Shown: positions 1-64,000 of the stretch, piece by piece | Numbering within the stretch: the stretch's first letter is position 1 | Layout of the letters: every line of letters starts with the position of its first letter | From: Symbiodinium natans | Lineage: Eukaryota; Sar; Dinophyceae; Suessiales; Symbiodiniaceae | Assembly: GCA_905221605.1 (NCBI GenBank) | Contig: CAJNDS010002629.1 | Span: 186,001-250,000, forward strand | Direction: 5' to 3' | Length of the DNA stretch: 64,000 nucleotides | Notes under the pieces: generated by a model | What the model saw: the letters and a program-made list of their open reading frames with translations, nothing else | Told to the model about the DNA's origin: nothing | Database searches by the model: none | Position numbers and translations under genes: made by a program

Positions 1-1449
1 TGACTAGAATTTGATTTTGGGTTATACTCTATACAAGTTACCCCGAGTTTGTACTGTAAATATGTCAGTTGGTTTTGGATGTCATGCAACTGTTGAAAGA
101 ACTCTCCTATTTTCAAGGGCAGGCAAATTGGAAGATCATGCAATACATCTTTGCATATTTCAAAGGTGCTAGCATAAGTAGCGAAATCACTATGGCTAGG
201 TATTTTGACTCTTTCGAAACTTGCTATGGAACATAATGGGATTGAAAGTATTGCCTTGCGAGTTCAATTGTTACCTGATGTGAGATTTACATCGGCGGCC
301 GGATATTCTCAACACCAGATAACCAGTTAAACGCTGCATATTTCGCTGCCTTGCATGCGCTTACTAATTTGCACAACGTATGTGTCTCATAACTTCTCGG
401 AAAATACTCGTATTTATATGAGTCTCGCCCCTCTAGTAAACAATGCAAATAATTGTGGCATTTCGATTAACGTAATTGAAGGTCCGGTTGTAAGTTTATC
501 GTTTGAATGGCCGGAATACTGGAAGAGAATGAAGGACAGCCATGGGGACAACCGTTGCACCAAAAAAATCGTAGATAGGTACAACAAGTACAATGCTCGC
601 AACAGAAAAACTTGTAGAACTTATCGGATTATACCCAAACTAGTGTGAGGTGAGCGCACGCAGTTGTTTCTGCATTCTTTGTTTGTCTTACTTGTTATTG
701 GGTCCCCCCCCCAAGTTTGAAATGCACACGGTGGCATTGGGTTATCTAATAATAAGCAGCTGTCAATGAGGTTTCTGCATTTTGTTCTACTCTTTAAAAG
801 GCCGTGAATATTGGAAGCCCCCGCACGAAGTTTAAAAGACATACCCTATTCGGAAGATGTGGGGAACATATTTGAGGCCAAGCACATTTTCGAGTCATAT
901 TGCTTGAGTGGGAATGAGGGACAGCTACTGGGACAACCGGCGCGAAACAAATCTAATCAGGGGCTAGTTGCTGATCTGTTTTGAACTGGGGATATCTTCA
1001 TCACAGAGTAACGATGCAGTAGCGATGGCCCGTAACTTGCAATGGTCGAATATATCATGAAATGAATTGAGTAGAACTTATAGGATTGTACCCTTACAGA
1101 TTAGATTGCAGCACTCCGAAGTTTGGAGTGTAAAACCCTGAATTGGGTTGATTTACATGTTTGGAGTGCTTAACCAAGTTTAGATTTGTGGTCCCAACCC
1201 GCAGACTGAACTTTGAATATTCTGAAAATAGTGTAAATAGTTCCATTGATCTAACTTACCTCTAACTGTGTACCGTTTCCACAAGAGTGTGAGAAGCTAT
1301 CGAGCATTTACACTGTAGTAAATCCGTTTCAAGAGCCAGGTACTACTTGTGCAGTATAGACACATACAGACCGAGCATGTCCGAAAATAGCAGGAAATAC
1401 TTTATTTGTATCGGAAACAAAGGCTAGGTAGGTAGGTTGCGGGGTTGGG
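1..1449. other. Gene-free stretch, relatively AT-rich
   Basis: I see no convincing gene here. The only ATG-started ORF of note (355-645, about 97 codons) has no recognisable motif and overlaps an antisense ORF of similar quality. The stretch looks more AT-rich than the rest of the window. No repeat or RNA gene was recognised. Confidence 0.5.
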
Positions 1450-1512
1450 TTGCATTGTATATGTAAATCGACATCGACTTGCTTGCAAGTTTACAAGGGA
1501 TGGTGTGCCCAC

Positions 1513-1992
1513 ATGGTCCCACCTAGGTACGAGTACTTGCAGTACCCCAAGGTGGCGCTGGATCGGGTTCAGCGCTTTGGTGGCCTCGCCAACCCGGATT
1601 TGCCATGGCCCTCGCTTGAAGATGCTGTGGATGAGAGCGCAATCGGCAAGCTGACAAGGATGACGCAGGCCAAATTCGAGGAGATGGACAGGCTCATGGT
1701 CGACATGGCCATCAAACTCCAGGTCCGACCTCCGGGTACATCAGGCGGCACCAAGGACTTTTCAGCGGCGCATGCTTCCCAACATCTCGGTGACGACAAG
1801 CACGACAAGCAGGACGTTGAAACCGAAAAGGAGTTGTCAGATGTCGTTGAGGCAGAGTTGACTGTGAAGGAGAAGACCGAGAATGTGCCTGTGCTCATGG
1901 AGGAGCGTACGGAGGAGGGTGAAACATTGAATGAGACCCCTTTTGGCATCAACCGCAGCGACAATGGTCGAGGTCCTTTCGCAGTGAACTGA
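1513..1992 (+). CDS. Hypothetical protein, possible exon
   Basis: I do not recognise this gene. From the first ATG (1513) it would encode about 159 residues. The frame is open upstream to about 1450 but without an ATG. The N-terminal third is mixed globular (a VALDRVQRFGG stretch, then LPWPSLEDAVDES). The middle looks helical (TRMTQAKFEEMDRLMVDMA). The C-terminal half is Asp/Glu/Lys-rich and low in complexity (KHDKQDVETEKELSDVVEAEL). An antisense ORF of equal length covers the same bases, so strand is not fully certain; composition favours the plus strand. It could be one exon of a spliced gene or a chance ORF. Confidence 0.3.
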   Translation: MVPPRYEYLQYPKVALDRVQRFGGLANPDLPWPSLEDAVDESAIGKLTRMTQAKFEEMDRLMVDMAIKLQVRPPGTSGGTKDFSAAHASQHLGDDKHDKQDVETEKELSDVVEAELTVKEKTENVPVLMEERTEEGETLNETPFGINRSDNGRGPFAVN

Positions 1993-3710
1993 AACCCTTG
2001 AGCTGCACAGCACACAAAATGCCAACTTGCGGTGGCTGGGCTGAAAGAATTGTATAGACTTCTTCGGCAAAATGCCGCATCTAGTCTAGGAAGAGCACCA
2101 GCGCACATAGCAGCGTTGACAGCATTGTGTGCATGTCTCGAAGGCTGCCGCTGCTGAGCAACAGATCTTCCTTTGTTTACAGAGACCGCTATCTAACCAC
2201 CGACCTGCTCGAGACACTCAGTTCAAACTCCCCAGTGAGAGACGTTGTGCGGCATGCGACCATTTAAGCCACTCTTTGAAGCAATTGTTTGAAGACTTGG
2301 CGAACACCGCCTTCCATGAGATTTCTGACAATCGTGCTGTGCTCCTGCACTTTCAAGTTGCAAGGGCAAACCTTGAACGCATATGGCTGCTGCACGCGGC
2401 ACCTTGCTGCAAGCAGCAACGTGGCTTTTAAGTCCTCATTCGACTGTCAGTGCTGGCCTGCGCAATTGGGCTGCTTCAAGCGCAGGAAAGGGAATGGTAC
2501 TTCCAGTGGCCAATGCCTGGCGCCAGAGAGGAGTGTTGAAGGCCCTCTGCGCATGTTTCAATCGTGCAGCTTTGGCTGCTGCTTCTTAGCAACAAGTCTC
2601 TCATCTCTCGAGCAAACTGCAAACTTGCATGTAGAGTCTAGAATCTCGCTGCTACTTCCTGATGTCTATAGGCGCATTCGGCGCATAGTCTATATACTCA
2701 CTAGTGTTGGAAGCAAAGCAGCTTCACCTTCGTGCACGCAAGCGCCACCAACAACAGCAAACACCCTCACGCTCATACGTATGCACGCACACTTTTTGAG
2801 ACATGTTGCCTGTTTGAAGACTTGGTAAGCACAGCCTTCCATGAGATTTGAAGGCATCGTGCACACATTTTCGAAGGCACAATCGACGCTGCACTTGCTA
2901 AACGCAACAGTGCATAATTAGTAATGATTGCGTTGTTGTCCCCAAAGTTTCTGAACTTCCGAGCTTCGCCTCGGAAAGAGTCTTTACATGTCGTTTCAAC
3001 TGGCCAACACATGCTGGCTGACTGCAACTCGTTTTGCGGTCTCATATACCAATATACTATTTCAGCATTTGTTGCGGCTGTGGAAAGGTCGTCCCGGGCT
3101 TTGGGAGGCTTCGGGTTTTGTAGCTTACATAGGGTGGAACGTATGAGCCTACGCATTGCCCGTAGTTTCAGCAGCGGAAGCAGAATTGAAAGACGGGTTC
3201 TTGAGTTCTGGCTACTGCGTGTGATTGCGCATGCCAGGAGCGGGCATATGTCAATGTTCCTAGACACTAGCCAGCAAGGTCACGACCCCGGAAACAACAT
3301 CAGTTAGCCCTTTGAGTATTGCCAACACAGTGGGGTGCCACCTGTCCAGTTAGCCTTGCATTGGCGCTATTCCATGTTTTCGGTCTATGAAGGGTGTCAC
3401 AACCCTGCTTGAGAGAGTGGCTCCCGGAGTTCTGACCTTGGATCCTTTGTTGAAGGTGCCTGGGGCCATGGATGATGCTTGGATGGAGTTGATGCACCCA
3501 AGCAGAATTTCAGTTCATTGTCCGGTCTAGTTGGTATTCGGAAAGCACCGTCCCGTGGATGCCGCGACATGATTTACGCGCCATGTTGATTCATGACGTG
3601 AGGTGCTTGAGATTATGTACGGGAATGTGTAGGTCACCTTGGGTGCATAGTCTGTCCATCTAGAGGGATGGGTGTCGAGAGTTGAGATTCTCCGAAAGCG
3701 CATGTTGGAC

Positions 3711-3852
3711 GATGATGAGGAGGAGGAGGAGAGCGATGGTGAAGGTGATGCTGCTGCACGGGCGCAGCTGATGGATGGAGGGATGGAGGGATGGATGGAT
3801 GGTGAAGAAGAAGAAAAGATGATGATGACGCTGGTGCTGGTGCTGGTGCTGT
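3711..3852. repeat. Compound microsatellite (GAG/GAT, GGATG, GGTGCT units)
   Basis: Three adjacent simple arrays: GAG/GAT triplets near 3711-3733, GGATG-type units near 3773-3807, and GGTGCT-type units near 3831-3852. They create spurious acidic or His/Ser-rich ORFs on both strands. Confidence 0.85.
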
Positions 3853-4100
3853 GATGTCTACATCGACGACGACGATGCGTATGCAGTGATGGTGACGCTC
3901 TTGGTGACACATGACGATGTCAGCAACGACTGCGCTCAACAAACCATGCTTGCTTGGAACACAGTGTCGCAGTATGTGGCTGCTGCATGCAGTTGCAAAT
4001 AAGTTGTGTTAGGGTTGGGTTGGAGCTGCAGCATTTGCTCGGCAGACAGCTACGGACTTGCCTGAGCCTGGGCCGGAGCAGCCTGTCAGGCCTATCTCGG

Positions 4101-4157
4101 CATATACATACATATATATATATATATATTATGTATATATACATATACATACATATA
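4101..4157. repeat. TA-rich microsatellite
   Basis: Alternating TA/TACA dinucleotides. A related short TA tract lies at 4791-4828. No function is inferred. Confidence 0.9.
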
Positions 4158-4452
4158 CTGTCCGATACGCCTCATCTTCGGCATCATCTCGCAAAAGCGA
4201 CAGTGCTAGCCTTTTGATGGAGCGCAGGGGACGGGCGTCATTTTCTGTCCGGGGAGACTGCTTTAATTTCACCAGCCACGTACAATTATCGTATTACCTT
4301 TATTCCCAGTTTCATTGTCAGCAAATATGTAGGGCACCCTAATTATTAAGTTCCTGACAGTCGTTTCTCGCACCGCAGTGCGGGGGGAAGGCGACACAAC
4401 TGGGGTAAGCCTTAAAGGTGAAGGCGCCTTCCCATATCTGAGGCTATCACCG

Positions 4453-4774
4453 TACGACTATGGCAAGGATGCTTTGTATGACAAGGACACCAGGACACTC
4501 ATGGAGAAGATCTCGCCTCTTGCTGCCAAGAGTTGCTCAGGTTAGGCCCGACCTACGCCAGCAACGAAGAGAAAGCAAGTTCAGACTTGAAGATCTGATG
4601 CAGCCGTCGTGTCTGGTTGATGCAGATGCCGCATTGATGAAGCTGCCAACAAATCGGTTAGAAACCAGGTTCTCTCACGGCGGACCGGAGTACGATGCCA
4701 AGTATCCTGATGGCATTCCCACTGCGATTGACATCACTCTCAAAAGCGGAAAGGCAAGGCTAGGGCCAGGTTGA
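4453..4774 (+). pseudogene. Possible MmgE/PrpD-family fragment (two exon-like pieces)
   Basis: Two stretches in different frames look like pieces of one protein. The first, from 4453, reads YDYGKDALYDKDTRTLMEKI and stops at a TAG just after a CAG|GT junction. The second, roughly 4570-4774, contains DADAALMKL and then EYDAKYPDGIPTAIDITLKSG. Segments of the type 'acidic/aromatic - parallel strand - L(K)SG' resemble the C-terminal domain of the MmgE/PrpD family (2-methylcitrate dehydratase and relatives). The pieces could be exons around a short intron or a decayed copy. The rest of a PrpD protein (about 450 residues) was not found nearby. The family call is from memory of the fold's sequence pattern and is weak. 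Confidence 0.3.
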
Positions 4775-4828
4775 GAAGAGGACCGGTCGTGTGTGTATAT
4801 ACATATAACTATATATATATATGTATTG

Positions 4829-7800
4829 TATCAGGATTAGCATATTGAATATTACATGTTCTGTATGAACGATCAGACCTACGCACAGATATCTTTGTGA
4901 CACTTGGTCTTGGTCTTCAGGCTCCTGACTTTCCCCTTGCTCTGTCCATGATGAATGAAAGCATGACGTCAGCACAACGCCCTGCCACAGGTGATTTCCA
5001 GCGGCATGGCTGCTAGACCGCGCTTGAGAAGAAACGGCACACATGTTGGCCCCTAAACGTCCCCGTCGAATGCACTTGTGGAGTCACTCCCAGCGGTCCC
5101 CAACAGGTCATGTACCCTTCGGGCCACGCTCGAAATACTTCTGCAGACTTGAAGAAGATCCTGCAGCACAAGAACCGCATGCTCCCCTGGCTTGTATCAA
5201 GCTCCTTTGGGCACACGAGGGCTTCAGAAAAAAGGTGAGATAAGTGAAAGGTGAGATGGACTGTTGTCCCAGCTGGTTTTGTAGGCTGAGGAATGATGAG
5301 AAGCAGAAAGTGCTGGGCACATCGTGCCTATCCCGTATAGGGAGGCAAAGCCCCAAATCCTGAAGCGCAGCTGTGAACACAACATCCACTATAGCCTTCG
5401 AGCCCGAGCTCGCTGGAAGAATCCTACAACATTCAGACATGCATCAGGTTGGGTGACATTGTGTTCCCGGAGCGGGGCACTGTAGACCAGTTCGTCTCCC
5501 GCGCTTTGGCTTGGCTTTTGGTTTGAAGTGCACAGTGCGTAAACAGAGGAGCCTTTCGATTCAATGCAGATCCATGCGCATGATTGTCCCCCCAAGTTGA
5601 GTACTCAGGACTCGTGACGATGAAGGAGTTCCCGCCGCCACAAACGATTTCTTCTAAGAGTCCCACCATATTCTTCTGTTTCCCCCGCTGCAGGGCAAGT
5701 GACGCGTGCCGCCAGCTCTGTGTTGACATGCTGCAGCCTTCATCCTTCTTCCTAATATGAACGGCGCCCCTCCCCCCCCCCCCCCCCTAAAAGAAAGAAG
5801 GAGCCGGAAAGGGTTGTTAGTATTTAGGGGGGGGCGGGGGCGGGTTCTTATCCTTACCGTCATGGAGCAGGTTGCAAGCTTTCGGGCTGATAGGTTTCAG
5901 GCCAATTCTGCAGAATTTTCGAGGGTCGGCTGACGGACCGGGCTTTGGGGCGAGGGCTTTGGTTTTTTTTGCTGCATTCGGGGTGTATTCACAGGGGGAA
6001 GGGTCGCGGCACCCTAAAGACAACCTTCTGGTATCGTCCTGGCACATGCCCTTGTTTTTTCTTGTCCTTTGCGCGGGTCCTTAGCGCAGGATGCTTCGGC
6101 AGCGGATGTCGGCACCCTTTATGATTTCGACTTCAGCGCCATGAAGAAGCATGATTGCGCCACCTCTGCAGTGAGCTGAGGATCTAGCTCGACAGAGTTA
6201 AAGCACTGCGCGGCTTGAGGTTACCATTTGTTTGAGGTCTGTTTGGGGAACTAGTCCATGTGATGTATAGTATTCCCTGCCAAGACAGCATGACTAGAGA
6301 AGTTATTGATTTCATCACCATGGTGGAAGTGATTCAAGTAGAACCTACCCCACGCAGGTGCCAGACTAAATCCGTGAAATTGCCTTCGCCCGAAGGCATT
6401 GATGGTTGAGACAACCACGAAGCGTGCGATGGCCGCATGGCCGGTATGCAGGATCTGGTGAGGGTGTGTGGTTGGATCGAAGTCCTACACAATATTGATG
6501 ACGTCGACTCTGCTCAATTGGAGCAAGTCATGCGCCCAACATTTGTTTAGCATGTTGTGAATGAACCTTTTGCTTGCGCGAAGTATGCCTGCATTGACAG
6601 CGAGCCTCGTCCATGAATCGCTGGCTGCTCGATGTACGTAGTTTAGGATGCAGCAACACTTGCAAAACGGTAAAGCCGCAAGTTTCTACGCACGTCACGC
6701 CGAATCGAAGCACAATCGCAAGCGATCTGATTAACTGAATGCTGGGCATGCGTTTGAAAGCGCACCAAGATTTGTTCATCCGGATTGCACTAGGCGTTTC
6801 GAGTGCGACAAGTACAAAGGGCGCGTGCTTGCATGGCTGACAACTCCTCCGTGCAAAGCACATGCTTTGCATTGGCCTTCGCAAGTGTAAGGTGTCGCTA
6901 GACGGGCTAGGTCTCCCAAGACAAGCAAAATTAGAATGATTAGAAGCCAAAGCCCTTGTGAGCGTGAGCCCAGCACTTCCAGGCTGGTGAGGCACCACCT
7001 CTGCCTTTTGAGAATCGAAGGCACGAGTCAGAAAGCATCAGAACGACACTGCTAGAAACGATCAGAAGCTTGGCTGAGCCATTAGCCGACTTAGAACACA
7101 CATGAACACACATTCAACCAAGCAGCTCCCGTCAGGGCCAGACTGTGCCATACCTGTTTCATCACGCAATCACGCCATGGTTCTGCGATTCCCCCTGGCC
7201 CTCGGCAAACTCAGCAGGCATCCTGGGGAGGGGGGCACCTGTGAGCGATTGGGATGTCACTTTGTCTCCACCAGTGCCTAAGTCACAATGACTCCTTCCC
7301 GCTCTGCTCGAGTTCGCTTGTTGCAGTAGGGGGAAGGTAGCCAAAAACTCCAACCACCCTCATAACGAATGTGAAGTCTCTGGGCCGACATGGCTTCAGT
7401 GTAAGTGTGCCTTCTCGTCAGCATATGCCGCCCCACTTTCTGTTGCAACCTTTGCGGAAGAAGTGCATGCCGCCATGCCGGAAAACCGTCCTGACTGACC
7501 CCTAAACCGTGAATAGTCTGTATAGTTCCTTTCTGAAGATGTGTAAAGACCCGGAACATCCGAAACCTGTCGTGAAAGGTTGCGGTGGAGCTTCTGCTTC
7601 TTCCTTCTACAGGTCCTTCGCTGAACTTTCGCATTTAACCTGCCCGCAGATGTGTCCCCAAATCCTCAAAAATCAAGTCGGGCCTTCATCGCTTGAGCTT
7701 CTTCTTTCGCCTGCTTTCCGGGCCCGACGTTCCTTGAGTGCCTTGACCTGGATTGGGTGTACAATCCCATGTAAAGTGGCGGTGGTGTGCCGAGGTGGTC

Positions 7801-10800
7801 CCTTGCTGTGCAAATGGTGCTTCGGACGAAGCGGTGCCAGGTGATCCCCGCATGTTGCGCATCTTTTGGGACTTCAGATGACTTTAGGCTTCCGATGGGT
7901 CCGATGCCTGGGGTTCTGAGATTAGGATGAAGTGAGGCTGCTGTCGAGACGGAGGGTGCTTTGTAGTTGGTAGGAGAGCCGAGCTGATGCCAGCTGCTTC
8001 CTTGACAAATTGAAGCCCTAGGTCCGCAACAAGACTCACTCAATTTTCCAAGCCACTCCGAAGTCACTCCGGCAAAACCCAACCACCACGGACATGTTTG
8101 GACGTGGCCTGCAGAAGAACGAAATCTCCGTGGCGACGCCGTTCGGGACCGCTGCTGTCTCCCCAAGCCAGCGCACAGTAACCCGCCATGTGGGTTCATG
8201 GCCAGGTTAATGAAAAAGGAAGTAGACGGCAACTGCAGCACGTGCTTGGACTCGCTATCTGCGGCCAAAATATTTCAGTGTGGCATCATGCCCACTCACT
8301 TTGTCTGGAGGATGTGCTCTCCACGGTCGTTGGACTCATCCACCATGTCTCTGAGGCGGACAAATCATCACTATTTTTTGGAATCTCTTCTTTACGTCAA
8401 CTTTACGACGTATAGTTCGAAGTACCAGCACACTTGATCAGCTTCCTTCAGCCCGAAGTGCCCGAAGTGACTAAGTCTGGAGGGCAGGGCGATGCGCCAT
8501 GATACATCTTCTAGTGAGTCCTGAAGCTCTAAGCATGGCTATTCCAGTCGTTGGTTTTCATGGCCATCTGAGTAACTTGTAAGACCAGGAGAGTGTGGAG
8601 CAACGCCTCATGTGGGGTAGTATTCTATATAACGTCCGCCGCCACACACAGGAGCAGCATGAGAAGCCCCCTCAGCGGGACGTGGGCATCGCCTGTCGCG
8701 AGGCTTTTGTTGGTAGGTAATCGTTCACGCGTCCTGCACCTGCTCTTGTAATCCTGGGGCCCTTGTGGACACTGAGCTTAAAGCGCCCTAGCTCTTGTTT
8801 TGTTGTTCTGGCATGTCCTCAGGGAAGTTTTTCTGTCTTGCAGCTGCGATTTCGATGTTTCGTCGCGTCAGCGAACGAAATCGCCTGGGTTGCCTGAGGC
8901 CCCGCCTGTCTTGTGGGAATCCTGACTCGGGGGGCTTTCGAACCCTGAATAGTAAGAAAGCCTCGGAGAGGGCCTGGGCAAGAGGAAAGACTCAAGCCAA
9001 ACGTTCAAGTTGAGAGTTGGGAACCCCGCTCCTAAGGTATGCTGCTGGGTTCTGTCGGCTTCGTGATGCTGTTGTTCTACGTAGTGCTGCCCGGCCGAAT
9101 TTACGCTCTCTTTGATCGCAAGGACCCGCAAGACACTCCAGGAAGGACCAGGCCCTGACAAGGTTCTTTCAGGTAATTAAGGCTCAGGGCCGTGTAGGGG
9201 CCAGCGGCCCAGGAACTGGAAGGACGACGACATTCGCCTTTACGCCTGGACGATCATCAGCACCACCACGTGCCTCTTCACAGCCGTGCTCTCCTTCTCT
9301 GGTTTCAAGGCGCGAAGGCATTCCCCCAACCTTATTAGCGGGGTGGGACTGGCCAATGACTGGCCACACGCTGGGGAGCTTGTAAGCTCCGACTTGCATT
9401 TTTGTGGCAGTCGCACCGGGCAGATGGCAGAATGAGGCACTCCATTGAAAGTCATGCGGCCGAAGCCACCAAGCAATACAAGCTGTCCCCTCGTCAAAAG
9501 TTTCCATCAGAAGCAGAGGACTCAGAGGGACATTTGCCGGACATGCGCCTCACACTGGTACAGCCAACACCAGACGTTCCGGGAACCGTGCTGTTGGTTG
9601 CCTGAACCCTGACCCTGCTGTCGTCCAGAACACATGCCCTGCTTGGGTGTGGAACTTAGGGGTTTTTATCGTCTGAGACTTGTCGCTCGGGTCGCCCGGC
9701 ACCGATGGGTCTTGCATCTTACGTGCTGATGTGATGCGATTCTAGTGGGTGCGAGTCTACTCTTCAGTTGACTGTGGGCTCAGCTTCGTCAGGGCTTCAT
9801 AGCGAGCGGATTAGTATGGGTTCGCTGTCCGAAGTTCGCTCGGAGGTTGTGACTGAGATGGCCATCTATGTTTCAGAGGAGACAACCGGCTTTGTGCCTT
9901 GCCTGTTGAGGCTTTGCAGAGGAGCCAAGAGTTTCAAGCCGCGACGGCCTGCACTAAGGAGTGCATCCGCGCATACGTGCTGTTCCTGCTGGCTTTCGCG
10001 TCCTTGCAGTTGGTCCGAGCCTCATGGTTAGTTCGACTCGGGTTACACGGACGTATTGCAGCGTATTGTTAGGTTGCGTGTTCAGTGATCAGCTTCCGGC
10101 ACCAAGCTTCGTGGAAGTTACTGATCTGATCGAGATGGTAGCCGGAAGGCCGAAGCATATTGAAGCGTCTTGAGATGTCACCGCATGCTCCGGAATCTGA
10201 CCGCCCATAATCTGTTCCCCCAATGAATGGTTCCGGGGTCAAATGGTTTCGTATTTTTGCGGAATCGACTTGTGACCCGGGAAGGATTTGATGAAACTTA
10301 GCCCCCCCCCCGAATTTCGGAGGAGGTTGCAGACGGTTCTGGCTGGACGTGGGGCCGGTGGGATGTGGGGGAATTTGTTTCTCATTCAGACGTGCGTCCG
10401 AAAAGCAGGGCACGAATTAGACCATCCAGTCCATATCATGTGCACTGATCCGCACCCTTTGCATCCAACCTCTCTTTTGATCTGATCTGTGAGCCTCTGA
10501 GGCGTCGAAGCTGATTTCGGGAGCCTACTGCTCCTTGCTGGAATCTTTTCACGTGTTGTGGGTGACGAGGTATTGCCTTTGAGGGCAGTTCGGAGTTGGA
10601 TTGATGGAGTGTCGTAGAAAACCCTTCCTTCGGGCTTAGTTTCGGTCGCAAACTCGTGGGGCACGCGGAAGGTGCGGGGGGTTCGGCCCTCAAGCCCACG
10701 AAAGAAAGAAAGAAAGAGAGGAAAGAGAGGAAGAGAGCTGGGGTTGAGAGGTTATGAGGAAAAGGGGGAAAACTTGTAACTCTGTCATTTCGACATTAGA

Positions 10801-11090
10801 GCATCCGTACAGTCTTGTCCGTACTCTCAGCCCACCCACTGCCTACCTGTAGTGCACCGGGGCTGTGGTCGCCGACCTGCATCGCAGCCATCTGTACATC
10901 ATGAAGCGCACTGTCCGGTTCCGTTAATTAAGGGCGGCTTTTTCTACATGCCAATCCACGGAGGCCCTGGGTCCAGAAGCACATCCAGGTTGTTGCATGT
11001 TTTTCTGGGACGGACAGCGCGGAGGGAGGTGTAAGCCGTCATCCAATTGTTGATTATGTCGGTCGGTCTTTCATTACACCTCCCACCCAC
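4829..11090. other. Long stretch without a supported gene
   Basis: Many short overlapping ORFs, none convincing. Exon-like fragments worth noting: 9811-9935 on the plus strand (EVRSEVVTEMAIYVSEETTG), followed in another frame near 9950-10030 by a hydrophobic segment (AYVLFLLAFASLQLVRA) that could be a membrane helix. Homopolymers occur at 5772-5787 (poly-C) and a GAAA/GAGA purine tract at 10699-10736. Confidence 0.4.
10699..10736. repeat. GAAA/GAGA purine microsatellite
   Basis: A simple purine tract on the plus strand. It resembles the GA tracts that mark LINE unit boundaries further on, but no spliced-leader relict follows it. Confidence 0.8.
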
Positions 11091-11193
11091 GTTTTCACTG
11101 CCTCGGTGGACTCGCGCGCCTCGGGGCGGCTTCCCTCACCTGGGGGGGGGGGGGAATGCGTGCCGAGAGAGAGAGAGAGAGAGAGAGAGAGAT
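11090..11193 (+). repeat. LINE-type 3' tail motif with GA microsatellite
   Basis: A GC-rich block (GCGCGCCTCGGGG, then CTTCCCTCACCTGGGGG) is followed by poly-G and a (GA)n run at about 11165-11192. Its order matches the better-preserved tails at 20017-20088 and 23282-23452 (GC-rich block, CTTCCCTC-like piece, G-run, GA run). I read it as the 3' end of an upstream LINE copy into whose GA tail LINE-1 inserted. Similarity here is only moderate. Confidence 0.45.
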
Positions 11194-11197
11194 ACCG

Positions 11198-11227
11198 CCA
11201 TTTTGGCTCAAGCCATTTTGGCTCAAG
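11198..11227 (+). repeat. Tandem relict dinoflagellate spliced leaders
   Basis: Two perfect head-to-tail copies of CCATTTTGGCTCAAG (11198-11212 and 11213-11227), preceded by ACCG, which matches the start of the leader with its TAG missing. A third, degenerate 16-base copy (CCGTGAGCGGTTCGAG) appears to follow. The 15-base period is what recycled trans-spliced mRNAs leave in dinoflagellate genomes, because the AG inside the leader serves as a new acceptor. The 5' end of this LINE therefore records at least two rounds of trans-splicing, reverse transcription and integration. Confidence 0.85.
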
Positions 11228-11489
11228 CCGTGAGCGGTTCGAGCCCCAGCCCGAGTCCTTGTGGGCAAAACCAACAAAGAGAGACTGAGGGGGGTAGCTT
11301 GCGAGAGGGGGGCCAACCTTCCGCACCGGTGCCGCCATACGTCGTGACCTACCAGTTTGTGCTACCTACGCGACTCCCTCGTGCGGATTGACTTCTACCT
11401 CGAGGGTGGCCTCGGAGCTCATCGGTGACCGCTGCTGCGCGCTTGGGCTGCCGGCGGACGAGTGGAGAGAGCGCGACCCCGCCGACGGC

Positions 11490-12506
11490 ATGAACACTGG
11501 TGGAGAAGGGCGAGATCGCCCTGCGGCTAGTCCTTCCTCGGGGCACAAGCGCAAAGGAGGGGGGGCCATCAATCTGGACGACGACCTCCCGGGGGCCATC
11601 TCACAAACCGAGACGGAAATATTCCCCACTCCTCCGGACCTTGCTGTCAACAGCCTCAGCATCGCGGACGTCAAGACGGCCTTGCGAGTGGAGGTCCAGG
11701 GCTTCCTGGGCGAACTTCGGGGAGTGATGGGTGGCATGGAGAAGCGCATTACCGAGAGCATGGAGACCAAGATGGCGGGATTGCACACACGACTGGATGA
11801 CGTACAAGAACAAGCCAAAAAGCATGGAGAGGCCCTGACGAGTTTGGAAGCCAGAGTGTTTCAGCTGGAAAACGGGGGGGGTCCTTCGACGACGGCTACC
11901 GGCACGGCAAGCACCTCGGGCTCCAACACACGCAGACGAGCCATCGTGCTAGGGGGCTACGACCGGGACACCCCTCGTGATACCCTACTGGCGGAGCTCT
12001 CCTCACAGGTGGCCAAGTTGCAACTCGACTTCGACCCCTCGACAATGTTTGCCACGGGGATAAGGAGAGGCACGGCCATAGTGCCCATGCACCCGAAGGA
12101 GGGGGAAAGCGAGAAGGACACCAGTGAGCGTTTTGCCAAAGTCTTGAGGCAGATTCGTGAGGCGGACATTGAGGTGGGCGTCAGAGAGGATGGAAAGCCA
12201 CGTCTTCTTTGGGCGGCTTGGAGCAAGACCCAGGAGCAACGACAGCGCTCGGCATATGCCGGAAAGGTGAAGCGACTCTTGCTGACCCTGGACAAGGAGG
12301 CCCAGGTGGAATGTGAATGGTCGTCGGGGACAGTGTGGCTGGGGGGAACAAGGGTTGCTTCTGCTACGACGGCGGGGCCATTGGCGAAGGAGACGCACAC
12401 CACAAAGTTCGGCTGGCTGGACGTTCAGAAGATTGCAGAGAAGCTGGGCAAGGAGAAGAAGGAGATCGAGGACCCCTGGGGGGACCTCGAGGCCCAGCTC
12501 CGCTGA
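11490..12506 (+). CDS. LINE-1 ORF1 protein (coiled coil, RNA-binding-like)
   Basis: Encodes 338 residues from the first ATG at 11490; the frame is open upstream to about 11388 without ATG. After a Gly/Pro/Ser-rich N-terminus with a basic HKRKGGG patch, residues about 75-135 look like a coiled coil (GMEKRITESMETKMAGLH, then SLEARVFQLENGG). A globular part follows with RRAIVLGGYDRDT, RRGTAIVPM and LLWAAWSKTQEQRQR, an arrangement like the RRM-type ORF1 proteins of LINEs, which coat the element RNA. The C-terminus (WSSGTVWLGGTRVAS ... KFGWLDV) is matched in LINE-2 (WQSGTVWYEDRRVAS), so the ORF is conserved within the family. It ends in TGA and the endonuclease continues in the same frame. Confidence 0.65.
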   Translation: MNTGGEGRDRPAASPSSGHKRKGGGAINLDDDLPGAISQTETEIFPTPPDLAVNSLSIADVKTALRVEVQGFLGELRGVMGGMEKRITESMETKMAGLHTRLDDVQEQAKKHGEALTSLEARVFQLENGGGPSTTATGTASTSGSNTRRRAIVLGGYDRDTPRDTLLAELSSQVAKLQLDFDPSTMFATGIRRGTAIVPMHPKEGESEKDTSERFAKVLRQIREADIEVGVREDGKPRLLWAAWSKTQEQRQRSAYAGKVKRLLLTLDKEAQVECEWSSGTVWLGGTRVASATTAGPLAKETHTTKFGWLDVQKIAEKLGKEKKEIEDPWGDLEAQLR

Positions 12507-12919
12507 AGAGTTCCGCTCGAGTTTCACCACTACCTCAGAACATGGAACGTGGGGGGCTTGGACGCTGACGGCGACCTAGTTGACAGTCTCATGGCCACGT
12601 CTGAGGGGGACCAGCTGGAATTCGTTCTCTTGCAAGAAATACCGCAACCGAAAGGGGGAACTCCCTCTACTGCAAGTACGACAGCGAGCACAAAGGGGCC
12701 GCGACCGCTGGACAAGAGCGTCCCTGGCTTGGGGGAGGAGCACTGTCTTGCGCAAAAACTCTACAAAACCATTTCCTCGTCCAAGCCTGGACGCCGGCTG
12801 ATTGGAGAAGCACAGGTGTACTACTTCGACAACGAGATGAGCATGGATCGCACACCATCCAGGCCCATGGAGGGAGTCTGGGGCTCACATGGGTCAAAAT
12901 CCGACATGCATCACTTGGG
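12507..12919 (+). pseudogene. LINE-1 ORF2 N-terminal endonuclease part, frame-shifted
   Basis: Directly after the ORF1 stop, in the same frame, the translation reads HHYLRTWNVGGLDADG and then LEFVLLQEIPQPKGG. These are the opening strand and metal-binding Glu motif (LQE) of an exonuclease-endonuclease-phosphatase (APE-type) domain, as in APE-class LINEs. There is no ATG before TWNVGGL. Somewhere between about 12840 and 12890 the coding frame changes to that of the downstream ORF, where WVKI and CHLPHW continue the fold. This copy thus needs one frame change and one stop bypass to make a full ORF2 protein. Confidence 0.7.
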
Positions 12920-15676
12920 GTGGTGGGGCTCGCATCCTGCCACCTGCCACACTGGGCGACTACACAACAGGCTGCGGAACTGCTGCGCAACTGGATGGTG
13001 TCCATGACTCCACTGCGCGGGCTTCATCGCATCATCTGCGGGGGGGACTTCAACGAGACGTTGGTGATGGGGGACGGTGATGGCGTTTTCGGTGGGACCA
13101 CTGCGAGGGGCGAGCTCGTAGCTTCGTTCCTCCAAGAGCTAGGCCTCAGAGCAGCGGAGGAGAACTGGACCGAGCCGACCTACCACCCATACAACCGCGC
13201 CATGCAATCCCGTCGTCTGGACTACATCTTCGTCAAGGGGGTCATCGTGGTGGCTGCTGGAGTGGCGACCGGTTCAAGACATGAGATTTCTTCGGATCAC
13301 GACGCGGTGGAGCTTCAGCTGGTCCAACTACCACACAACGCTGACCACCGCCCGCGCAGACTTCGAACAGGGGTGCCAGTGCAGCCAGACAAAGCCAAAG
13401 AACTTCTCCGGAAGCGACAACCGCCTCGGGTAGGGGAAGGCTTTCTCCTCGGCGCCGTGGCGGAGCTCTCACAACGCCTGATTGCGCCGAAGAGTTCCAA
13501 AAGATTTCAGGAGAGTCAGCACCTGATCCGTCTGCGACATGCAGCACAGCAAGCACGTGGAGGAGCAGCAAGAACTCTCTGGAAGGAGGTCCACTCTGTC
13601 AGGAAGAGTGAGAAGCGAAAATGGCTCAAGCACCTCACCTTCTGGGCAACCAGAGGGGATTGGGGGGCCTGGAAAAAGCTCTTTGGCATGGGCCCTCGCA
13701 CACTTTGGGAGCCCGCTCTGATCCAACGCTATGTGGACTGGCCGACAAGCATGACCGAGCACATGGAGGCCATCTTCTTTCGAGACTCGCAAGCAGAAAA
13801 TGAGGAAGCGAGGGACGAAACACGCCTGCAGTTAGCAATGCTCCCGGGGGAGTACCACGCCTTCTCCATGGAAGAGGTCCACAGTGTCATGGCGAAGTGG
13901 AAATCGGGGCGAGCAGCGGGACCAGACGGCATCACCTACGAGGCACTACGAATCATCCTGAAGGACGACGCCTGGGGGGCCTTTGTGTTGGAAGAACTCA
14001 ACGAATTTCTCAAGTTGGGCTTCACCACGTCGGACCTCTACAGCACCTCCACCTTCATGCTGGCCAAAAAGAGGGAACCTCGTGAGTGGGGCGACTTAAG
14101 GCCCATCACGCTTTCCTCAGCCCTGCTCAAGCTTCTGAGCCAACTCACCCTCAAAAGGGTGACCCATTTGTTGGGGACCGCGAACGACCTACAATGGGCG
14201 GCGCCGTCGAAACAGCCCCTGGAGCTTGCCTTGGGACTCGGACGCATGCTTCGGCTCTGTCGAGAATGGAAGCAGGAGGCCTTCCTCGTGAAGATTGACG
14301 TCAGGAAGGCTTTCGACAGCGTCAAGCTCCCTCGGCTTCTGCGGCTGATAAGACGCAAACTGGCGGGGCGACCCAAGGAGGGGCGACTGCTCACTGAAAT
14401 GGTTTGCCATCTGGGGATCAATGTGGAGTTCCTGGACCAGCACATCCCGATCCGGCAAAGCAACGGCGTCAAACAGGGGGCCCCGGAATCCCCCGTGCTC
14501 TTCGCCGCGCTCATTGCAGAACTGGCGGATGAGGTGGCCACCGAGTTTGGCATGGCGCTGCCACATGAAGAACCAGGGTGGGAATTGCCTTTCAACCTGG
14601 CTGCCTTCGCGGATGACATGTACCTCTGGCACTTTTGTCTTCGTCGACTACAAGAGCTGCTGACCATGGTAGAGAACAAGGCGGCAGAGAATGGCCTCCA
14701 ATTCCAGGGGGACAAGACCTCGGTGTTAACCAGCGTGGAGGATGATGCCCGCACCCTCACTATTGGGGGCAAACAAGTCAAATTCCTGCCCCCGGGGTCC
14801 CTTGTTCGCGTCCTTGGAACGCAGCAAGGGTTCAAAAGGGGGGCCGCTGATGTCGCCGCAGAGGTCAACGCCAAAATGCGACAAGTCTTTTGGGCCCACA
14901 AAGCAGTGTTTGCAGGAAGGATGCCCCTCACCTGCAAATGGGAGGCCTTCCATGCGGTGGTCCGAGGGTCAGGCCTGTGGCAAGCGGCGGCATTGCCGCC
15001 GAGTCGCAACTTATTGGCGGCCCTCAACACACAGCAGCTACGCTTTGTCCGGGTGATGGCCGGCTTACGGCGAAAGCAGGGGGAGCCTTTCGTTGATTAT
15101 GAGATGCGCAGCCTCCGGGTGTCACGCGCTCGGCTACACCTACACGGACAGGAGCGGTACTCCACGTACGTCCTTCGTCAGGCGTGGAGGTTGTTCGGCC
15201 ATGTCGCCAGACAAAATAGCAGGGCCAAACAACTGCTCAGATGGAGGGGGCCGGTCTGGTGGAAGTTGGAGCAACGGAAACGAGGGGGCCATCGTCACCC
15301 GGGAAGATACAATGCCGGAATGGAGATTCAGAACGACTTCAACACCTTCCTGGGGGTCGATGACTGGATGGACGTTGCTCAAGACCGCCAAAGATGGAAA
15401 AGCCTTGAAGTTCCCTGGGTCAAGTCCCAGGACCTACCTTGGTGCACGCACGCACAGGCAGCCCTCGAAGCTGAAGCCGGTGAACAAGATGATGTACGCC
15501 TAGCAGCGCAGCTACGAATACAGAACCTCATGCCCAACAGAAAGAAGCGCCAACGAAAGAAGTCTGGAGCCAAAGCTACCAAACGCCGAGTCAAGCAGCG
15601 GCCCGCTGCTGCACAGCCGGCTCAGCTCATGTTGCCATATGAGGGGCCGCTGGGACAACCAAAGGGGGGCCTTTAG
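12920..15676 (+). CDS. LINE-1 ORF2: endonuclease C-terminal half and reverse transcriptase
   Basis: An open frame of 918 codons beginning at a GTG inside the endonuclease; the true start lies upstream in another frame. Residues about 8-12 (HLPHW), 41-46 (GGDFNE), RRLDYIFV and SSDHDAV are the later APE-endonuclease motifs (Asn/Asp and SDH). Reverse transcriptase follows: GRAAGPDGITYE, motif A IDVRKAFD (Asp at about 460), SNGVKQGAPESPVLF, and FADDMYLW with the catalytic DD at about 565-566. The C-terminal part has a RLFGHVARQ segment common in dinoflagellate LINEs and ends very basic (KKRQRKKSGAKATKRR). No RNase H was seen. The product would nick target DNA and copy the element RNA at the nick. 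Confidence 0.85.
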   Translation: MVGLASCHLPHWATTQQAAELLRNWMVSMTPLRGLHRIICGGDFNETLVMGDGDGVFGGTTARGELVASFLQELGLRAAEENWTEPTYHPYNRAMQSRRLDYIFVKGVIVVAAGVATGSRHEISSDHDAVELQLVQLPHNADHRPRRLRTGVPVQPDKAKELLRKRQPPRVGEGFLLGAVAELSQRLIAPKSSKRFQESQHLIRLRHAAQQARGGAARTLWKEVHSVRKSEKRKWLKHLTFWATRGDWGAWKKLFGMGPRTLWEPALIQRYVDWPTSMTEHMEAIFFRDSQAENEEARDETRLQLAMLPGEYHAFSMEEVHSVMAKWKSGRAAGPDGITYEALRIILKDDAWGAFVLEELNEFLKLGFTTSDLYSTSTFMLAKKREPREWGDLRPITLSSALLKLLSQLTLKRVTHLLGTANDLQWAAPSKQPLELALGLGRMLRLCREWKQEAFLVKIDVRKAFDSVKLPRLLRLIRRKLAGRPKEGRLLTEMVCHLGINVEFLDQHIPIRQSNGVKQGAPESPVLFAALIAELADEVATEFGMALPHEEPGWELPFNLAAFADDMYLWHFCLRRLQELLTMVENKAAENGLQFQGDKTSVLTSVEDDARTLTIGGKQVKFLPPGSLVRVLGTQQGFKRGAADVAAEVNAKMRQVFWAHKAVFAGRMPLTCKWEAFHAVVRGSGLWQAAALPPSRNLLAALNTQQLRFVRVMAGLRRKQGEPFVDYEMRSLRVSRARLHLHGQERYSTYVLRQAWRLFGHVARQNSRAKQLLRWRGPVWWKLEQRKRGGHRHPGRYNAGMEIQNDFNTFLGVDDWMDVAQDRQRWKSLEVPWVKSQDLPWCTHAQAALEAEAGEQDDVRLAAQLRIQNLMPNRKKRQRKKSGAKATKRRVKQRPAAAQPAQLMLPYEGPLGQPKGGL

Positions 15677-15884
15677 CCCCCCCTCGTACGCGCAGTACGT
15701 GCAGATGGACCTCTCCGTAGGAGACCCCCCGTTTTTTCAGAGTTGTGGCAGCGATCAGCGAATGACGCCTCATGAAGAGCCTGAAAGCCATGGTCGTTGA
15801 AAAGATTTCCCCGTTTTGGTTTCCCTGAACACCCCAGCACGCTTTTGCCTCGCCGGTGGCCCTGATAGCTTTGTGTGTGCTGTG

Positions 15885-18800
15885 ATGCAGAGAGAGCGTG
15901 ATGTCAACACAGTGGGGGACCAGCACGTCGCCTACCCCGCAGCCGTCTTGGCCCAGCTCCTGCTCCTGCCCCTCGCCAACAACCTCGACAGCGGCGCCAT
16001 CATGGGGGTGCTCCCGACGTGGCCGCTGCTGACCTTTCTCGTGATCGTGATGGTGAAGGGGGGCCAGTGGAGCCTTTGGAACTGGGACGAAGAGTGGAAC
16101 GATGCGGCGCCTCTAGGGGGGCCGTCGGACCGCCAACGACAGAGACACCAACCGGAGAGCTGGATGGACGAGGAAGGAGTGCTACATGAACAACCTCCAC
16201 CTTCTGACCGACGAGGGGGCCAACAGACGAGTGCCGAAGCAACGCCAGCGGGGACCGCTGACGCGAACAGAGGTCAGGAAGCTGAACCAGGAGGTCTGGC
16301 CCCCCATGGGGGCCCTCAGCGACTACTACACGATTCGGCACTACCTCAACCACGACGCCTACCTGACCAAGAAGGGGGACCAACGCCTCAGGAGAACGAG
16401 TACGAAGCCGAGCTGGACGAAACCCTACCTGCACAAGCACCACGTGAGCAAGCGGATGCCCGAGAGGAGGAGGAAACGCGACCACCGCCGCCCCGAGAAG
16501 AAGAGGATGACTGGGAGGACTGGGGCCAATGGTGGGAACACCTACGCGGCATTGGACGGGAACACCCACAACGTGGACGGCAACACGCTCGACGACTACC
16601 TGACCAGGACCCAGCCGCAGATGCGGCACCGCAACAAAGCCGGGGGCGGACGACCGACCACCCCGACACGACCGAGTGGAGCTGGCGAGAGTGGGGAACG
16701 CATGACCGTCCTCAACAAGAACAAGGCGGTCAGTGGGCTTCGAGACCGTGGAGGGCAACGAGGTGGAGATGGTGGGCGTACCCGCGGGATCGAGCGGGGG
16801 ACGCCTGGTTCGAAGTTCAGCTGAGGGACTGGCGGGAGGAGCGTCGTGAACGAGAAGAACAACAGCAAGGATGGGTGCCCCCCACAGAGGACAACACCGA
16901 CACCTACGACCAGCCCTACAACCTGGAGCTCCACGCGTGGAACCCTGGGCTAGGGGCCCAAGGACTACAACATGACGGAGGGGACCACGCTGAACACCGA
17001 GATGACGCTGGATACATCGACACCGACAACCAGCCCTACAACCCGGAGCTCCACGCGTGGAACCCTGGGCCGGTTGCCCACGGACTACAACAGGACGGAG
17101 GGGGCCATGCTGAACGCGGAGACGACGCAGGATACATCGACACCGACGACCAGCCCTACAACCCGGAGCTCCACGCGTGGAACCCAGGGCCAGGGGGCCC
17201 TGAGCTACAACATGACGGAGAGGGCCACGCTCAACATCGCGATGCAGACTGGCCCCACAACCCGCCCGAGCACGCCTGGAACCTGGGGCCGAGACAGAGA
17301 GAGGACAACGCCAACGACCAGGCTGATACACCACACCAGGACCCGAGCACAGCTTGGGGCTCTGAACAAGCACAAGGGGAAGCCGGAGAACACGCTCAGA
17401 ACGATGAGAACGGGGTCCAGGACGAGGAGAACGAGGTCCAGAATGTGGGGACGAACGACGAGGACGCCGAGACCAAACAGCGGGCATGGGAAGCATACTT
17501 GGCGCAGAGGGGGCAGAGGCATTCAGAAGGAGGCCCACAGCAGGAGATGCCACCGTGGTTTGGGGTGGCCAAGCAAGCAGTGGAGACCGAGCCACAGGAC
17601 ATTAACCCGCCGGGATACCCACCCACGGCACGTCGACGAGTTCGCTACATGACGCAGGAGGCCATGGATGAACTGCGAGCCCGACCCTATAGACTACGCT
17701 GGCAAAACGAGAGACGTCGCTACACAGGGAGCCTCGGCACCGAGAGGACCAAAGGAGTGCGTCTGGGCGCAAGCCCAGGATTGGTCCACCGGAGCAACAC
17801 CCAAACACCACATGGACAAGTGCCTGGCTCTGGATCGTCTTCTTCGTCTACCGCGGGCACACAGCCACAGTGGCATGGGTGGTCGTCATGGAGCTCCTGG
17901 ACAACAGGAGAAAGATCTGGATCCAAACACAGTGGAGGACAGGGGCCGATTCGACAGGAGCGAAAGGCCCGCCAGTGGGCCGACTGGCAACAGTGGGAGC
18001 AAGCGTGGCACAGCGAATGGAGCAAGCAAGTCCGGCACAGCAGCGGGCTCCCCATGGAGGGGGCAGCGGAGGAGTGGGCCGACCTTCTCAATCGCCATCG
18101 CCACCGTCCCACAACCCCACAGGGGGAGACAGAGGGGGCCACTGATGGTGAAGAGGCCAATGTGCAACAGGGGGCCAATCACGAGGCTCCGTCTAGTGAA
18201 CACGCTCTCAGTGCCGGTGAACCTGATGGAACCCCGGAACTACAACAGCAAGAACAATGCCACGAATCGGAGGAGCAACAGGACTTGGTGGAGGAAGCCG
18301 AGGACATCATCGACACCCTCCTGGACAACCTGCACTCGCACGCGGCGGGGAGACGAGAGGACGAAAAAGACTCCTCGACCTTACTCCAACACATGGTGGA
18401 CCTCCAGCACGGCAAGCACAAGGACACTGCGAGAGAAGCCGGGCTCTACGTCAACCACCACGTCGCCAACGCCACGCAACAGGGAGACGAGGTGGCCTGG
18501 GTCCAAGGACGCAAAAGAAAGAGGAGCGACAGGGACCCGGAGAACCATACGGACCACGGCGATGGCGAGGACGAGGTGAAGATGGAAGACAAACGTGAAG
18601 GAAGTAGGGGGCCGCCAAGCAACGCGGCCGTCAACGCCAATAGGGAGGGGGCCAGCGACGTCGACCTGGAGGAGCAGAGAAGGTTCGAAAACGAAACAGA
18701 AGAGGAGAGAGCGCTACAAGAAGAGTTCGAGCAAGACCGAGCACTACACGAAGAATGGGTCCAGAAAACGATAGACGACTACTTCGCGGACGCCGAGGAG

Positions 18801-19922
18801 GAGCAGCCGGGGCCAAGCCGACAACGACCAGGAAGGCAACAAGAAGAGGGGGCCAAGCACCACGCGGACGCCATCACTATGGCTTTTGGCAGGTGGTCGC
18901 TGGGCACCGCAGCAGGGGGGGGCTTCGAGATTGAGGAGGACAGTATCAGGGAGGTCCTGACCCACATCCTCAACTTGCACCCGCTGATGGCTGAAGATGG
19001 AGAGGCGCCCACGCCGCACCTCACCCTCCTCTACCAGATCCTGACGACATGGGCCAACACCAGAACGGTGCTGACCCAGACAGATACCGAAACAGTGGAG
19101 CGCATCTGGCTCGGGTACCTCGAAGGGCTCCGGACCGCAATGGGGGTGAACTTGGCCGCAACTGCAGCACCGAGTGGAAGACGAACCAACGAGGAGAACC
19201 AACTACGCACAGTCAACCTGACAGGGGAAAGAGACAGTTTCGAGTCAGAGGACCACAACGAGCTGGGGGACCAGGACGTGGAGCCGGACGACGACGCCGA
19301 GCAGAAGCACGATGAGGACCAGAACGAGAAAGAGGACCACACCACGGACGAGGAGGTCATGGAGCGGGAGGAGGAGGAACAACCACTGGGGCCAGTGGAG
19401 CACCTGGGGAGACACAGTGTGTGGACGACGCCGCCAGGGGGACCGACACAAGCGACAAGACCCCGTAGGGGGGCCAGGCCGTGGCCGAACTGTCTCCTGC
19501 GACCGGGGCACCGCCCACTCAAACAAGGCGAGACCCTGGACTATGGCAGTTTCGTGAGGGAAGCCACAGAGTGGAGACGGCTGGCTGCGCTCCGTGAAGA
19601 ACGCAAGGCAGCCGTGGAAGCTACACCGACCTCTACCTCGTCGAGTTCCGGGCTGCCGTCGGCCTACTACGTGAAGCCGGAAGACCAACAACCGGGGGGC
19701 CCGTTGCAAGGAGGCCAAGTGGAGAACCAACACACAGGCGAAGCTACTTTGACCTCTACCCCGACAAGCTCGTCGTTGCCCGCGGGGCTGGGAATGGCAG
19801 GGAACCTGCTAACAGGGGGCCAATGTCAAGGGGTCCCGAACACGCAGATGGACGAGCCTCTTGCTGACGAAGATGGAGCTGAAGCGTTCCTGGGGGGCCA
19901 AACTGAGGGGGACCCGTGTTAG
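15885..19922 (+). CDS. LINE-1 ORF3: giant acidic, repeat-containing protein of unknown function
   Basis: I do not recognise this protein. It is 1,345 residues from the ATG at 15885, with open frame upstream to 15816. Two hydrophobic segments lie near the N-terminus (AAVLAQLLLLPL and LPTWPLLTFLVIVMV), then a Trp-rich stretch (WSLWNWDEEWND). The middle holds about three 40-residue repeats (QPYNPELHAWNPGP ... GYIDTD). The remainder is rich in Glu, Gln, Arg and Trp, with a more globular part near two-thirds to three-quarters (SIREVLTHILNLHPLMAEDG ... VERIWLGYLEGLRTAMG). Frame +1 and the minus strand also stay open for long stretches, because of codon bias and repeats. It starts about 210 bases after ORF2 and ends about 95 bases before the shared LINE tail, suggesting it is part of the element. 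Confidence 0.55.
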   Translation: MQRERDVNTVGDQHVAYPAAVLAQLLLLPLANNLDSGAIMGVLPTWPLLTFLVIVMVKGGQWSLWNWDEEWNDAAPLGGPSDRQRQRHQPESWMDEEGVLHEQPPPSDRRGGQQTSAEATPAGTADANRGQEAEPGGLAPHGGPQRLLHDSALPQPRRLPDQEGGPTPQENEYEAELDETLPAQAPREQADAREEEETRPPPPREEEDDWEDWGQWWEHLRGIGREHPQRGRQHARRLPDQDPAADAAPQQSRGRTTDHPDTTEWSWREWGTHDRPQQEQGGQWASRPWRATRWRWWAYPRDRAGDAWFEVQLRDWREERREREEQQQGWVPPTEDNTDTYDQPYNLELHAWNPGLGAQGLQHDGGDHAEHRDDAGYIDTDNQPYNPELHAWNPGPVAHGLQQDGGGHAERGDDAGYIDTDDQPYNPELHAWNPGPGGPELQHDGEGHAQHRDADWPHNPPEHAWNLGPRQREDNANDQADTPHQDPSTAWGSEQAQGEAGEHAQNDENGVQDEENEVQNVGTNDEDAETKQRAWEAYLAQRGQRHSEGGPQQEMPPWFGVAKQAVETEPQDINPPGYPPTARRRVRYMTQEAMDELRARPYRLRWQNERRRYTGSLGTERTKGVRLGASPGLVHRSNTQTPHGQVPGSGSSSSSTAGTQPQWHGWSSWSSWTTGERSGSKHSGGQGPIRQERKARQWADWQQWEQAWHSEWSKQVRHSSGLPMEGAAEEWADLLNRHRHRPTTPQGETEGATDGEEANVQQGANHEAPSSEHALSAGEPDGTPELQQQEQCHESEEQQDLVEEAEDIIDTLLDNLHSHAAGRREDEKDSSTLLQHMVDLQHGKHKDTAREAGLYVNHHVANATQQGDEVAWVQGRKRKRSDRDPENHTDHGDGEDEVKMEDKREGSRGPPSNAAVNANREGASDVDLEEQRRFENETEEERALQEEFEQDRALHEEWVQKTIDDYFADAEEEQPGPSRQRPGRQQEEGAKHHADAITMAFGRWSLGTAAGGGFEIEEDSIREVLTHILNLHPLMAEDGEAPTPHLTLLYQILTTWANTRTVLTQTDTETVERIWLGYLEGLRTAMGVNLAATAAPSGRRTNEENQLRTVNLTGERDSFESEDHNELGDQDVEPDDDAEQKHDEDQNEKEDHTTDEEVMEREEEEQPLGPVEHLGRHSVWTTPPGGPTQATRPRRGARPWPNCLLRPGHRPLKQGETLDYGSFVREATEWRRLAALREERKAAVEATPTSTSSSSGLPSAYYVKPEDQQPGGPLQGGQVENQHTGEATLTSTPTSSSLPAGLGMAGNLLTGGQCQGVPNTQMDEPLADEDGAEAFLGGQTEGDPC
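16906..17290 (+). repeat. 120-bp tandem repeat inside ORF3
   Basis: Three near-identical 120-bp units starting near 16910, 17030 and 17150, plus a degraded fourth. Each encodes 40 residues (QPYNPELHAWNPGP, then GLQHDGG-like, then DDAGYIDT). The unit length is a multiple of three and the changes keep the frame. Confidence 0.85.
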
Positions 19923-20016
19923 TGCACAGTCTTGTGTCTCGAAAAGTGGTGACGCAGCATTTCCACCACATAGGGCCATCAACGAATGGTACCTACACTT
20001 TCACCGGGACAGAACA

Positions 20017-20088
20017 GCGGGCCAGCGTGGCCGGGGTCCTCTTCGGGGGGCCTCTTCGCTGAGCAGAAGAAGAGAGAGAGATAGAGAG
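20017..20088 (+). repeat. LINE 3' tail motif and GA tract (end of LINE-1)
   Basis: Begins with GCGGGCCAGCGTGGCCGGGG (20017-20036), which recurs base for base at 23282-23301. It continues with a C/T-rich piece, a G-run, GCAGAAGAAG and GAGAGA, and the spliced-leader relict of LINE-2 starts immediately after. I read this as the 3' end of LINE-1. Confidence 0.7.
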
Positions 20089-20089
20089 G

Positions 20090-20119
20090 CCATTTTGGCT
20101 CAAGCCACGAGTGCTCAAG
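20090..20119 (+). repeat. Relict spliced leader plus degenerate copy
   Basis: One perfect CCATTTTGGCTCAAG (20090-20104) is followed by a 15-base degenerate copy, CCACGAGTGCTCAAG (20105-20119). The degenerate copy aligns with the third, degenerate unit of LINE-1, so LINE-2 has one intact relict where LINE-1 has two. Confidence 0.8.
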
Positions 20120-20499
20120 CCCCGCCCCACCGTCCAGTGGGCTCCAACCTGAGAGGGGTGAGAGTGAGAAGTTGAGAGAGAGGGGGGGCAGCCGCTGCAA
20201 AGAACAGTGCTCTCGGGGGAGTGCCATACAAGCTGATCGGCAAGATTGCAAAACTACGCGTCTACACCAAGGGGGTTCGGCACGGGGACATAGTAAAGGG
20301 CGAAGCGGTACGGGACCGGCGCTGGCGAAGGGGGACTTCTACGACCGCTGCGGCGTGAGGGGGAGTGTGTGACCAGCTACGCGAAAGATATCTGGCGGCC
20401 CTACAGGGGGGGTACCAGACCGCAACGACTGACCTCATCGCCTACTACGCCAGGGAGTTTGTGAACGGGAAGTGCGTGATACTGGCAAGGACATCGAGA

Positions 20500-21285
20500 A
20501 TGCATACCACACAGCACAGGCAGAGGGAAGAAATATCCCCAAGCGGGAAAAGAAAAGCAGGGGAAGAGGACCTCGGGGAGAGTCTGTCAGCCAGAGAGAC
20601 GGTGGAGCTCATCAGGCAAACCATAAAGGGAGAACTTCAAGTGGTCTCTGAGGTGAAAGCAGCAATGGACCATGTCAAGCAGCGCATTGACTGCGTGGAA
20701 GCGGAGGTGACGAAGCAGATGGGGGGGACAATACAGATCCTGAACAAGATCACCGACAAGCAGGACACCCAAGGTAAGCACATCGCGCAGCTCCGTGATG
20801 ACCAAGAAGGCCTGGTGAACCGCATCGAGCTATTAGAGGGGAAGATGGCCAGTTTTTCGCCAGCAGTGTCTACAGCCAGCACGGAAGGCGGGGAAAAAAC
20901 ACCAGCGATCATCATGGGAGGATGGCCGGAAGACCAGCAAGCCTCAGCGACACTGGAAAAGGCAAAAGAAATGGTCCGAAGGTTGAGGATCAATATCAAC
21001 ATGGAGCATGCCTTCGTCCCCGGAGTGAGGCGGGGGTATGCCATCGTACCCTACGGGCCGCAAGGAGGAGAAACGCCAGAACAAATGAGGACGAGAATCA
21101 GGGAAAGCCTCACCAAAGCCAAAGAAGCCAATGTCAAGCTGGGAACCAGAGCCAGCGGGGAAGCACAGAATTTCTGGATGAGCATCTCGCAGTCACCTGA
21201 AAGGAGAAGACGGGCTCATTTTGGAAAAGGGAGGGAGCAAGTCACTCTTGGAAGTGGAGTGGCAATCGGGGACGGTGTGGTATGA
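20500..21285 (+). CDS. LINE-2 ORF1, first part (frame-shifted near its 3' end)
   Basis: About 261 codons from the first ATG at 20500; the frame is open upstream to 20365. A long coiled coil (LQVVSEVKAAMDHVKQRID ... LNKITDKQ ... LVNRIELLEGKM) precedes IIMGGWPEDQ, RRGYAIVPYG and NFWMSISQSPERRRR, each matching the same block of LINE-1 ORF1. Near 21225, in a purine run, the coding frame changes. In the new frame the text continues EVEWQSGTVWYEDRRVAS to a TGA at 21440-21442. The tail in the old frame after about 21225 is therefore nonsense. Confidence 0.6.
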   Translation: MHTTQHRQREEISPSGKRKAGEEDLGESLSARETVELIRQTIKGELQVVSEVKAAMDHVKQRIDCVEAEVTKQMGGTIQILNKITDKQDTQGKHIAQLRDDQEGLVNRIELLEGKMASFSPAVSTASTEGGEKTPAIIMGGWPEDQQASATLEKAKEMVRRLRININMEHAFVPGVRRGYAIVPYGPQGGETPEQMRTRIRESLTKAKEANVKLGTRASGEAQNFWMSISQSPERRRRAHFGKGREQVTLGSGVAIGDGVV

Positions 21286-21442
21286 GGATAGAAGAGTGGC
21301 GTCAGCTTTCACTCGTAGGCCGCAAGGAGCCCAAGAGCACTGGGCGGGATGGATCTCGCTGGAAGCCATAGGAGAGAGCCTGGCAATGCCGGAAAACCAG
21401 GTGAAGGAGAGATGGGAGGCGTTGAGCGCCACCCTCAAGTGA
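21226..21442 (+). pseudogene. LINE-2 ORF1, C-terminal part in shifted frame
   Basis: Continues the ORF1 homology after the frameshift: EVEWQSGTVWYEDRRVAS aligns with ECEWSSGTVWLGGTRVAS of LINE-1, and WAGWISLEAIGESLAM with FGWLDVQKIAEKLG. It ends in TGA. As in LINE-1, the endonuclease of ORF2 resumes in this same frame after the TGA. Confidence 0.6.
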
Positions 21443-21520
21443 CAGGACAGCGGGGAAGAGTTTCACCCCCCGGGGAAAAGGCAGGGGGAAGCGCCAGTCA
21501 TTGAGACCAAGAAGGCCCTG

Positions 21521-22168
21521 ATGATTACCTGGAATGTGGGCGGGCTTACGCCGCAAAAAGTGGCGGAAGTAATGCGCGCAGTCCGGGACAGTGCTGGTAC
21601 AATTCTCAAGGAAGTGTACGACTGCAGTATCGTGTTCCTCCAAGAGGTCACGGTAGACACAGGAGTCATAACGGACTACTTCCAAAAGAAAAAAGAAGAG
21701 GAAAGAGAGGAGGAAGGGAGAAGTGCGTCGTCAACAACAGTGGCAGAAGCGATAGCCTCGGCGCCATGGAGAACCCTGAACTCCACGACGAGACCAGGCG
21801 GAGAAACAGCCAGCAGCTCAGCAAGACCGAGGCCCCAGGCGGTGACCGGAGGGGGAGCGCAACCCCCCAAGAAGAAGCCGAGGAGAACCAATCCAGAATT
21901 GGAAGAAGCGAGGCGTATTGGGGACATGCTTGCAAACCCGGAGCCGGGGCAACCACAACCAACAAAGGAGGAAATGCGCGAGGACCTGGGAGTACTACTA
22001 GCGCTGTTCCAAACGGCGCTCCGAAGACTGGAGGAGGACGACCAATGCCGAGAGGAGGACAGAAGGAGGGGAAAACAAGCTTGTTTTGAAGCCATGGAGA
22101 TGCTAGCGGACCTCATGGACATGGTCGAGGAGGGCATTGACAAGGCGCACTACAGGCAACTACTGTAG
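21521..22168 (+). CDS. LINE-2 chimeric ORF: endonuclease start joined to Glu-rich protein
   Basis: 215 codons from ATG 21521. The first residues (ITWNVGGL, then CSIVFLQEVTV) are the opening of the APE-type endonuclease seen in LINE-1 (RTWNVGGL, FVLLQEI). From about residue 50 the sequence turns into a charged region (KKKEEEREEEG), a Ser/Thr/Pro-rich linker, a KKKPRR basic patch, and a helical C-terminus (EEMREDLGVLLALFQTALRRLEED ... MEMLADLMDMVEEGID) unlike any endonuclease. The endonuclease therefore cannot be active. The C-terminal helical part may correspond to ORF3-type sequence, but no direct alignment was made. Confidence 0.5.
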   Translation: MITWNVGGLTPQKVAEVMRAVRDSAGTILKEVYDCSIVFLQEVTVDTGVITDYFQKKKEEEREEEGRSASSTTVAEAIASAPWRTLNSTTRPGGETASSSARPRPQAVTGGGAQPPKKKPRRTNPELEEARRIGDMLANPEPGQPQPTKEEMREDLGVLLALFQTALRRLEEDDQCREEDRRRGKQACFEAMEMLADLMDMVEEGIDKAHYRQLL

Positions 22169-22191
22169 CAAGTGCGAGTACGAGGCAACAC

Positions 22192-22653
22192 GTGCGTGGA
22201 GGCCTATACAACGACACGGAGGAAGATGGCCCGTTAACAGGGGAAGAACTGGTGCACCCGGCGAATGTCATCGCACTACAAGGAGAAGCACAGGAAGCCA
22301 CATCCAGACCCAGCCAGGCAACCAGCATGGAAGATTTGCGGGAAGCGAGGACCAGGCTGAGACACGTACTGGACTTCATGGAGCAGCCAGCAGCGGGGGA
22401 AATCAGAGCAGCCATACAGGCTATTGACAGGTGGATTGCAGCGTGGTGGGGACAAGAAGAGGCCGTCCACATGGTGGAAGACAGTCAAGAAGGGCGAGAG
22501 ACCCAGGGGGAGACGAAGGAGATGACAGAGACAGAGACAGCACAGGACCAGGGACCGGAAGAAGAACTGGAAGGCGGAACAGGCGAAGAAGAGGAAACGA
22601 GACCGCGAAACCATGAGGGGGAGAAGGACGGAGTTGACCGCCGGATGGAGTGA
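22192..22653 (+). CDS. LINE-2 distal ORF, unknown, acidic
   Basis: 153 codons with a GTG at 22192 and no upstream ATG in frame nearby. It has a helical segment (MEDLREARTRLRHVLDFMEQ, then IRAAIQAIDRWIAAWWGQEE) followed by a Glu/Thr-rich tail. It probably continues the preceding ORF through a frame change. No family recognised. Confidence 0.35.
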   Translation: MRGGLYNDTEEDGPLTGEELVHPANVIALQGEAQEATSRPSQATSMEDLREARTRLRHVLDFMEQPAAGEIRAAIQAIDRWIAAWWGQEEAVHMVEDSQEGRETQGETKEMTETETAQDQGPEEELEGGTGEEEETRPRNHEGEKDGVDRRME

Positions 22654-23185
22654 GAGAACATGACTCCGAACAACGAGACCAACTGAGTCGGAATGAAGAG
22701 ATGTGTACAGAGCTTTCCAAACACATGACGGCCTGAACGGGGGAGGGAGGTTCTCTTTCAGCAAGGGTCGGTGTAGTTTCGGTGATGGCAATAGGTGAGG
22801 GGAGTTCAGGCGCGAAATGTGGAATAGCCAGTAAGTAGAGCGCGCCCCAGCATGCTCAGGTGACTAAAGCTTGAATGGGGGGAGACTTTCTACTTTAGGG
22901 GTAGTTTTACTCGCAAGGGACAGCATGTTAAGAGGGGGGCAATCACTGAATTTCACCTCGAAACCCCAGGGGGAACACCATCCCAATAGGGGAAGCGAGC
23001 CCAACTGTGTGGCGTTGAAAATCTTGGTACTGCTGAATGTGTTTGGGTATAAAACAAGGGCCGCAGTACCCCGGGGGAACGAGAAGCAGTCTCACGATAA
23101 CAGTGAACTTGGGCGCGCCTAGGCGCGAGGGGGTCTCTCGGGCCCCCCCATGCCCAGCAGAAGAAGAAGAAGAAGAGATAGAGAG

Positions 23186-23452
23186 AGAGCGAGCCCACAA
23201 CAGCACCAGGGCCGATACAAACCAGAGCGGCCCTCATAAAATGACCAATGTGTCGAGGGCCCAGCTTTGACTGTGAGACCGGCGGGCCAGCGTGGCCGGG
23301 GCCTTCCCTCCTGGGGGGCCTTTTCGTGCTCAGAAGAAGAAGAAGAAGACGAAGAAGAAGAAGAAGAAGAAGAAGAAAGAGCGAGAGAGAGAAAGAGAGA
23401 AAGAGACACACATAATTACACAGAGAGAGAGAGAGAGAGAGAGAGACACAGA
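23186..23452 (+). mobile_element. Short truncated LINE tail copy
   Basis: About 100 bases of unique sequence sit between the LINE-2 tail (ending about 23185) and another complete tail motif. That motif is the exact 20-mer at 23282-23301, then CTTCCCTCCTGGGGGG, GAAGAAG repeats and (GA)n to about 23452. This is what a strongly 5'-truncated LINE insertion into the GA tail of LINE-2 would look like. Confidence 0.5.
23330..23452. repeat. GAA and GA microsatellite
   Basis: (GAA)n near 23330-23378, mixed GAGA/GAAA to 23410, then (GA)n at about 23420-23446. It is part of the LINE tail. Confidence 0.9.
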
Positions 23453-26400
23453 GACATGGTTAACCCTGACAGCTTCAATATGCACTTGTACTCGCCACTG
23501 CCGCAAACCCGTTCGAAATCCTCATGGAAAGAAAGAAACTTCCAGCGCACAAAGGCCGCATTTTGTGCAGGGGTGTTGCTACTCTTGTGCGTCCCAGCTG
23601 CGACAAAGCCCAGGGACCATAGTTTGGTGTGCAAGCAGCCCACAACCCCGCAGCAGAAGGTTTTCCGAAGTCGGTATGCTGTAGACAAAGTGGTCCAGGT
23701 GACTGCATCTGCCCAGTGGACCTGGACGAGGACCCGCGGCAGTCAGCTGCAAAGCACTGATATGGGACCGTTTCGAAGATCCCAAAGAGGGGTTGCTGTT
23801 CAGAGGCCCCTGAGGTCCCATGCGACATGCCGGACATGCCACAGTTCTAGAGAACTAAACACAGGCCATACCGAAACCATGTCAATTTTAGTCTTTTCAT
23901 AGCCATGTTCCAACATGAAGCCTGGTTCTGCAATCGACAAAATTTTGCGAATAGTCGGGGGTAGTGTGCATGTCACTCGTGTGTCGAGATAGGAGCTGTA
24001 AGAGGCCAACGCTGTGGGCAGGAGGTGTGGGTGGTGGCCGACGGCCTCCGTGCCGATCATGGAGATGAGGTCGAGGAGAAGAAGGCGGAAGAAAGAATGG
24101 TACTCCTACACGTGGCATTTCATAAGCGCAGCGGTCGTGTAGGCTTGCCCCGCATTGCCCTCAGTCCGTTGTTAAACAGGGCAGTGGGCCTGTTTAGATC
24201 AAAGTCAGCTTGCCACGCTGACATCAAGATGGCAGCATGGCAGAATGGTCGCATGTCCAACGGCCCGTAGCTCCTTCCAGCCATCTCTTGCTCCATCGTA
24301 GGTGCGCACGAAAACAGCGAGCAGGACTGGGTTGGGTTGAGGGGGCACTTGTGATTCGTATCCTGGGAGGCTGCAACACCCAAAGCCGGCCTCCATAGCT
24401 TTCATATGCAAAATGTAATTGTGCTATACTGCATGGGTATACACCTTTCGAACTGCGTGGGCTTTCTACTTTCTTCCTGGATTATGGATCTGACAGGGTT
24501 GCTTGCATATCCTCCCTGGACCGAGGGCCTACTGACCCTTTCTACCATGGCACGTCACGTGAGGAGTGTAGCTTGGATCGAGGGCGTGGAAGTCTTCGTG
24601 GAGAAGAGGTGGGCTGCAGCTTCATACCTTGCATGCGTGTGAAGAGGATGACGGGGGGGCGGGGGGGGGGAGTTCAGTGTCCCATAAGTTGCCGTGGGTT
24701 CCTGGCTTTCTTAAAGCAGTTGTGATACTTAGTTGCGCTTGGCCGGGGCCTCGAGTTCCTGTAAGAGCCAGTAGGGATAAGGAGATTCCACAATTGGCGG
24801 TTCAACAACTCCAGGCACAAGTGATTTGGACAGTAGACGGGGGGCGATGGTGATTGACATCTAGAATTTTCATCTGCAACAGGGCAGAACTGCTATAGCA
24901 TACAGAGCAGAACATGCATACGGCGGCTGCGAACAAGCCTTGACGACCCCAAAGGAAGCTGAACCTGGAGCGCAACACGACGAACGTTCGAGCTTGGGCA
25001 CAGCTCCTGGCACACCTGTGGCCCGCCTAGTCGATGGCTGTCTTTTGGCGACGGTATCAGTAGTTGCTAAATGCTATCTTCCCGAATGTGTGAACCACGG
25101 ATGTTGTCAAGCGCTACTGCATGAGCAGGAAAGAAAGGGGGCTTCAGTGGCGATCTAAAAATGTTTAAAAACAAGCACTTGGTTAGCAAGACACTTCAAG
25201 TCGGACCATCCAGCAGCCTTCCCGGCCTAGGACAGTTGAGAAACAGCTCCTCTGAACTCCTTGCCTCCAAAAGTCATCCCGGTTTTCTCGCGAGCCATGA
25301 GCCCAACTCCCAAATCCCAGGAGCGGCTTTGCCGCACTCGAGGCTGGTGGGGAGCTGCAGCACATGGCCGCTTTGAAAGACTGGCGATCATTCTAATGCT
25401 TTACTTTAAGTATTGGAATATAGAAAGGCTCTGAAGTTCTTGGGCTGGTTGCGTAGCGTGTCAGAGGCTGGGGGGAGAGCCGAAGATGCATCCAGCGACT
25501 CAGGAGTGGTTTCGCGAGACGCCGCCTCTTTGGCCGAAGTTGATTTGATTTTTTGGGGCGAGTTTTCATTTTGCGGATCTCGAGCCTCAAGGAGATTCGT
25601 TGGGAGCCGTGCTGCCCTGTCCCTGTGGTTGGTCCAGGAGGTGATAGTGCTGATGTCTAGTGACTTTTGCTGTCAGGACCCCTGGAAGAAAGCCTAGATC
25701 ATCTAGATTCTCTGCTACTCAATTCCCAGGTTTCGAGCCTTTCTGGCCGTCATCATCAACCAGGCGACAACCGGAAAGAACTCAATGAGAGACATTCCGG
25801 ACTGCCACATCCCAAACATGCAGCATAGCGGACTAAGGATGCGAAGCCTGGTTCCTAGCAAAATGCCCTTGAGATTTCAGAGCACTAGTAAAGGTTGAGG
25901 CGGTTGTGTGGAGGTGAGCATCGGGGCTCTCTTCCGCCTGATGGACATGTTCCGGTTCACGGCCTCAGTTGGAGGGAGATTCCGCTGTGAAATCATTGTT
26001 TCATGTCTAGATTCTAGAAGCTCGTGGGCTGTTCATGTGTCTATCTGCACGGGAGCCCCTGATGGCCCCTAAAATTATAGGTTACGAAAACCGTGTTCGA
26101 AACTGCCGAACACGCACATGAGGATCATGCTTAGATTGAGTTTCAGCTATCTAGTCCGAACAGATGCTTCCAGAGACCGGATGTCTGGTGGAGTACGTCT
26201 ACAGATCCGGAACCATATTGCTTGTCCGCTCAAGTCCCTTTTCCTGTCAAGACCAATCGCCTTAAGTAATCTTTTTCGTGTGCTGACTGGCAAATAATTT
26301 TAGACCTGGGCGGAGCGTAGCGCGACTGTCTTGGCCTTGAGGCTCTACACGATTCACGATGACGAGGATGAACGTGTGGCTCCGTTCTCAGGACATGCAG

Positions 26401-26779
26401 TTTGTAGAATTGTAGAAAACAGGTCCGTATGACCGGGGCTTGCCAAAACACTTCGTCGACGTCGTGTTGGTATGAATACATATAAAAGGCAGCAGGCACT
26501 TGCATTCGTGCAGTGCAGTGTAGCTCTTGTGCCACAACTTGCCAAAACAACCTCAACAAGGATGGCTTCCATTCACGCTGTGTGGACTGTCAGCTCTGAA
26601 GCTTGAAAACTCTGCCTCCGACATCTTCTCTATCGGCAGATGCTGACAGTGGCTGAGACTGTCATTGGAAAACATACCCGCTGGCCATCTCAGCATTAAG
26701 GATGCCATCTTATGTCGGCATGCAAGACAATGCAAGATAGAGTGAACAGACGATTGTGGATTCATGGAAGGCTTGCCGA
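23453..26779. other. Stretch without a supported gene
   Basis: Only short ORFs of mixed quality. No domain, repeat array or RNA gene was recognised. Confidence 0.4.
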
Positions 26780-28356
26780 ATGCCGCAGGGTTCAAAGCTG
26801 CCCAGCCATGCCATGTACGGAAAGGCCATGGTTCCAGTGATCCTCCTGCTCAATGCTGTGGCCCTCTCATTGGCCAACAGTCATGCCCCGCCAGCCTGCA
26901 AGGATGGCAGCTGCCCTCAGCAGGTCGGACACATATTGCTTCAACAGCGCAGCAGCATTGCACAATCTGTAGGAGTGGTGTACACCGTGTACACCTTCGA
27001 CTATCAGGGCTGCTACATGAATGAAGTGGCGGCACGAGCGAACGGCCATGTGGTCGGCATAACCATGGACAGTTGCGCGGACCTTGCTGTCTCCAAAGGG
27101 CACAACCATACATGGAGTACCCGCAAGAATTTGAGAGCGCGGCTGCGCAGTGCTTGACATTCGCCGCGGTACCATCGGGCTGGCAGAGGGCGAGTGACTC
27201 CAATTGTGAGACAGAAGTAGATGGATGGCGAGTGGCCGCGTGCCGCATTTCGGCGATGCCACACCGAGAGCACCCGTGAGGCCAATGCACTTGCTCGACA
27301 AGCCTTACTCAAAAGCACGCCTCACTGGGAATGTCCCGTAGAGGCACATTCAAGGAACTAGGTGTCAGCATGGCCGCCACGAAGTCATTGACGAAGTGAA
27401 GAATGCCATCGCAGACCAGACAGTCGTGCTGAAGCAACAGAGATCGTGAATGAGCTGCAGTCTGCCCTGCAGGAATCGACGGAGGCCCTCATGGATAAGA
27501 TGCAGGAGTTCCAGCAGGAGACCCTGATCGCCATTGGGCAGCTGGCCGACAGGGACGCGGCCCGGCACCAAGAAGCGATGGACTTTCCGCGGGAGCAGGA
27601 TTCGGCGATCATTACCGGCAGTGCATGGAGTATGTTTCAGACATTGTCGCCAAATATGCCGCTTATCGACGCTTTCGGGAAGGCCTGGCCCGCAGAGGCT
27701 CCCTTTCTCTGGATGAAAGCGAGGCTTGCAAGTGCTACTTTGTGCGCAACGTTGTGGTGCAAGCGCGGGCGTACGAACAGTTCTTTGGGGGAGAGGGGGT
27801 GGAGAGAGGTGGGTTTGCAGCGGCTCCTCAGGTGCGTCCTACCAACAGACATTCTCCTCTTCTTTGTTGGAGAAGTTCCATGAGGCACGGCCCGTTCTTC
27901 CCGCACTTTGCAGAGCTTTGCCCGGCGGGCACGGACGGCAGGGATGTCATTTGGTGTCATGGTATCAGAGAAGGCAGTTGCCGTGCGCGTCAACAGACTG
28001 CTTGAAGCGGGACCCATGGGTGCCAGTGCCCAATGTAACTTGGGGTATGTGGACCGCCAGTGGCACATAGATCCTTTTAAACCCCGCAACGGATACTGGA
28101 AATGCCAAGGCACTGTGGCACCTTGTGCAAACTCTCCGAATAAACAGGCCTGCGCGCTGGCGACTTACATTGACATCCCCGGCTGTGTCGAGTTCGCATT
28201 GACAAGAGTCCGCCAGTGGTCTGGGATGGGGCCACGAAGCCTGAGTCTTACACTTTCGTGCATGGTACAGGCAGCGGTTGCGGAGTCAGTGGCAGAACAG
28301 ATAGTTGGATAGATGGCTATTTGGTGCTGCGGAAGGATGCCTTCTTCGTCGATTGA
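26780..28356 (+). pseudogene. Frame-broken gene for a secreted coiled-coil protein
   Basis: A gene-like reading can be followed through at least five frame changes. It starts at ATG 26780 with a signal peptide (AMVPVILLLNAVALSLANS), then a Cys-rich start (CKDGSCPQQ) and a segment reminiscent of a WSC-type domain (DYQGCYMNEVAAR ... MDSCADLAVSKGHNH). After a shift near 27110 it continues as MEYPQEFESAAAQCLTF and CETEVDGWR; after another, as ESTREANALARQALLKSTPHW. A coiled coil follows at 27446-27600 (LQSALQESTEALMDKMQEFQ), then YVSDIVAKYAAYRRFREGL (about 27630), CNLGYVDRQW (about 28035) and finally GYLVLRKDAFFVD, ending at a stop at 28354-28356. Some breaks could be introns, but most look like single-base shifts within continuous homology. 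The WSC suggestion is weak. Confidence 0.4.
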
Positions 28357-30644
28357 AGCCTTTTGACGTGGGCTTTAGCATCAGCGCGCAAAGATTTGAT
28401 TTGGGTTCTGTCACAGTTTTGTCCCGGTGCTTCTCACCCGCCGCATGGCCCCTTGGAACAAGCACTACGAACGAGCCCTGCGTCATCTGTCCTGAGGCGC
28501 TGATGTAAGGACAGCTGTAGCACGGGTGGTGGAGCTTGTTGTGGGGCATGTTGCGCCATGGCACAATGCCTTTGTGCAACTTACAGGTTCTGATAGCCTT
28601 CACGAGCCTTGCGAAGACAGAGTGAGCTAGGCGCGCCCAGCATGAAATAGGGCCATTACGTTCCCGATGGAATGTTGACGTTGCGGCAAGCCAACGCAAG
28701 AAACAAAAACCCTTCTTTCCTTCTTTTCGTGCCTTTTCTTTCTTCCCTCCCTCTTTTCCCTCTCAATTATATGTACGGACCGATTTGGACAAGGCTGTTA
28801 TGCCCTGCATGGGGCTTCCACACGATTTGAGCATCAGTATGAACCGGCTTTCGTGTTCCAAGAGGACAGGTCATAGGCAGAATAGCATAACTACATTTAT
28901 CGTGGAACAAACTTGTTTGAACTGCAGAGATGCTCGCCAGGCCGCTTTTGAGATGATGGACTTTCTTCTACCGAGCACAAAGTGTGGTTTTGTTTGGCAT
29001 CGGGGGACAGTGAAGCTTCCTTGCGATACACTTAGCTTGAACTCCGCTGTTTTGGGGCATGAAGTATTGTATAAATAAAGCAGTAGCGGTTTCTTCATTC
29101 AGAATATTCAGAGGTTCTCGAGAAAGAGGCGCAGTTACAATCGATTTGTCTCATTGCGTTTGGCTGTTTTGCCTGTCTCCCAGCGTACTCGAGAGAAGGT
29201 GATGCTCAGCGAGGCCATTGAGGAGGCGCTTGAGCGAACACCGAAAGAGTTCTGCCGAAGCACCTCCAGTCCACCGTGTTGTAACGTCGTTTCCTTAGAC
29301 AGCTTTGAGGCCACACCAAGCTAATTAGATTGCTGGGCTATGCGAGCTTGGCCGTTGTCCTTTTCTGACTTCTTACATCGAATCACCAAGTCCCAAGCCC
29401 TCCGCCAAAGCAACGACCCTGACAAAGTGTGGCTAAGTTCTCGAGCAGGCAGAGAACGACATCATCAGCCTTGCCAGCTCGTTCCTCACCGTGCAGGTCC
29501 TGAGATTTATGTTGTCAGGCGGGCCAAGAAATGGGCTTTGCCCTGAACCATATCATCATGCCGGTAAGAAGTTGCCGCAGGCAAGCTCCCTGACATTGCT
29601 GCTCGGATGGCACTTGCACAAGCGCTGCGGGAAAGATGCAGTTGGATGCCCCTGGAGTTTCTTTGGGTGTCGGGCTTTGGGCTTAAAGTTCAAGTTTAGA
29701 AACTTTGGTTCTCTAGGCTGTTCATCCGGAGCTCGACAAAGGCCCCTACACCGAGTGCGATAGGCAGCAAGGTCTTCCAGCACAGAATGTATGTGTTTCA
29801 ACCTTGTTGAAATCAAGCGAACTCTTTGGGTCTTGATTCTTGACAGTATCTGCTATCGTATATGGGGGCATATGGGGGAGCATATGTGATCCGTCGGCAG
29901 TCAAACCTCGAAGTATGAATCCCTGTCCCCTTTCAGACTTGAAGAGCTCTGTTTTGGACACTGAGTCTGGGCAAATCTCACCGTACCACCCCTCTGGTAT
30001 GTTCGCCATCGGAATGCACCTTGGCGGGGATTCTAGGTTCAGGCTCGAGGTTTACAGAATTTCGACGCCCATCCCAGCCCCTGAAGTACACAGTGGGGCA
30101 TCCGAATCATGATGACTGCGCCGGGGTCAGATCCGCTTCAAGACCGACGTGCAGGATGCAGGTTTACAGGGCCTTGGGGTTCGTCGGAAGTCTATACACA
30201 ATTCCCGGAATGTGTGGGGGCTACGTGCAGGCTTCTCATCTGCGGCGTCGTTGCGCTGGTCATCTCAATCTCGCCGCCTGTCGGCATGAGCAGGAATCAC
30301 ATCGAAGGTGCCAGGGCATATTGTTTTTGGGAACGTGGGCATTGGGACGGTCATGACGAGAGTGGGTGATGCGCTCGCGCGCCCTCGCGGGTGTGTGTGT
30401 GTGTGTACACTCCTGATTGCAAAGGATTAAGTAAAAATAAAAAGCAGGGGGCAGCAGGGAGTCCACAGTTCTGCTGCCAACGAAGACAGCTGTGATACTC
30501 CGTGAAGCAGATTGGGACGCCAATCTGTGTACCTGCACAATCGCATTCGAGCCTTCTGTGTAGTTATGTCTTCATGATGCAACCAGAACTCGGGTGCTGT
30601 ACAGTCAATAAATCTTGACGAGTCCTTCGAGAGAGGGTGCGGAC

Positions 30645-30745
30645 GTGTGTGTTTGTGTTTGTGTTTGTGTTTGTGTTTGTGTTTGTGTTTGTGTTTGTGT
30701 TTGTGTTTGTGTTTGTGTTTGTGTTTGTGTTTGTGTGTGTGTTTG
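30645..30745. repeat. Hexanucleotide array (GTGTTT)n
   Basis: About sixteen units of GTGTTT with minor variants at both ends. On either strand it produces ORFs with meaningless dipeptide-like repeats. Confidence 0.95.
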
Positions 30746-32519
30746 CTTTTGCACAAATCCCGGAACGCCTGACGAGTCCGAAGCCAGATGGAGCGTTGAT
30801 GTCTATTCTGACTTGGCAGCATTCCATGACATTCGGATCTCTCTTGTGCATGAGGGCGTCTCCCTTCAAGGCGTGACAGAAGAGCAGTTTCATGCGGCCA
30901 CTTCATCACAGTCATCACCACAAATGGCCGCGGTTTGTTGCATGTGTCGCTGCTCATCATGCCGAGCCCTGTAAGCAACGATGCCCAAACATGCTATTGA
31001 ACTCCGCTGTAAACTTTGCCAGAAGTTTGGGAGCCCTCAGTCTCAGGTTGACATTCTTCCCCTGCCAGAATCGGACAGTGACCTGGCTGCCGCTCGGCCT
31101 TTTTCGAGGTCAGGCAATATTCGGCCTGGCGCCACACTCACGCGTTGAACGGGTGACGGGTGCAGGGCCCGCGGGCAGAAAGTTTTTTCTCAGCACGCCG
31201 GTGGGATTTTAGGTAGGGCTCGGCAATGAAGACCTGGATGGTTTGTACTGCTCTTCCACAAAGCTGGTCGGATGGCTGTTTGCTAACGCTGCGAACAGCC
31301 TCGCTGCTAGACTCTGGAATCTGGGAATGGCGGACAGTTAGTTTTCAGCCAGTGGAAAACAATTCGCATGCACACGCAACAGTTGCAAGTTGCAATCCGG
31401 CGCACCTGCAAGGGAAGGTTCCACACAGGTATAAGGTCCAGTGATTTTCTGTGGCATGAATCGACCCTATACCTCTTGGCAAGGACTCAGAAGATCCAAA
31501 ACATCCTGGGAATGATCTTTGCATGGTGCACACTGTGGGGAGTGCACATGTTCGTCCGGGAGACGCAAGTCTTTCAGGAGCTGCTAGGCCAGGAGTGTTC
31601 AACAAAGCTTGCTGAGCTTGAGGGCCCGAACGTAGAAGTTGTAAATGCTTAGCCATGGTGCCGGATGCTGAATCTGGTACCGTGTCAGTGATCGGGAGGA
31701 AATCATTTCTGGTAAAACCCTGGCATAGCTGGAGTTGAAGCAGTGCTTCTGGCACTGCAGGTAGTTTCAAACCAACCGGTTTGGATGGTATCCTTTAGGT
31801 TGGAAGTACACTTCTGTAGGCCCCTCCTGGATTGCACATGTGCACCCGCAAGCGGCACTCCGAAGTGCGTTTCCTTGTGTGATCACGCCGGTTCGGCCTT
31901 GCTCTGGTCTCACCAGCTGGGCAGCTAAACAAGTGGCAAACATGAACCAGAATCACAAATAGGAGCAGCCTGCACAGTTGCTGTTGGGCTTTAAAGGTTT
32001 ACACGTCGTGTGTATGTGCACGTAAAGGACTCAGCCTTTGAACTTTGTCGCTTCGCATGGGCACCAACACACACACACACACACCCCAACAGCCAATACC
32101 TAGCTATGCCCTGAACAGGCACAACCCTCTATCCCAACGAGCGCCATCTAGTGGCAGCGCTGGTGCTGTCGATGTGCCCCTTCGTCAGCAGAAAAGGCTG
32201 CTGTACTACCTCGCTTCGCTCATACTGTTCGGTGGCAAAGAGCGTGCGGGTCTCTGTGTTGTTTTGTTGTTGTTCGTGCCCGCTTGCTGTAGCCTCGTAC
32301 TTGAACCGCTTCCGTCACCCTAGCGAAAGCCGTTATAGAGAGGCCCTGCATCTCAACTGAAGGCGCCCTGGCAGCGATCCGCGTGCTTGACATCATCCAG
32401 GATATGGGTGCTTCGTGACTTGGGGCAAAGAGAGCTTCGGGTGCAAGATTGCAGGGGCTTTGGGGTGGAGCTGCACAAGCGGGATCCAGTGTAGGTTCCG
32501 AAACACTCGAGGAAAGCAG

Positions 32520-32544
32520 AGAGAGAGAGAGAGAGAGAGAGAGA
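32520..32544. repeat. (GA)n microsatellite
   Basis: A pure GA run, similar to those at LINE boundaries, but without an adjacent spliced-leader relict or the GC-rich tail motif. Confidence 0.9.
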
Positions 32545-32993
32545 AACTCGAGAAAAAAAGAGGGGGAGAGAACAATTCGCGGGCGGGTAGCTATCTCTCG
32601 AGCACAACCTGTGCACCATGCACGTTTTTTGCCCTACGCCGATTTGCAGTCTTGTGTTCTGAGCCGAGGGGGTCGACGGGGCACTCTGGGGGCTTGGGGT
32701 TGATAAACAAGGGGCTACAGTAACCCCTCAAGGAGAGTCGTCCAACGGGAAACGCCGACTTCAGAAAGGCACAAAGACCCTAGCCTGCCAGCTGAAGCAT
32801 CCAAAGCAGGAAAGACAGACGGAAATGAATGAAGAAACACACACACACACACCGACACACACAATAGTGAAGTAAAGTCCAAGATATATGAAATCAACTA
32901 AAGAAGAAAAGAAACAGCGACAGAAACAACCAGAGAGAAAGAGGGAGGGAGAGAGACGAAGGCAAGAAGAGAGACAGAACGACGAAATGTGCC

Positions 32994-33030
32994 AGAAGAA
33001 GAAGAAGAAGAAGAAGAAGAAGAAGAAGAG
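32994..33030. repeat. (GAA)n microsatellite
   Basis: A pure GAA run in a purine-rich stretch (32900-33110). Confidence 0.9.
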
Positions 33031-34370
33031 GAGAGACGGGAGGAAAGAAAAGAAGAAACATCAGTAGAGTAGAGCAGGAAAAAGACAACAAGGGAGAGAG
33101 AGAGAGGAATAAGCAAAGCAAATTGGGGGCCTACCGACACAAGAACCACCTGGCAGCGTGCTCGATTCTGAAGAGGGTGCCCTTCATGACCTGCTGGGAA
33201 CTCCGCTGTGGGGAAGAAGAAAGAAAGAACTATAGACATTTACGACATATGCAGACAAAAAGAGACAAAAACAACGTTCATAAATCTACCAATGAGCCAA
33301 TGATAAAAGATTCGCATCTTTGCTCCAACCCCTGTCCATTGTCCTTGCCGCCCCTGGGCTTGATTCCAAGATTACTGTGACCCTGTACTTGCAGTCCACA
33401 GTCCCTTGTCTTTGTATCATGCCTTTTGTGCAAAGGCGTCAGATCACTCCGTTTGCACGTTTTTCTGCGGGGGCGGCTGGGAAAGGAGATGACGGACCCC
33501 TCGCCCTCCGGGATCATTCTGTTTGCAAAAGGAGAGGGCTGCAGCCACTCCGCCCCCGCAACCCCATGAATCTCCTCAAACCCCGGTGCATTCGCCTCGG
33601 AAATGGGGCAGGCCCTTCGATCATTTTGTTGGCAATTGGGGCCGCACCCCGATTGTCTTCAAGGACATGATTCTTTCGGATCAGTCTGCGCGTGCATGGC
33701 TGCGGCTGCAACCCTAAACTTAAACCTGAACGGAAACGGAAACATGTCGGCCCTCCGCGCCTTGAATCATACTCATGCAGATGGATACTTGTGCTCGCCT
33801 GATGCGGATCATTCTGTAAGGGCAAACGGCAATGTTTGACGTGATGTCCTTCGACTTGACTTGCTCTGGCCAATCAGGTTCCCACGCGTTCTGCAGAACA
33901 TGATCAATGTCTTCTCCGTGCTGATCGGAGCGGGCTGTAGAGTCGAAAGGCTTTGAAGTTAGCTTCCTGTAGGTTCGCCATAAGAACTCCTCAGCTCCGT
34001 CCCCTCAAGCAAAGACTCCACAGCTTCCTGCGTGGCAAAAGCTACCCCCCTCCGCCGCAACACCGAACCTTCAGCACCTGAGAAGTCCTCAAATGCCGTA
34101 ATCTGCCGCGCAATTGCGTACAACGCGAAAGCCAGGACTCTCCTGGGAGATGTGCTTCGAGGGCGGCGTGGAGGAGCTCTCGGAGGAGCGTTTCGCGATC
34201 CCGCTGTGGTACGGACATTCCGGGCGTTGTCGATCTGACAAGATTCCAGCTGATCGTAAGTTTGGGTTTGGCTCATTGGCTCATGGGCGAACTGAGAAGC
34301 GAAGCCATCGCGTCGGAGCCGGTCTTTCTATCTTCGGGCATAAGGTGGTCCAGGATTATTGGCGCCTTGA

Positions 34371-34375
34371 AGTTC
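34371..34375. repeat. Target site duplication, left copy (AGTTC)
   Basis: The five bases just before the left LTR are repeated exactly just after the right LTR (49242-49246). This is the 5-bp staggered-cut footprint expected of a copia-type integrase. Confidence 0.9.
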
Positions 34376-34483
34376 TGTTGTTACAGAAAGACATTTCATT
34401 ACTTACCGTTGTTCGCTCATGGCTCAAGAAAAAGGGCGTGTGCACGTTTCCCTAAATATTGGGGCTGTCTGCTGGTAACAATA
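34376..34483 (+). repeat. 5' LTR
   Basis: 108 bp, identical at every position to 49134-49241. It starts TGTTGTTAC and ends GTAACAATA, an imperfect terminal inverted repeat, so the ends are TG...TA rather than the usual TG...CA. It is very short for an element this size. It contains CCGT, ten bases, then TGGCTCAAG, which resembles the two ends of the dinoflagellate spliced leader at nearly the right spacing. Confidence 0.95.
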
Positions 34484-34495
34484 GGTTATCAGCCG
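34484..34495 (+). promoter_or_regulatory. Candidate primer binding site
   Basis: Directly inside the 5' LTR lies GGTTATCAGCCG. It resembles the TGGTATCAGAGC site of many copia elements, which pairs with the 3' end of initiator methionine tRNA, but it is offset and not identical. The position is right; the priming tRNA is unproven. Confidence 0.35.
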
Positions 34496-34524
34496 TAGTA
34501 CCACGCTAGTTTGACCACTCTGTG

Positions 34525-35274
34525 ATGACGGACCAAGCTCCGCTAGGTCCTGCAGGCATACCAGTCCCGGACGACGGAGCGAGCAACCTGAGCATGTCCT
34601 TTGATGGTAATGCTCCAGGTGAGGACGCCGCTCCCCGGGAGGGTGAGCTCCCGTTGACCACAACCGCACTAAGGCTACATGACCATAGGCTCTTTCAGAA
34701 GGGTGCAGTTTCCGAGGCCGGTGTCACCACCGGTGCCTCGAGCCGTCAGACTGCGTCCGCGCCTTGGCAGGTTGTGTCCCCTAGTGCTAGACAACCACCG
34801 GCCAGCCTTCCGATAGCAGCCGGAGGAAGCTCATCCCAAGATATTAGTCCGTCAGCCCAGAGTCTTTTCCCACCGACCTCCTCGACTATGAACAGTTTGA
34901 CAATCGGCGATCAGCGAATCCTGCAGAATCAAGCAAACATTAGCAATGTGTTTGTTCAGAACGACAGGTCGCCGTTACTCGAGCAAATAGCTGAACATCG
35001 CCACAATCAGATCATTGGTCAGATCGCAAACAATTTTCAGGAGCAACTCCAAGCAATGGGTATGAATGTCATGTCGGGAGTGTCACAACTCAGAGTTGAA
35101 CTTGCTCAGGCCGAAACCAGATTAGGTAGTGAGGAGACACAGGCCAGACAGAGATTGGCAACAGGTCAGTCGCAGCTTGACTCGCAGGCCAATGAGATCA
35201 ACGTGGCACGAGGTGAAGCTCAAGCTTTGGCCCAAAGACTAAGCGCTGCTGAGAGCCACGCTGACGCTGCGTGA
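34525..35274 (+). CDS. Gag N-terminal ORF, ending in a possible +1 frameshift site
   Basis: 249 residues from ATG 34525, only 41 bases after the LTR. The first half is Ser/Pro/Ala-rich and disordered-looking. The second half (from ERSPLLEQIAEHRHNQ-like sequence near residue 150) becomes a coiled coil (LRVELAQAETRLGSEETQAR, then ARGEAQALAQRLSAAESHADAA). It stops at GCG-TGA (35269-35274). The next ORF, one base forward, is open from 35243 and continues the same coiled-coil character (DQLHQAEAKAVSNADLL). This suggests one Gag protein interrupted by a programmed +1 shift; a one-base indel is the alternative. Independent start at ATG 35333 (GAA ATG G context) is also possible. Confidence 0.7.
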   Translation: MTDQAPLGPAGIPVPDDGASNLSMSFDGNAPGEDAAPREGELPLTTTALRLHDHRLFQKGAVSEAGVTTGASSRQTASAPWQVVSPSARQPPASLPIAAGGSSSQDISPSAQSLFPPTSSTMNSLTIGDQRILQNQANISNVFVQNDRSPLLEQIAEHRHNQIIGQIANNFQEQLQAMGMNVMSGVSQLRVELAQAETRLGSEETQARQRLATGQSQLDSQANEINVARGEAQALAQRLSAAESHADAA

Positions 35275-35276
35275 TC
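35269..35276 (+). promoter_or_regulatory. Candidate programmed +1 ribosomal frameshift site (GCG-TGA)
   Basis: The zero-frame ends GCG TGA; skipping the T gives GCG then GAT CAA CTT in the frame of the giant ORF. A sense codon followed by a stop in the A site is the antizyme arrangement, and GCG-UGA-C is, as I recall, the yeast OAZ1 site. The two frames overlap by only about 32 bases (35243-35274), so any productive shift must occur here. Confidence 0.5.
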
Positions 35277-35332
35277 AACTTCACCAAGCGGAAGCTAAGG
35301 CCGTCAGCAACGCGGATCTCCTCAATGCTGAA

Positions 35333-38300
35333 ATGGACAGTGCCCGTGTCGCCGCTGCTCAGGCAACACATGCAGTTCAGGCGACATCTGAGGTTGAGAT
35401 TTCACGCTTGACTGCTGAAGTTAGGGATTTCAGGGTGATGATGAGTCACGAGTCAGAGAAGAGAAAGATGGCTGAAAAGGAGAATGCTGAACTGAAATCG
35501 CAGCTAAACCAGGCCATCGCGGCTCTGCAGGCTCATGCAAGCGCAACGGGGTCCGCCCCATCTGCGCCACCGGGTCTGATCCCTACCTATCCCATCAATA
35601 CTCCGCCTCAGGACGCCAAAGGGTCAAGGCCCCGACGCCACCCTGACGGGGGAGGCCCTGATGGAGATGATGACGGCAGCGATGATGATGACTCGAGCAG
35701 CAGTCATAAGAAGAAAAAGAGCAAGAAGAAAGACAAGAAAAACAAGAAGAGGGATTCCAGTTCCTCTTCTGATCTCTCGCCCAAGCAGCTCAAGGCAATC
35801 ATCAAGCAACTTGCCAAAGGAAAGACTAACGAGAAGGAGGAAGTTGATGAGGATGTAAACAAGACCAAATCCAAGGAGGCCGAGAAGATCCTGTTCCCCA
35901 AGTTCCCGACACCTGAACAGTACAGGAACTGGCGAATTAGGGTTCGTGAAGCTGTAGTTGCAGCGTCCAATAAGCCGGATGAAGCTTTTGAATGGCTTTC
36001 GAAGGTATGGGACAAGGACTCTAAGGAAGAAGAGTTAAGGGACACAGGTGGCTTCTCTACTCTCGATGCCAAGGTCTTGTCGGCAGTGACAAATGTCCTT
36101 GAAGGTGACTTCGCGCGCCAAATGGACACCCTCAAGGAGAGGGAGGCTCACGCCGGGAGGCTAGTGAGGGGTAGACAAATCCTGTTTCTCCTTCATCAGC
36201 ACTTTGCTACAAACATCCTACACAATTCCGTGTATGACATGGAAGACCTCCTTTCAGTGACATTGGTAAACGAAAACCTTGTGATGTTCGTTAGGAACTG
36301 GGATACGGTGCTTTCAGGCATTCAGACCACCCCTGAAGACAAGGTTCTCGAACCGCTCTTTCATAGGCAGGTAAAGAAATGCAAAGCACTTCAGCACGAT
36401 ATTGCCATCTATGAAAGGGCTGCCGAAGGCTCCAGTGAAAGATCGTTTAAATTTCTCTACGACGCCGCCAATAGCCACTTGAATCGAAAAAGGCTCGAGA
36501 GGAACCGGGAGCGGATTGCCAAGCAAACTGGAGCTCCTGCTGTTCCTACTGCGCCTGCACCCAAGAAAGTACCCAAAGGGTTTTGCATCTCTTTTGTCAA
36601 GAACGGCAGTTGCAAGAATGGTGGCAGTTGTAAATACAAGCACCAGACGCCCAGCGGACGTGGCAGATCGCAGTCACCCGGCGGAGGCCGAGGGAGAAGT
36701 CCTTCAAGACCCAACTCCCCGTCAGGAAAGCCTCGAGTGTGCAAGTTCTACAAACAAGGTCGTTGCGACCGTGGAGAGAATTGCAAATTCATGCACACCG
36801 GAAAGCCAGGTGCCGCTGCTACACCCGACGGAAGTCAGAAGGGATCTGCGCGCCCTGACAAGGGCAAGGACAAGAAGAAGAAGAAGGAACGCAAGGGCTC
36901 CAGGGCTAGCTCCAAGGGTTCTAAGGGAAGCAAGGGTTCGAAAGGATCACATGGCTCCGGGAACTCGAAGGGCTCAGCTCGAAGGAGGAGTGGCGGACCT
37001 TCTCTCCCTGCAGCAGTTTGCCTTCTAGGAGCAATGATGGCCGGCACGGCTTCCCAAGCCGACGCTTTTACTCTCCGGAAGGATGAGTCGTACTGGCCCC
37101 CTCAGTGTTCCACTGACATGCGTTTGGCGCTACCAGCAGTGTCTTTTGACAACAGCCCAATGTACATCAACTTCCCACTCAGAGATGGAGAGCTTAAGTT
37201 CCCTGTTGAGAATCCTCAGCGCAGGTATGACAAGAAGTGGTCTGTTGACTACATTCCCAAGCCAGACAATCAATCCACCAGAGATGCACTTATGGCCGCT
37301 CGCATGTTGAGAGCTACGGTCAAAGACAGTCTGGAGGACAAACCAAGCCGTTGCAATTACTGTTGCGATACGGAGTTTGGTTGCAACTATTGCATTCCAA
37401 AAGGGTTGAGAGTGTCTTGTCCCGCTAAGGTTCAACTATCATCAGAATCGCCACCCATCGAATGGATTGGTGACACAGGGAGTGCTCAGGATCTCATCTC
37501 AGAGCGGGAGCTTGTGAATCTGCATCCGTACGAATCGGACTGCCCAATCAACATTTGCACTGCGAATGGACCGAGTTACGCAGGCACGCAATGTGATGTA
37601 GGGATACCATCCCTCAACAGCATAGCCAAGCCTTATGTTCTCCCCGACACTCCCAATGTTCTTTCAGTAGGACAGAGATGCATGGATCTGGGTTACGACT
37701 TCATTTGGAAAGGATTTCAGAGACCCTATTTCAGGAGTCCGGGAGGTGACAAGGTTTTCCTTGATGTGAAGGATAACGTTCCGTACTTGAAGTCTTGGAA
37801 GGAGGGTATCGCTTGTCCTGCCCATTCAAGACACGAGTCTACTCGGATCGATACGGATGATGCTGTTGAGACCATCACCAACCCTGAACAGATTGCCGCG
37901 CAACTTATCCAGGAGCAGGATTTCTCCCATCAGGCATGCTTGCGATTGCTGAAGGACTCAAACTTTAAGCAATCTAGGTTCAACAGGAAAGCCATCAAAC
38001 CGAAGGACAGTAAGGACTCGAAGTACATGATTTTCGGGGCTTTTTCACATGGGGGGATGCAAGGGATAACCAATCGCACTCATTCCTACCCCAAGGTGAT
38101 TAAGTACCTTCTGTCCTATCTTAAACATCATGGAGCGGATGGCCCAATAACATCGATTGCTGTCAATCAGAACTCAGGCGTTAAAATGCACAAGGATGTC
38201 AACAATCACCGTGAACACCTCAACTACACCATTGCAGTCGGCGATTTCACCGGAGGCGAATTGTGGATTCACGATGACACCATCCGGAAGGATGAGCCAG

Positions 38301-41300
38301 GTTGCATCAACAAGATCGCCCCCACTGGTGCCAAACTGGGAGGTCGTTTGCACAGGTCGAAGTCGAAGATCATTTCCTTCGATCCAAAGACTTTCCATTG
38401 CGTCACTCCCTGGAAGGGCGAGCGTTGGAGCATCACGGGATACGTCAATCGCGCTGTGCACAGGCTGGATTCGCATCAGCTAGAGAAGCTTAAGTCACTG
38501 GGGTTCTTGCTGCCGAAACAGAAGAACTTCCCTCCAGCAGTGCCTGCGGAAATCGATGAGGAGATGACTCTTTACGAGTTAGCTACTATGGATCCTCCAG
38601 CTCCGGCCCCAGAACCGAAAAGCAAGCCTAAAGTGAAGTTGAAAAAAAAGCCTGAGGAACCCTCAGACAAGAAGAAGATTGCCAAAGAAGCCTCCAAAGC
38701 CGAACCACCTTCGGATGAACCAGATTGGTCAAAAGTCGAGGGGTTATTGAAAGAAGCTGTTGCCCCCATCCCTTCATCTCCGGATGAAGAGTTCCTTGAT
38801 AAAACGGAACTGATCAGGTCGCCGAAACCCGATTCAGGTGAGCCGAGCGTCCTCCCTCCTCCTCCGGAAGGAGAGAGGCATGCTCCAGATGGGGATCCTG
38901 GTGAGGGTAGTGGTGGGGAAGGCAAGAGGTCGAGGCGCATTGAGAATTTGAAGAAAGAAGCCAAGTCAGCGGCGCATCTCATGACGCACCTTCCCAAAAA
39001 TCCATTCTGTGATGTTTGCCAAAGAGCTAAGATGTACAAGCCGCCTTCGTACCAAACGGATGGCTGGCACAGCGTCGAAGCTAAGGCGTTTGGAGACCAT
39101 ATCACTGCGGATCACATCATTGTGTACCGTGATAGGGATACGGTTATAGAAGAATCCAGATTGGCCCTCGTACTGAAGGATGTTGCGACTTCTTTTACGT
39201 ATGCCTACCCTTCAGCACTGAGGTCAGAGGATGAGTGCATTGCAGCATTGCAACATTTCGTTTCCTCCTCTGACGAGGTAGGGGTATTCTACAGCGATCA
39301 AGCTAAAGAACTCATCTCTGCCGCCAAGTTCTTAGGTTGGAGACATGAACAATCCAAAGCGTATATTCATCAATCCAACGCGATCGCAGAACGCGCAGTG
39401 CGCGCCACCACCGAGGGTACTAGGAGCAATTTGCTTCAGGCCGGGCTCTCGCATGTGTACTGGCCACAGGCTCTCGAGCATGCGTGTACCGCTGTGAATA
39501 TAAGTAACCCCCATGGGGCGAAGTTTACACCGTGGTTCAAGCGTTTCGGGAGCCAGTTCCCGGGAAAGGTCATTCCCTTTGGTTGCAGAATCGACTATTG
39601 GGTTGGACCCAAGAAAAAGCGCAAGAATCGTGAAAGGTTCGAGCCAACTGCTGAACCAGGTGTTTTCGTGGGATATCATTTTCAGCCGGGCATGAAATGG
39701 AAGCACGAGGTATTGGTTCTTTCACTGAAAGAGTTAAATCGACAGGACTTCCATGAATGCATCAAGCCCATAAGAGCATACCAGTTCAAGGTGCCTGAAG
39801 GTGATTTCACTTTTCCCATGAAACAGAGGTACGAACGTGTGCAACAAGGTCTCGCTGCCGATGCCCTCGAGCGACCAGCGACGGAGTCACTCCACAATCA
39901 GGACGCTGAGCCCTCAGCTGAACAGGCCGCTGAAGCTTCTGACGCCGACCGGAAGGTTGAGCCCCCTAAAGTTCTTCACCCCAAAACCGGCAAGGAGATT
40001 CCTCTGCCGGAAGGTGGGAGGTACTATGATTCGGGGGGTACACTAGGTCGTCGCTACGGGGGGACTAGAGGTTCTAGAAAGCCGGACAGCATTCCGAGCG
40101 ATCTATGGGTCCGTCTCTCTAAAGCACAAAAGGAGAAGGCCATTGATGATGAGGCTCGAGAGCAAGCTTTGAGAGATCTCGAGGCCCGAGAAACTCCCTC
40201 GTCAAGTAGCAGCGCCAGGCCATCTGCAGTAGCTAATCCGGTTAAAGATGAATGGACAATTCGGGGGGATAAGCTCATCCGCTTTCACTACTCTCCGAGA
40301 CGTGAACTGTTCTCCCCTCATCTCACTGATTGTCCTGTTCCTATCTCCGCTCTTGGTAAAGAGAGATTGACCAAAATCATGCCAATTGGAGGTAAGGACA
40401 TCATAGCCGATTGTGATGAATGGCGTCATGTACGCAAGCGCAACAAGAAGCTCAGCTTCAAATGGGTTGGTCGTACTGAGTTCGACATCCTTACCAAACC
40501 CCACACTTCGGAAGAAGCTGTTAAAGATTTCCCATGTATGCCTACGGTTCCCATGTCCAATCATCAACATAGGGACAAGATCCCTGTTTCCCGCGCTCTT
40601 ACTGCCGAGCAAGTTCAGGAAGCTATGGCTATGGTTGCCAGGCCAGTAGGAAGAAAAGAGCTGTTAGCTGATCCTCAGGCCCAAGCTTCTCTTGACGTTG
40701 AATGGGAAAAGTTGATGAAGAAGAAAGCCTGGGACATGTCATCTGTTCGTGAATGGGAAGAAGTCTCTAAAGAGGCAGCCAAAAGAGGAAAGAAGGCCCA
40801 CGTTGGCAAAATCTTTGAAATCTGCGTGGAAAAGGGCAGTGAGCTTCCTAAAGGGAATCCCTTACGGAAGTTCAAGGGTAGGACCGTCTTTCAGGGCAAC
40901 AATGTGAAGGACGAGAACAATGACACCGCTCTCTTTAGTGAGCTGGGCTCTAGTCCCGCCACCATGGAAGCGGGTAAGGTTCTCGACGCCTATGGCCATG
41001 CCCCCGGCCACGATGTGGAACAGGGGGATGGTAAACAGGCGTACACGCAAACGACTCTGAAAGGCGCTGACACTTGGGTCAGGCTCCCACGTGAGCGTTG
41101 GCCTAAGGAGTGGGTCGGCAAGTTTAGGGACCCCGTCGTCCGCCTCAGATTGGCTCTTTACGGGCACCCAGACAGCGGGGGCTTCTGGGAGCAACATTGC
41201 GAAAAGCGCTTGCGGGAGGTTGGTTTTGAGCTCGTGTTTCCCGCTGCATGGCCATCTGTCTTTTATCATCCCACATTGAAGCTTTTATTAGCCGTGTATG

Positions 41301-44300
41301 TAGATGATTTCAAGATGGCCGGGCCAAAAGAGAACCTAGCCAAGGGTTGGGAACTCATCGGCTCTCGCATCGATATGGATACACCTACTCCCATCGGAAG
41401 ATATCTGGGATGTGAACACTTATCTCAGTCTTCATCGCTTGGAAAAGCCGATCATCCTTTTGCGCATGTCTTCGACAAATCCCTTCCTGATCCCGCTGCC
41501 AAACCTGCCACTGCCGCAGCCAAAGAAGATTTCACCGAATACTACCCTGAAGAAGGGATGGTTGTCCGACATCACGTTCAGCCCCGCAAGGCGTTGTTCA
41601 AGCCTCGCGCGGCGGAAGCCGTCGCACTTGACCTTAGTCCGCACAGACTCACATTGATGCGCCCTCTAGGTTCTGAGGCCGCGCCAGACGAGCTCTGGGA
41701 CACGGGGGGTGCTAAGCACAAACGTGATCACTTATGGACAGGTGCTACTTATCTTGCCGCCAACGGTCACACCGAGCGTTCCGCAATGGCAGCCGTGAAA
41801 AAGATTAGAGACAAACTTAATGCCAAGAAAGCAGCCCGCAAACACGCTTTCTATGATGTCAATCAGTTGAGTGATCATCAGGGTTGTATGTATGCTAAGA
41901 CCAGACAAGTCGTCTATGACATGAGTTCCTTCTTGCAGCAGGCCATCGACCGCTACAAAGAACTCACTGGTCCCGAGTGGCATAACCTTAAAAAGGTATC
42001 AACGCCCTTCTATGATGACAAAATCGCTCGCCCCACTGACGCGGAGGCTGAACCCAAAGGCAAGCTTGCTCCTATTGCGAGTCGTGTGCTCATGAAGTTG
42101 CTGTTCGCAGCAAGGATGGCTCGTTATGACTTATTACGTGCTGTCCAGGGTTTAGCTAGCCGGGTCACTAAGTGGTCTGCCGACTGTGACAAGGCACTGC
42201 ACAGACTCATGTGTTATGTGGCGTCCACTCTTGACCATCGAATGACCTGCTTTATAGGAGACTCCCTTGATAAGTGTAAGCTCTGGCTGTTCGCTGATTC
42301 TGATCACGCAGGCGAACATGACAACAAAAGCACTTCAGGAGGTTTCCTCGCGTTGGTAGGACCCAACACCTACTTTCCCTTGTCCGCTTTTAGCAAAAAG
42401 CAAACGAGCACCGCGCTTAGTTCCACTGAAGCAGAAGTCGTATGTGCGAACGTTACTCTGCGAGCCTTGGGTCTTCCTTCATCTGCACTATGGAGCGTGC
42501 TCCTGAACGCGGGGGGGGATACAGCTCCCAAGCCTCTTCGTAGTGACATTGCTAAGCACGATTTCAAACCCAAATCTTATCCTTTCCAGGGAATCTCGAC
42601 CATCAACAAGACAGGACGTCATCTCCTTGCAGACGGAAGGATTGTGGAGTTTTTTAGCAAAAGTAGCTCTTTACCCTTTCCCGTTGAGCTGACTAGTCAC
42701 CCTATTAGGGATCTTTGGTTACTCCAAAAGGGGAAGTGGACTTTGCATCAAAGGGCGGTTGCTTGGGAAGAATTGGATGAAGACGAACGCACTCTGCCTC
42801 CAGATGATTTCGAGTATGGCATCCTCGTGTATAGAAGGTCCACCGCAGAATACCGCCGCCACGCGGAAGCGGAGGCCATCCTTCAGAGGGAAGCCGAGGG
42901 CATAAGGGGTTCGGGGGGTGGTGTCGATACTGAGGTTGGAGTCACTAGGAAACCTTGCGACTTCGGACTAATAATGTCTGTGCCTCATTCGATTCAGCCA
43001 GTTGTCTTAGAGGATAATCAGGCCACCATCCGCATCCTAGAGTCTGGAAAATCCCCAGCCTTCCGTCATTCTGACAAGACTCAAAGAATCAATTTAGGAT
43101 GGATCGCAGAGCAGTTTCGTAGGAAGCACTATGACCTTGCTTACATCAACACCAATCTTCAAGCTGCTGACATCCTTACAAAACCCTTTACCAATGCTGA
43201 AAAGTGGCGAAATGCCTTGCTATTGATGGGAATCACTCAGCGGAAGCTCGAGAGCCGTAAGGCTACACCGGCCAGCGTTCCGCCACCCGCCGTTGCGAGC
43301 GACTCGAGGCCCGACAGCAAAACGAAGCGGGTCATTATAGAGGTTTGCTGTAGTGATGACTCCATCATTGGGGAAATAGCTCATCATGAGTTTCCCGAGT
43401 GTAAGGTAGTTAGAGTCACCGAAAGCATGGACCTTAACTCACCAGATACCCGTAGAGCCATCATCGACATTGCTAAAGAACACCACCGAGCTGGCGCTCG
43501 TGTTCTAACATGGGTTAGCTTGCCTTGCACTGGTGGCAGTCAATGGACTAGAATCAACCTTAAGGTTCCCAAAAATAGAGATGCTGTGCTTGATGCCAGA
43601 AGAAAGTTCAAGAAGTTGTGGGCATCATTCGTTGATCTTTCTCAGGGCCTTGATAAGGCGTCCGTCGACTACTGTGTTGAATGGCCAAGGGACTGTGAGT
43701 ATTGGGGATGGGACAAAGTGAGGAAGTGGCTTGATAGGCATCCGTTTGTTTATGCCAAATTTGATGGTTGCAGGTTCGGATTGCATAACAAGAAGGGTGT
43801 TCCCGTGAAAAAGCCGTGGTGTGTTGCCACTACCCTTCAAACAGTGTACAATCGTCTCAATGACAAAAAGTGCACTCGTAGCCACGAGCATGCTAAATGC
43901 CTGAAGGAATCAGAAAATTACAGTAAACCTCTTGCACGGGCTATTCACAAAGCCTTTAAGGAAGTGAACTCCTCTGCAGCGGCTAGATCAAGCTCCCCTG
44001 TAGTCCCAGCGTGCCCAGCCATCATCACCTCGCCGACCATGACCGAGTTTCTGACTGACGAGGAACGCCAGCAGCGTGTCGCGGAGTTCAAGCAAGCGCT
44101 AGTGGACCCCGACCGCCTGGCTGACGCCATGGCTGGCATCCTTCTTCCACGGAGTTTCAGTGACCTGGCGGAAGCTGTGGTTGAGCCACAGGATGACGAT
44201 GCTGACGACGACTTATTTCTCGGCACAATTCCCATCTACCGCTGGCGGGAGCTGCGTGAAGAGGACCCTTCGTCCCATTGGACGGTGCTTTACGAGCGAT

Positions 44301-47300
44301 TCTATCGCAAGCACGGAGTCCGTGTGTTTTCGGAGACCGAGATTGATGCCTCCGTGCTTCGTGACTCCACCCTGGGGGGTTGGATACAGATCCTTTACCG
44401 ACATGCTCAGGATCTGGCCACCCTGGCGTTTGGACCGAAGGCGGGCGGTGCAATCGATTCCACTAAGCACTATGACATTTGCCGCAGAATTGCCAATCTT
44501 AGCGTAGGCGCTTCCGACTTCCAATATTTTGCGAAGACTTCGAGTCTTGTCGAGAAGCTCTTTACTCCTGCCCTTCAGCGCATTTCACTCCCTCCGGAAG
44601 AGAGGCGACGGTTCTTGATCGTCGGAGACTCTTCCCTTGCGTTGTGCCATTACACGGGGCGGAAGCCTACGCACCGCATGACCATTGAGCCGCTCATGCA
44701 AGACGTTTTCAGGAACAATCCAGAAGTGGAGAGCCTAATCTACTCAATGAAGTGGGGGTATCACCTCGACCAGCTCATCGATGAGGCGCTCAAGCACCTT
44801 AACGAGGCGAGGGATCACCACCCGGAAGGGGCGGCTACCCACATCATTTTTGGATGGTCAGGAAACGATGTATGGGGCCAACACGGCTATCATGGCTACA
44901 CTTGGCATCTTCAGAGCAAGTTCACAAAGCGAACAGCCGAGGAGCTCGAGCAGATTGACACTTGGCCTGCAAAGCAGAAGCTTCGTGTTGATCGGGCGTG
45001 TGAGAGAGCGTGCAAGCTCCTCCACCGGACTGACGTCTCGGGTGTGTCTTTCTTGATGGGCAGCCATCACTCCTGTTTCTTCCCGGTCGGGGAGCTCTAT
45101 GACAGGTGCATGAAGAATCACGCCCGAGATCTGATGAGCGGAGGATGCACCATCATTGACCCTGTGGAGCTCTATGAGCAGACCAGCAGGCCTGATGGCT
45201 TCCACGCTGACGCGTCGGATCAAAATCTGCAGAGCACCCTTAGGTGGCACGCGGCGATGCTCCGCGGCATACTCACAGATTACCGCCTTCTCGCTGTTGA
45301 GCAGCAACTCATCGCAAATCAAAGAGAAGCCGTTTTTCATGCACACTTTGTGTTGAACAAGCCCGAACCGTTCCTCACCGTGCCCCCTGCGTCCGGTAGA
45401 ATCCTTTCCAAGATTGTCGATTCACCGGACCCACCTCTGGCGAGGGAGGCAGAAGAGGAGATTGTGTTGGCCGGTCCACTCCTGGCGGAGGCGGAGTACG
45501 AAGTTGTCGACGACGACTCGGCTCAGAGCTGCAATCCGCAGCCCATCACTGAGTTAGACTTTGCCAGGAATGACACCAGGCCTGGCGCAGGTTGCGTCCT
45601 CGCGATTGAAGACAGCGACCCGATCAACGTGGTTGCTGAGGAACACCTCGTCATGGCCAACCAAGCGGCAGAGGGCATCACGCAGGAAGAACTCACCGCG
45701 GTCGCGGCTGAAGAGGAAATTACCCTCCTCAGTCAATTCGTGGAGCAGGATGATGATCCATATGAGAATGCCGACACCTACTCCTTGAAGAGAGCTGAAG
45801 TGGTCGCGCCTCCTTCTCCCGTGGTCGTCATCAGTGACCCCGACGCCCCTCAGCCGAGCGAGGCCGTTTCTCAGGCACCCCTTGTCCCCAAGGCAAAGCC
45901 GAGGCCTCCCACGCTGCCGCGTTGGGTTACTGCCGATCAGCTCCCCGATCTGCCGGATGATTACCGTTTCCTCACGGAGAACGCCCGGGTCTGCTTGTCG
46001 AAGAAGATGTCCTTCCTTGCCCGGGGATTCGCCAATCGGCGAGCGCCAGAAATGGCGGTCCACATCTCAGCCAGGGACAATTCTATTGAATGGTCCGAAT
46101 TTTTCGAGAAGTTGGGAATGATGTGGAGAGGCCTCCGTGTGGAGCACGTGGTGGACGTCCTCAAATCCACTCACGACAAAGTGCGGTTCGAAGTCAAGGT
46201 TGTCATTAAACCCGACAGGGAGGTCCAGCTGCGTGCCTTTAGAGCGATTCAGGGGCACGACGGCATACTCCTCTCGGAAGAGACGGACGTGATGGCACTG
46301 AACACCCACTCGTACCATCTGTCCTCTCTTTGGCAACCCAATTTGGCAAACAGGCCCAGGGTGGGAACCACTGGTTACACCAGCGAGGCCTTCGAAAGCA
46401 TGCCAAAGTTGGCTTACCACGGCACGTATCGTTGCTATCTGCACTCCATCGTTCGAGATGGTCTCATCCCGGGAGGGGTTGCTGCAGATGGAAGTGCCAG
46501 CCGTTACTTCGTGATGATGTCTCCCGTACCGGCGTGGCAGAGGGAGAGTCATGCAGGCGTTCGTGAAGATGCTGACATTGAATTTGTCATCGACCTGCAA
46601 CTCGCAGCCCTGGAGGGCGTGCGGATCTTTAGATCCAAGGCAGATGCAATTCAGACACCTGACTGGATTTCCAACAGGTACATTGTTTACTGCTATGATC
46701 GCCACTCCCAGGTTCCCATCTGGCACAACCGTGTGTACGAGCTGCTCCGCGTCCGACTGCACAATGCGTGCAAGGATGTTCACGACGGGCGGGAGCCGCG
46801 TCCAATCTTCGAGCAGGGCCATTTGGACGATTGGTCGGAGGAGGGTTGCTACCTTGACTACCTCGAAAGCCTCCAGACCAGGCTCAACTTCCATGAGTAC
46901 CGGCACTACATCACTGACATGACAAGGCCGTACCAAATCGCCCATGAAGAGAACCTCACGGTTGAAGATGAGATCATCAGGCTCGAGGACCTCAAGTTCG
47001 CCGACAACGCACCGCGGCCCGAGCCACTGGCGGAAGCCAAGTGGGGTTCCACGCTCAAGGTGTGGTTCTCCGCAAAGGGCATCCGAGTGGATCGAAAGTA
47101 CCGCTCCGAGCTCGACCATTTCATCGTCCAGGAGCTTGTTTCCTTTCCCTGGTTTTACTGCACCAGTTGCCGTAAACATTACATCGATGGAATGATTGAG
47201 TGCCAGTTCTGCGGCTCCAGAATCGCAGCTGAGAGTGACATGGCACATGTTGCCGAACCCAGCAAACGACGCCTGGAGTCCTCCCGGAAGGGACGGAACA

Positions 47301-48751
47301 TCGACATCATGTCGATCGCCCCCCGGCCGGGGTTGGCAATGAACCGGCACCGTGCAGAGCGAGGAACGCGCGAAGCACAAGATCAAAGTCTCCCTGCAGC
47401 AGTACGCAGCAAATGCGTGAGCATGAGAAAATCGGCAATGAAGAGGGGAGGCCAGTCGATCGCTGACGCTCTCACCAATCCCCTCGACGCCTACAATTTT
47501 GCGTCCCGTGGTATGGGTATCACTTCATTGGCCCAGCTGGACATGTTCGCCCATTTGCACAATCCAGCACCCGGGGCTGATGCCAACGAGAGGAGAGCAT
47601 TCGCTGGCACTCACCGGGCTGACGCCAGAGTCTCAATCGCCTATCGTCCGGGAGACGACCGAGTCTCATTGGATGAAGCTTTCTTTGTGGCCTTTCAGTC
47701 AAGGCTCTATCTCATTGATGAGATATCCATGATCATCTATGCCACCCAGCAGTCCCCGGAAGGGCGACAGAGACCCTTCACGATTCTCTCTTACGATGGT
47801 GACTTGTTCACACCAAGGGTAGGCACCGTCTCAGAAGTGATGGCGGAGGTCAGTCGTTTCTTCCAGGATCAACTTCCCCTGAGCGGAAGCCGTCAGGATC
47901 CTGCACCACGCCACGTGGACTTGGCTCGATCTCTCCGCATCCCTGACGGGTTTGCTTGCCTCGGTCAGACCCAATTGAATGAGCTGCTCCGCGATACCAG
48001 GTTTTACCAGCGGTATCTGCACTCCAACCGTGTCGAGCCGGAGTGGATTCGTCCCACGAGAGCGTCCTCACTCGGAATGATGCGACCTCCTCCTCCTCCC
48101 ACAGCTGATCGCAGAAGCTCAGCGCCGGCCCGTCGCCCAGCGGAAGCTGAAGGCTACCGCCCACCGACAGCAAAGTACGGGCCTTCTATGGGAGCGAGGG
48201 AGCGCACGCCGTCAAGGGCTACATCGAGGGGCAGATCTCCAGGTCTCAGCTCAGCAATGCCTGCGAGGCCACCGCCACAGCGCAGGGCTTCGACCCCGCG
48301 GCCTCCGCCAGTGCGACGCCCGGGTTCCCCTGGAGAGGTGCGCACATCCCGCAGACGCGTGGATCCCACTGGACCAAGCATGACGGAAGGAGAATGGTTG
48401 GCCGAGAGGCGCAGCCGAGTCGATGTCGAGATTGGGAAAAGGCTCAGCATTCTTCAGGAACTCTTTGCTGACCTTCCAGAGCACTACCCTTTCGACCATG
48501 ATGGTGATCTCATCGACCCGACGCGGACGCGCTCGAGCACCTGGACCCTTCTTGACGGGTACTACTGGGCCATGCTCAAGGCCCGGGATGCGCACTGGGT
48601 GTCGGAAGAAGAGGTGGTGAACGCCCTTCCTGCTTGGGGAAACCCAGGGGGGATCGTCGTCTACGACTACGACCACGTGTTGTGGTATCTCAGAGGATGG
48701 AAACACCACGTCACGAATCCACACACTGGTGTGCAAGAGAGGCGGTACTAA
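35333..48751 (+). CDS. Giant Gag-Pol polyprotein (copia type) with accessory enzyme domains
   Basis: 4,472 residues from ATG 35333; with the +1 shift the frame begins at 35273 and the fused product is about 4,741. Residue numbers here count from 35333. Order: coiled coil (1-75), charged linker, capsid-like (188-400), two CCCH fingers (418-488), Lys/Gly/Ser-rich linker, hydrophobic patch (about 559-580), protease (D714-T-G), 2OG-oxygenase-like (898-1040), integrase (1215-1470), RT (YVDD 1989-1992), RNase H (D2322, E2366, D2561), methyltransferase-like (2667-2875), SGNH-like (3090-3315), Tpt1/KptA-like (3550-3790), zinc ribbon (3943-3960), then an unassigned C-terminus with a Pro/Arg/Ser-rich linker (about 4250-4340) and a last globular piece. 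It stops 382 bases before the 3' LTR. The protease is expected to cut the polyprotein; which extra domains are released is unknown. Confidence 0.95.
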   Translation: MDSARVAAAQATHAVQATSEVEISRLTAEVRDFRVMMSHESEKRKMAEKENAELKSQLNQAIAALQAHASATGSAPSAPPGLIPTYPINTPPQDAKGSRPRRHPDGGGPDGDDDGSDDDDSSSSHKKKKSKKKDKKNKKRDSSSSSDLSPKQLKAIIKQLAKGKTNEKEEVDEDVNKTKSKEAEKILFPKFPTPEQYRNWRIRVREAVVAASNKPDEAFEWLSKVWDKDSKEEELRDTGGFSTLDAKVLSAVTNVLEGDFARQMDTLKEREAHAGRLVRGRQILFLLHQHFATNILHNSVYDMEDLLSVTLVNENLVMFVRNWDTVLSGIQTTPEDKVLEPLFHRQVKKCKALQHDIAIYERAAEGSSERSFKFLYDAANSHLNRKRLERNRERIAKQTGAPAVPTAPAPKKVPKGFCISFVKNGSCKNGGSCKYKHQTPSGRGRSQSPGGGRGRSPSRPNSPSGKPRVCKFYKQGRCDRGENCKFMHTGKPGAAATPDGSQKGSARPDKGKDKKKKKERKGSRASSKGSKGSKGSKGSHGSGNSKGSARRRSGGPSLPAAVCLLGAMMAGTASQADAFTLRKDESYWPPQCSTDMRLALPAVSFDNSPMYINFPLRDGELKFPVENPQRRYDKKWSVDYIPKPDNQSTRDALMAARMLRATVKDSLEDKPSRCNYCCDTEFGCNYCIPKGLRVSCPAKVQLSSESPPIEWIGDTGSAQDLISERELVNLHPYESDCPINICTANGPSYAGTQCDVGIPSLNSIAKPYVLPDTPNVLSVGQRCMDLGYDFIWKGFQRPYFRSPGGDKVFLDVKDNVPYLKSWKEGIACPAHSRHESTRIDTDDAVETITNPEQIAAQLIQEQDFSHQACLRLLKDSNFKQSRFNRKAIKPKDSKDSKYMIFGAFSHGGMQGITNRTHSYPKVIKYLLSYLKHHGADGPITSIAVNQNSGVKMHKDVNNHREHLNYTIAVGDFTGGELWIHDDTIRKDEPGCINKIAPTGAKLGGRLHRSKSKIISFDPKTFHCVTPWKGERWSITGYVNRAVHRLDSHQLEKLKSLGFLLPKQKNFPPAVPAEIDEEMTLYELATMDPPAPAPEPKSKPKVKLKKKPEEPSDKKKIAKEASKAEPPSDEPDWSKVEGLLKEAVAPIPSSPDEEFLDKTELIRSPKPDSGEPSVLPPPPEGERHAPDGDPGEGSGGEGKRSRRIENLKKEAKSAAHLMTHLPKNPFCDVCQRAKMYKPPSYQTDGWHSVEAKAFGDHITADHIIVYRDRDTVIEESRLALVLKDVATSFTYAYPSALRSEDECIAALQHFVSSSDEVGVFYSDQAKELISAAKFLGWRHEQSKAYIHQSNAIAERAVRATTEGTRSNLLQAGLSHVYWPQALEHACTAVNISNPHGAKFTPWFKRFGSQFPGKVIPFGCRIDYWVGPKKKRKNRERFEPTAEPGVFVGYHFQPGMKWKHEVLVLSLKELNRQDFHECIKPIRAYQFKVPEGDFTFPMKQRYERVQQGLAADALERPATESLHNQDAEPSAEQAAEASDADRKVEPPKVLHPKTGKEIPLPEGGRYYDSGGTLGRRYGGTRGSRKPDSIPSDLWVRLSKAQKEKAIDDEAREQALRDLEARETPSSSSSARPSAVANPVKDEWTIRGDKLIRFHYSPRRELFSPHLTDCPVPISALGKERLTKIMPIGGKDIIADCDEWRHVRKRNKKLSFKWVGRTEFDILTKPHTSEEAVKDFPCMPTVPMSNHQHRDKIPVSRALTAEQVQEAMAMVARPVGRKELLADPQAQASLDVEWEKLMKKKAWDMSSVREWEEVSKEAAKRGKKAHVGKIFEICVEKGSELPKGNPLRKFKGRTVFQGNNVKDENNDTALFSELGSSPATMEAGKVLDAYGHAPGHDVEQGDGKQAYTQTTLKGADTWVRLPRERWPKEWVGKFRDPVVRLRLALYGHPDSGGFWEQHCEKRLREVGFELVFPAAWPSVFYHPTLKLLLAVYVDDFKMAGPKENLAKGWELIGSRIDMDTPTPIGRYLGCEHLSQSSSLGKADHPFAHVFDKSLPDPAAKPATAAAKEDFTEYYPEEGMVVRHHVQPRKALFKPRAAEAVALDLSPHRLTLMRPLGSEAAPDELWDTGGAKHKRDHLWTGATYLAANGHTERSAMAAVKKIRDKLNAKKAARKHAFYDVNQLSDHQGCMYAKTRQVVYDMSSFLQQAIDRYKELTGPEWHNLKKVSTPFYDDKIARPTDAEAEPKGKLAPIASRVLMKLLFAARMARYDLLRAVQGLASRVTKWSADCDKALHRLMCYVASTLDHRMTCFIGDSLDKCKLWLFADSDHAGEHDNKSTSGGFLALVGPNTYFPLSAFSKKQTSTALSSTEAEVVCANVTLRALGLPSSALWSVLLNAGGDTAPKPLRSDIAKHDFKPKSYPFQGISTINKTGRHLLADGRIVEFFSKSSSLPFPVELTSHPIRDLWLLQKGKWTLHQRAVAWEELDEDERTLPPDDFEYGILVYRRSTAEYRRHAEAEAILQREAEGIRGSGGGVDTEVGVTRKPCDFGLIMSVPHSIQPVVLEDNQATIRILESGKSPAFRHSDKTQRINLGWIAEQFRRKHYDLAYINTNLQAADILTKPFTNAEKWRNALLLMGITQRKLESRKATPASVPPPAVASDSRPDSKTKRVIIEVCCSDDSIIGEIAHHEFPECKVVRVTESMDLNSPDTRRAIIDIAKEHHRAGARVLTWVSLPCTGGSQWTRINLKVPKNRDAVLDARRKFKKLWASFVDLSQGLDKASVDYCVEWPRDCEYWGWDKVRKWLDRHPFVYAKFDGCRFGLHNKKGVPVKKPWCVATTLQTVYNRLNDKKCTRSHEHAKCLKESENYSKPLARAIHKAFKEVNSSAAARSSSPVVPACPAIITSPTMTEFLTDEERQQRVAEFKQALVDPDRLADAMAGILLPRSFSDLAEAVVEPQDDDADDDLFLGTIPIYRWRELREEDPSSHWTVLYERFYRKHGVRVFSETEIDASVLRDSTLGGWIQILYRHAQDLATLAFGPKAGGAIDSTKHYDICRRIANLSVGASDFQYFAKTSSLVEKLFTPALQRISLPPEERRRFLIVGDSSLALCHYTGRKPTHRMTIEPLMQDVFRNNPEVESLIYSMKWGYHLDQLIDEALKHLNEARDHHPEGAATHIIFGWSGNDVWGQHGYHGYTWHLQSKFTKRTAEELEQIDTWPAKQKLRVDRACERACKLLHRTDVSGVSFLMGSHHSCFFPVGELYDRCMKNHARDLMSGGCTIIDPVELYEQTSRPDGFHADASDQNLQSTLRWHAAMLRGILTDYRLLAVEQQLIANQREAVFHAHFVLNKPEPFLTVPPASGRILSKIVDSPDPPLAREAEEEIVLAGPLLAEAEYEVVDDDSAQSCNPQPITELDFARNDTRPGAGCVLAIEDSDPINVVAEEHLVMANQAAEGITQEELTAVAAEEEITLLSQFVEQDDDPYENADTYSLKRAEVVAPPSPVVVISDPDAPQPSEAVSQAPLVPKAKPRPPTLPRWVTADQLPDLPDDYRFLTENARVCLSKKMSFLARGFANRRAPEMAVHISARDNSIEWSEFFEKLGMMWRGLRVEHVVDVLKSTHDKVRFEVKVVIKPDREVQLRAFRAIQGHDGILLSEETDVMALNTHSYHLSSLWQPNLANRPRVGTTGYTSEAFESMPKLAYHGTYRCYLHSIVRDGLIPGGVAADGSASRYFVMMSPVPAWQRESHAGVREDADIEFVIDLQLAALEGVRIFRSKADAIQTPDWISNRYIVYCYDRHSQVPIWHNRVYELLRVRLHNACKDVHDGREPRPIFEQGHLDDWSEEGCYLDYLESLQTRLNFHEYRHYITDMTRPYQIAHEENLTVEDEIIRLEDLKFADNAPRPEPLAEAKWGSTLKVWFSAKGIRVDRKYRSELDHFIVQELVSFPWFYCTSCRKHYIDGMIECQFCGSRIAAESDMAHVAEPSKRRLESSRKGRNIDIMSIAPRPGLAMNRHRAERGTREAQDQSLPAAVRSKCVSMRKSAMKRGGQSIADALTNPLDAYNFASRGMGITSLAQLDMFAHLHNPAPGADANERRAFAGTHRADARVSIAYRPGDDRVSLDEAFFVAFQSRLYLIDEISMIIYATQQSPEGRQRPFTILSYDGDLFTPRVGTVSEVMAEVSRFFQDQLPLSGSRQDPAPRHVDLARSLRIPDGFACLGQTQLNELLRDTRFYQRYLHSNRVEPEWIRPTRASSLGMMRPPPPPTADRRSSAPARRPAEAEGYRPPTAKYGPSMGARERTPSRATSRGRSPGLSSAMPARPPPQRRASTPRPPPVRRPGSPGEVRTSRRRVDPTGPSMTEGEWLAERRSRVDVEIGKRLSILQELFADLPEHYPFDHDGDLIDPTRTRSSTWTLLDGYYWAMLKARDAHWVSEEEVVNALPAWGNPGGIVVYDYDHVLWYLRGWKHHVTNPHTGVQERRY
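35894..36532 (+). other. Capsid-like domain of Gag
   Basis: Residues about 188-400. It opens FPKFPTPEQYRNWRIRVREA, matching the 'F..W...' start of copia Gag (UBN2/DUF4219-type) domains, and continues with helical text (AFEWLSKVWD, RGRQILFLLHQHFAT, LVMFVRNWDTVLSG) to the zinc fingers. Assembly into particles is inferred from family and position. Confidence 0.6.
36584..36796 (+). other. Two CCCH zinc fingers in Gag
   Basis: C418-X8-C427-X5-C433-X3-H437 and C470-X7-C478-X5-C484-X3-H488, separated by an Arg/Ser/Gly/Pro-rich linker. Both fit the CCCH RNA-binding finger (C-X7-8-C-X5-C-X3-H). Copia nucleocapsids normally carry a CCHC knuckle (C-X2-C-X4-H-X4-C) here; none was found. The fingers probably bind the element RNA. 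Confidence 0.8.
37439..37790 (+). other. Retropepsin-like aspartic protease
   Basis: IEWIGDTGSAQDLIS contains the catalytic D714-T-G, followed by YVLPDTPNVLSVGQRCMDLGY. The latter matches the 'vp....NLlSv..l...G' segment of copia proteases. Position between Gag and integrase is normal. It would act as a dimer to cut the polyprotein. Confidence 0.8.
38024..38455 (+). other. 2-oxoglutarate/Fe(II)-dependent oxygenase-like domain
   Basis: Residues about 898-1040 hold the ligand set of this superfamily. KMHKD gives H953-X-D955, GGELWI follows at 974-979, FDPKTFHCVTPWKGERWS gives the distal H1022, and R1031 sits nine residues on to bind the 2OG carboxylate. Spacing H-X-D to distal H (about 67 residues) is in the family range. 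No such domain belongs to standard copia proteins. The substrate cannot be read from sequence; oxidation of nucleic acid bases or of protein are both possible. Confidence 0.72.
38975..39740 (+). other. Integrase (HHCC and DDE)
   Basis: H1215-X3-H1219-X6-C1226-X2-C1229 is a shortened HHCC zinc site. The catalytic triad is D1260 (ITADHI), D1322 (YSDQAKE) and E1353 (NAIAERAVR), with spacing D-61-D-30-E; the last gap is shorter than the usual 35. The C-terminal FGCRIDYWVGPKK and PGVFVGYHFQPG match the copia integrase tail. It would insert the cDNA, consistent with the 5-bp duplication. Confidence 0.88.
40703..41480 (+). other. Reverse transcriptase
   Basis: KKKAWDMSSVREWEE is followed by KFKGRTVFQGN, motif A with D1899 (EQGDGKQAYTQ in place of DVKNAFL), LRLALYGHPDSGGFWE (the copia 'LYGLKQ..R.W' region) and catalytic YVDD at 1989-1992. 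RT precedes RNase H in copia order. The spacing from YVDD to RNase H is about 330 residues, longer than usual. Confidence 0.88.
42276..43215 (+). other. RNase H, with a long internal insertion
   Basis: LFADSDHAG (D2322), KSTSGGFLALVG, SKKQTSTALSSTEAEVV (E2366), then after about 190 residues VLEDNQATIRIL (D2561), KTQRINLGWIAEQ and ADILTKPF. All are classic copia RNase H motifs. Between E2366 and D2561 the usual gap is about 40 residues, so roughly 150 residues are inserted. The inserted text contains HLLADGRIVEFF and DLWLLQKGKWTLHQRA and is not recognised. Confidence 0.85.
43331..43960 (+). other. C5-cytosine-methyltransferase-like domain
   Basis: A Rossmann-type start VIIEVCCSDDSI (motif I, residues about 2667-2677) is followed by a second strand VVRVTES and, at the expected distance, LPCTGGSQW with P2731-C2732, the place of the catalytic Pro-Cys of motif IV. 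VEWPRDC with E2783 may correspond to the E of motif VI, and DGCRFGL follows. The target recognition region is unclear, and the motif VI text differs from the canonical ENV. C5 methyltransferases have been reported in dinoflagellate retrotransposons, which supports the reading. Activity is unproven. Confidence 0.6.
44606..45275 (+). other. SGNH/GDSL hydrolase-like domain
   Basis: Three of the SGNH blocks are in order: FLIVGDSSL (block I, S3100 as nucleophile), FGWSGNDVWG (block III, G-X-N-D with N3178), and RPDGFHAD (block V, D3288-X-X-H3291). A strand before block V (GCTIIDPVELYE) also fits. About 190 residues separate the serine and the catalytic pair, normal for the fold. Family members deacylate lipids, sugars or proteins; the substrate here is unknown. 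Confidence 0.68.
45986..46700 (+). other. Tpt1/KptA RNA 2'-phosphotransferase-like domain
   Basis: LSKKMSFLARG (residues 3555-3565), RAFRAIQGHDG (3634-3644), AYHGTYRCYLHSIVRDGL (H3696-G-T) and, later, EFVIDLQLAALEGVRIFRSKADAI line up with the LS..LS..LRH, RA.QGHS, HGT....I...GL and 'D...A...G...F.S.N.V' blocks of Tpt1/KptA. These enzymes use NAD+ to remove an internal 2'-phosphate from RNA. The His of the family's RH pair is replaced by Gly (R3564-G3565), so activity may be altered or lost. Confidence 0.75.
47150..47225 (+). other. Small zinc ribbon in the C-terminal region
   Basis: C3943-X2-C3946-X10-C3957-X2-C3960 (FYCTSCRKHYIDG ... ECQFCGSRI). It lies between the Tpt1-like domain and an unassigned globular region. 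Confidence 0.6.
47500..48751 (+). other. Unassigned C-terminal region of the polyprotein
   Basis: A globular stretch (SLAQLDMFAHLHNPAPGAD, FFVAFQSRLYLIDEISMII, FTILSYDGDLFTPRVG) of no known family, then an extended Pro/Arg/Ser linker, then a final compact piece (LSILQELFADLPEHYPFDHDG ... GGIVVYDYDHVLWYLRGW). Both ends are Trp/Tyr-rich and look folded. Confidence 0.5.
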
Positions 48752-49133
48752 GGCCTAAAAGGAGGCATGGTCAGGGTTGCACACTCCACCCTGACGGGTC
48801 GGATTCGCCGACCCAGCACTTTTGAGCAAATTGTTTTCGTTCTTTGCATTTCTGATTCCATCAGCCTACGTGTGTGTGCCCGTGCGCCGCACTGCATCTC
48901 CTTCGCCGCTCTGACGAGCTGGCTACACAGTAGCAGTTGTAGTCAGTTTCTATCCTCAGGGTAACAGGTGAAGAGCACCTCCCTGACGGGCTGGATTTAT
49001 TTTCAGCTGGTTATGTGAGGTGAAATTTCCTCAAGATGCAGTCGTTTTGCGTACTAGGTACGACTGTAGCGAACATCGTTTGTCTTTCCTCAACTTTTGA
49101 CGCCTCTTACGTTGCACTAAGTTGCGCGGGGGG
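48752..49133 (+). other. 3' untranslated region of the LTR retrotransposon
   Basis: 382 bases between stop and 3' LTR. It contains a perfect 7-bp hairpin (48796-48814, GGGTCGG/CCGACCC around ATTCG). A motif CTGACGGG-YYGGATT occurs at the hairpin and again near 48981-48997. It ends in GCGCGGGGGG, the polypurine tract. Confidence 0.6.
49124..49133 (+). promoter_or_regulatory. Polypurine tract (plus-strand primer)
   Basis: A run of six G (49128-49133) directly abuts the 3' LTR, the position from which plus-strand synthesis is primed. It is shorter and more G-only than typical. Confidence 0.6.
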
Positions 49134-49241
49134 TGTTGTTACAGAAAGACATTTCATTACTTACCGTTGTTCGCTCATGGCTCAAGAAAAAGGGCGTGTG
49201 CACGTTTCCCTAAATATTGGGGCTGTCTGCTGGTAACAATA
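49134..49241 (+). repeat. 3' LTR
   Basis: Base-for-base identical to the 5' LTR over 108 positions. Because both LTRs are copied from one template at insertion, identity indicates a young copy; at 108 bp the age resolution is low. Confidence 0.95.
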
Positions 49242-49246
49242 AGTTC
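49242..49246. repeat. Target site duplication, right copy (AGTTC)
   Basis: Same five bases as 34371-34375. Removing the element restores a continuous empty-site sequence CTTGAAGTTCTTGCC. Confidence 0.9.
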
Positions 49247-51340
49247 TTGCCCGTGCCCCACCCCACCCCTGCCCAAACAACCATAATTAGTCATTTTTCC
49301 CACAGCCCGACGTGCCCCACTACACTCCCCAAGCAACCACAATCTTACCCCAGCTCCCACCATCTGAGTGGAGCACCCTGCGTCGTGCGCAGCGCTTACC
49401 CGACAAATGTCCAACAGGAGACCACCCATCCGAACACGATGAAGCTGGTCTTCACGATCTGTTCCACGCTTCGCACAGCCTCGAACTTCCTCAAACCCGG
49501 GTCTCGCGCTGCCTTTCCCAATTTGGGACTTTTGAGATGATTGTGGAGACTTGATGGTACCCGGTTCAGGGATTGCAGGACAAGATTCGCATAGTAGGCC
49601 AGCTAGAAGCCTGGCCCTGAGATGCCTACTGTCCAAGTCTTTTGGCGCCATTCGTATACCGATCCCTGGAGAGCAAAATCCTCAGCCCTACAGTAGGCGA
49701 GTTTGGATTGCAGTCGCGCTTCGCTCCAGGACCTTAAGTTAAAGCTTCTGGACCTTAGGTGCTGTGGCGATTGTGCTTCCCGCTTGGCGAATGCACCTCT
49801 GCGAAAAAAGTTCAATGTTCACTTTGATGTGTCGATTTTTAAGCTGCTCCGCCCTGAAGGGGTGTACTTGAATGATCGGGTCGTTGCTGGAATATTCAGC
49901 CAGTCTTCGTGCCTCGAACCCTGGATGCAGGTTTATTGTCCTGCGGGTCATGCACCTCGAAAGAAAGAACAAGGACCCACGATCCTAGAGTAGATGGACA
50001 AGCCAGAAGTTTAAACTTAGCCACCGACGCAACAATGCGGGCCTTGAACAGTGGTTCGGGTTAGTAACATGCGGCTTTCGTTCACAGGGCTCGATCTGTG
50101 TAGCGGGATGGCGAGATAGGGGAAAGGTTGGAGTCGCAGCTGCATGTCATCTAAATCTAGGGAATCTAGGCCACTAGAGTTATAGGCATCACCCGCACAG
50201 CCCCGCAGGAGCGGCAAGATGCCAAGGCCAAGGCAAGGCATCATTCCAAGAATTCTGCACGAAGAACCCCGAAACACAAGCCCGCGGCACAGCTTGCGAG
50301 CCCCTGAATCCTGTAGCTGCAGCTTTCAACTCATGATCATCAGCAAGCGCAGATTGCCCGTGGCGAAGACCCCGCCGGCTATGCCCTGATGGCTCCAACT
50401 GCTTCCCCGCGGGCTCAGGAGGAGCGGCTCAGGTTTATGGGTTTATGGGTTTGTGCAGGCCTATATGCAACAGTACAATTGCTTGGACTTCGGAGGTCTT
50501 GGAGAGGGGCACAGTGTGGGAAGCTATGGTAACATGCGTTCTTTGGTACGGGAGCTCAGGTGAGGTTTTCGGGTGGTCGGTCATGTGTTCATAAGGCGCA
50601 GAGCTTTGTGCTACATCTAAAAATTCGAAGCTAGGATTGTGAGTTGGAGAACCAAACAGGACCAGGCAGGGTCTTGCAGTTTGACGTTGAACCGCTGCTT
50701 GCTTCTGCTCGCTCGTAGCGGCAGAGGCAAGCCCAAGCACCTGATAGCCAAGCCTTTTGCATTTGCCTCGCAGGAGCTGGAGATGAAGCAGGACATGGCA
50801 CACAAAAACTATCGGTCATCCGGATGCTGGTAATCAGCGTAGCTGCAGAATGCAGGGGTCTTGTTGAAGAACGGCAAAGTCCCCTTTCGACCATGCTGCT
50901 GTGAAGGTGTCAACGTCCACCTCAGAGCACTATAGGCTGTCTTGTGTTATGAGAGTTTCCCCAAAGACCAACCCCGTGATATGAGTCTTTTTCATGCTTT
51001 CCATCATCCGGCATCCTCCCCGAAGAATCCCCAAAGCCATCCACATCGTCTCACTCCGACTCTGACTAGCCTGCGGCCTTTTGCAGCGTTCCACAGCCCA
51101 ACCTGGCGCCGTTCCTGGCAGTTTTTTGTGCTCAGACCGATAATGTTGTTTTATGGTGATGTGATGATGGGCTGGCCAGCGACTCTGGATTGCTGCAAGA
51201 GCTCGCGGGCCGTTTAAACATCCCGTGCTACATTGGTAATGCCCAGTTCCATTCAACTTGTCGTTCTATCAGAAGGCGTTTGGAGATGTGCAATCGAGGC
51301 GGCCAAAAACCGTGTCTATGGCGCAGTCAGATCCCTTCAG

Positions 51341-51377
<37 letters not shown>

Positions 51378-54300
51378 GAAGGTAGAAAGTGCAGAAAGAG
51401 AAGCAGAAGAAGACGAAGAAGTAGCAGAAGAAGGAGAGAGAGAGAGAGGGACCGCTCCCCTCAAGCCCCGAAGAAGAAGAAGAAGAAGAGAGTGAGATAC
51501 AAAAATGACACAAAACAACAAATATGAAGAAAGACATAAAACAAAGAAAAAAGCAAAGAAATACAGATCGATGATGAGACATGTCTCTGAATAAGCGTCG
51601 CTGGCGACATCATTAAATTGGCGGAAAGATAAGCTTCCTGCTTTCAGTTGCGCTGCTGGTCTCCGAGCCTGGTCCCTGGAGTGTCCACCCTCAGAGAAGC
51701 TGACAGAGAGTCCCGCATCGCTCCGGCCGCTGGGAGGGTCCGAGGGTCCCGCTGAGCATCCTTGGCTGCAGAGCGTGTCCCTGGAGTGCTCATCTGCAGG
51801 TCAGCTCGCAGATAGTCCCGCCGAGTATCCCTGGAGCGCTACCCCGCGAGAATTCCGCGGACAGTCCCGCGACAAAAGTTATACCTGTCCGAAGCCGGCA
51901 GGATTGCTCCCACATCGATTAGGATCGAAGTAACAATGTAACATTTATCCAAACACCATGCAGTTTATTCACGCAGTTTCCCTGGCGTTCGCAACCTGAA
52001 CACCAAAAACTGGGAAGCTGCTGCGCTGAAGTAACTACATTGAATTGCCTTGCTCAGGTGCCTCCAGGTGAGTGGCCTTTTTTGTGTCCAGCGTCAAGAT
52101 GACCGGAGACGAGGGGGTTTTTCCATCAAATCAAATCCTCTCTTCCGCGTTCTTGATCAATGGCGCCGGACGTGGATTTGACAAATAAGTACTGACAGCA
52201 ATAGCCTACGAGTCCCACTAAACCCCATCGCCCTACCCCCGTGGGTTTCTCACCTTTTTTTGCAGAACCGGCCCAGTTTTCCTGCTTTTGTTTGAGCAGC
52301 CAAGCACGGACGAAGTGCAGACTGCTTGGAAGGGCTTCCTTTGTAAGTCTTGTACATACAGAATGAGCCATTAGACAACCAGCTAAATCTGCCCATGGAG
52401 AATCCAACTGGTTGCTTGCATGTGGCTGTAATTGCATGAGTTCATGGCCTTCGCTAGGGAACTTCCACAAAGACCGACATTGCTTCGCAAGACTGCCTAG
52501 CGGCACATTGCAGAGGTATCAAGCCTGCACTGTATACCCTCCATTGCAAAGCAGGGTTGCACTGAGCCTTACTCCCGAATTCAGCTTGTCCTGAGGCCCT
52601 GGTCCCCCGGCTCTGCCCACTGGTCCTTTGGTCCCTTTGGCCCGGTGACCTTTGAATCCACGAAAGCACTCGGCCAGGTGAATGCCTCTACGGACATTGT
52701 TGCAAAATGGAGAGGGTAACAGGGGCTGCGCCCCTCATTCTTTTCCACAAACCGGGCTTTAAATTTGCTCGATGGAAAGTCTTTCGTGTTTTCGTTTCTC
52801 TTGCGCCACGTCTTGCTGCAAAACTAGATCACTGGACGCACCATCTTGTCCCCACTCTTGTCTCTCTTCCTGTCTCCCTTCAAATGAAGAGCCAAAGCAC
52901 TGAATGCGTCCCTCTCTCTTCCCGACCTGCTGCACTTTTTGTCGGTTGTGCAGGGGGCGCTATCATCGCAACGGTCTGAACTTGCGAGGATGGCGACTCC
53001 CGCAACCTTCGTTTTTCGAGCCTGAACTGAACTGTCCACCATCGCAGCGGCTACGATCTCGAGCCGGGGATGACATGCTCAGGGTTAGGGGCTCATATGC
53101 CGCTCAAATTGCAGCGCAGGAGTCAGCGAGGATAGAAGTTTTGATGACTAGCGGCAGCCGTTACAAGGCTGTGAAAGGTCCCAGTTCTTGTACTGTGAAG
53201 CCATGGCCCCGCTGCCTGGCTCCTGCTCGGCTCTGGACTCAGTACAGATTTCAGCATTTTGGAGGCATTCGTTTCATTAGATGCTTCAGAGTATGGCAGC
53301 TGCACTTGCTGGCCACGCCAGTCAAGAGTAGTATTTTCTACGGGAGGCCCCCTATGTCGGCACCGTCGGCACCCCGCACGAGGCCTTCCTGGAGTGATTG
53401 GAGCCAATTACACGGAGCCTATGCATGAAGGTGGCCCTTCCTTGTGGCATCTTCTAGAATCTAGACAAGATTCATGCTTGAGTCCAGTTGAGTGTCACAT
53501 TCTAGAGAGCTCACGCACTTTCTTGTCCAGTACACCTGTACCGTGCCTGTACCCATCACAAATGAAGGCAGGGCTCCCAAGCCCTTAAAACCTCGATCCA
53601 TTCTCTTGCAGCAGTTCTGCTGCACGCGTAAATGAAGATGCCCTCAGAAGATTCCCCGCATGAGCGAACCTGTATTCTGCACTCGAGTTTGACTTTGAAG
53701 AACTTGACCATCGAGCCCTCCATCTCTAAGCCTAGATGAACAGACGCTGATTCCCCTTTGATTCCCTCACCGCCGTTGCACTCCATAAGCTCCCACCATG
53801 TGCACCCCCCCTGTCAGAGGCATCAGTCCCTTGGGCCTCGTCCAGCGCTTCGGCCTTGCCACTGGCAGCGCAGGCAGCGCAGGCGGGCCTTGGAACCTGT
53901 TTGGGTATCCGGGCTTCCCCCCAAAACTCATGGGCTGTGTTGCGTGTTGATGTCCCGCCTTTGTTCGCTCGTGCCAGAAGGAGGTGAGGTCCGGTGCATT
54001 TGACACATGTCTTGCTCATAATCAGAGCAGCGAGGGTCGGGACAAAAGTTTGGCCATAAGCCCCCACATACCCCATGCACCGGAAGGAGCCCCCAACCGC
54101 CAAAATCCCAAACTCTATCGTTTTCTGGCAGGCTGCCCAGCTACACGGAGCCGCGGCCGCACATGCCGCCAGGGCCCCGGCGAGCCATCATTGCCGTGGG
54201 GATCAGCCACATGACCACATGTCTGTACCTACCGGGATGGAGGTTTACGCGCAACGATCAGGACCTCGTTGCCCGTGCTTCATTCATGCTGATGTGACTT

Positions 54301-54573
54301 GCATGCTTACAGCTTGTGTTGGCAACTTAGTGTGCTGTGATACACGGGGCGCGTTGCAGTACGGGCCTTGCCTGCTTTGGGCGGCAGACGCATGCTCTAA
54401 CATGCTCCAAATTTAATCAAGTCTTTGGTAGGTGTGCACCTCGTGTCGAAAGTCCACCAGCCTGCACCCTCAACATCCTAAGTCTCTACTTAGTCCCCTT
54501 AGTCTGCATTTCCTTCAACCCCTTTCAAGTATATAGCCCCTAAACGCCGAGCCTTTGAAAGCTATGTCTTTCG
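49247..54573. other. Stretch without a supported gene
   Basis: Short ORFs only. GA (51344-51374) and GAA (about 51466-51490) runs lie in a purine-rich block. An imperfect GC-rich repeat near 51650-51885 has recurring GTCCCTGGAGYG and AGTCCCGC pieces. An ORF at 52904-53428 has no recognisable domain. Confidence 0.4.
51344..51374. repeat. (GA)n microsatellite
   Basis: A pure GA run followed by GAA-rich sequence to about 51490. The order resembles LINE tails, but the GC-rich 20-mer is absent. Confidence 0.9.
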
Positions 54574-54774
54574 ATGCTGCGCTCCCCGCTCCTGGCGCTC
54601 TTCACGGCATCGGCCGCTGCCGCTGCGGGGTCGGCGCTTGGGGCTGCGGCAGCCTGCGTGCAATCTCAGGCAGTTTCTTTTGGTGATGTAAGGCAGGGGC
54701 TTTCTCTGGGACGGCAGATCGTGAGACTTGGCGTAACGTTTACTTACAATTTCTCAGAGTCGTTTGGAATCTAA
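54574..54774 (+). CDS. Candidate first exon with signal peptide
   Basis: 66 codons from ATG 54574. MLRSPLLALFTASAAAAAG is a good signal-peptide-like start, followed by SALGAAAACVQSQAVSFGD and FTYNFSESFGI. The region is GC-rich, like coding sequence. A GT donor (GATGTAAGG) lies at about 54686, so the real exon may end there. No homologue recognised. Confidence 0.25.
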   Translation: MLRSPLLALFTASAAAAAGSALGAAAACVQSQAVSFGDVRQGLSLGRQIVRLGVTFTYNFSESFGI

Positions 54775-56698
54775 ACGACCTTGTCATTGCAATTCAGCCA
54801 CGGAAGCCCCGATCATCGAGGATTGAGCACACGGGCATGTAGCGGCTAGCATGAGAGGTAAATCTACCACGTCCAGGCTGCAATGGAAACTGTCCAGCCG
54901 ATTCTGTTTGTTGGCTAGCCGCACTATTCCTCGAGAATCTGCCTCCAAAACATTCCAAGCAAAGATCATGGGTAGACGTTGAGCTGCCCCGTGCTTTCCG
55001 TAGTGTGAGAGCCTTATCTTGGGCACACTTGGACTTCGCATAGGCATTATGACATGCAGGCACGTACACATGTATTCATGTATAGATTGCTGGCGTGACT
55101 ATTTTTGCTGCTATTCGTGGCCATCATTTGTTTTGTTGTTTGTGTCATTATGATGATAACGTTGTCCTCACTTATGCCAACATTCAATCAGCCGACGACA
55201 AGTTCAATTTCCCAATTTGGCTGAAGCCCCTAGACAGCTTGGGCAGACAGACCCTCAGGTGGTAGAGACTTGCGACGGAATGTTTATGCGCCTGCAAGAA
55301 TGTAAAGTCATGCAGCCTGAGATGTTTTGGAGACGGGAACTTGATGCTGTAATCTGTCAGAATCTATGCTCGAGTGCACTGGAACATGTCTAGAGACATC
55401 ATTCTGACTTCTCACTGTATAGGCCCAGGAAATTGCAGGCAAGAAGTTTGTTTTAGTTGGACAAGGTTCTGCTTCTGTGGGCTGCCTACTGCATCTACCA
55501 CTGGTGGCAGGGCCTGGTGGTCTACATCGTGAGGGCCCCAACTTCGGTCAGTCTTTTTCAGTCTTCTTCAGTGCTGCGTACGTGAGCCGGCAGCTCTGAT
55601 TGTGTTTCTGAAACATATAGGCTCTTTCTGCCATGCAGGGACAGGGTACACCCGCACACCCTGCCTGTCGAGAAGTGGCACATGCCGCGCAGCCATACAC
55701 AACCACGCAACCATGTAGTTCGAAAACGCCAGCACCCAGCCTGCAAAGGATGGCGCAGCCGTCTGCGGCACGCCAAAGCAACAACCTCAGCTGCCTGCGT
55801 CTACGCGGAGGGGCCAAAAGGACGGATTCCAAGTTATAGTAAATTAGGAAGGCAGGCCCAGATAAGTTCATTTTGCTGTGCCCCGACACTTCCCTCTTGT
55901 TCATATTGAGGGTGGCCTCTGATCCCATGACCATCACACTCCCAACGCCACGCCCAAGATCTGCGCGATGATGAGCAAGTTTTCGCAAGCGTTCCTGATA
56001 TGCGAACCCCAGCCAGCTTCCTCCTTCAACCCTTGTCAGGATCACTTGACGCCTCAGAGACAAGGTCCTGCCCGCTTCGGGCAGTTGAAAAGCTTGGAGC
56101 CTTCAGGTTTGTTTGGCGGTATGCTCTTCTGCGTAGGTTTGGAACGAATTTGATGTGGCTGCTGTATTCTTCCTTGCACTTCGAGGCACAAGCTTCCAGA
56201 AAGCAAGAAGATAAACCACATCATTTGCACAACTGAATTCATGTCGCTACGAAGGCAAAAGCAACACTTCGCCAGCAACTTGTAGGAAAACCGAAGAAGG
56301 GTTCGAAGGATTGTCCTCAAGTATGCACAAGGCCCTAAATCCCTCTCCCCCCGAATCCATATGTGACCGGGAGATGCCATAAGGCATGAACGTCCCCAGA
56401 GACCCTGAACATGGAACATTTGAACCACAAACCGCCAGAGCCCTATGTCGCAAAAGGACGGCGAGAGCTGGAGAAGCGTCCAGTGTCTGAGGGCTTTCGG
56501 ACCCCTCGCTCCGAGAGCGTGGAGGCTAGACTCAGCGTTATCTAGCGCGATCGGGAACCACAGTGATAGCGATGTTTCTTGCTTTTACGAAATGTAGACG
56601 ACCAGGCGCAGCGCCGTGACGTAGTAAATTCAGTAATAGGAGTACTAGGCGGTAGTCGCAGCAGTAGTAGAGGTAGACAAGGAGGAGGAGCACCAGTA

Positions 56699-56725
56699 GT
56701 CGTCGTCGTCGTCGTCGTCGTCGTC
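56699..56725. repeat. (GTC)n microsatellite
   Basis: Nine units of CGT/GTC. A second GTC run is at 57177-57203. Confidence 0.9.
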
Positions 56726-57176
56726 ACCGCCAGTGTGTCTGGGCTTGAAACATGACCTTGGTGCGTTTAAGACATCGAATAGCTCGAGGAACTTGCTCCA
56801 TTTCGACATGTAAAAACGCAGACAGCCACCGTGAGGAAATCACACATGACCTAGAAAAAGGGATGCGTGCTGGACCCTCCCCTGCCCTGCAACACCAGTG
56901 AATGTAGGGTGTTGGATGTTTGGGCCGCAAGGCTGTGGGATAACGATGTGCTCCTCTTGCGAACCTTACCCTGAACCAGTTTAAGGACACGCGTACAAAC
57001 TGCAAGTTGCGGAATCTTGAACCCTTTTGCGGTTGTAGGCCGGCGCGGGTACCTTGTAGTTGTAGTAGCTTGTGTTATTGTTGTTCTTGGTCTTGGTCTT
57101 GGTGTTGTTGTGCTTCTTGTTGCTGTGGTGGTGATAGCATGAGTAGTGGAAGAAGTACGAGTGGGAGTAGCAGTAG

Positions 57177-57483
<307 letters not shown>

Positions 57484-60400
57484 GAGCAGCAGCAGCAGCA
57501 GTGCCCTAGTGCATTTATTTGTTTTTGGGATCTTTGGGCTCATTGAGTGTACCCTGAAGAGGGGGCTATGCAAGTTCTGTTCCAAGTCACCTGTCGCTGG
57601 GACCTCACCACCCTAATCACCCAAGCTTTGAAGTCCTGAAATCGCAGGGCCTGGATCAGATTGTGGAGTGGGCGCCCTTCTCGCCCTCGTTTCCACTGGG
57701 CGAGCCGCCAGAAGATCTGCGAAGTCACTCGGGGCTGGTGGCTTCAGGTATCAAGGATGTCGGCTTGCAGGACACAAAGAGGAGGTCAATAGGAAGGGTC
57801 AAGTCCAACCACTCTTAGTTGAACGATCCCTTTGAACTCGAGGTATTCAGCATTCGAGGGATGACCACGTCCACGTCTTGATGCAATCCAAGATTTACAC
57901 CGTTCGACTTTCTAGGTGAGGATCAGGAATGACCCTGCCGATGGCTTTTTTGCCGCCTCAATCACGCAACACTTTTGCTCCACTGCTTGCGCATGACTCC
58001 TACATATTGGCGCATGAACCTCCTGTGCACCCCCTCCCCTTCCCCACCCATCTAAACTCCCATCTCCTTTGACATCAGCCAACATAAGCGGCATGTTCCT
58101 ATGTTTATGAAGCAGCGGCGCATGGCTGCACATGAGTACCTGCATCCTGCTTCCGCAGCGCACACCAGCTGCTGTCTAAGATATCAGTGTGGGTAGTTAG
58201 TTTCGGGCTGGGTGATTCCTTTGACCCGAAGTCAGGCTCGCACTAAGTTCTATGTCTGCTGCGTGAGGGCCCGAAAAGATGGATGGCCGACTGTCACAGG
58301 TCACTGAATGGAACCTGCCCAAAAGTGGAATCCTCTCAGGTTTGGCAGATACAGCCTTCGCCCAGCTGCCCGACGGCGCTGTCCCTTTCATGCAACACGT
58401 TTACACATGCTCTTCGCGGGCAAAGAGTAGCCCAATGGCAAGTTTGGGGCATAGGGATTTTTCGATTTTGAGGTTTTGCAAATGAAGTGGACGGCCGAAG
58501 CATCTGAGGTTCAACCGTACTGGCTCCAATGCGATGCCTGCGTTTTCGATGCCTCGAAGCTGCATCTCTGTTCATCAGGGGAGTGCTGAATGAGTGCCGG
58601 GGCATGCTCGAAAACTGGGGAGGAGCCCCTTTCATCAGTGATATGACATGCTAGGGCAAGTACATTCAAAGCTGGCACTGGATGGGCTGATGACTTTCTC
58701 AGCTTCGTAAATACCGTTCCAGTTGCAACATGTTGCAATTCTAAACTGGAAACTGCCAGAGCCCCACATCCCAGCCCTTGATGTCTCTGCAGGTGCGCAG
58801 TGTCGGCTACAAGCAAACACGTGAGAAGGCAGGCATCGCACCGCAACTAGTCTTGGCACCCCTGCTGTTGATGACTTCTTGACTCTTCGAAGTGTGTCGC
58901 GTCTTATCTTCCCTCGCGCGTCCCATTGCCTGCCTTGTGTCAGCGTGAGAGCCGAATTCCTTGAGCCTACATACCCCAAAATAGTCCGGCCACCCATTTG
59001 TCCTCAGGTGGCTTCTCAACCAGCTTTGTACCAGTGTGTGGGGATGGACATCGTGTGGCCTGGCTCTTCCTGAGCACCTGCTTCAGGGCCGATGCTGCAG
59101 GGAGGATGGATCACGTCACCTTTGTTTGTGTTACGGAAGTGGACTGACCTTGCCCTTGTGATTCTACAGACTTCCGAAAGCATGAAGAGCCCTAAAGCAT
59201 GAAACAAGCCTTTTCAACCTGCTCGAACAGCAATGAAGTGCAAAGATACGTTTGAACAAGGACCCACTCCTCCCCGCCCCTTCAAGTCCCCATGACCAAG
59301 GCGAGACCACAAGAGAATAGACTGCCGCTCGACTTACTGGCACTCGAATGTTGGTGTCTTCGAGCCCTGAGAACACCTTGATTATCGATCGGGCATTCCA
59401 AGGGCTTTCGCTTCTTTTCTTAGGTTTAGGGACGGGTGTGAGTTTGATATGGCGTGATTCATGGTTTTTTGTCTTGCCTTCCACCATCTGTCACGTCTCT
59501 TGTCACACCCAAGCCCCGTCATCCGGAAGAAGTTTGTTCCTTTATCTGTCGTGGTCTGAATGGACGGCAACTCGTAGACCTCTCTGTCTCTCGAAGGGGG
59601 CGGAGCCTGAACCCGAAGGTGCCTTGAAAAGCTTTGCTCCGAAGGATAAGAGAGGAGCTGTCGAGACAAGCTCGGGGACATGGGGACATGTACTGTAAGT
59701 ACTTCAACCCCCCACAAACACACCCGAGCAGGTATCTTGGATCGCTTGAAAGAGGGGACATTGCCATCGGACCTGCCCGGTGCGGTGCAGCGCGGTACCC
59801 AAGAGGGCCAGTACGAGGCTAAGAAGCTTCAGTAGTTTAGGATGGTGAGCAGTAGAGGCCCTTCGGTGAGCCTTGAACGTCGAACTCTGGAGATGAAGTG
59901 TGACCTGGAGATCCCTGGCCTTCGACTACAACAGTACTACTGTCACCCATGCCTTCGACTTCAGTACGGGCTCCATGACACTTGAGAACATTCTGCTCAG
60001 AACAGCAATACTATGCCATTTCGCTTGTTCCGTGTGCAAGATGCTCTTTGGGGCATCCTCGGCGATACCCTCCAGTGGAGCGATGTGGAGCGTTCATCAG
60101 TGTATAGAAGGATAAAGAGGATAAGCCAAGCCATTTGGACATCTCCTGACCCCGCCTCCCCCAAAATCCCGTGGCCCTGGCAAAGAAGTGCTCAGGTGGA
60201 GCACTGCTTGGGCGGTGCCACGCGTGCTCATCTTTAACTGCCAGGTGGCCGGCTTCCAATCTAATTCACAGGTCCGTTGAGGATTGAGGTTGGAGCTGCT
60301 TAGACTTAGACTGCAGGCTTCGGTGTATGTGCATACCATGAGCCTGTCAGCCCCACATGGCTCGATCATGGCCACCTTGTCGAGTGGAATACACCTGCAA

Positions 60401-61266
60401 ATTGACGCTGTGCCTCAAGCAGCTCTTCGAATAAAAGCGCAATTGAGGGAACGATCGACTTGGCGGAATCTCTGCACCGGAGGTGAGTGGGAGTCTAAAG
60501 TCACCAAAGCAGCACTTCAACAGGTCCCCTACACAGCCGGCCGCCTCTTCGGCTCCCACCCAGAGGATGATGGTGGCTTGAGTGCGCCCGTGCCCAGGGT
60601 TGCCGCGTAAAGTATGCAACTGGTAGGGTCTGGAGCTTGCTCAGGAGCGAGGGCTACCGAGAGTGAGAGATTTGAAGGAGGACACAGGTCTTGGGTTGCG
60701 ATTTTTGGCTCGCTTGGAGTGTGCGTGCGCGCGTGCATGCGTGCGTGTGCGTATATGTGTGCGGGGTTCTTGGTTTTGGCATGGCTTTTGATATGCTGTC
60801 GGTGATGTCGGTGAAACTAGCAAGCCGCAGTCCTGAAAGCTTTGGCCGCCGCCTTTCTGGATCAGGCTGACTCACGAGCTACCAATTGAAACATCAGGCC
60901 CAACCGTGCCAAAAGTTGCAACGTTCCTTGGCCCATTTCTTGGTGCGAAAGCAACGGTCGTTTTGCCTTCCCCTGTTGGGAAGCCATCTGCCTTCGCAAT
61001 GCGAGCTCGACGAGGCAGCTTCGACGATGCCTTCGCACCCTTGTTGCAGATGCCAAGCTCCTCGGACGGCATCTGTTGTGCGGGTGCACTGCGTGTCGTG
61101 TAGATCCTTTCATGTGCGGGCTTCCTCTCAGGTACAGTCTTTGGTGGATGTGGATAATTTTGCGGTGATCACGAAAGCTCGCGTAGCGGAGCTGGAGTTT
61201 TATCTGCTTTAGCAGTAGGGGGCCGACCACGGCCAGAAAACAGCGTATTATTGATACTATCTTGTT

Positions 61267-61289
61267 GGGGGGGGGGGGGGGGGGGGGGG
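61267..61289. repeat. Poly-G tract
   Basis: 23 consecutive G. A second G-run follows near 61347-61357, and both are followed by the same GTAAA-TTGATA sequence, so the pair forms a short duplication. Confidence 0.9.
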
Positions 61290-63632
61290 TAAAATTGATA
61301 TATCACACGTAAATTGATACATCACACGAATTCCTTGGTTTTGGAGGGGGGGGGGGGTAAATTGATACACCAATACCTGAAGGGGGGGGCGTTTTTACGT
61401 CAAGACCTGACAGCACAAAATGCGTCGCCGCCCGAAGACTCTGCCCCCTCAACTCAAGCATGCCTCCAACAGGTCCCTGCCCACACTTTCTCATGCAACT
61501 TTGCTCTTGCTTCCTGCCCCCGAGCTTTCGTCCTCCCTGCCTCCGGCCCTCAAGTAGCTGCTATTGGCTCGCATGTCCGTATGGAGACATTAAGGAATGG
61601 ATTCAATAGAGCCATGGCCAAAGCTTCCCAAACCTCTACAAGCCTAACATCCAGCAAGCACCGCTCATGGGAAGAGGCTGCACCTGTTGAAGGCCCTAGT
61701 TGAAGGTGAGGTACAGTACATTACTTCATTGTCGCTACATGTCAGTGCGCACACTGTGTATGCCTCTCCTTCCGCTGTATTTTACTTGAAACATGGCAAT
61801 GCCTGCGCAAAGGTGTAGTCAACATGACCGGGGGCATGCGCACTGAGAAGGCCACCATGAGAAATTGATTTTGAAGCTTGTAGGGTATGGGGGCGACAGT
61901 ACAGTGTGAAGATGTTCAAGCTATTCCCCGTGGATGTCAGAAGGGTCGCAGTAGCTTTGCTTCTCCTGTCTGGGTACTTCGGTTTGGGCTGGGAACAAGG
62001 GCTGGGTAGCGTTGATAAGCGGAGCAGGGTGACTTGCACAAGGCTGCAAAGAAGACCATGCAGGCTGATAGGGGTGTTGGCAGCGTCTCGACTACCTGCA
62101 ACTACCACTTCAACAACCTTAGCGGCCGCCACGACCTAGAAAAGCACCGCAGACCCCTGAATCCGCTCCTTGCAGTCAAACAAGCGCCAAGCCTTGGAAA
62201 GCTCAGACAGCTCGGTTAGACAGGCGGTAGGTTCTGAGGGAGGTACAGTGAAAGACAATCACTTGCAAGCGAAGCCTGGTTAGCGTCGGGCAGAAGCTTG
62301 CGTCATCTTCTCGAAAGCCTTCTAAACTCCATCCGCAGATTGTGCGCAGGATCTTCTGGGCACCAAGGAGGTCCCCAAAAGTGCCTACTACGGTGGCTCG
62401 GCACGCGCTCTGAAACCCCCCCCCCCCCAAGCTCGGCAGCACAACCTTGCACAATGAGTCCGAGCGTTTAGGCATCCATGTAGGCCAGTACCTGCAGCAT
62501 GACCGCCTAATGATCCGTGCATGCCCGTGTGCTTCAGGTCGTCTCCAAGAGCAATAGCAGATAAGTAGCAGGATGCATTGCTCTCCTTTTTGCCCAAGCC
62601 AAGGTGTCCAAACGCTTCGTGCATTGGATCTCCTCCTGCTTCAGAGGTTTGCTTGTACACGGTGCAGGGCGTGACAGCAATCTTAGATCCGAGGGAGGAA
62701 TGCTCTTCTGAGTTTTTGTTGCCATGGCAAATTTAGGTCGTCGCATCTCGTTGGTAGTGTGATCCTCGCTGCAGTCGTCCCACAATGACATGAAAAGATG
62801 GTTGGCTGGATCTACTAGTAGCATTGTCTAGCACTAGCACCCTTACTTCTTGACTACTCTTGGAATTGAGCGCATGTGAGATTTTATCACCAGGGGATGC
62901 ATTCAAGACCGTTGAAGCCAAAGCCGCAAGCCTAGGCCGAGAAGAAACTTCAAGGCTTCTTGCATGACAGGTGGGGAAAATTGCACACAATTGCCCAGGA
63001 GTGCTACAACATCACAGGCATCCGGCTGCGGAACTTCCCAGAGTTCATCGTCGCCTTCGCCATGGTAAAGACGGGGCTGGGGTTCAAATTCAGGGACGAG
63101 GCTAGTGCGTCTTGACACTCTGCTTAGTCGGGGAAGCTCAGGGGGTCGCTTCTTGGCTTCTTTGCATCTGAGCGGTGCCGGCATACGAATTTACAACATT
63201 GCTGCGTTGGGGCAATGCCTTTCAACAACACCAACGCCAGCACTACGACTTGCTTTCTCTATGTCTATAACATATCCGCTCAAGTGAATGGGTGCTTGGA
63301 ATTTCAGACATGGATATCGGACTGCATGGATGTCAGAAATGGCATATGAGCTAAACGGTCAACATCAACAACTGCGCTCATTTTCTAATCGCGTAGACTC
63401 CTTCCTCGGAAGATCCGAGTTTACCCAACACAACAACCGCAACCCAAAACACAAATGATTCCAGGCACGAGTCCCCCGGATCCACAACATAGTGAACCCT
63501 TGTCTTGCATTTGTGGGTTGGTGGGTGGGTGGGTTGGTGGGTTGGTTGGTTGTGTGTGCACGCACGCGTGCATGTGTCCCCGTGGGTGTGTTGTTGATTG
63601 GTTTCGCTGTGCTCATGTGTACAAGAACAATG

Positions 63633-63663
<31 letters not shown>

Positions 63664-63690
63664 TATATATGTATATGTACATATATATAC
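63633..63690. repeat. TA microsatellite with TATG/TACA variants
   Basis: A pure TA run to 63659, then a degenerate TA/TACA tract. Confidence 0.9.
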
Positions 63691-64000
63691 AAATGTGAAT
63701 GTGTGTGTGTGTCAGGTTGATCACGTCCGAGCCCAGATGCTGCTAATTATAAACTCATAGTATTTGTCACATTTCAGAAGGCGGGTGAAAGAGATGCATG
63801 TTGGACTGGCGCCAGCGAAGACGCCTATCCGTGAAACAAGTTGGGACAAGTGACAAGTTGGCTGCAAGAGTTTGTGACACAATTGTACTGCAAGCTGCGC
63901 ATGGTTCCATTCTATCACGCAGTCGCTGCGCACAAGCCCGAAGCATCTTGAATAATCAAGGAGATCTTCTCGCAGAAACACGACTCTTAAGAAATAGCAA

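Follow-up and report, generated by a model that had tools for sequence, protein, structure and literature searches.

The 64,000-nucleotide window analysed here (positions 186001-250000 of contig C2317 in a 759-Mb assembly, which was the genome searched) holds what is almost certainly a young member of a giant Ty1/copia family that was active until recently in Symbiodinium natans, and judged together with this anatomy, diverged copies very probably show purifying selection on all four of its accessory enzyme domains. The element spans 34376..49241 and is complete, with an LTR pair, 5-bp duplications on both sides and the main ORF between them. Its features, in window coordinates, are as follows.

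34371..34375, no strand: left target-site duplication AGTTC, flanking the 5' LTR
34376..34483, + strand: 5' LTR, 108 bp, from identity with the 3' LTR
34525..35274, + strand: N-terminal Gag ORF, 250 codons, judged coiled-coil-like by eye and separated from the main ORF by a small deletion in the window copy
35333..48751, + strand: main ORF, 4,472 codons, in the order Gag-PR-2OG-INT-RT-RH-MTase-SGNH-KptA-zinc ribbon
36584..36796, + strand: two CCCH zinc fingers, residues 418-437 and 470-488
37472..37486, + strand: protease active-site motif DTGSA, residues 714-718, by motif
37970..38512, + strand: 2OG-Fe(II) oxygenase domain, residues 880-1060 (H953, D955, H1022, R1031), by PF13640 and conservation
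38975..40012, + strand: integrase region, HHCC, with D1255, D1322 and E1353 chosen by eye, by motifs only
40868..41431, + strand: copia-type reverse transcriptase (RVT_2), YVDD at residues 1989-1992, by profile
42293..43186, + strand: RNase H region, residues 2321-2618, with a long insertion, by motifs only
43322..43984, + strand: C5-methyltransferase-fold domain, residues 2664-2884 (C2732, E2783), without target recognition domain, by predicted structure and motifs
44603..45277, + strand: SGNH hydrolase domain, residues 3091-3315 (S3100, G3142, N3178, D3288, H3291), by predicted structure and motifs
45974..46726, + strand: Tpt1/KptA-like domain, residues 3548-3798 (R3564, R3637, H3696, R3744), by PF01885 and predicted structure
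47159..47212, + strand: CxxC...CxxC zinc-ribbon-like motif, residues 3943-3960, by motif
49134..49241, + strand: 3' LTR, 108 bp, from identity with the 5' LTR
49242..49246, no strand: right target-site duplication AGTTC, flanking the 3' LTR

The outer coordinates given in the earlier note proved exact, as the two LTRs are identical at 108/108 bases and AGTTC stands on both sides. The motifs follow the Ty1/copia order PR-INT-RT-RH, with integrase upstream of an RVT_2-type reverse transcriptase and RNase H after it. RVT_2 scored 27.4 bits on the window ORF, under its cutoff of 31.6, and 33.5 bits, over that cutoff, on the homologue P0002. The integrase region had no Pfam match, a whole-ORF NCBIfam scan of the main ORF returned 0 families, and a PHROGs search gave weak unnamed matches only. 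Two stretches, the insertion inside RNase H (42530-42967) and the C-terminal region beyond the zinc ribbon (47213-48748), had no Pfam family in the ORF scan. Elsewhere in the window, 12920-15676 holds a LINE-type ORF (RVT_1 80 bits, weak endonuclease matches), and 15816-23902 has a strong A-skew and contains a 120-bp tandem repeat and an ORF of 1,368 codons that matches no Pfam family.

The element had been described as having a single 4,472-codon ORF between its LTRs; that ORF was found, but the unbroken frame is longer, 2/10 copies being open over 4,751 codons without a break. In the window copy, a frameshifting deletion of ~14 nt (relative to a sister copy, from alignment lengths) splits the Gag ORF off the main ORF, at a point across which the relatives' gene models are continuous. 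The sequence at the Gag-ORF stop resembles a yeast antizyme-like site; a programmed +1 frameshift from the Gag ORF into the main ORF was dropped as an explanation, because the relatives' models and those 2/10 copies are continuous and the window copy carries the small deletion. In the window copy the break in the frame falls in gag, yet the LTR pair is identical, and the frame is broken somewhere in 8/10 copies.

All four accessory domains that had been called by motif (2OG, C5-methyltransferase-like, SGNH and Tpt1/KptA) lie inside the element and its reading frame. Profile searches of the four residue ranges gave matches for two, 2OG (at the cutoff only) and KptA, and structure prediction gave matches in the PDB for three: MTase, SGNH and KptA. 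The KptA alignment was the sole one of the four with a PDB sequence-profile match; those of MTase and SGNH gave nothing significant, nor did that of 2OG, whose alignment A2 matched unrelated parts as a profile. Conservation outside 2OG was counted in a 26-row alignment, A3, with rows gapped at a site excluded from that site's count. Catalytic residues are conserved in relatives that are mostly 23-59% identical to the window piece.

For residues 890-1045, the 2OG-Fe(II) oxygenase call is supported by a PF13640 match on the excised piece (E 9.2e-6, 27.0 bits, exactly at the cutoff of 27). PF13640 was absent from the listing of the whole-ORF Pfam scans, and the relatives' domains scored 20.7-25.9 bits, under the cutoff, or gave no match. 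The iron triad HxD...H and the 2OG-binding Arg are invariant in 6/6 rows of A2, which is built without P0007, a gene model that misses part of the domain. Among the copies the triad is kept in 10/10 and the Arg in 9/10 (one R1031H), while in a distant relative, P0048, Arg replaces the first His of the triad. The structure model is of poor confidence (mean pLDDT 45), too poor to judge a double-stranded beta-helix fold. As far as is known, PF13640 is not the TET/JBP family.

Residues 2660-2880 were confirmed as a C5-methyltransferase-like fold by comparing the predicted structure with the PDB. The fold is nearest to C5 enzymes, with the PC of motif IV and the Glu of motif VI; no C5 enzyme was among the 50 best Foldseek rows for the model, and the assignment rests on a second-look PDB alignment and the motifs, the former covering Foldseek matches only, such that families outside that listing may also fit. 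Three members gave no Pfam family, PF00145 included, at E up to 10. The domain is ~220 residues long and lacks a target recognition domain, with 186/327 M.HhaI residues aligned. Cys and Glu are each present in 19/20 A3 rows reaching the site; P0004, a relative representing 468 member sequences, is without both.

Predicted structure against the PDB likewise supported SGNH hydrolase for residues 3085-3320, where blocks I (GDS), II (G), III (GND) and V (DxxH) and the fold are all present, and where conservation is near complete (Ser 22/22, Asn 23/24, Asp 25/25, His 25/25).

Residues 3545-3795 were identified as Tpt1/KptA both by predicted structure against the PDB, with a two-lobe fold, and by PF01885; in BFVD, the match list is headed by proteins named Tpt1/KptA from large DNA viruses and one baculovirus. 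Conservation in A3 is high (Arg1 24/24, Arg2 20/23 with 3 Lys, Arg3 18/18, HGT His 19/19), and the window family keeps the Arg residues and the HGT motif, which engages NAD+. Its Arg-His-Arg-Arg tetrad is incomplete, with three Arg present and the His absent (R-G-F); that position is Gly in 23/24 A3 rows and Asp in one. Because the tetrad His is absent, we class the domain as Tpt1/KptA-like rather than Tpt1. Some copia families carry LRGH at this motif, so the His may be shifted, and LRH is found in LINEs and in a free-standing 323-codon Tpt1 (L039), perhaps the host Tpt1 gene. In the parts of PMC6333775 that bear on this, the tetrad His of Tpt1 makes contact with the junction 3'-phosphate alone, and losing it affects step 2 threefold, though the four residues together are described as essential. 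Given the absent His, an internal 2'-phosphate junction may not be the substrate of the window family's domain.

To place the element within its family, we compared copies across the genome. An LTR-leader query found 14 places including the window, at 87% or more over nearly the whole query length among 40 scored rows, and the window plus 9 of the other 13 places were examined. All 10 copies have identical LTR pairs and a 5-bp target-site duplication. The element aligned at full length to 8/9 copies on other contigs (one with an insertion of ~300 bp), and the ninth, C1767, has a 3' internal deletion; the accessory domains are present in other copies. Neither outcome that the earlier note named as refuting its reading was therefore seen, since profile matches were obtained as well. 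Of 27 catalytic or metal sites, all are kept in 8/10 copies, one copy having R1031H (2OG) and another missing sites, including part of KptA, by deletion. The 10-bp flanks of C1767 and C2034 (2/10 copies) resemble CCCTAA-type, telomere-like repeats.

Against C2467, the most diverged copy, the window element gave pN/pS values of 0.08 for 2OG (3 vs 10 changes), 0.07 for MTase (4/15), 0.08 for SGNH (3/10) and 0.14 for KptA (6/13), alongside 0.04 for RT (3/24), 0.04 for INT (4/27) and 0.17 for PR, with each domain deviating from the neutral split (P 5e-5 to 2e-14). The calculation covered 7/45 possible pairs, C1767 being in none because its 3' part is deleted. Two further pairs with C2467 gave 0.08-0.24 for the four domains, the highest being KptA at 0.24 (C2233-C2467), and in closer pairs with few changes 2OG reached 0.37 in one and 0.56 in two. 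Such selection, like the conservation of the catalytic residues, shows only that the domains matter; the roles suggested in the earlier note, escape from host silencing or repair of the element's RNA, would be conjecture. At ORF nt ~10000-10500, C2233 has 26 differences from the window in 500 nt, but 7 from C2467, a mosaic pattern as expected from template switching.

A whole-protein search returned 25 homologous proteins, those named S. natans, which point to the host, having best local identities of 93 and 99%. All are gene models, part of them truncated or spliced, and one, P0003, apparently represents the annotation of copy C2467. BLAST with the window pieces (E up to 1e-3) found MTase in 20, SGNH in 17, KptA in 17 and 2OG in 6 of the 25 proteins, and the order MTase-SGNH-KptA is identical in 12/12 proteins having all three. 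No relatives were confirmed among viral contigs searched with the MTase, 2OG and SGNH alignments or among prokaryotic contigs searched with the MTase alignment.

Within the genome, the window KptA domain had at least 100 matches (140/150 candidates scored), at least 36 of them in open frames of at least 3,000 codons (counted by hand). PF01885 gave 474 candidates; 150 were scored, 150/150 over the cutoff, with 26 of these loci in frames of at least 2,900 codons (counted by hand). The family is greatly expanded in one genome, including in many ~650-codon ORFs of no assigned kind. Five of the 150 scored loci, picked by frame length and not randomly, were inspected. One (L037:1-7998) belongs to a different copia family with the order INT-RT-RH-2OG-SGNH-KptA, seen over 2,666 of its 2,937 frame codons; it has 2OG after RH and no MTase match at E up to 1, so that 2OG occupies the position of MTase in the window family. 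In two others (L036:3925-7998 with L040, and L035 with L041), KptA lies upstream of an Exo_endo_phos endonuclease and RVT_1, identifying them as LINEs; it shares one open frame with EEP/RVT_1 by coordinates (3,125 and 4,767 codons), scores 117 and 138 bits and retains the LRH motif. The fourth (L038) is a 651-codon ORF with KptA, in whose next 4 kb two of three ORFs of at least 200 codons were scanned and gave no family; the fifth is the free-standing Tpt1. The four-domain combination singled out in the earlier note is present here but is not unique to this element: as judged from these sequences, the domains belong to a module common to, and reshuffled among, copia families of the same genome, and KptA is also carried by two LINEs.

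Taking anatomy, selection and mechanism together, the explanation set out here is our best one, with the balance slightly in its favor; its mechanistic part is tentative, and we hold it with less than even confidence. The accessory domains would be produced and packaged within Gag-Pol and travel with Pol, the protease would release them, and they would then act on the element's own RNA/cDNA and on carrier membranes. KptA would most likely target a phosphate, in the RNA template or at the ends of nucleic acids, and would either remove 2'-phosphates that would stop reverse transcriptase or cap ends with ADP-ribosyl. LINEs prime at the target and copia elements replicate in particles, so their common ground is the RNA template, reverse transcriptase and cDNA, and finding KptA in both suggests that its substrate is RNA or an end phosphate. 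MTase and 2OG would most likely modify RNA/cDNA bases, allowing the product to pass as host nucleic acid, and SGNH may assist membrane or lipid steps, as proposed for the esterase of non-LTR retrotransposons. CG methylation is described as widespread in Symbiodinium (in the parts of PMC5890265 used here) and 5-hmU as preferentially on repeats in Breviolum (likewise for PMC11071213); we hypothesize that MTase and 2OG may write such host-like base marks.

Chance capture of the extra domains, or an assembly chimera in the window copy, we take as refuted and give practically no weight: the element aligns along its whole length to all but one of the nine copies on other contigs, the exception having its 3' internal deletion, and the domains recur in diverged families and show purifying selection. 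The four-domain element is not a chance product, a conclusion supported at the sequence level by copies, homologues and pN/pS. The domains might instead lack catalytic activity and serve an over-long Pol as scaffolds or RNA-binding spacers, selected for fold and not for chemistry, as the missing tetrad His, the lost MTase Cys and Glu of P0004 and the MTase without a target recognition domain would suggest; catalytic residues conserved across relatives of low identity, and all 27 sites kept in most copies, argue for chemistry, and we consider the scaffold explanation unlikely.

A further possibility is that the kit targets host proteins or defense rather than its own nucleic acid, countering silencing by attacking host factors through ADP-ribosylation, hydroxylation and deacylation. 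Protein modifiers do occur among 2OG oxygenases and among ADP-ribosyl-transferase folds. SGNH enzymes work on esters and lipids (PMC5408684, in the description compared). Against this, the matched Tpt1/KptA structures act on RNA/DNA phosphates (structure titles, and PMC6333775 in part), and KptA occurs in LINEs and copia elements, which share template, reverse transcriptase and cDNA; we judge host targeting improbable. Returning to action on the element's own nucleic acid, a wider reading, which we consider doubtful, is that unrelated dinoflagellate retrotransposon classes have converged on a common nucleic-acid kit. KptA-type phosphate/ADP-ribose chemistry would then routinely accompany reverse transcription in LINEs and copia, and the hidden C5-MTase and 2OG of copia would write host-like marks on RNA/cDNA, adding to the unusual methylation and hydroxymethyluracil landscape of these genomes.

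The window element resembles Ty1/copia in its domain order, its RVT_2 relationship and its 5-bp target-site duplication. A usual copia element is ~5 kb; at ~15 kb, this one is about three times that length, and its single frame holds four accessory enzyme domains. Other retroelements are already known to have captured SGNH and C5-MTase domains (in the parts compared of PMC5408684, PMC3905857 and PMC5890265), while two features appear to be new, namely all four domains in the polyprotein of an LTR element and the occurrence of KptA in two classes of retrotransposon; a literature search, outside most subscription papers and all preprints, found no paper by title on KptA, Tpt1 or RNA 2'-phosphotransferase with retrotransposon, or on dioxygenase with retrotransposon. 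In contrast to the Tpt1/KptA RNA 2'-phosphotransferase as described in the relevant parts of PMC6333775, the window domain has its tetrad His replaced and is embedded in a retrotransposon polyprotein. The four domains are under selection and swapped between families of one genome, and the presence of KptA in LINEs as well as copia suggests a requirement that reverse-transcribing elements have in this host.

SymbioLINE-Dnmt, SymbioDIRS-Dnmt3 and KnitGypsy-Dnmt3 are dinoflagellate and charophyte retrotransposons with a C5-methyltransferase in their ORFs (PMC5890265, in the parts compared), and the window element likewise carries a C5-MTase fold within a retrotransposon ORF. Those belong to the LINE, DIRS and Gypsy types and have PF00145, whereas this one has a copia reverse transcriptase, LTRs and no PF00145, its C5-MTase fold being minimal, undetected by Pfam and accompanied by three more enzyme domains. 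In the same parts of that survey, Copia of the other Symbiodinium genomes studied had no DNMT domain; as the fold is invisible to Pfam, surveys with PF00145, such as this one, may have missed methyltransferases in those elements. The non-LTR retrotransposon esterase is also an SGNH hydrolase in a retrotransposon, with a proposed lipid role, but it is a LINE ORF1 protein, and the other domains of the window's kit are not mentioned in the part of PMC3905857 compared. Bdelloid rotifer LTR retrotransposons have captured an SGNH/GDSL hydrolase, common also to other retroelement classes, but they carry a GDSL esterase or DEDDy, one or two enzymes encoded by an ORF3 of their own, with no MTase, 2OG or KptA mentioned in the description compared (PMC5408684). 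The enzyme-capturing retrotransposons of PMC5890265 and PMC5408684, as far as compared here, have one or two enzymes each; the window element has four in a single Gag-Pol polyprotein.
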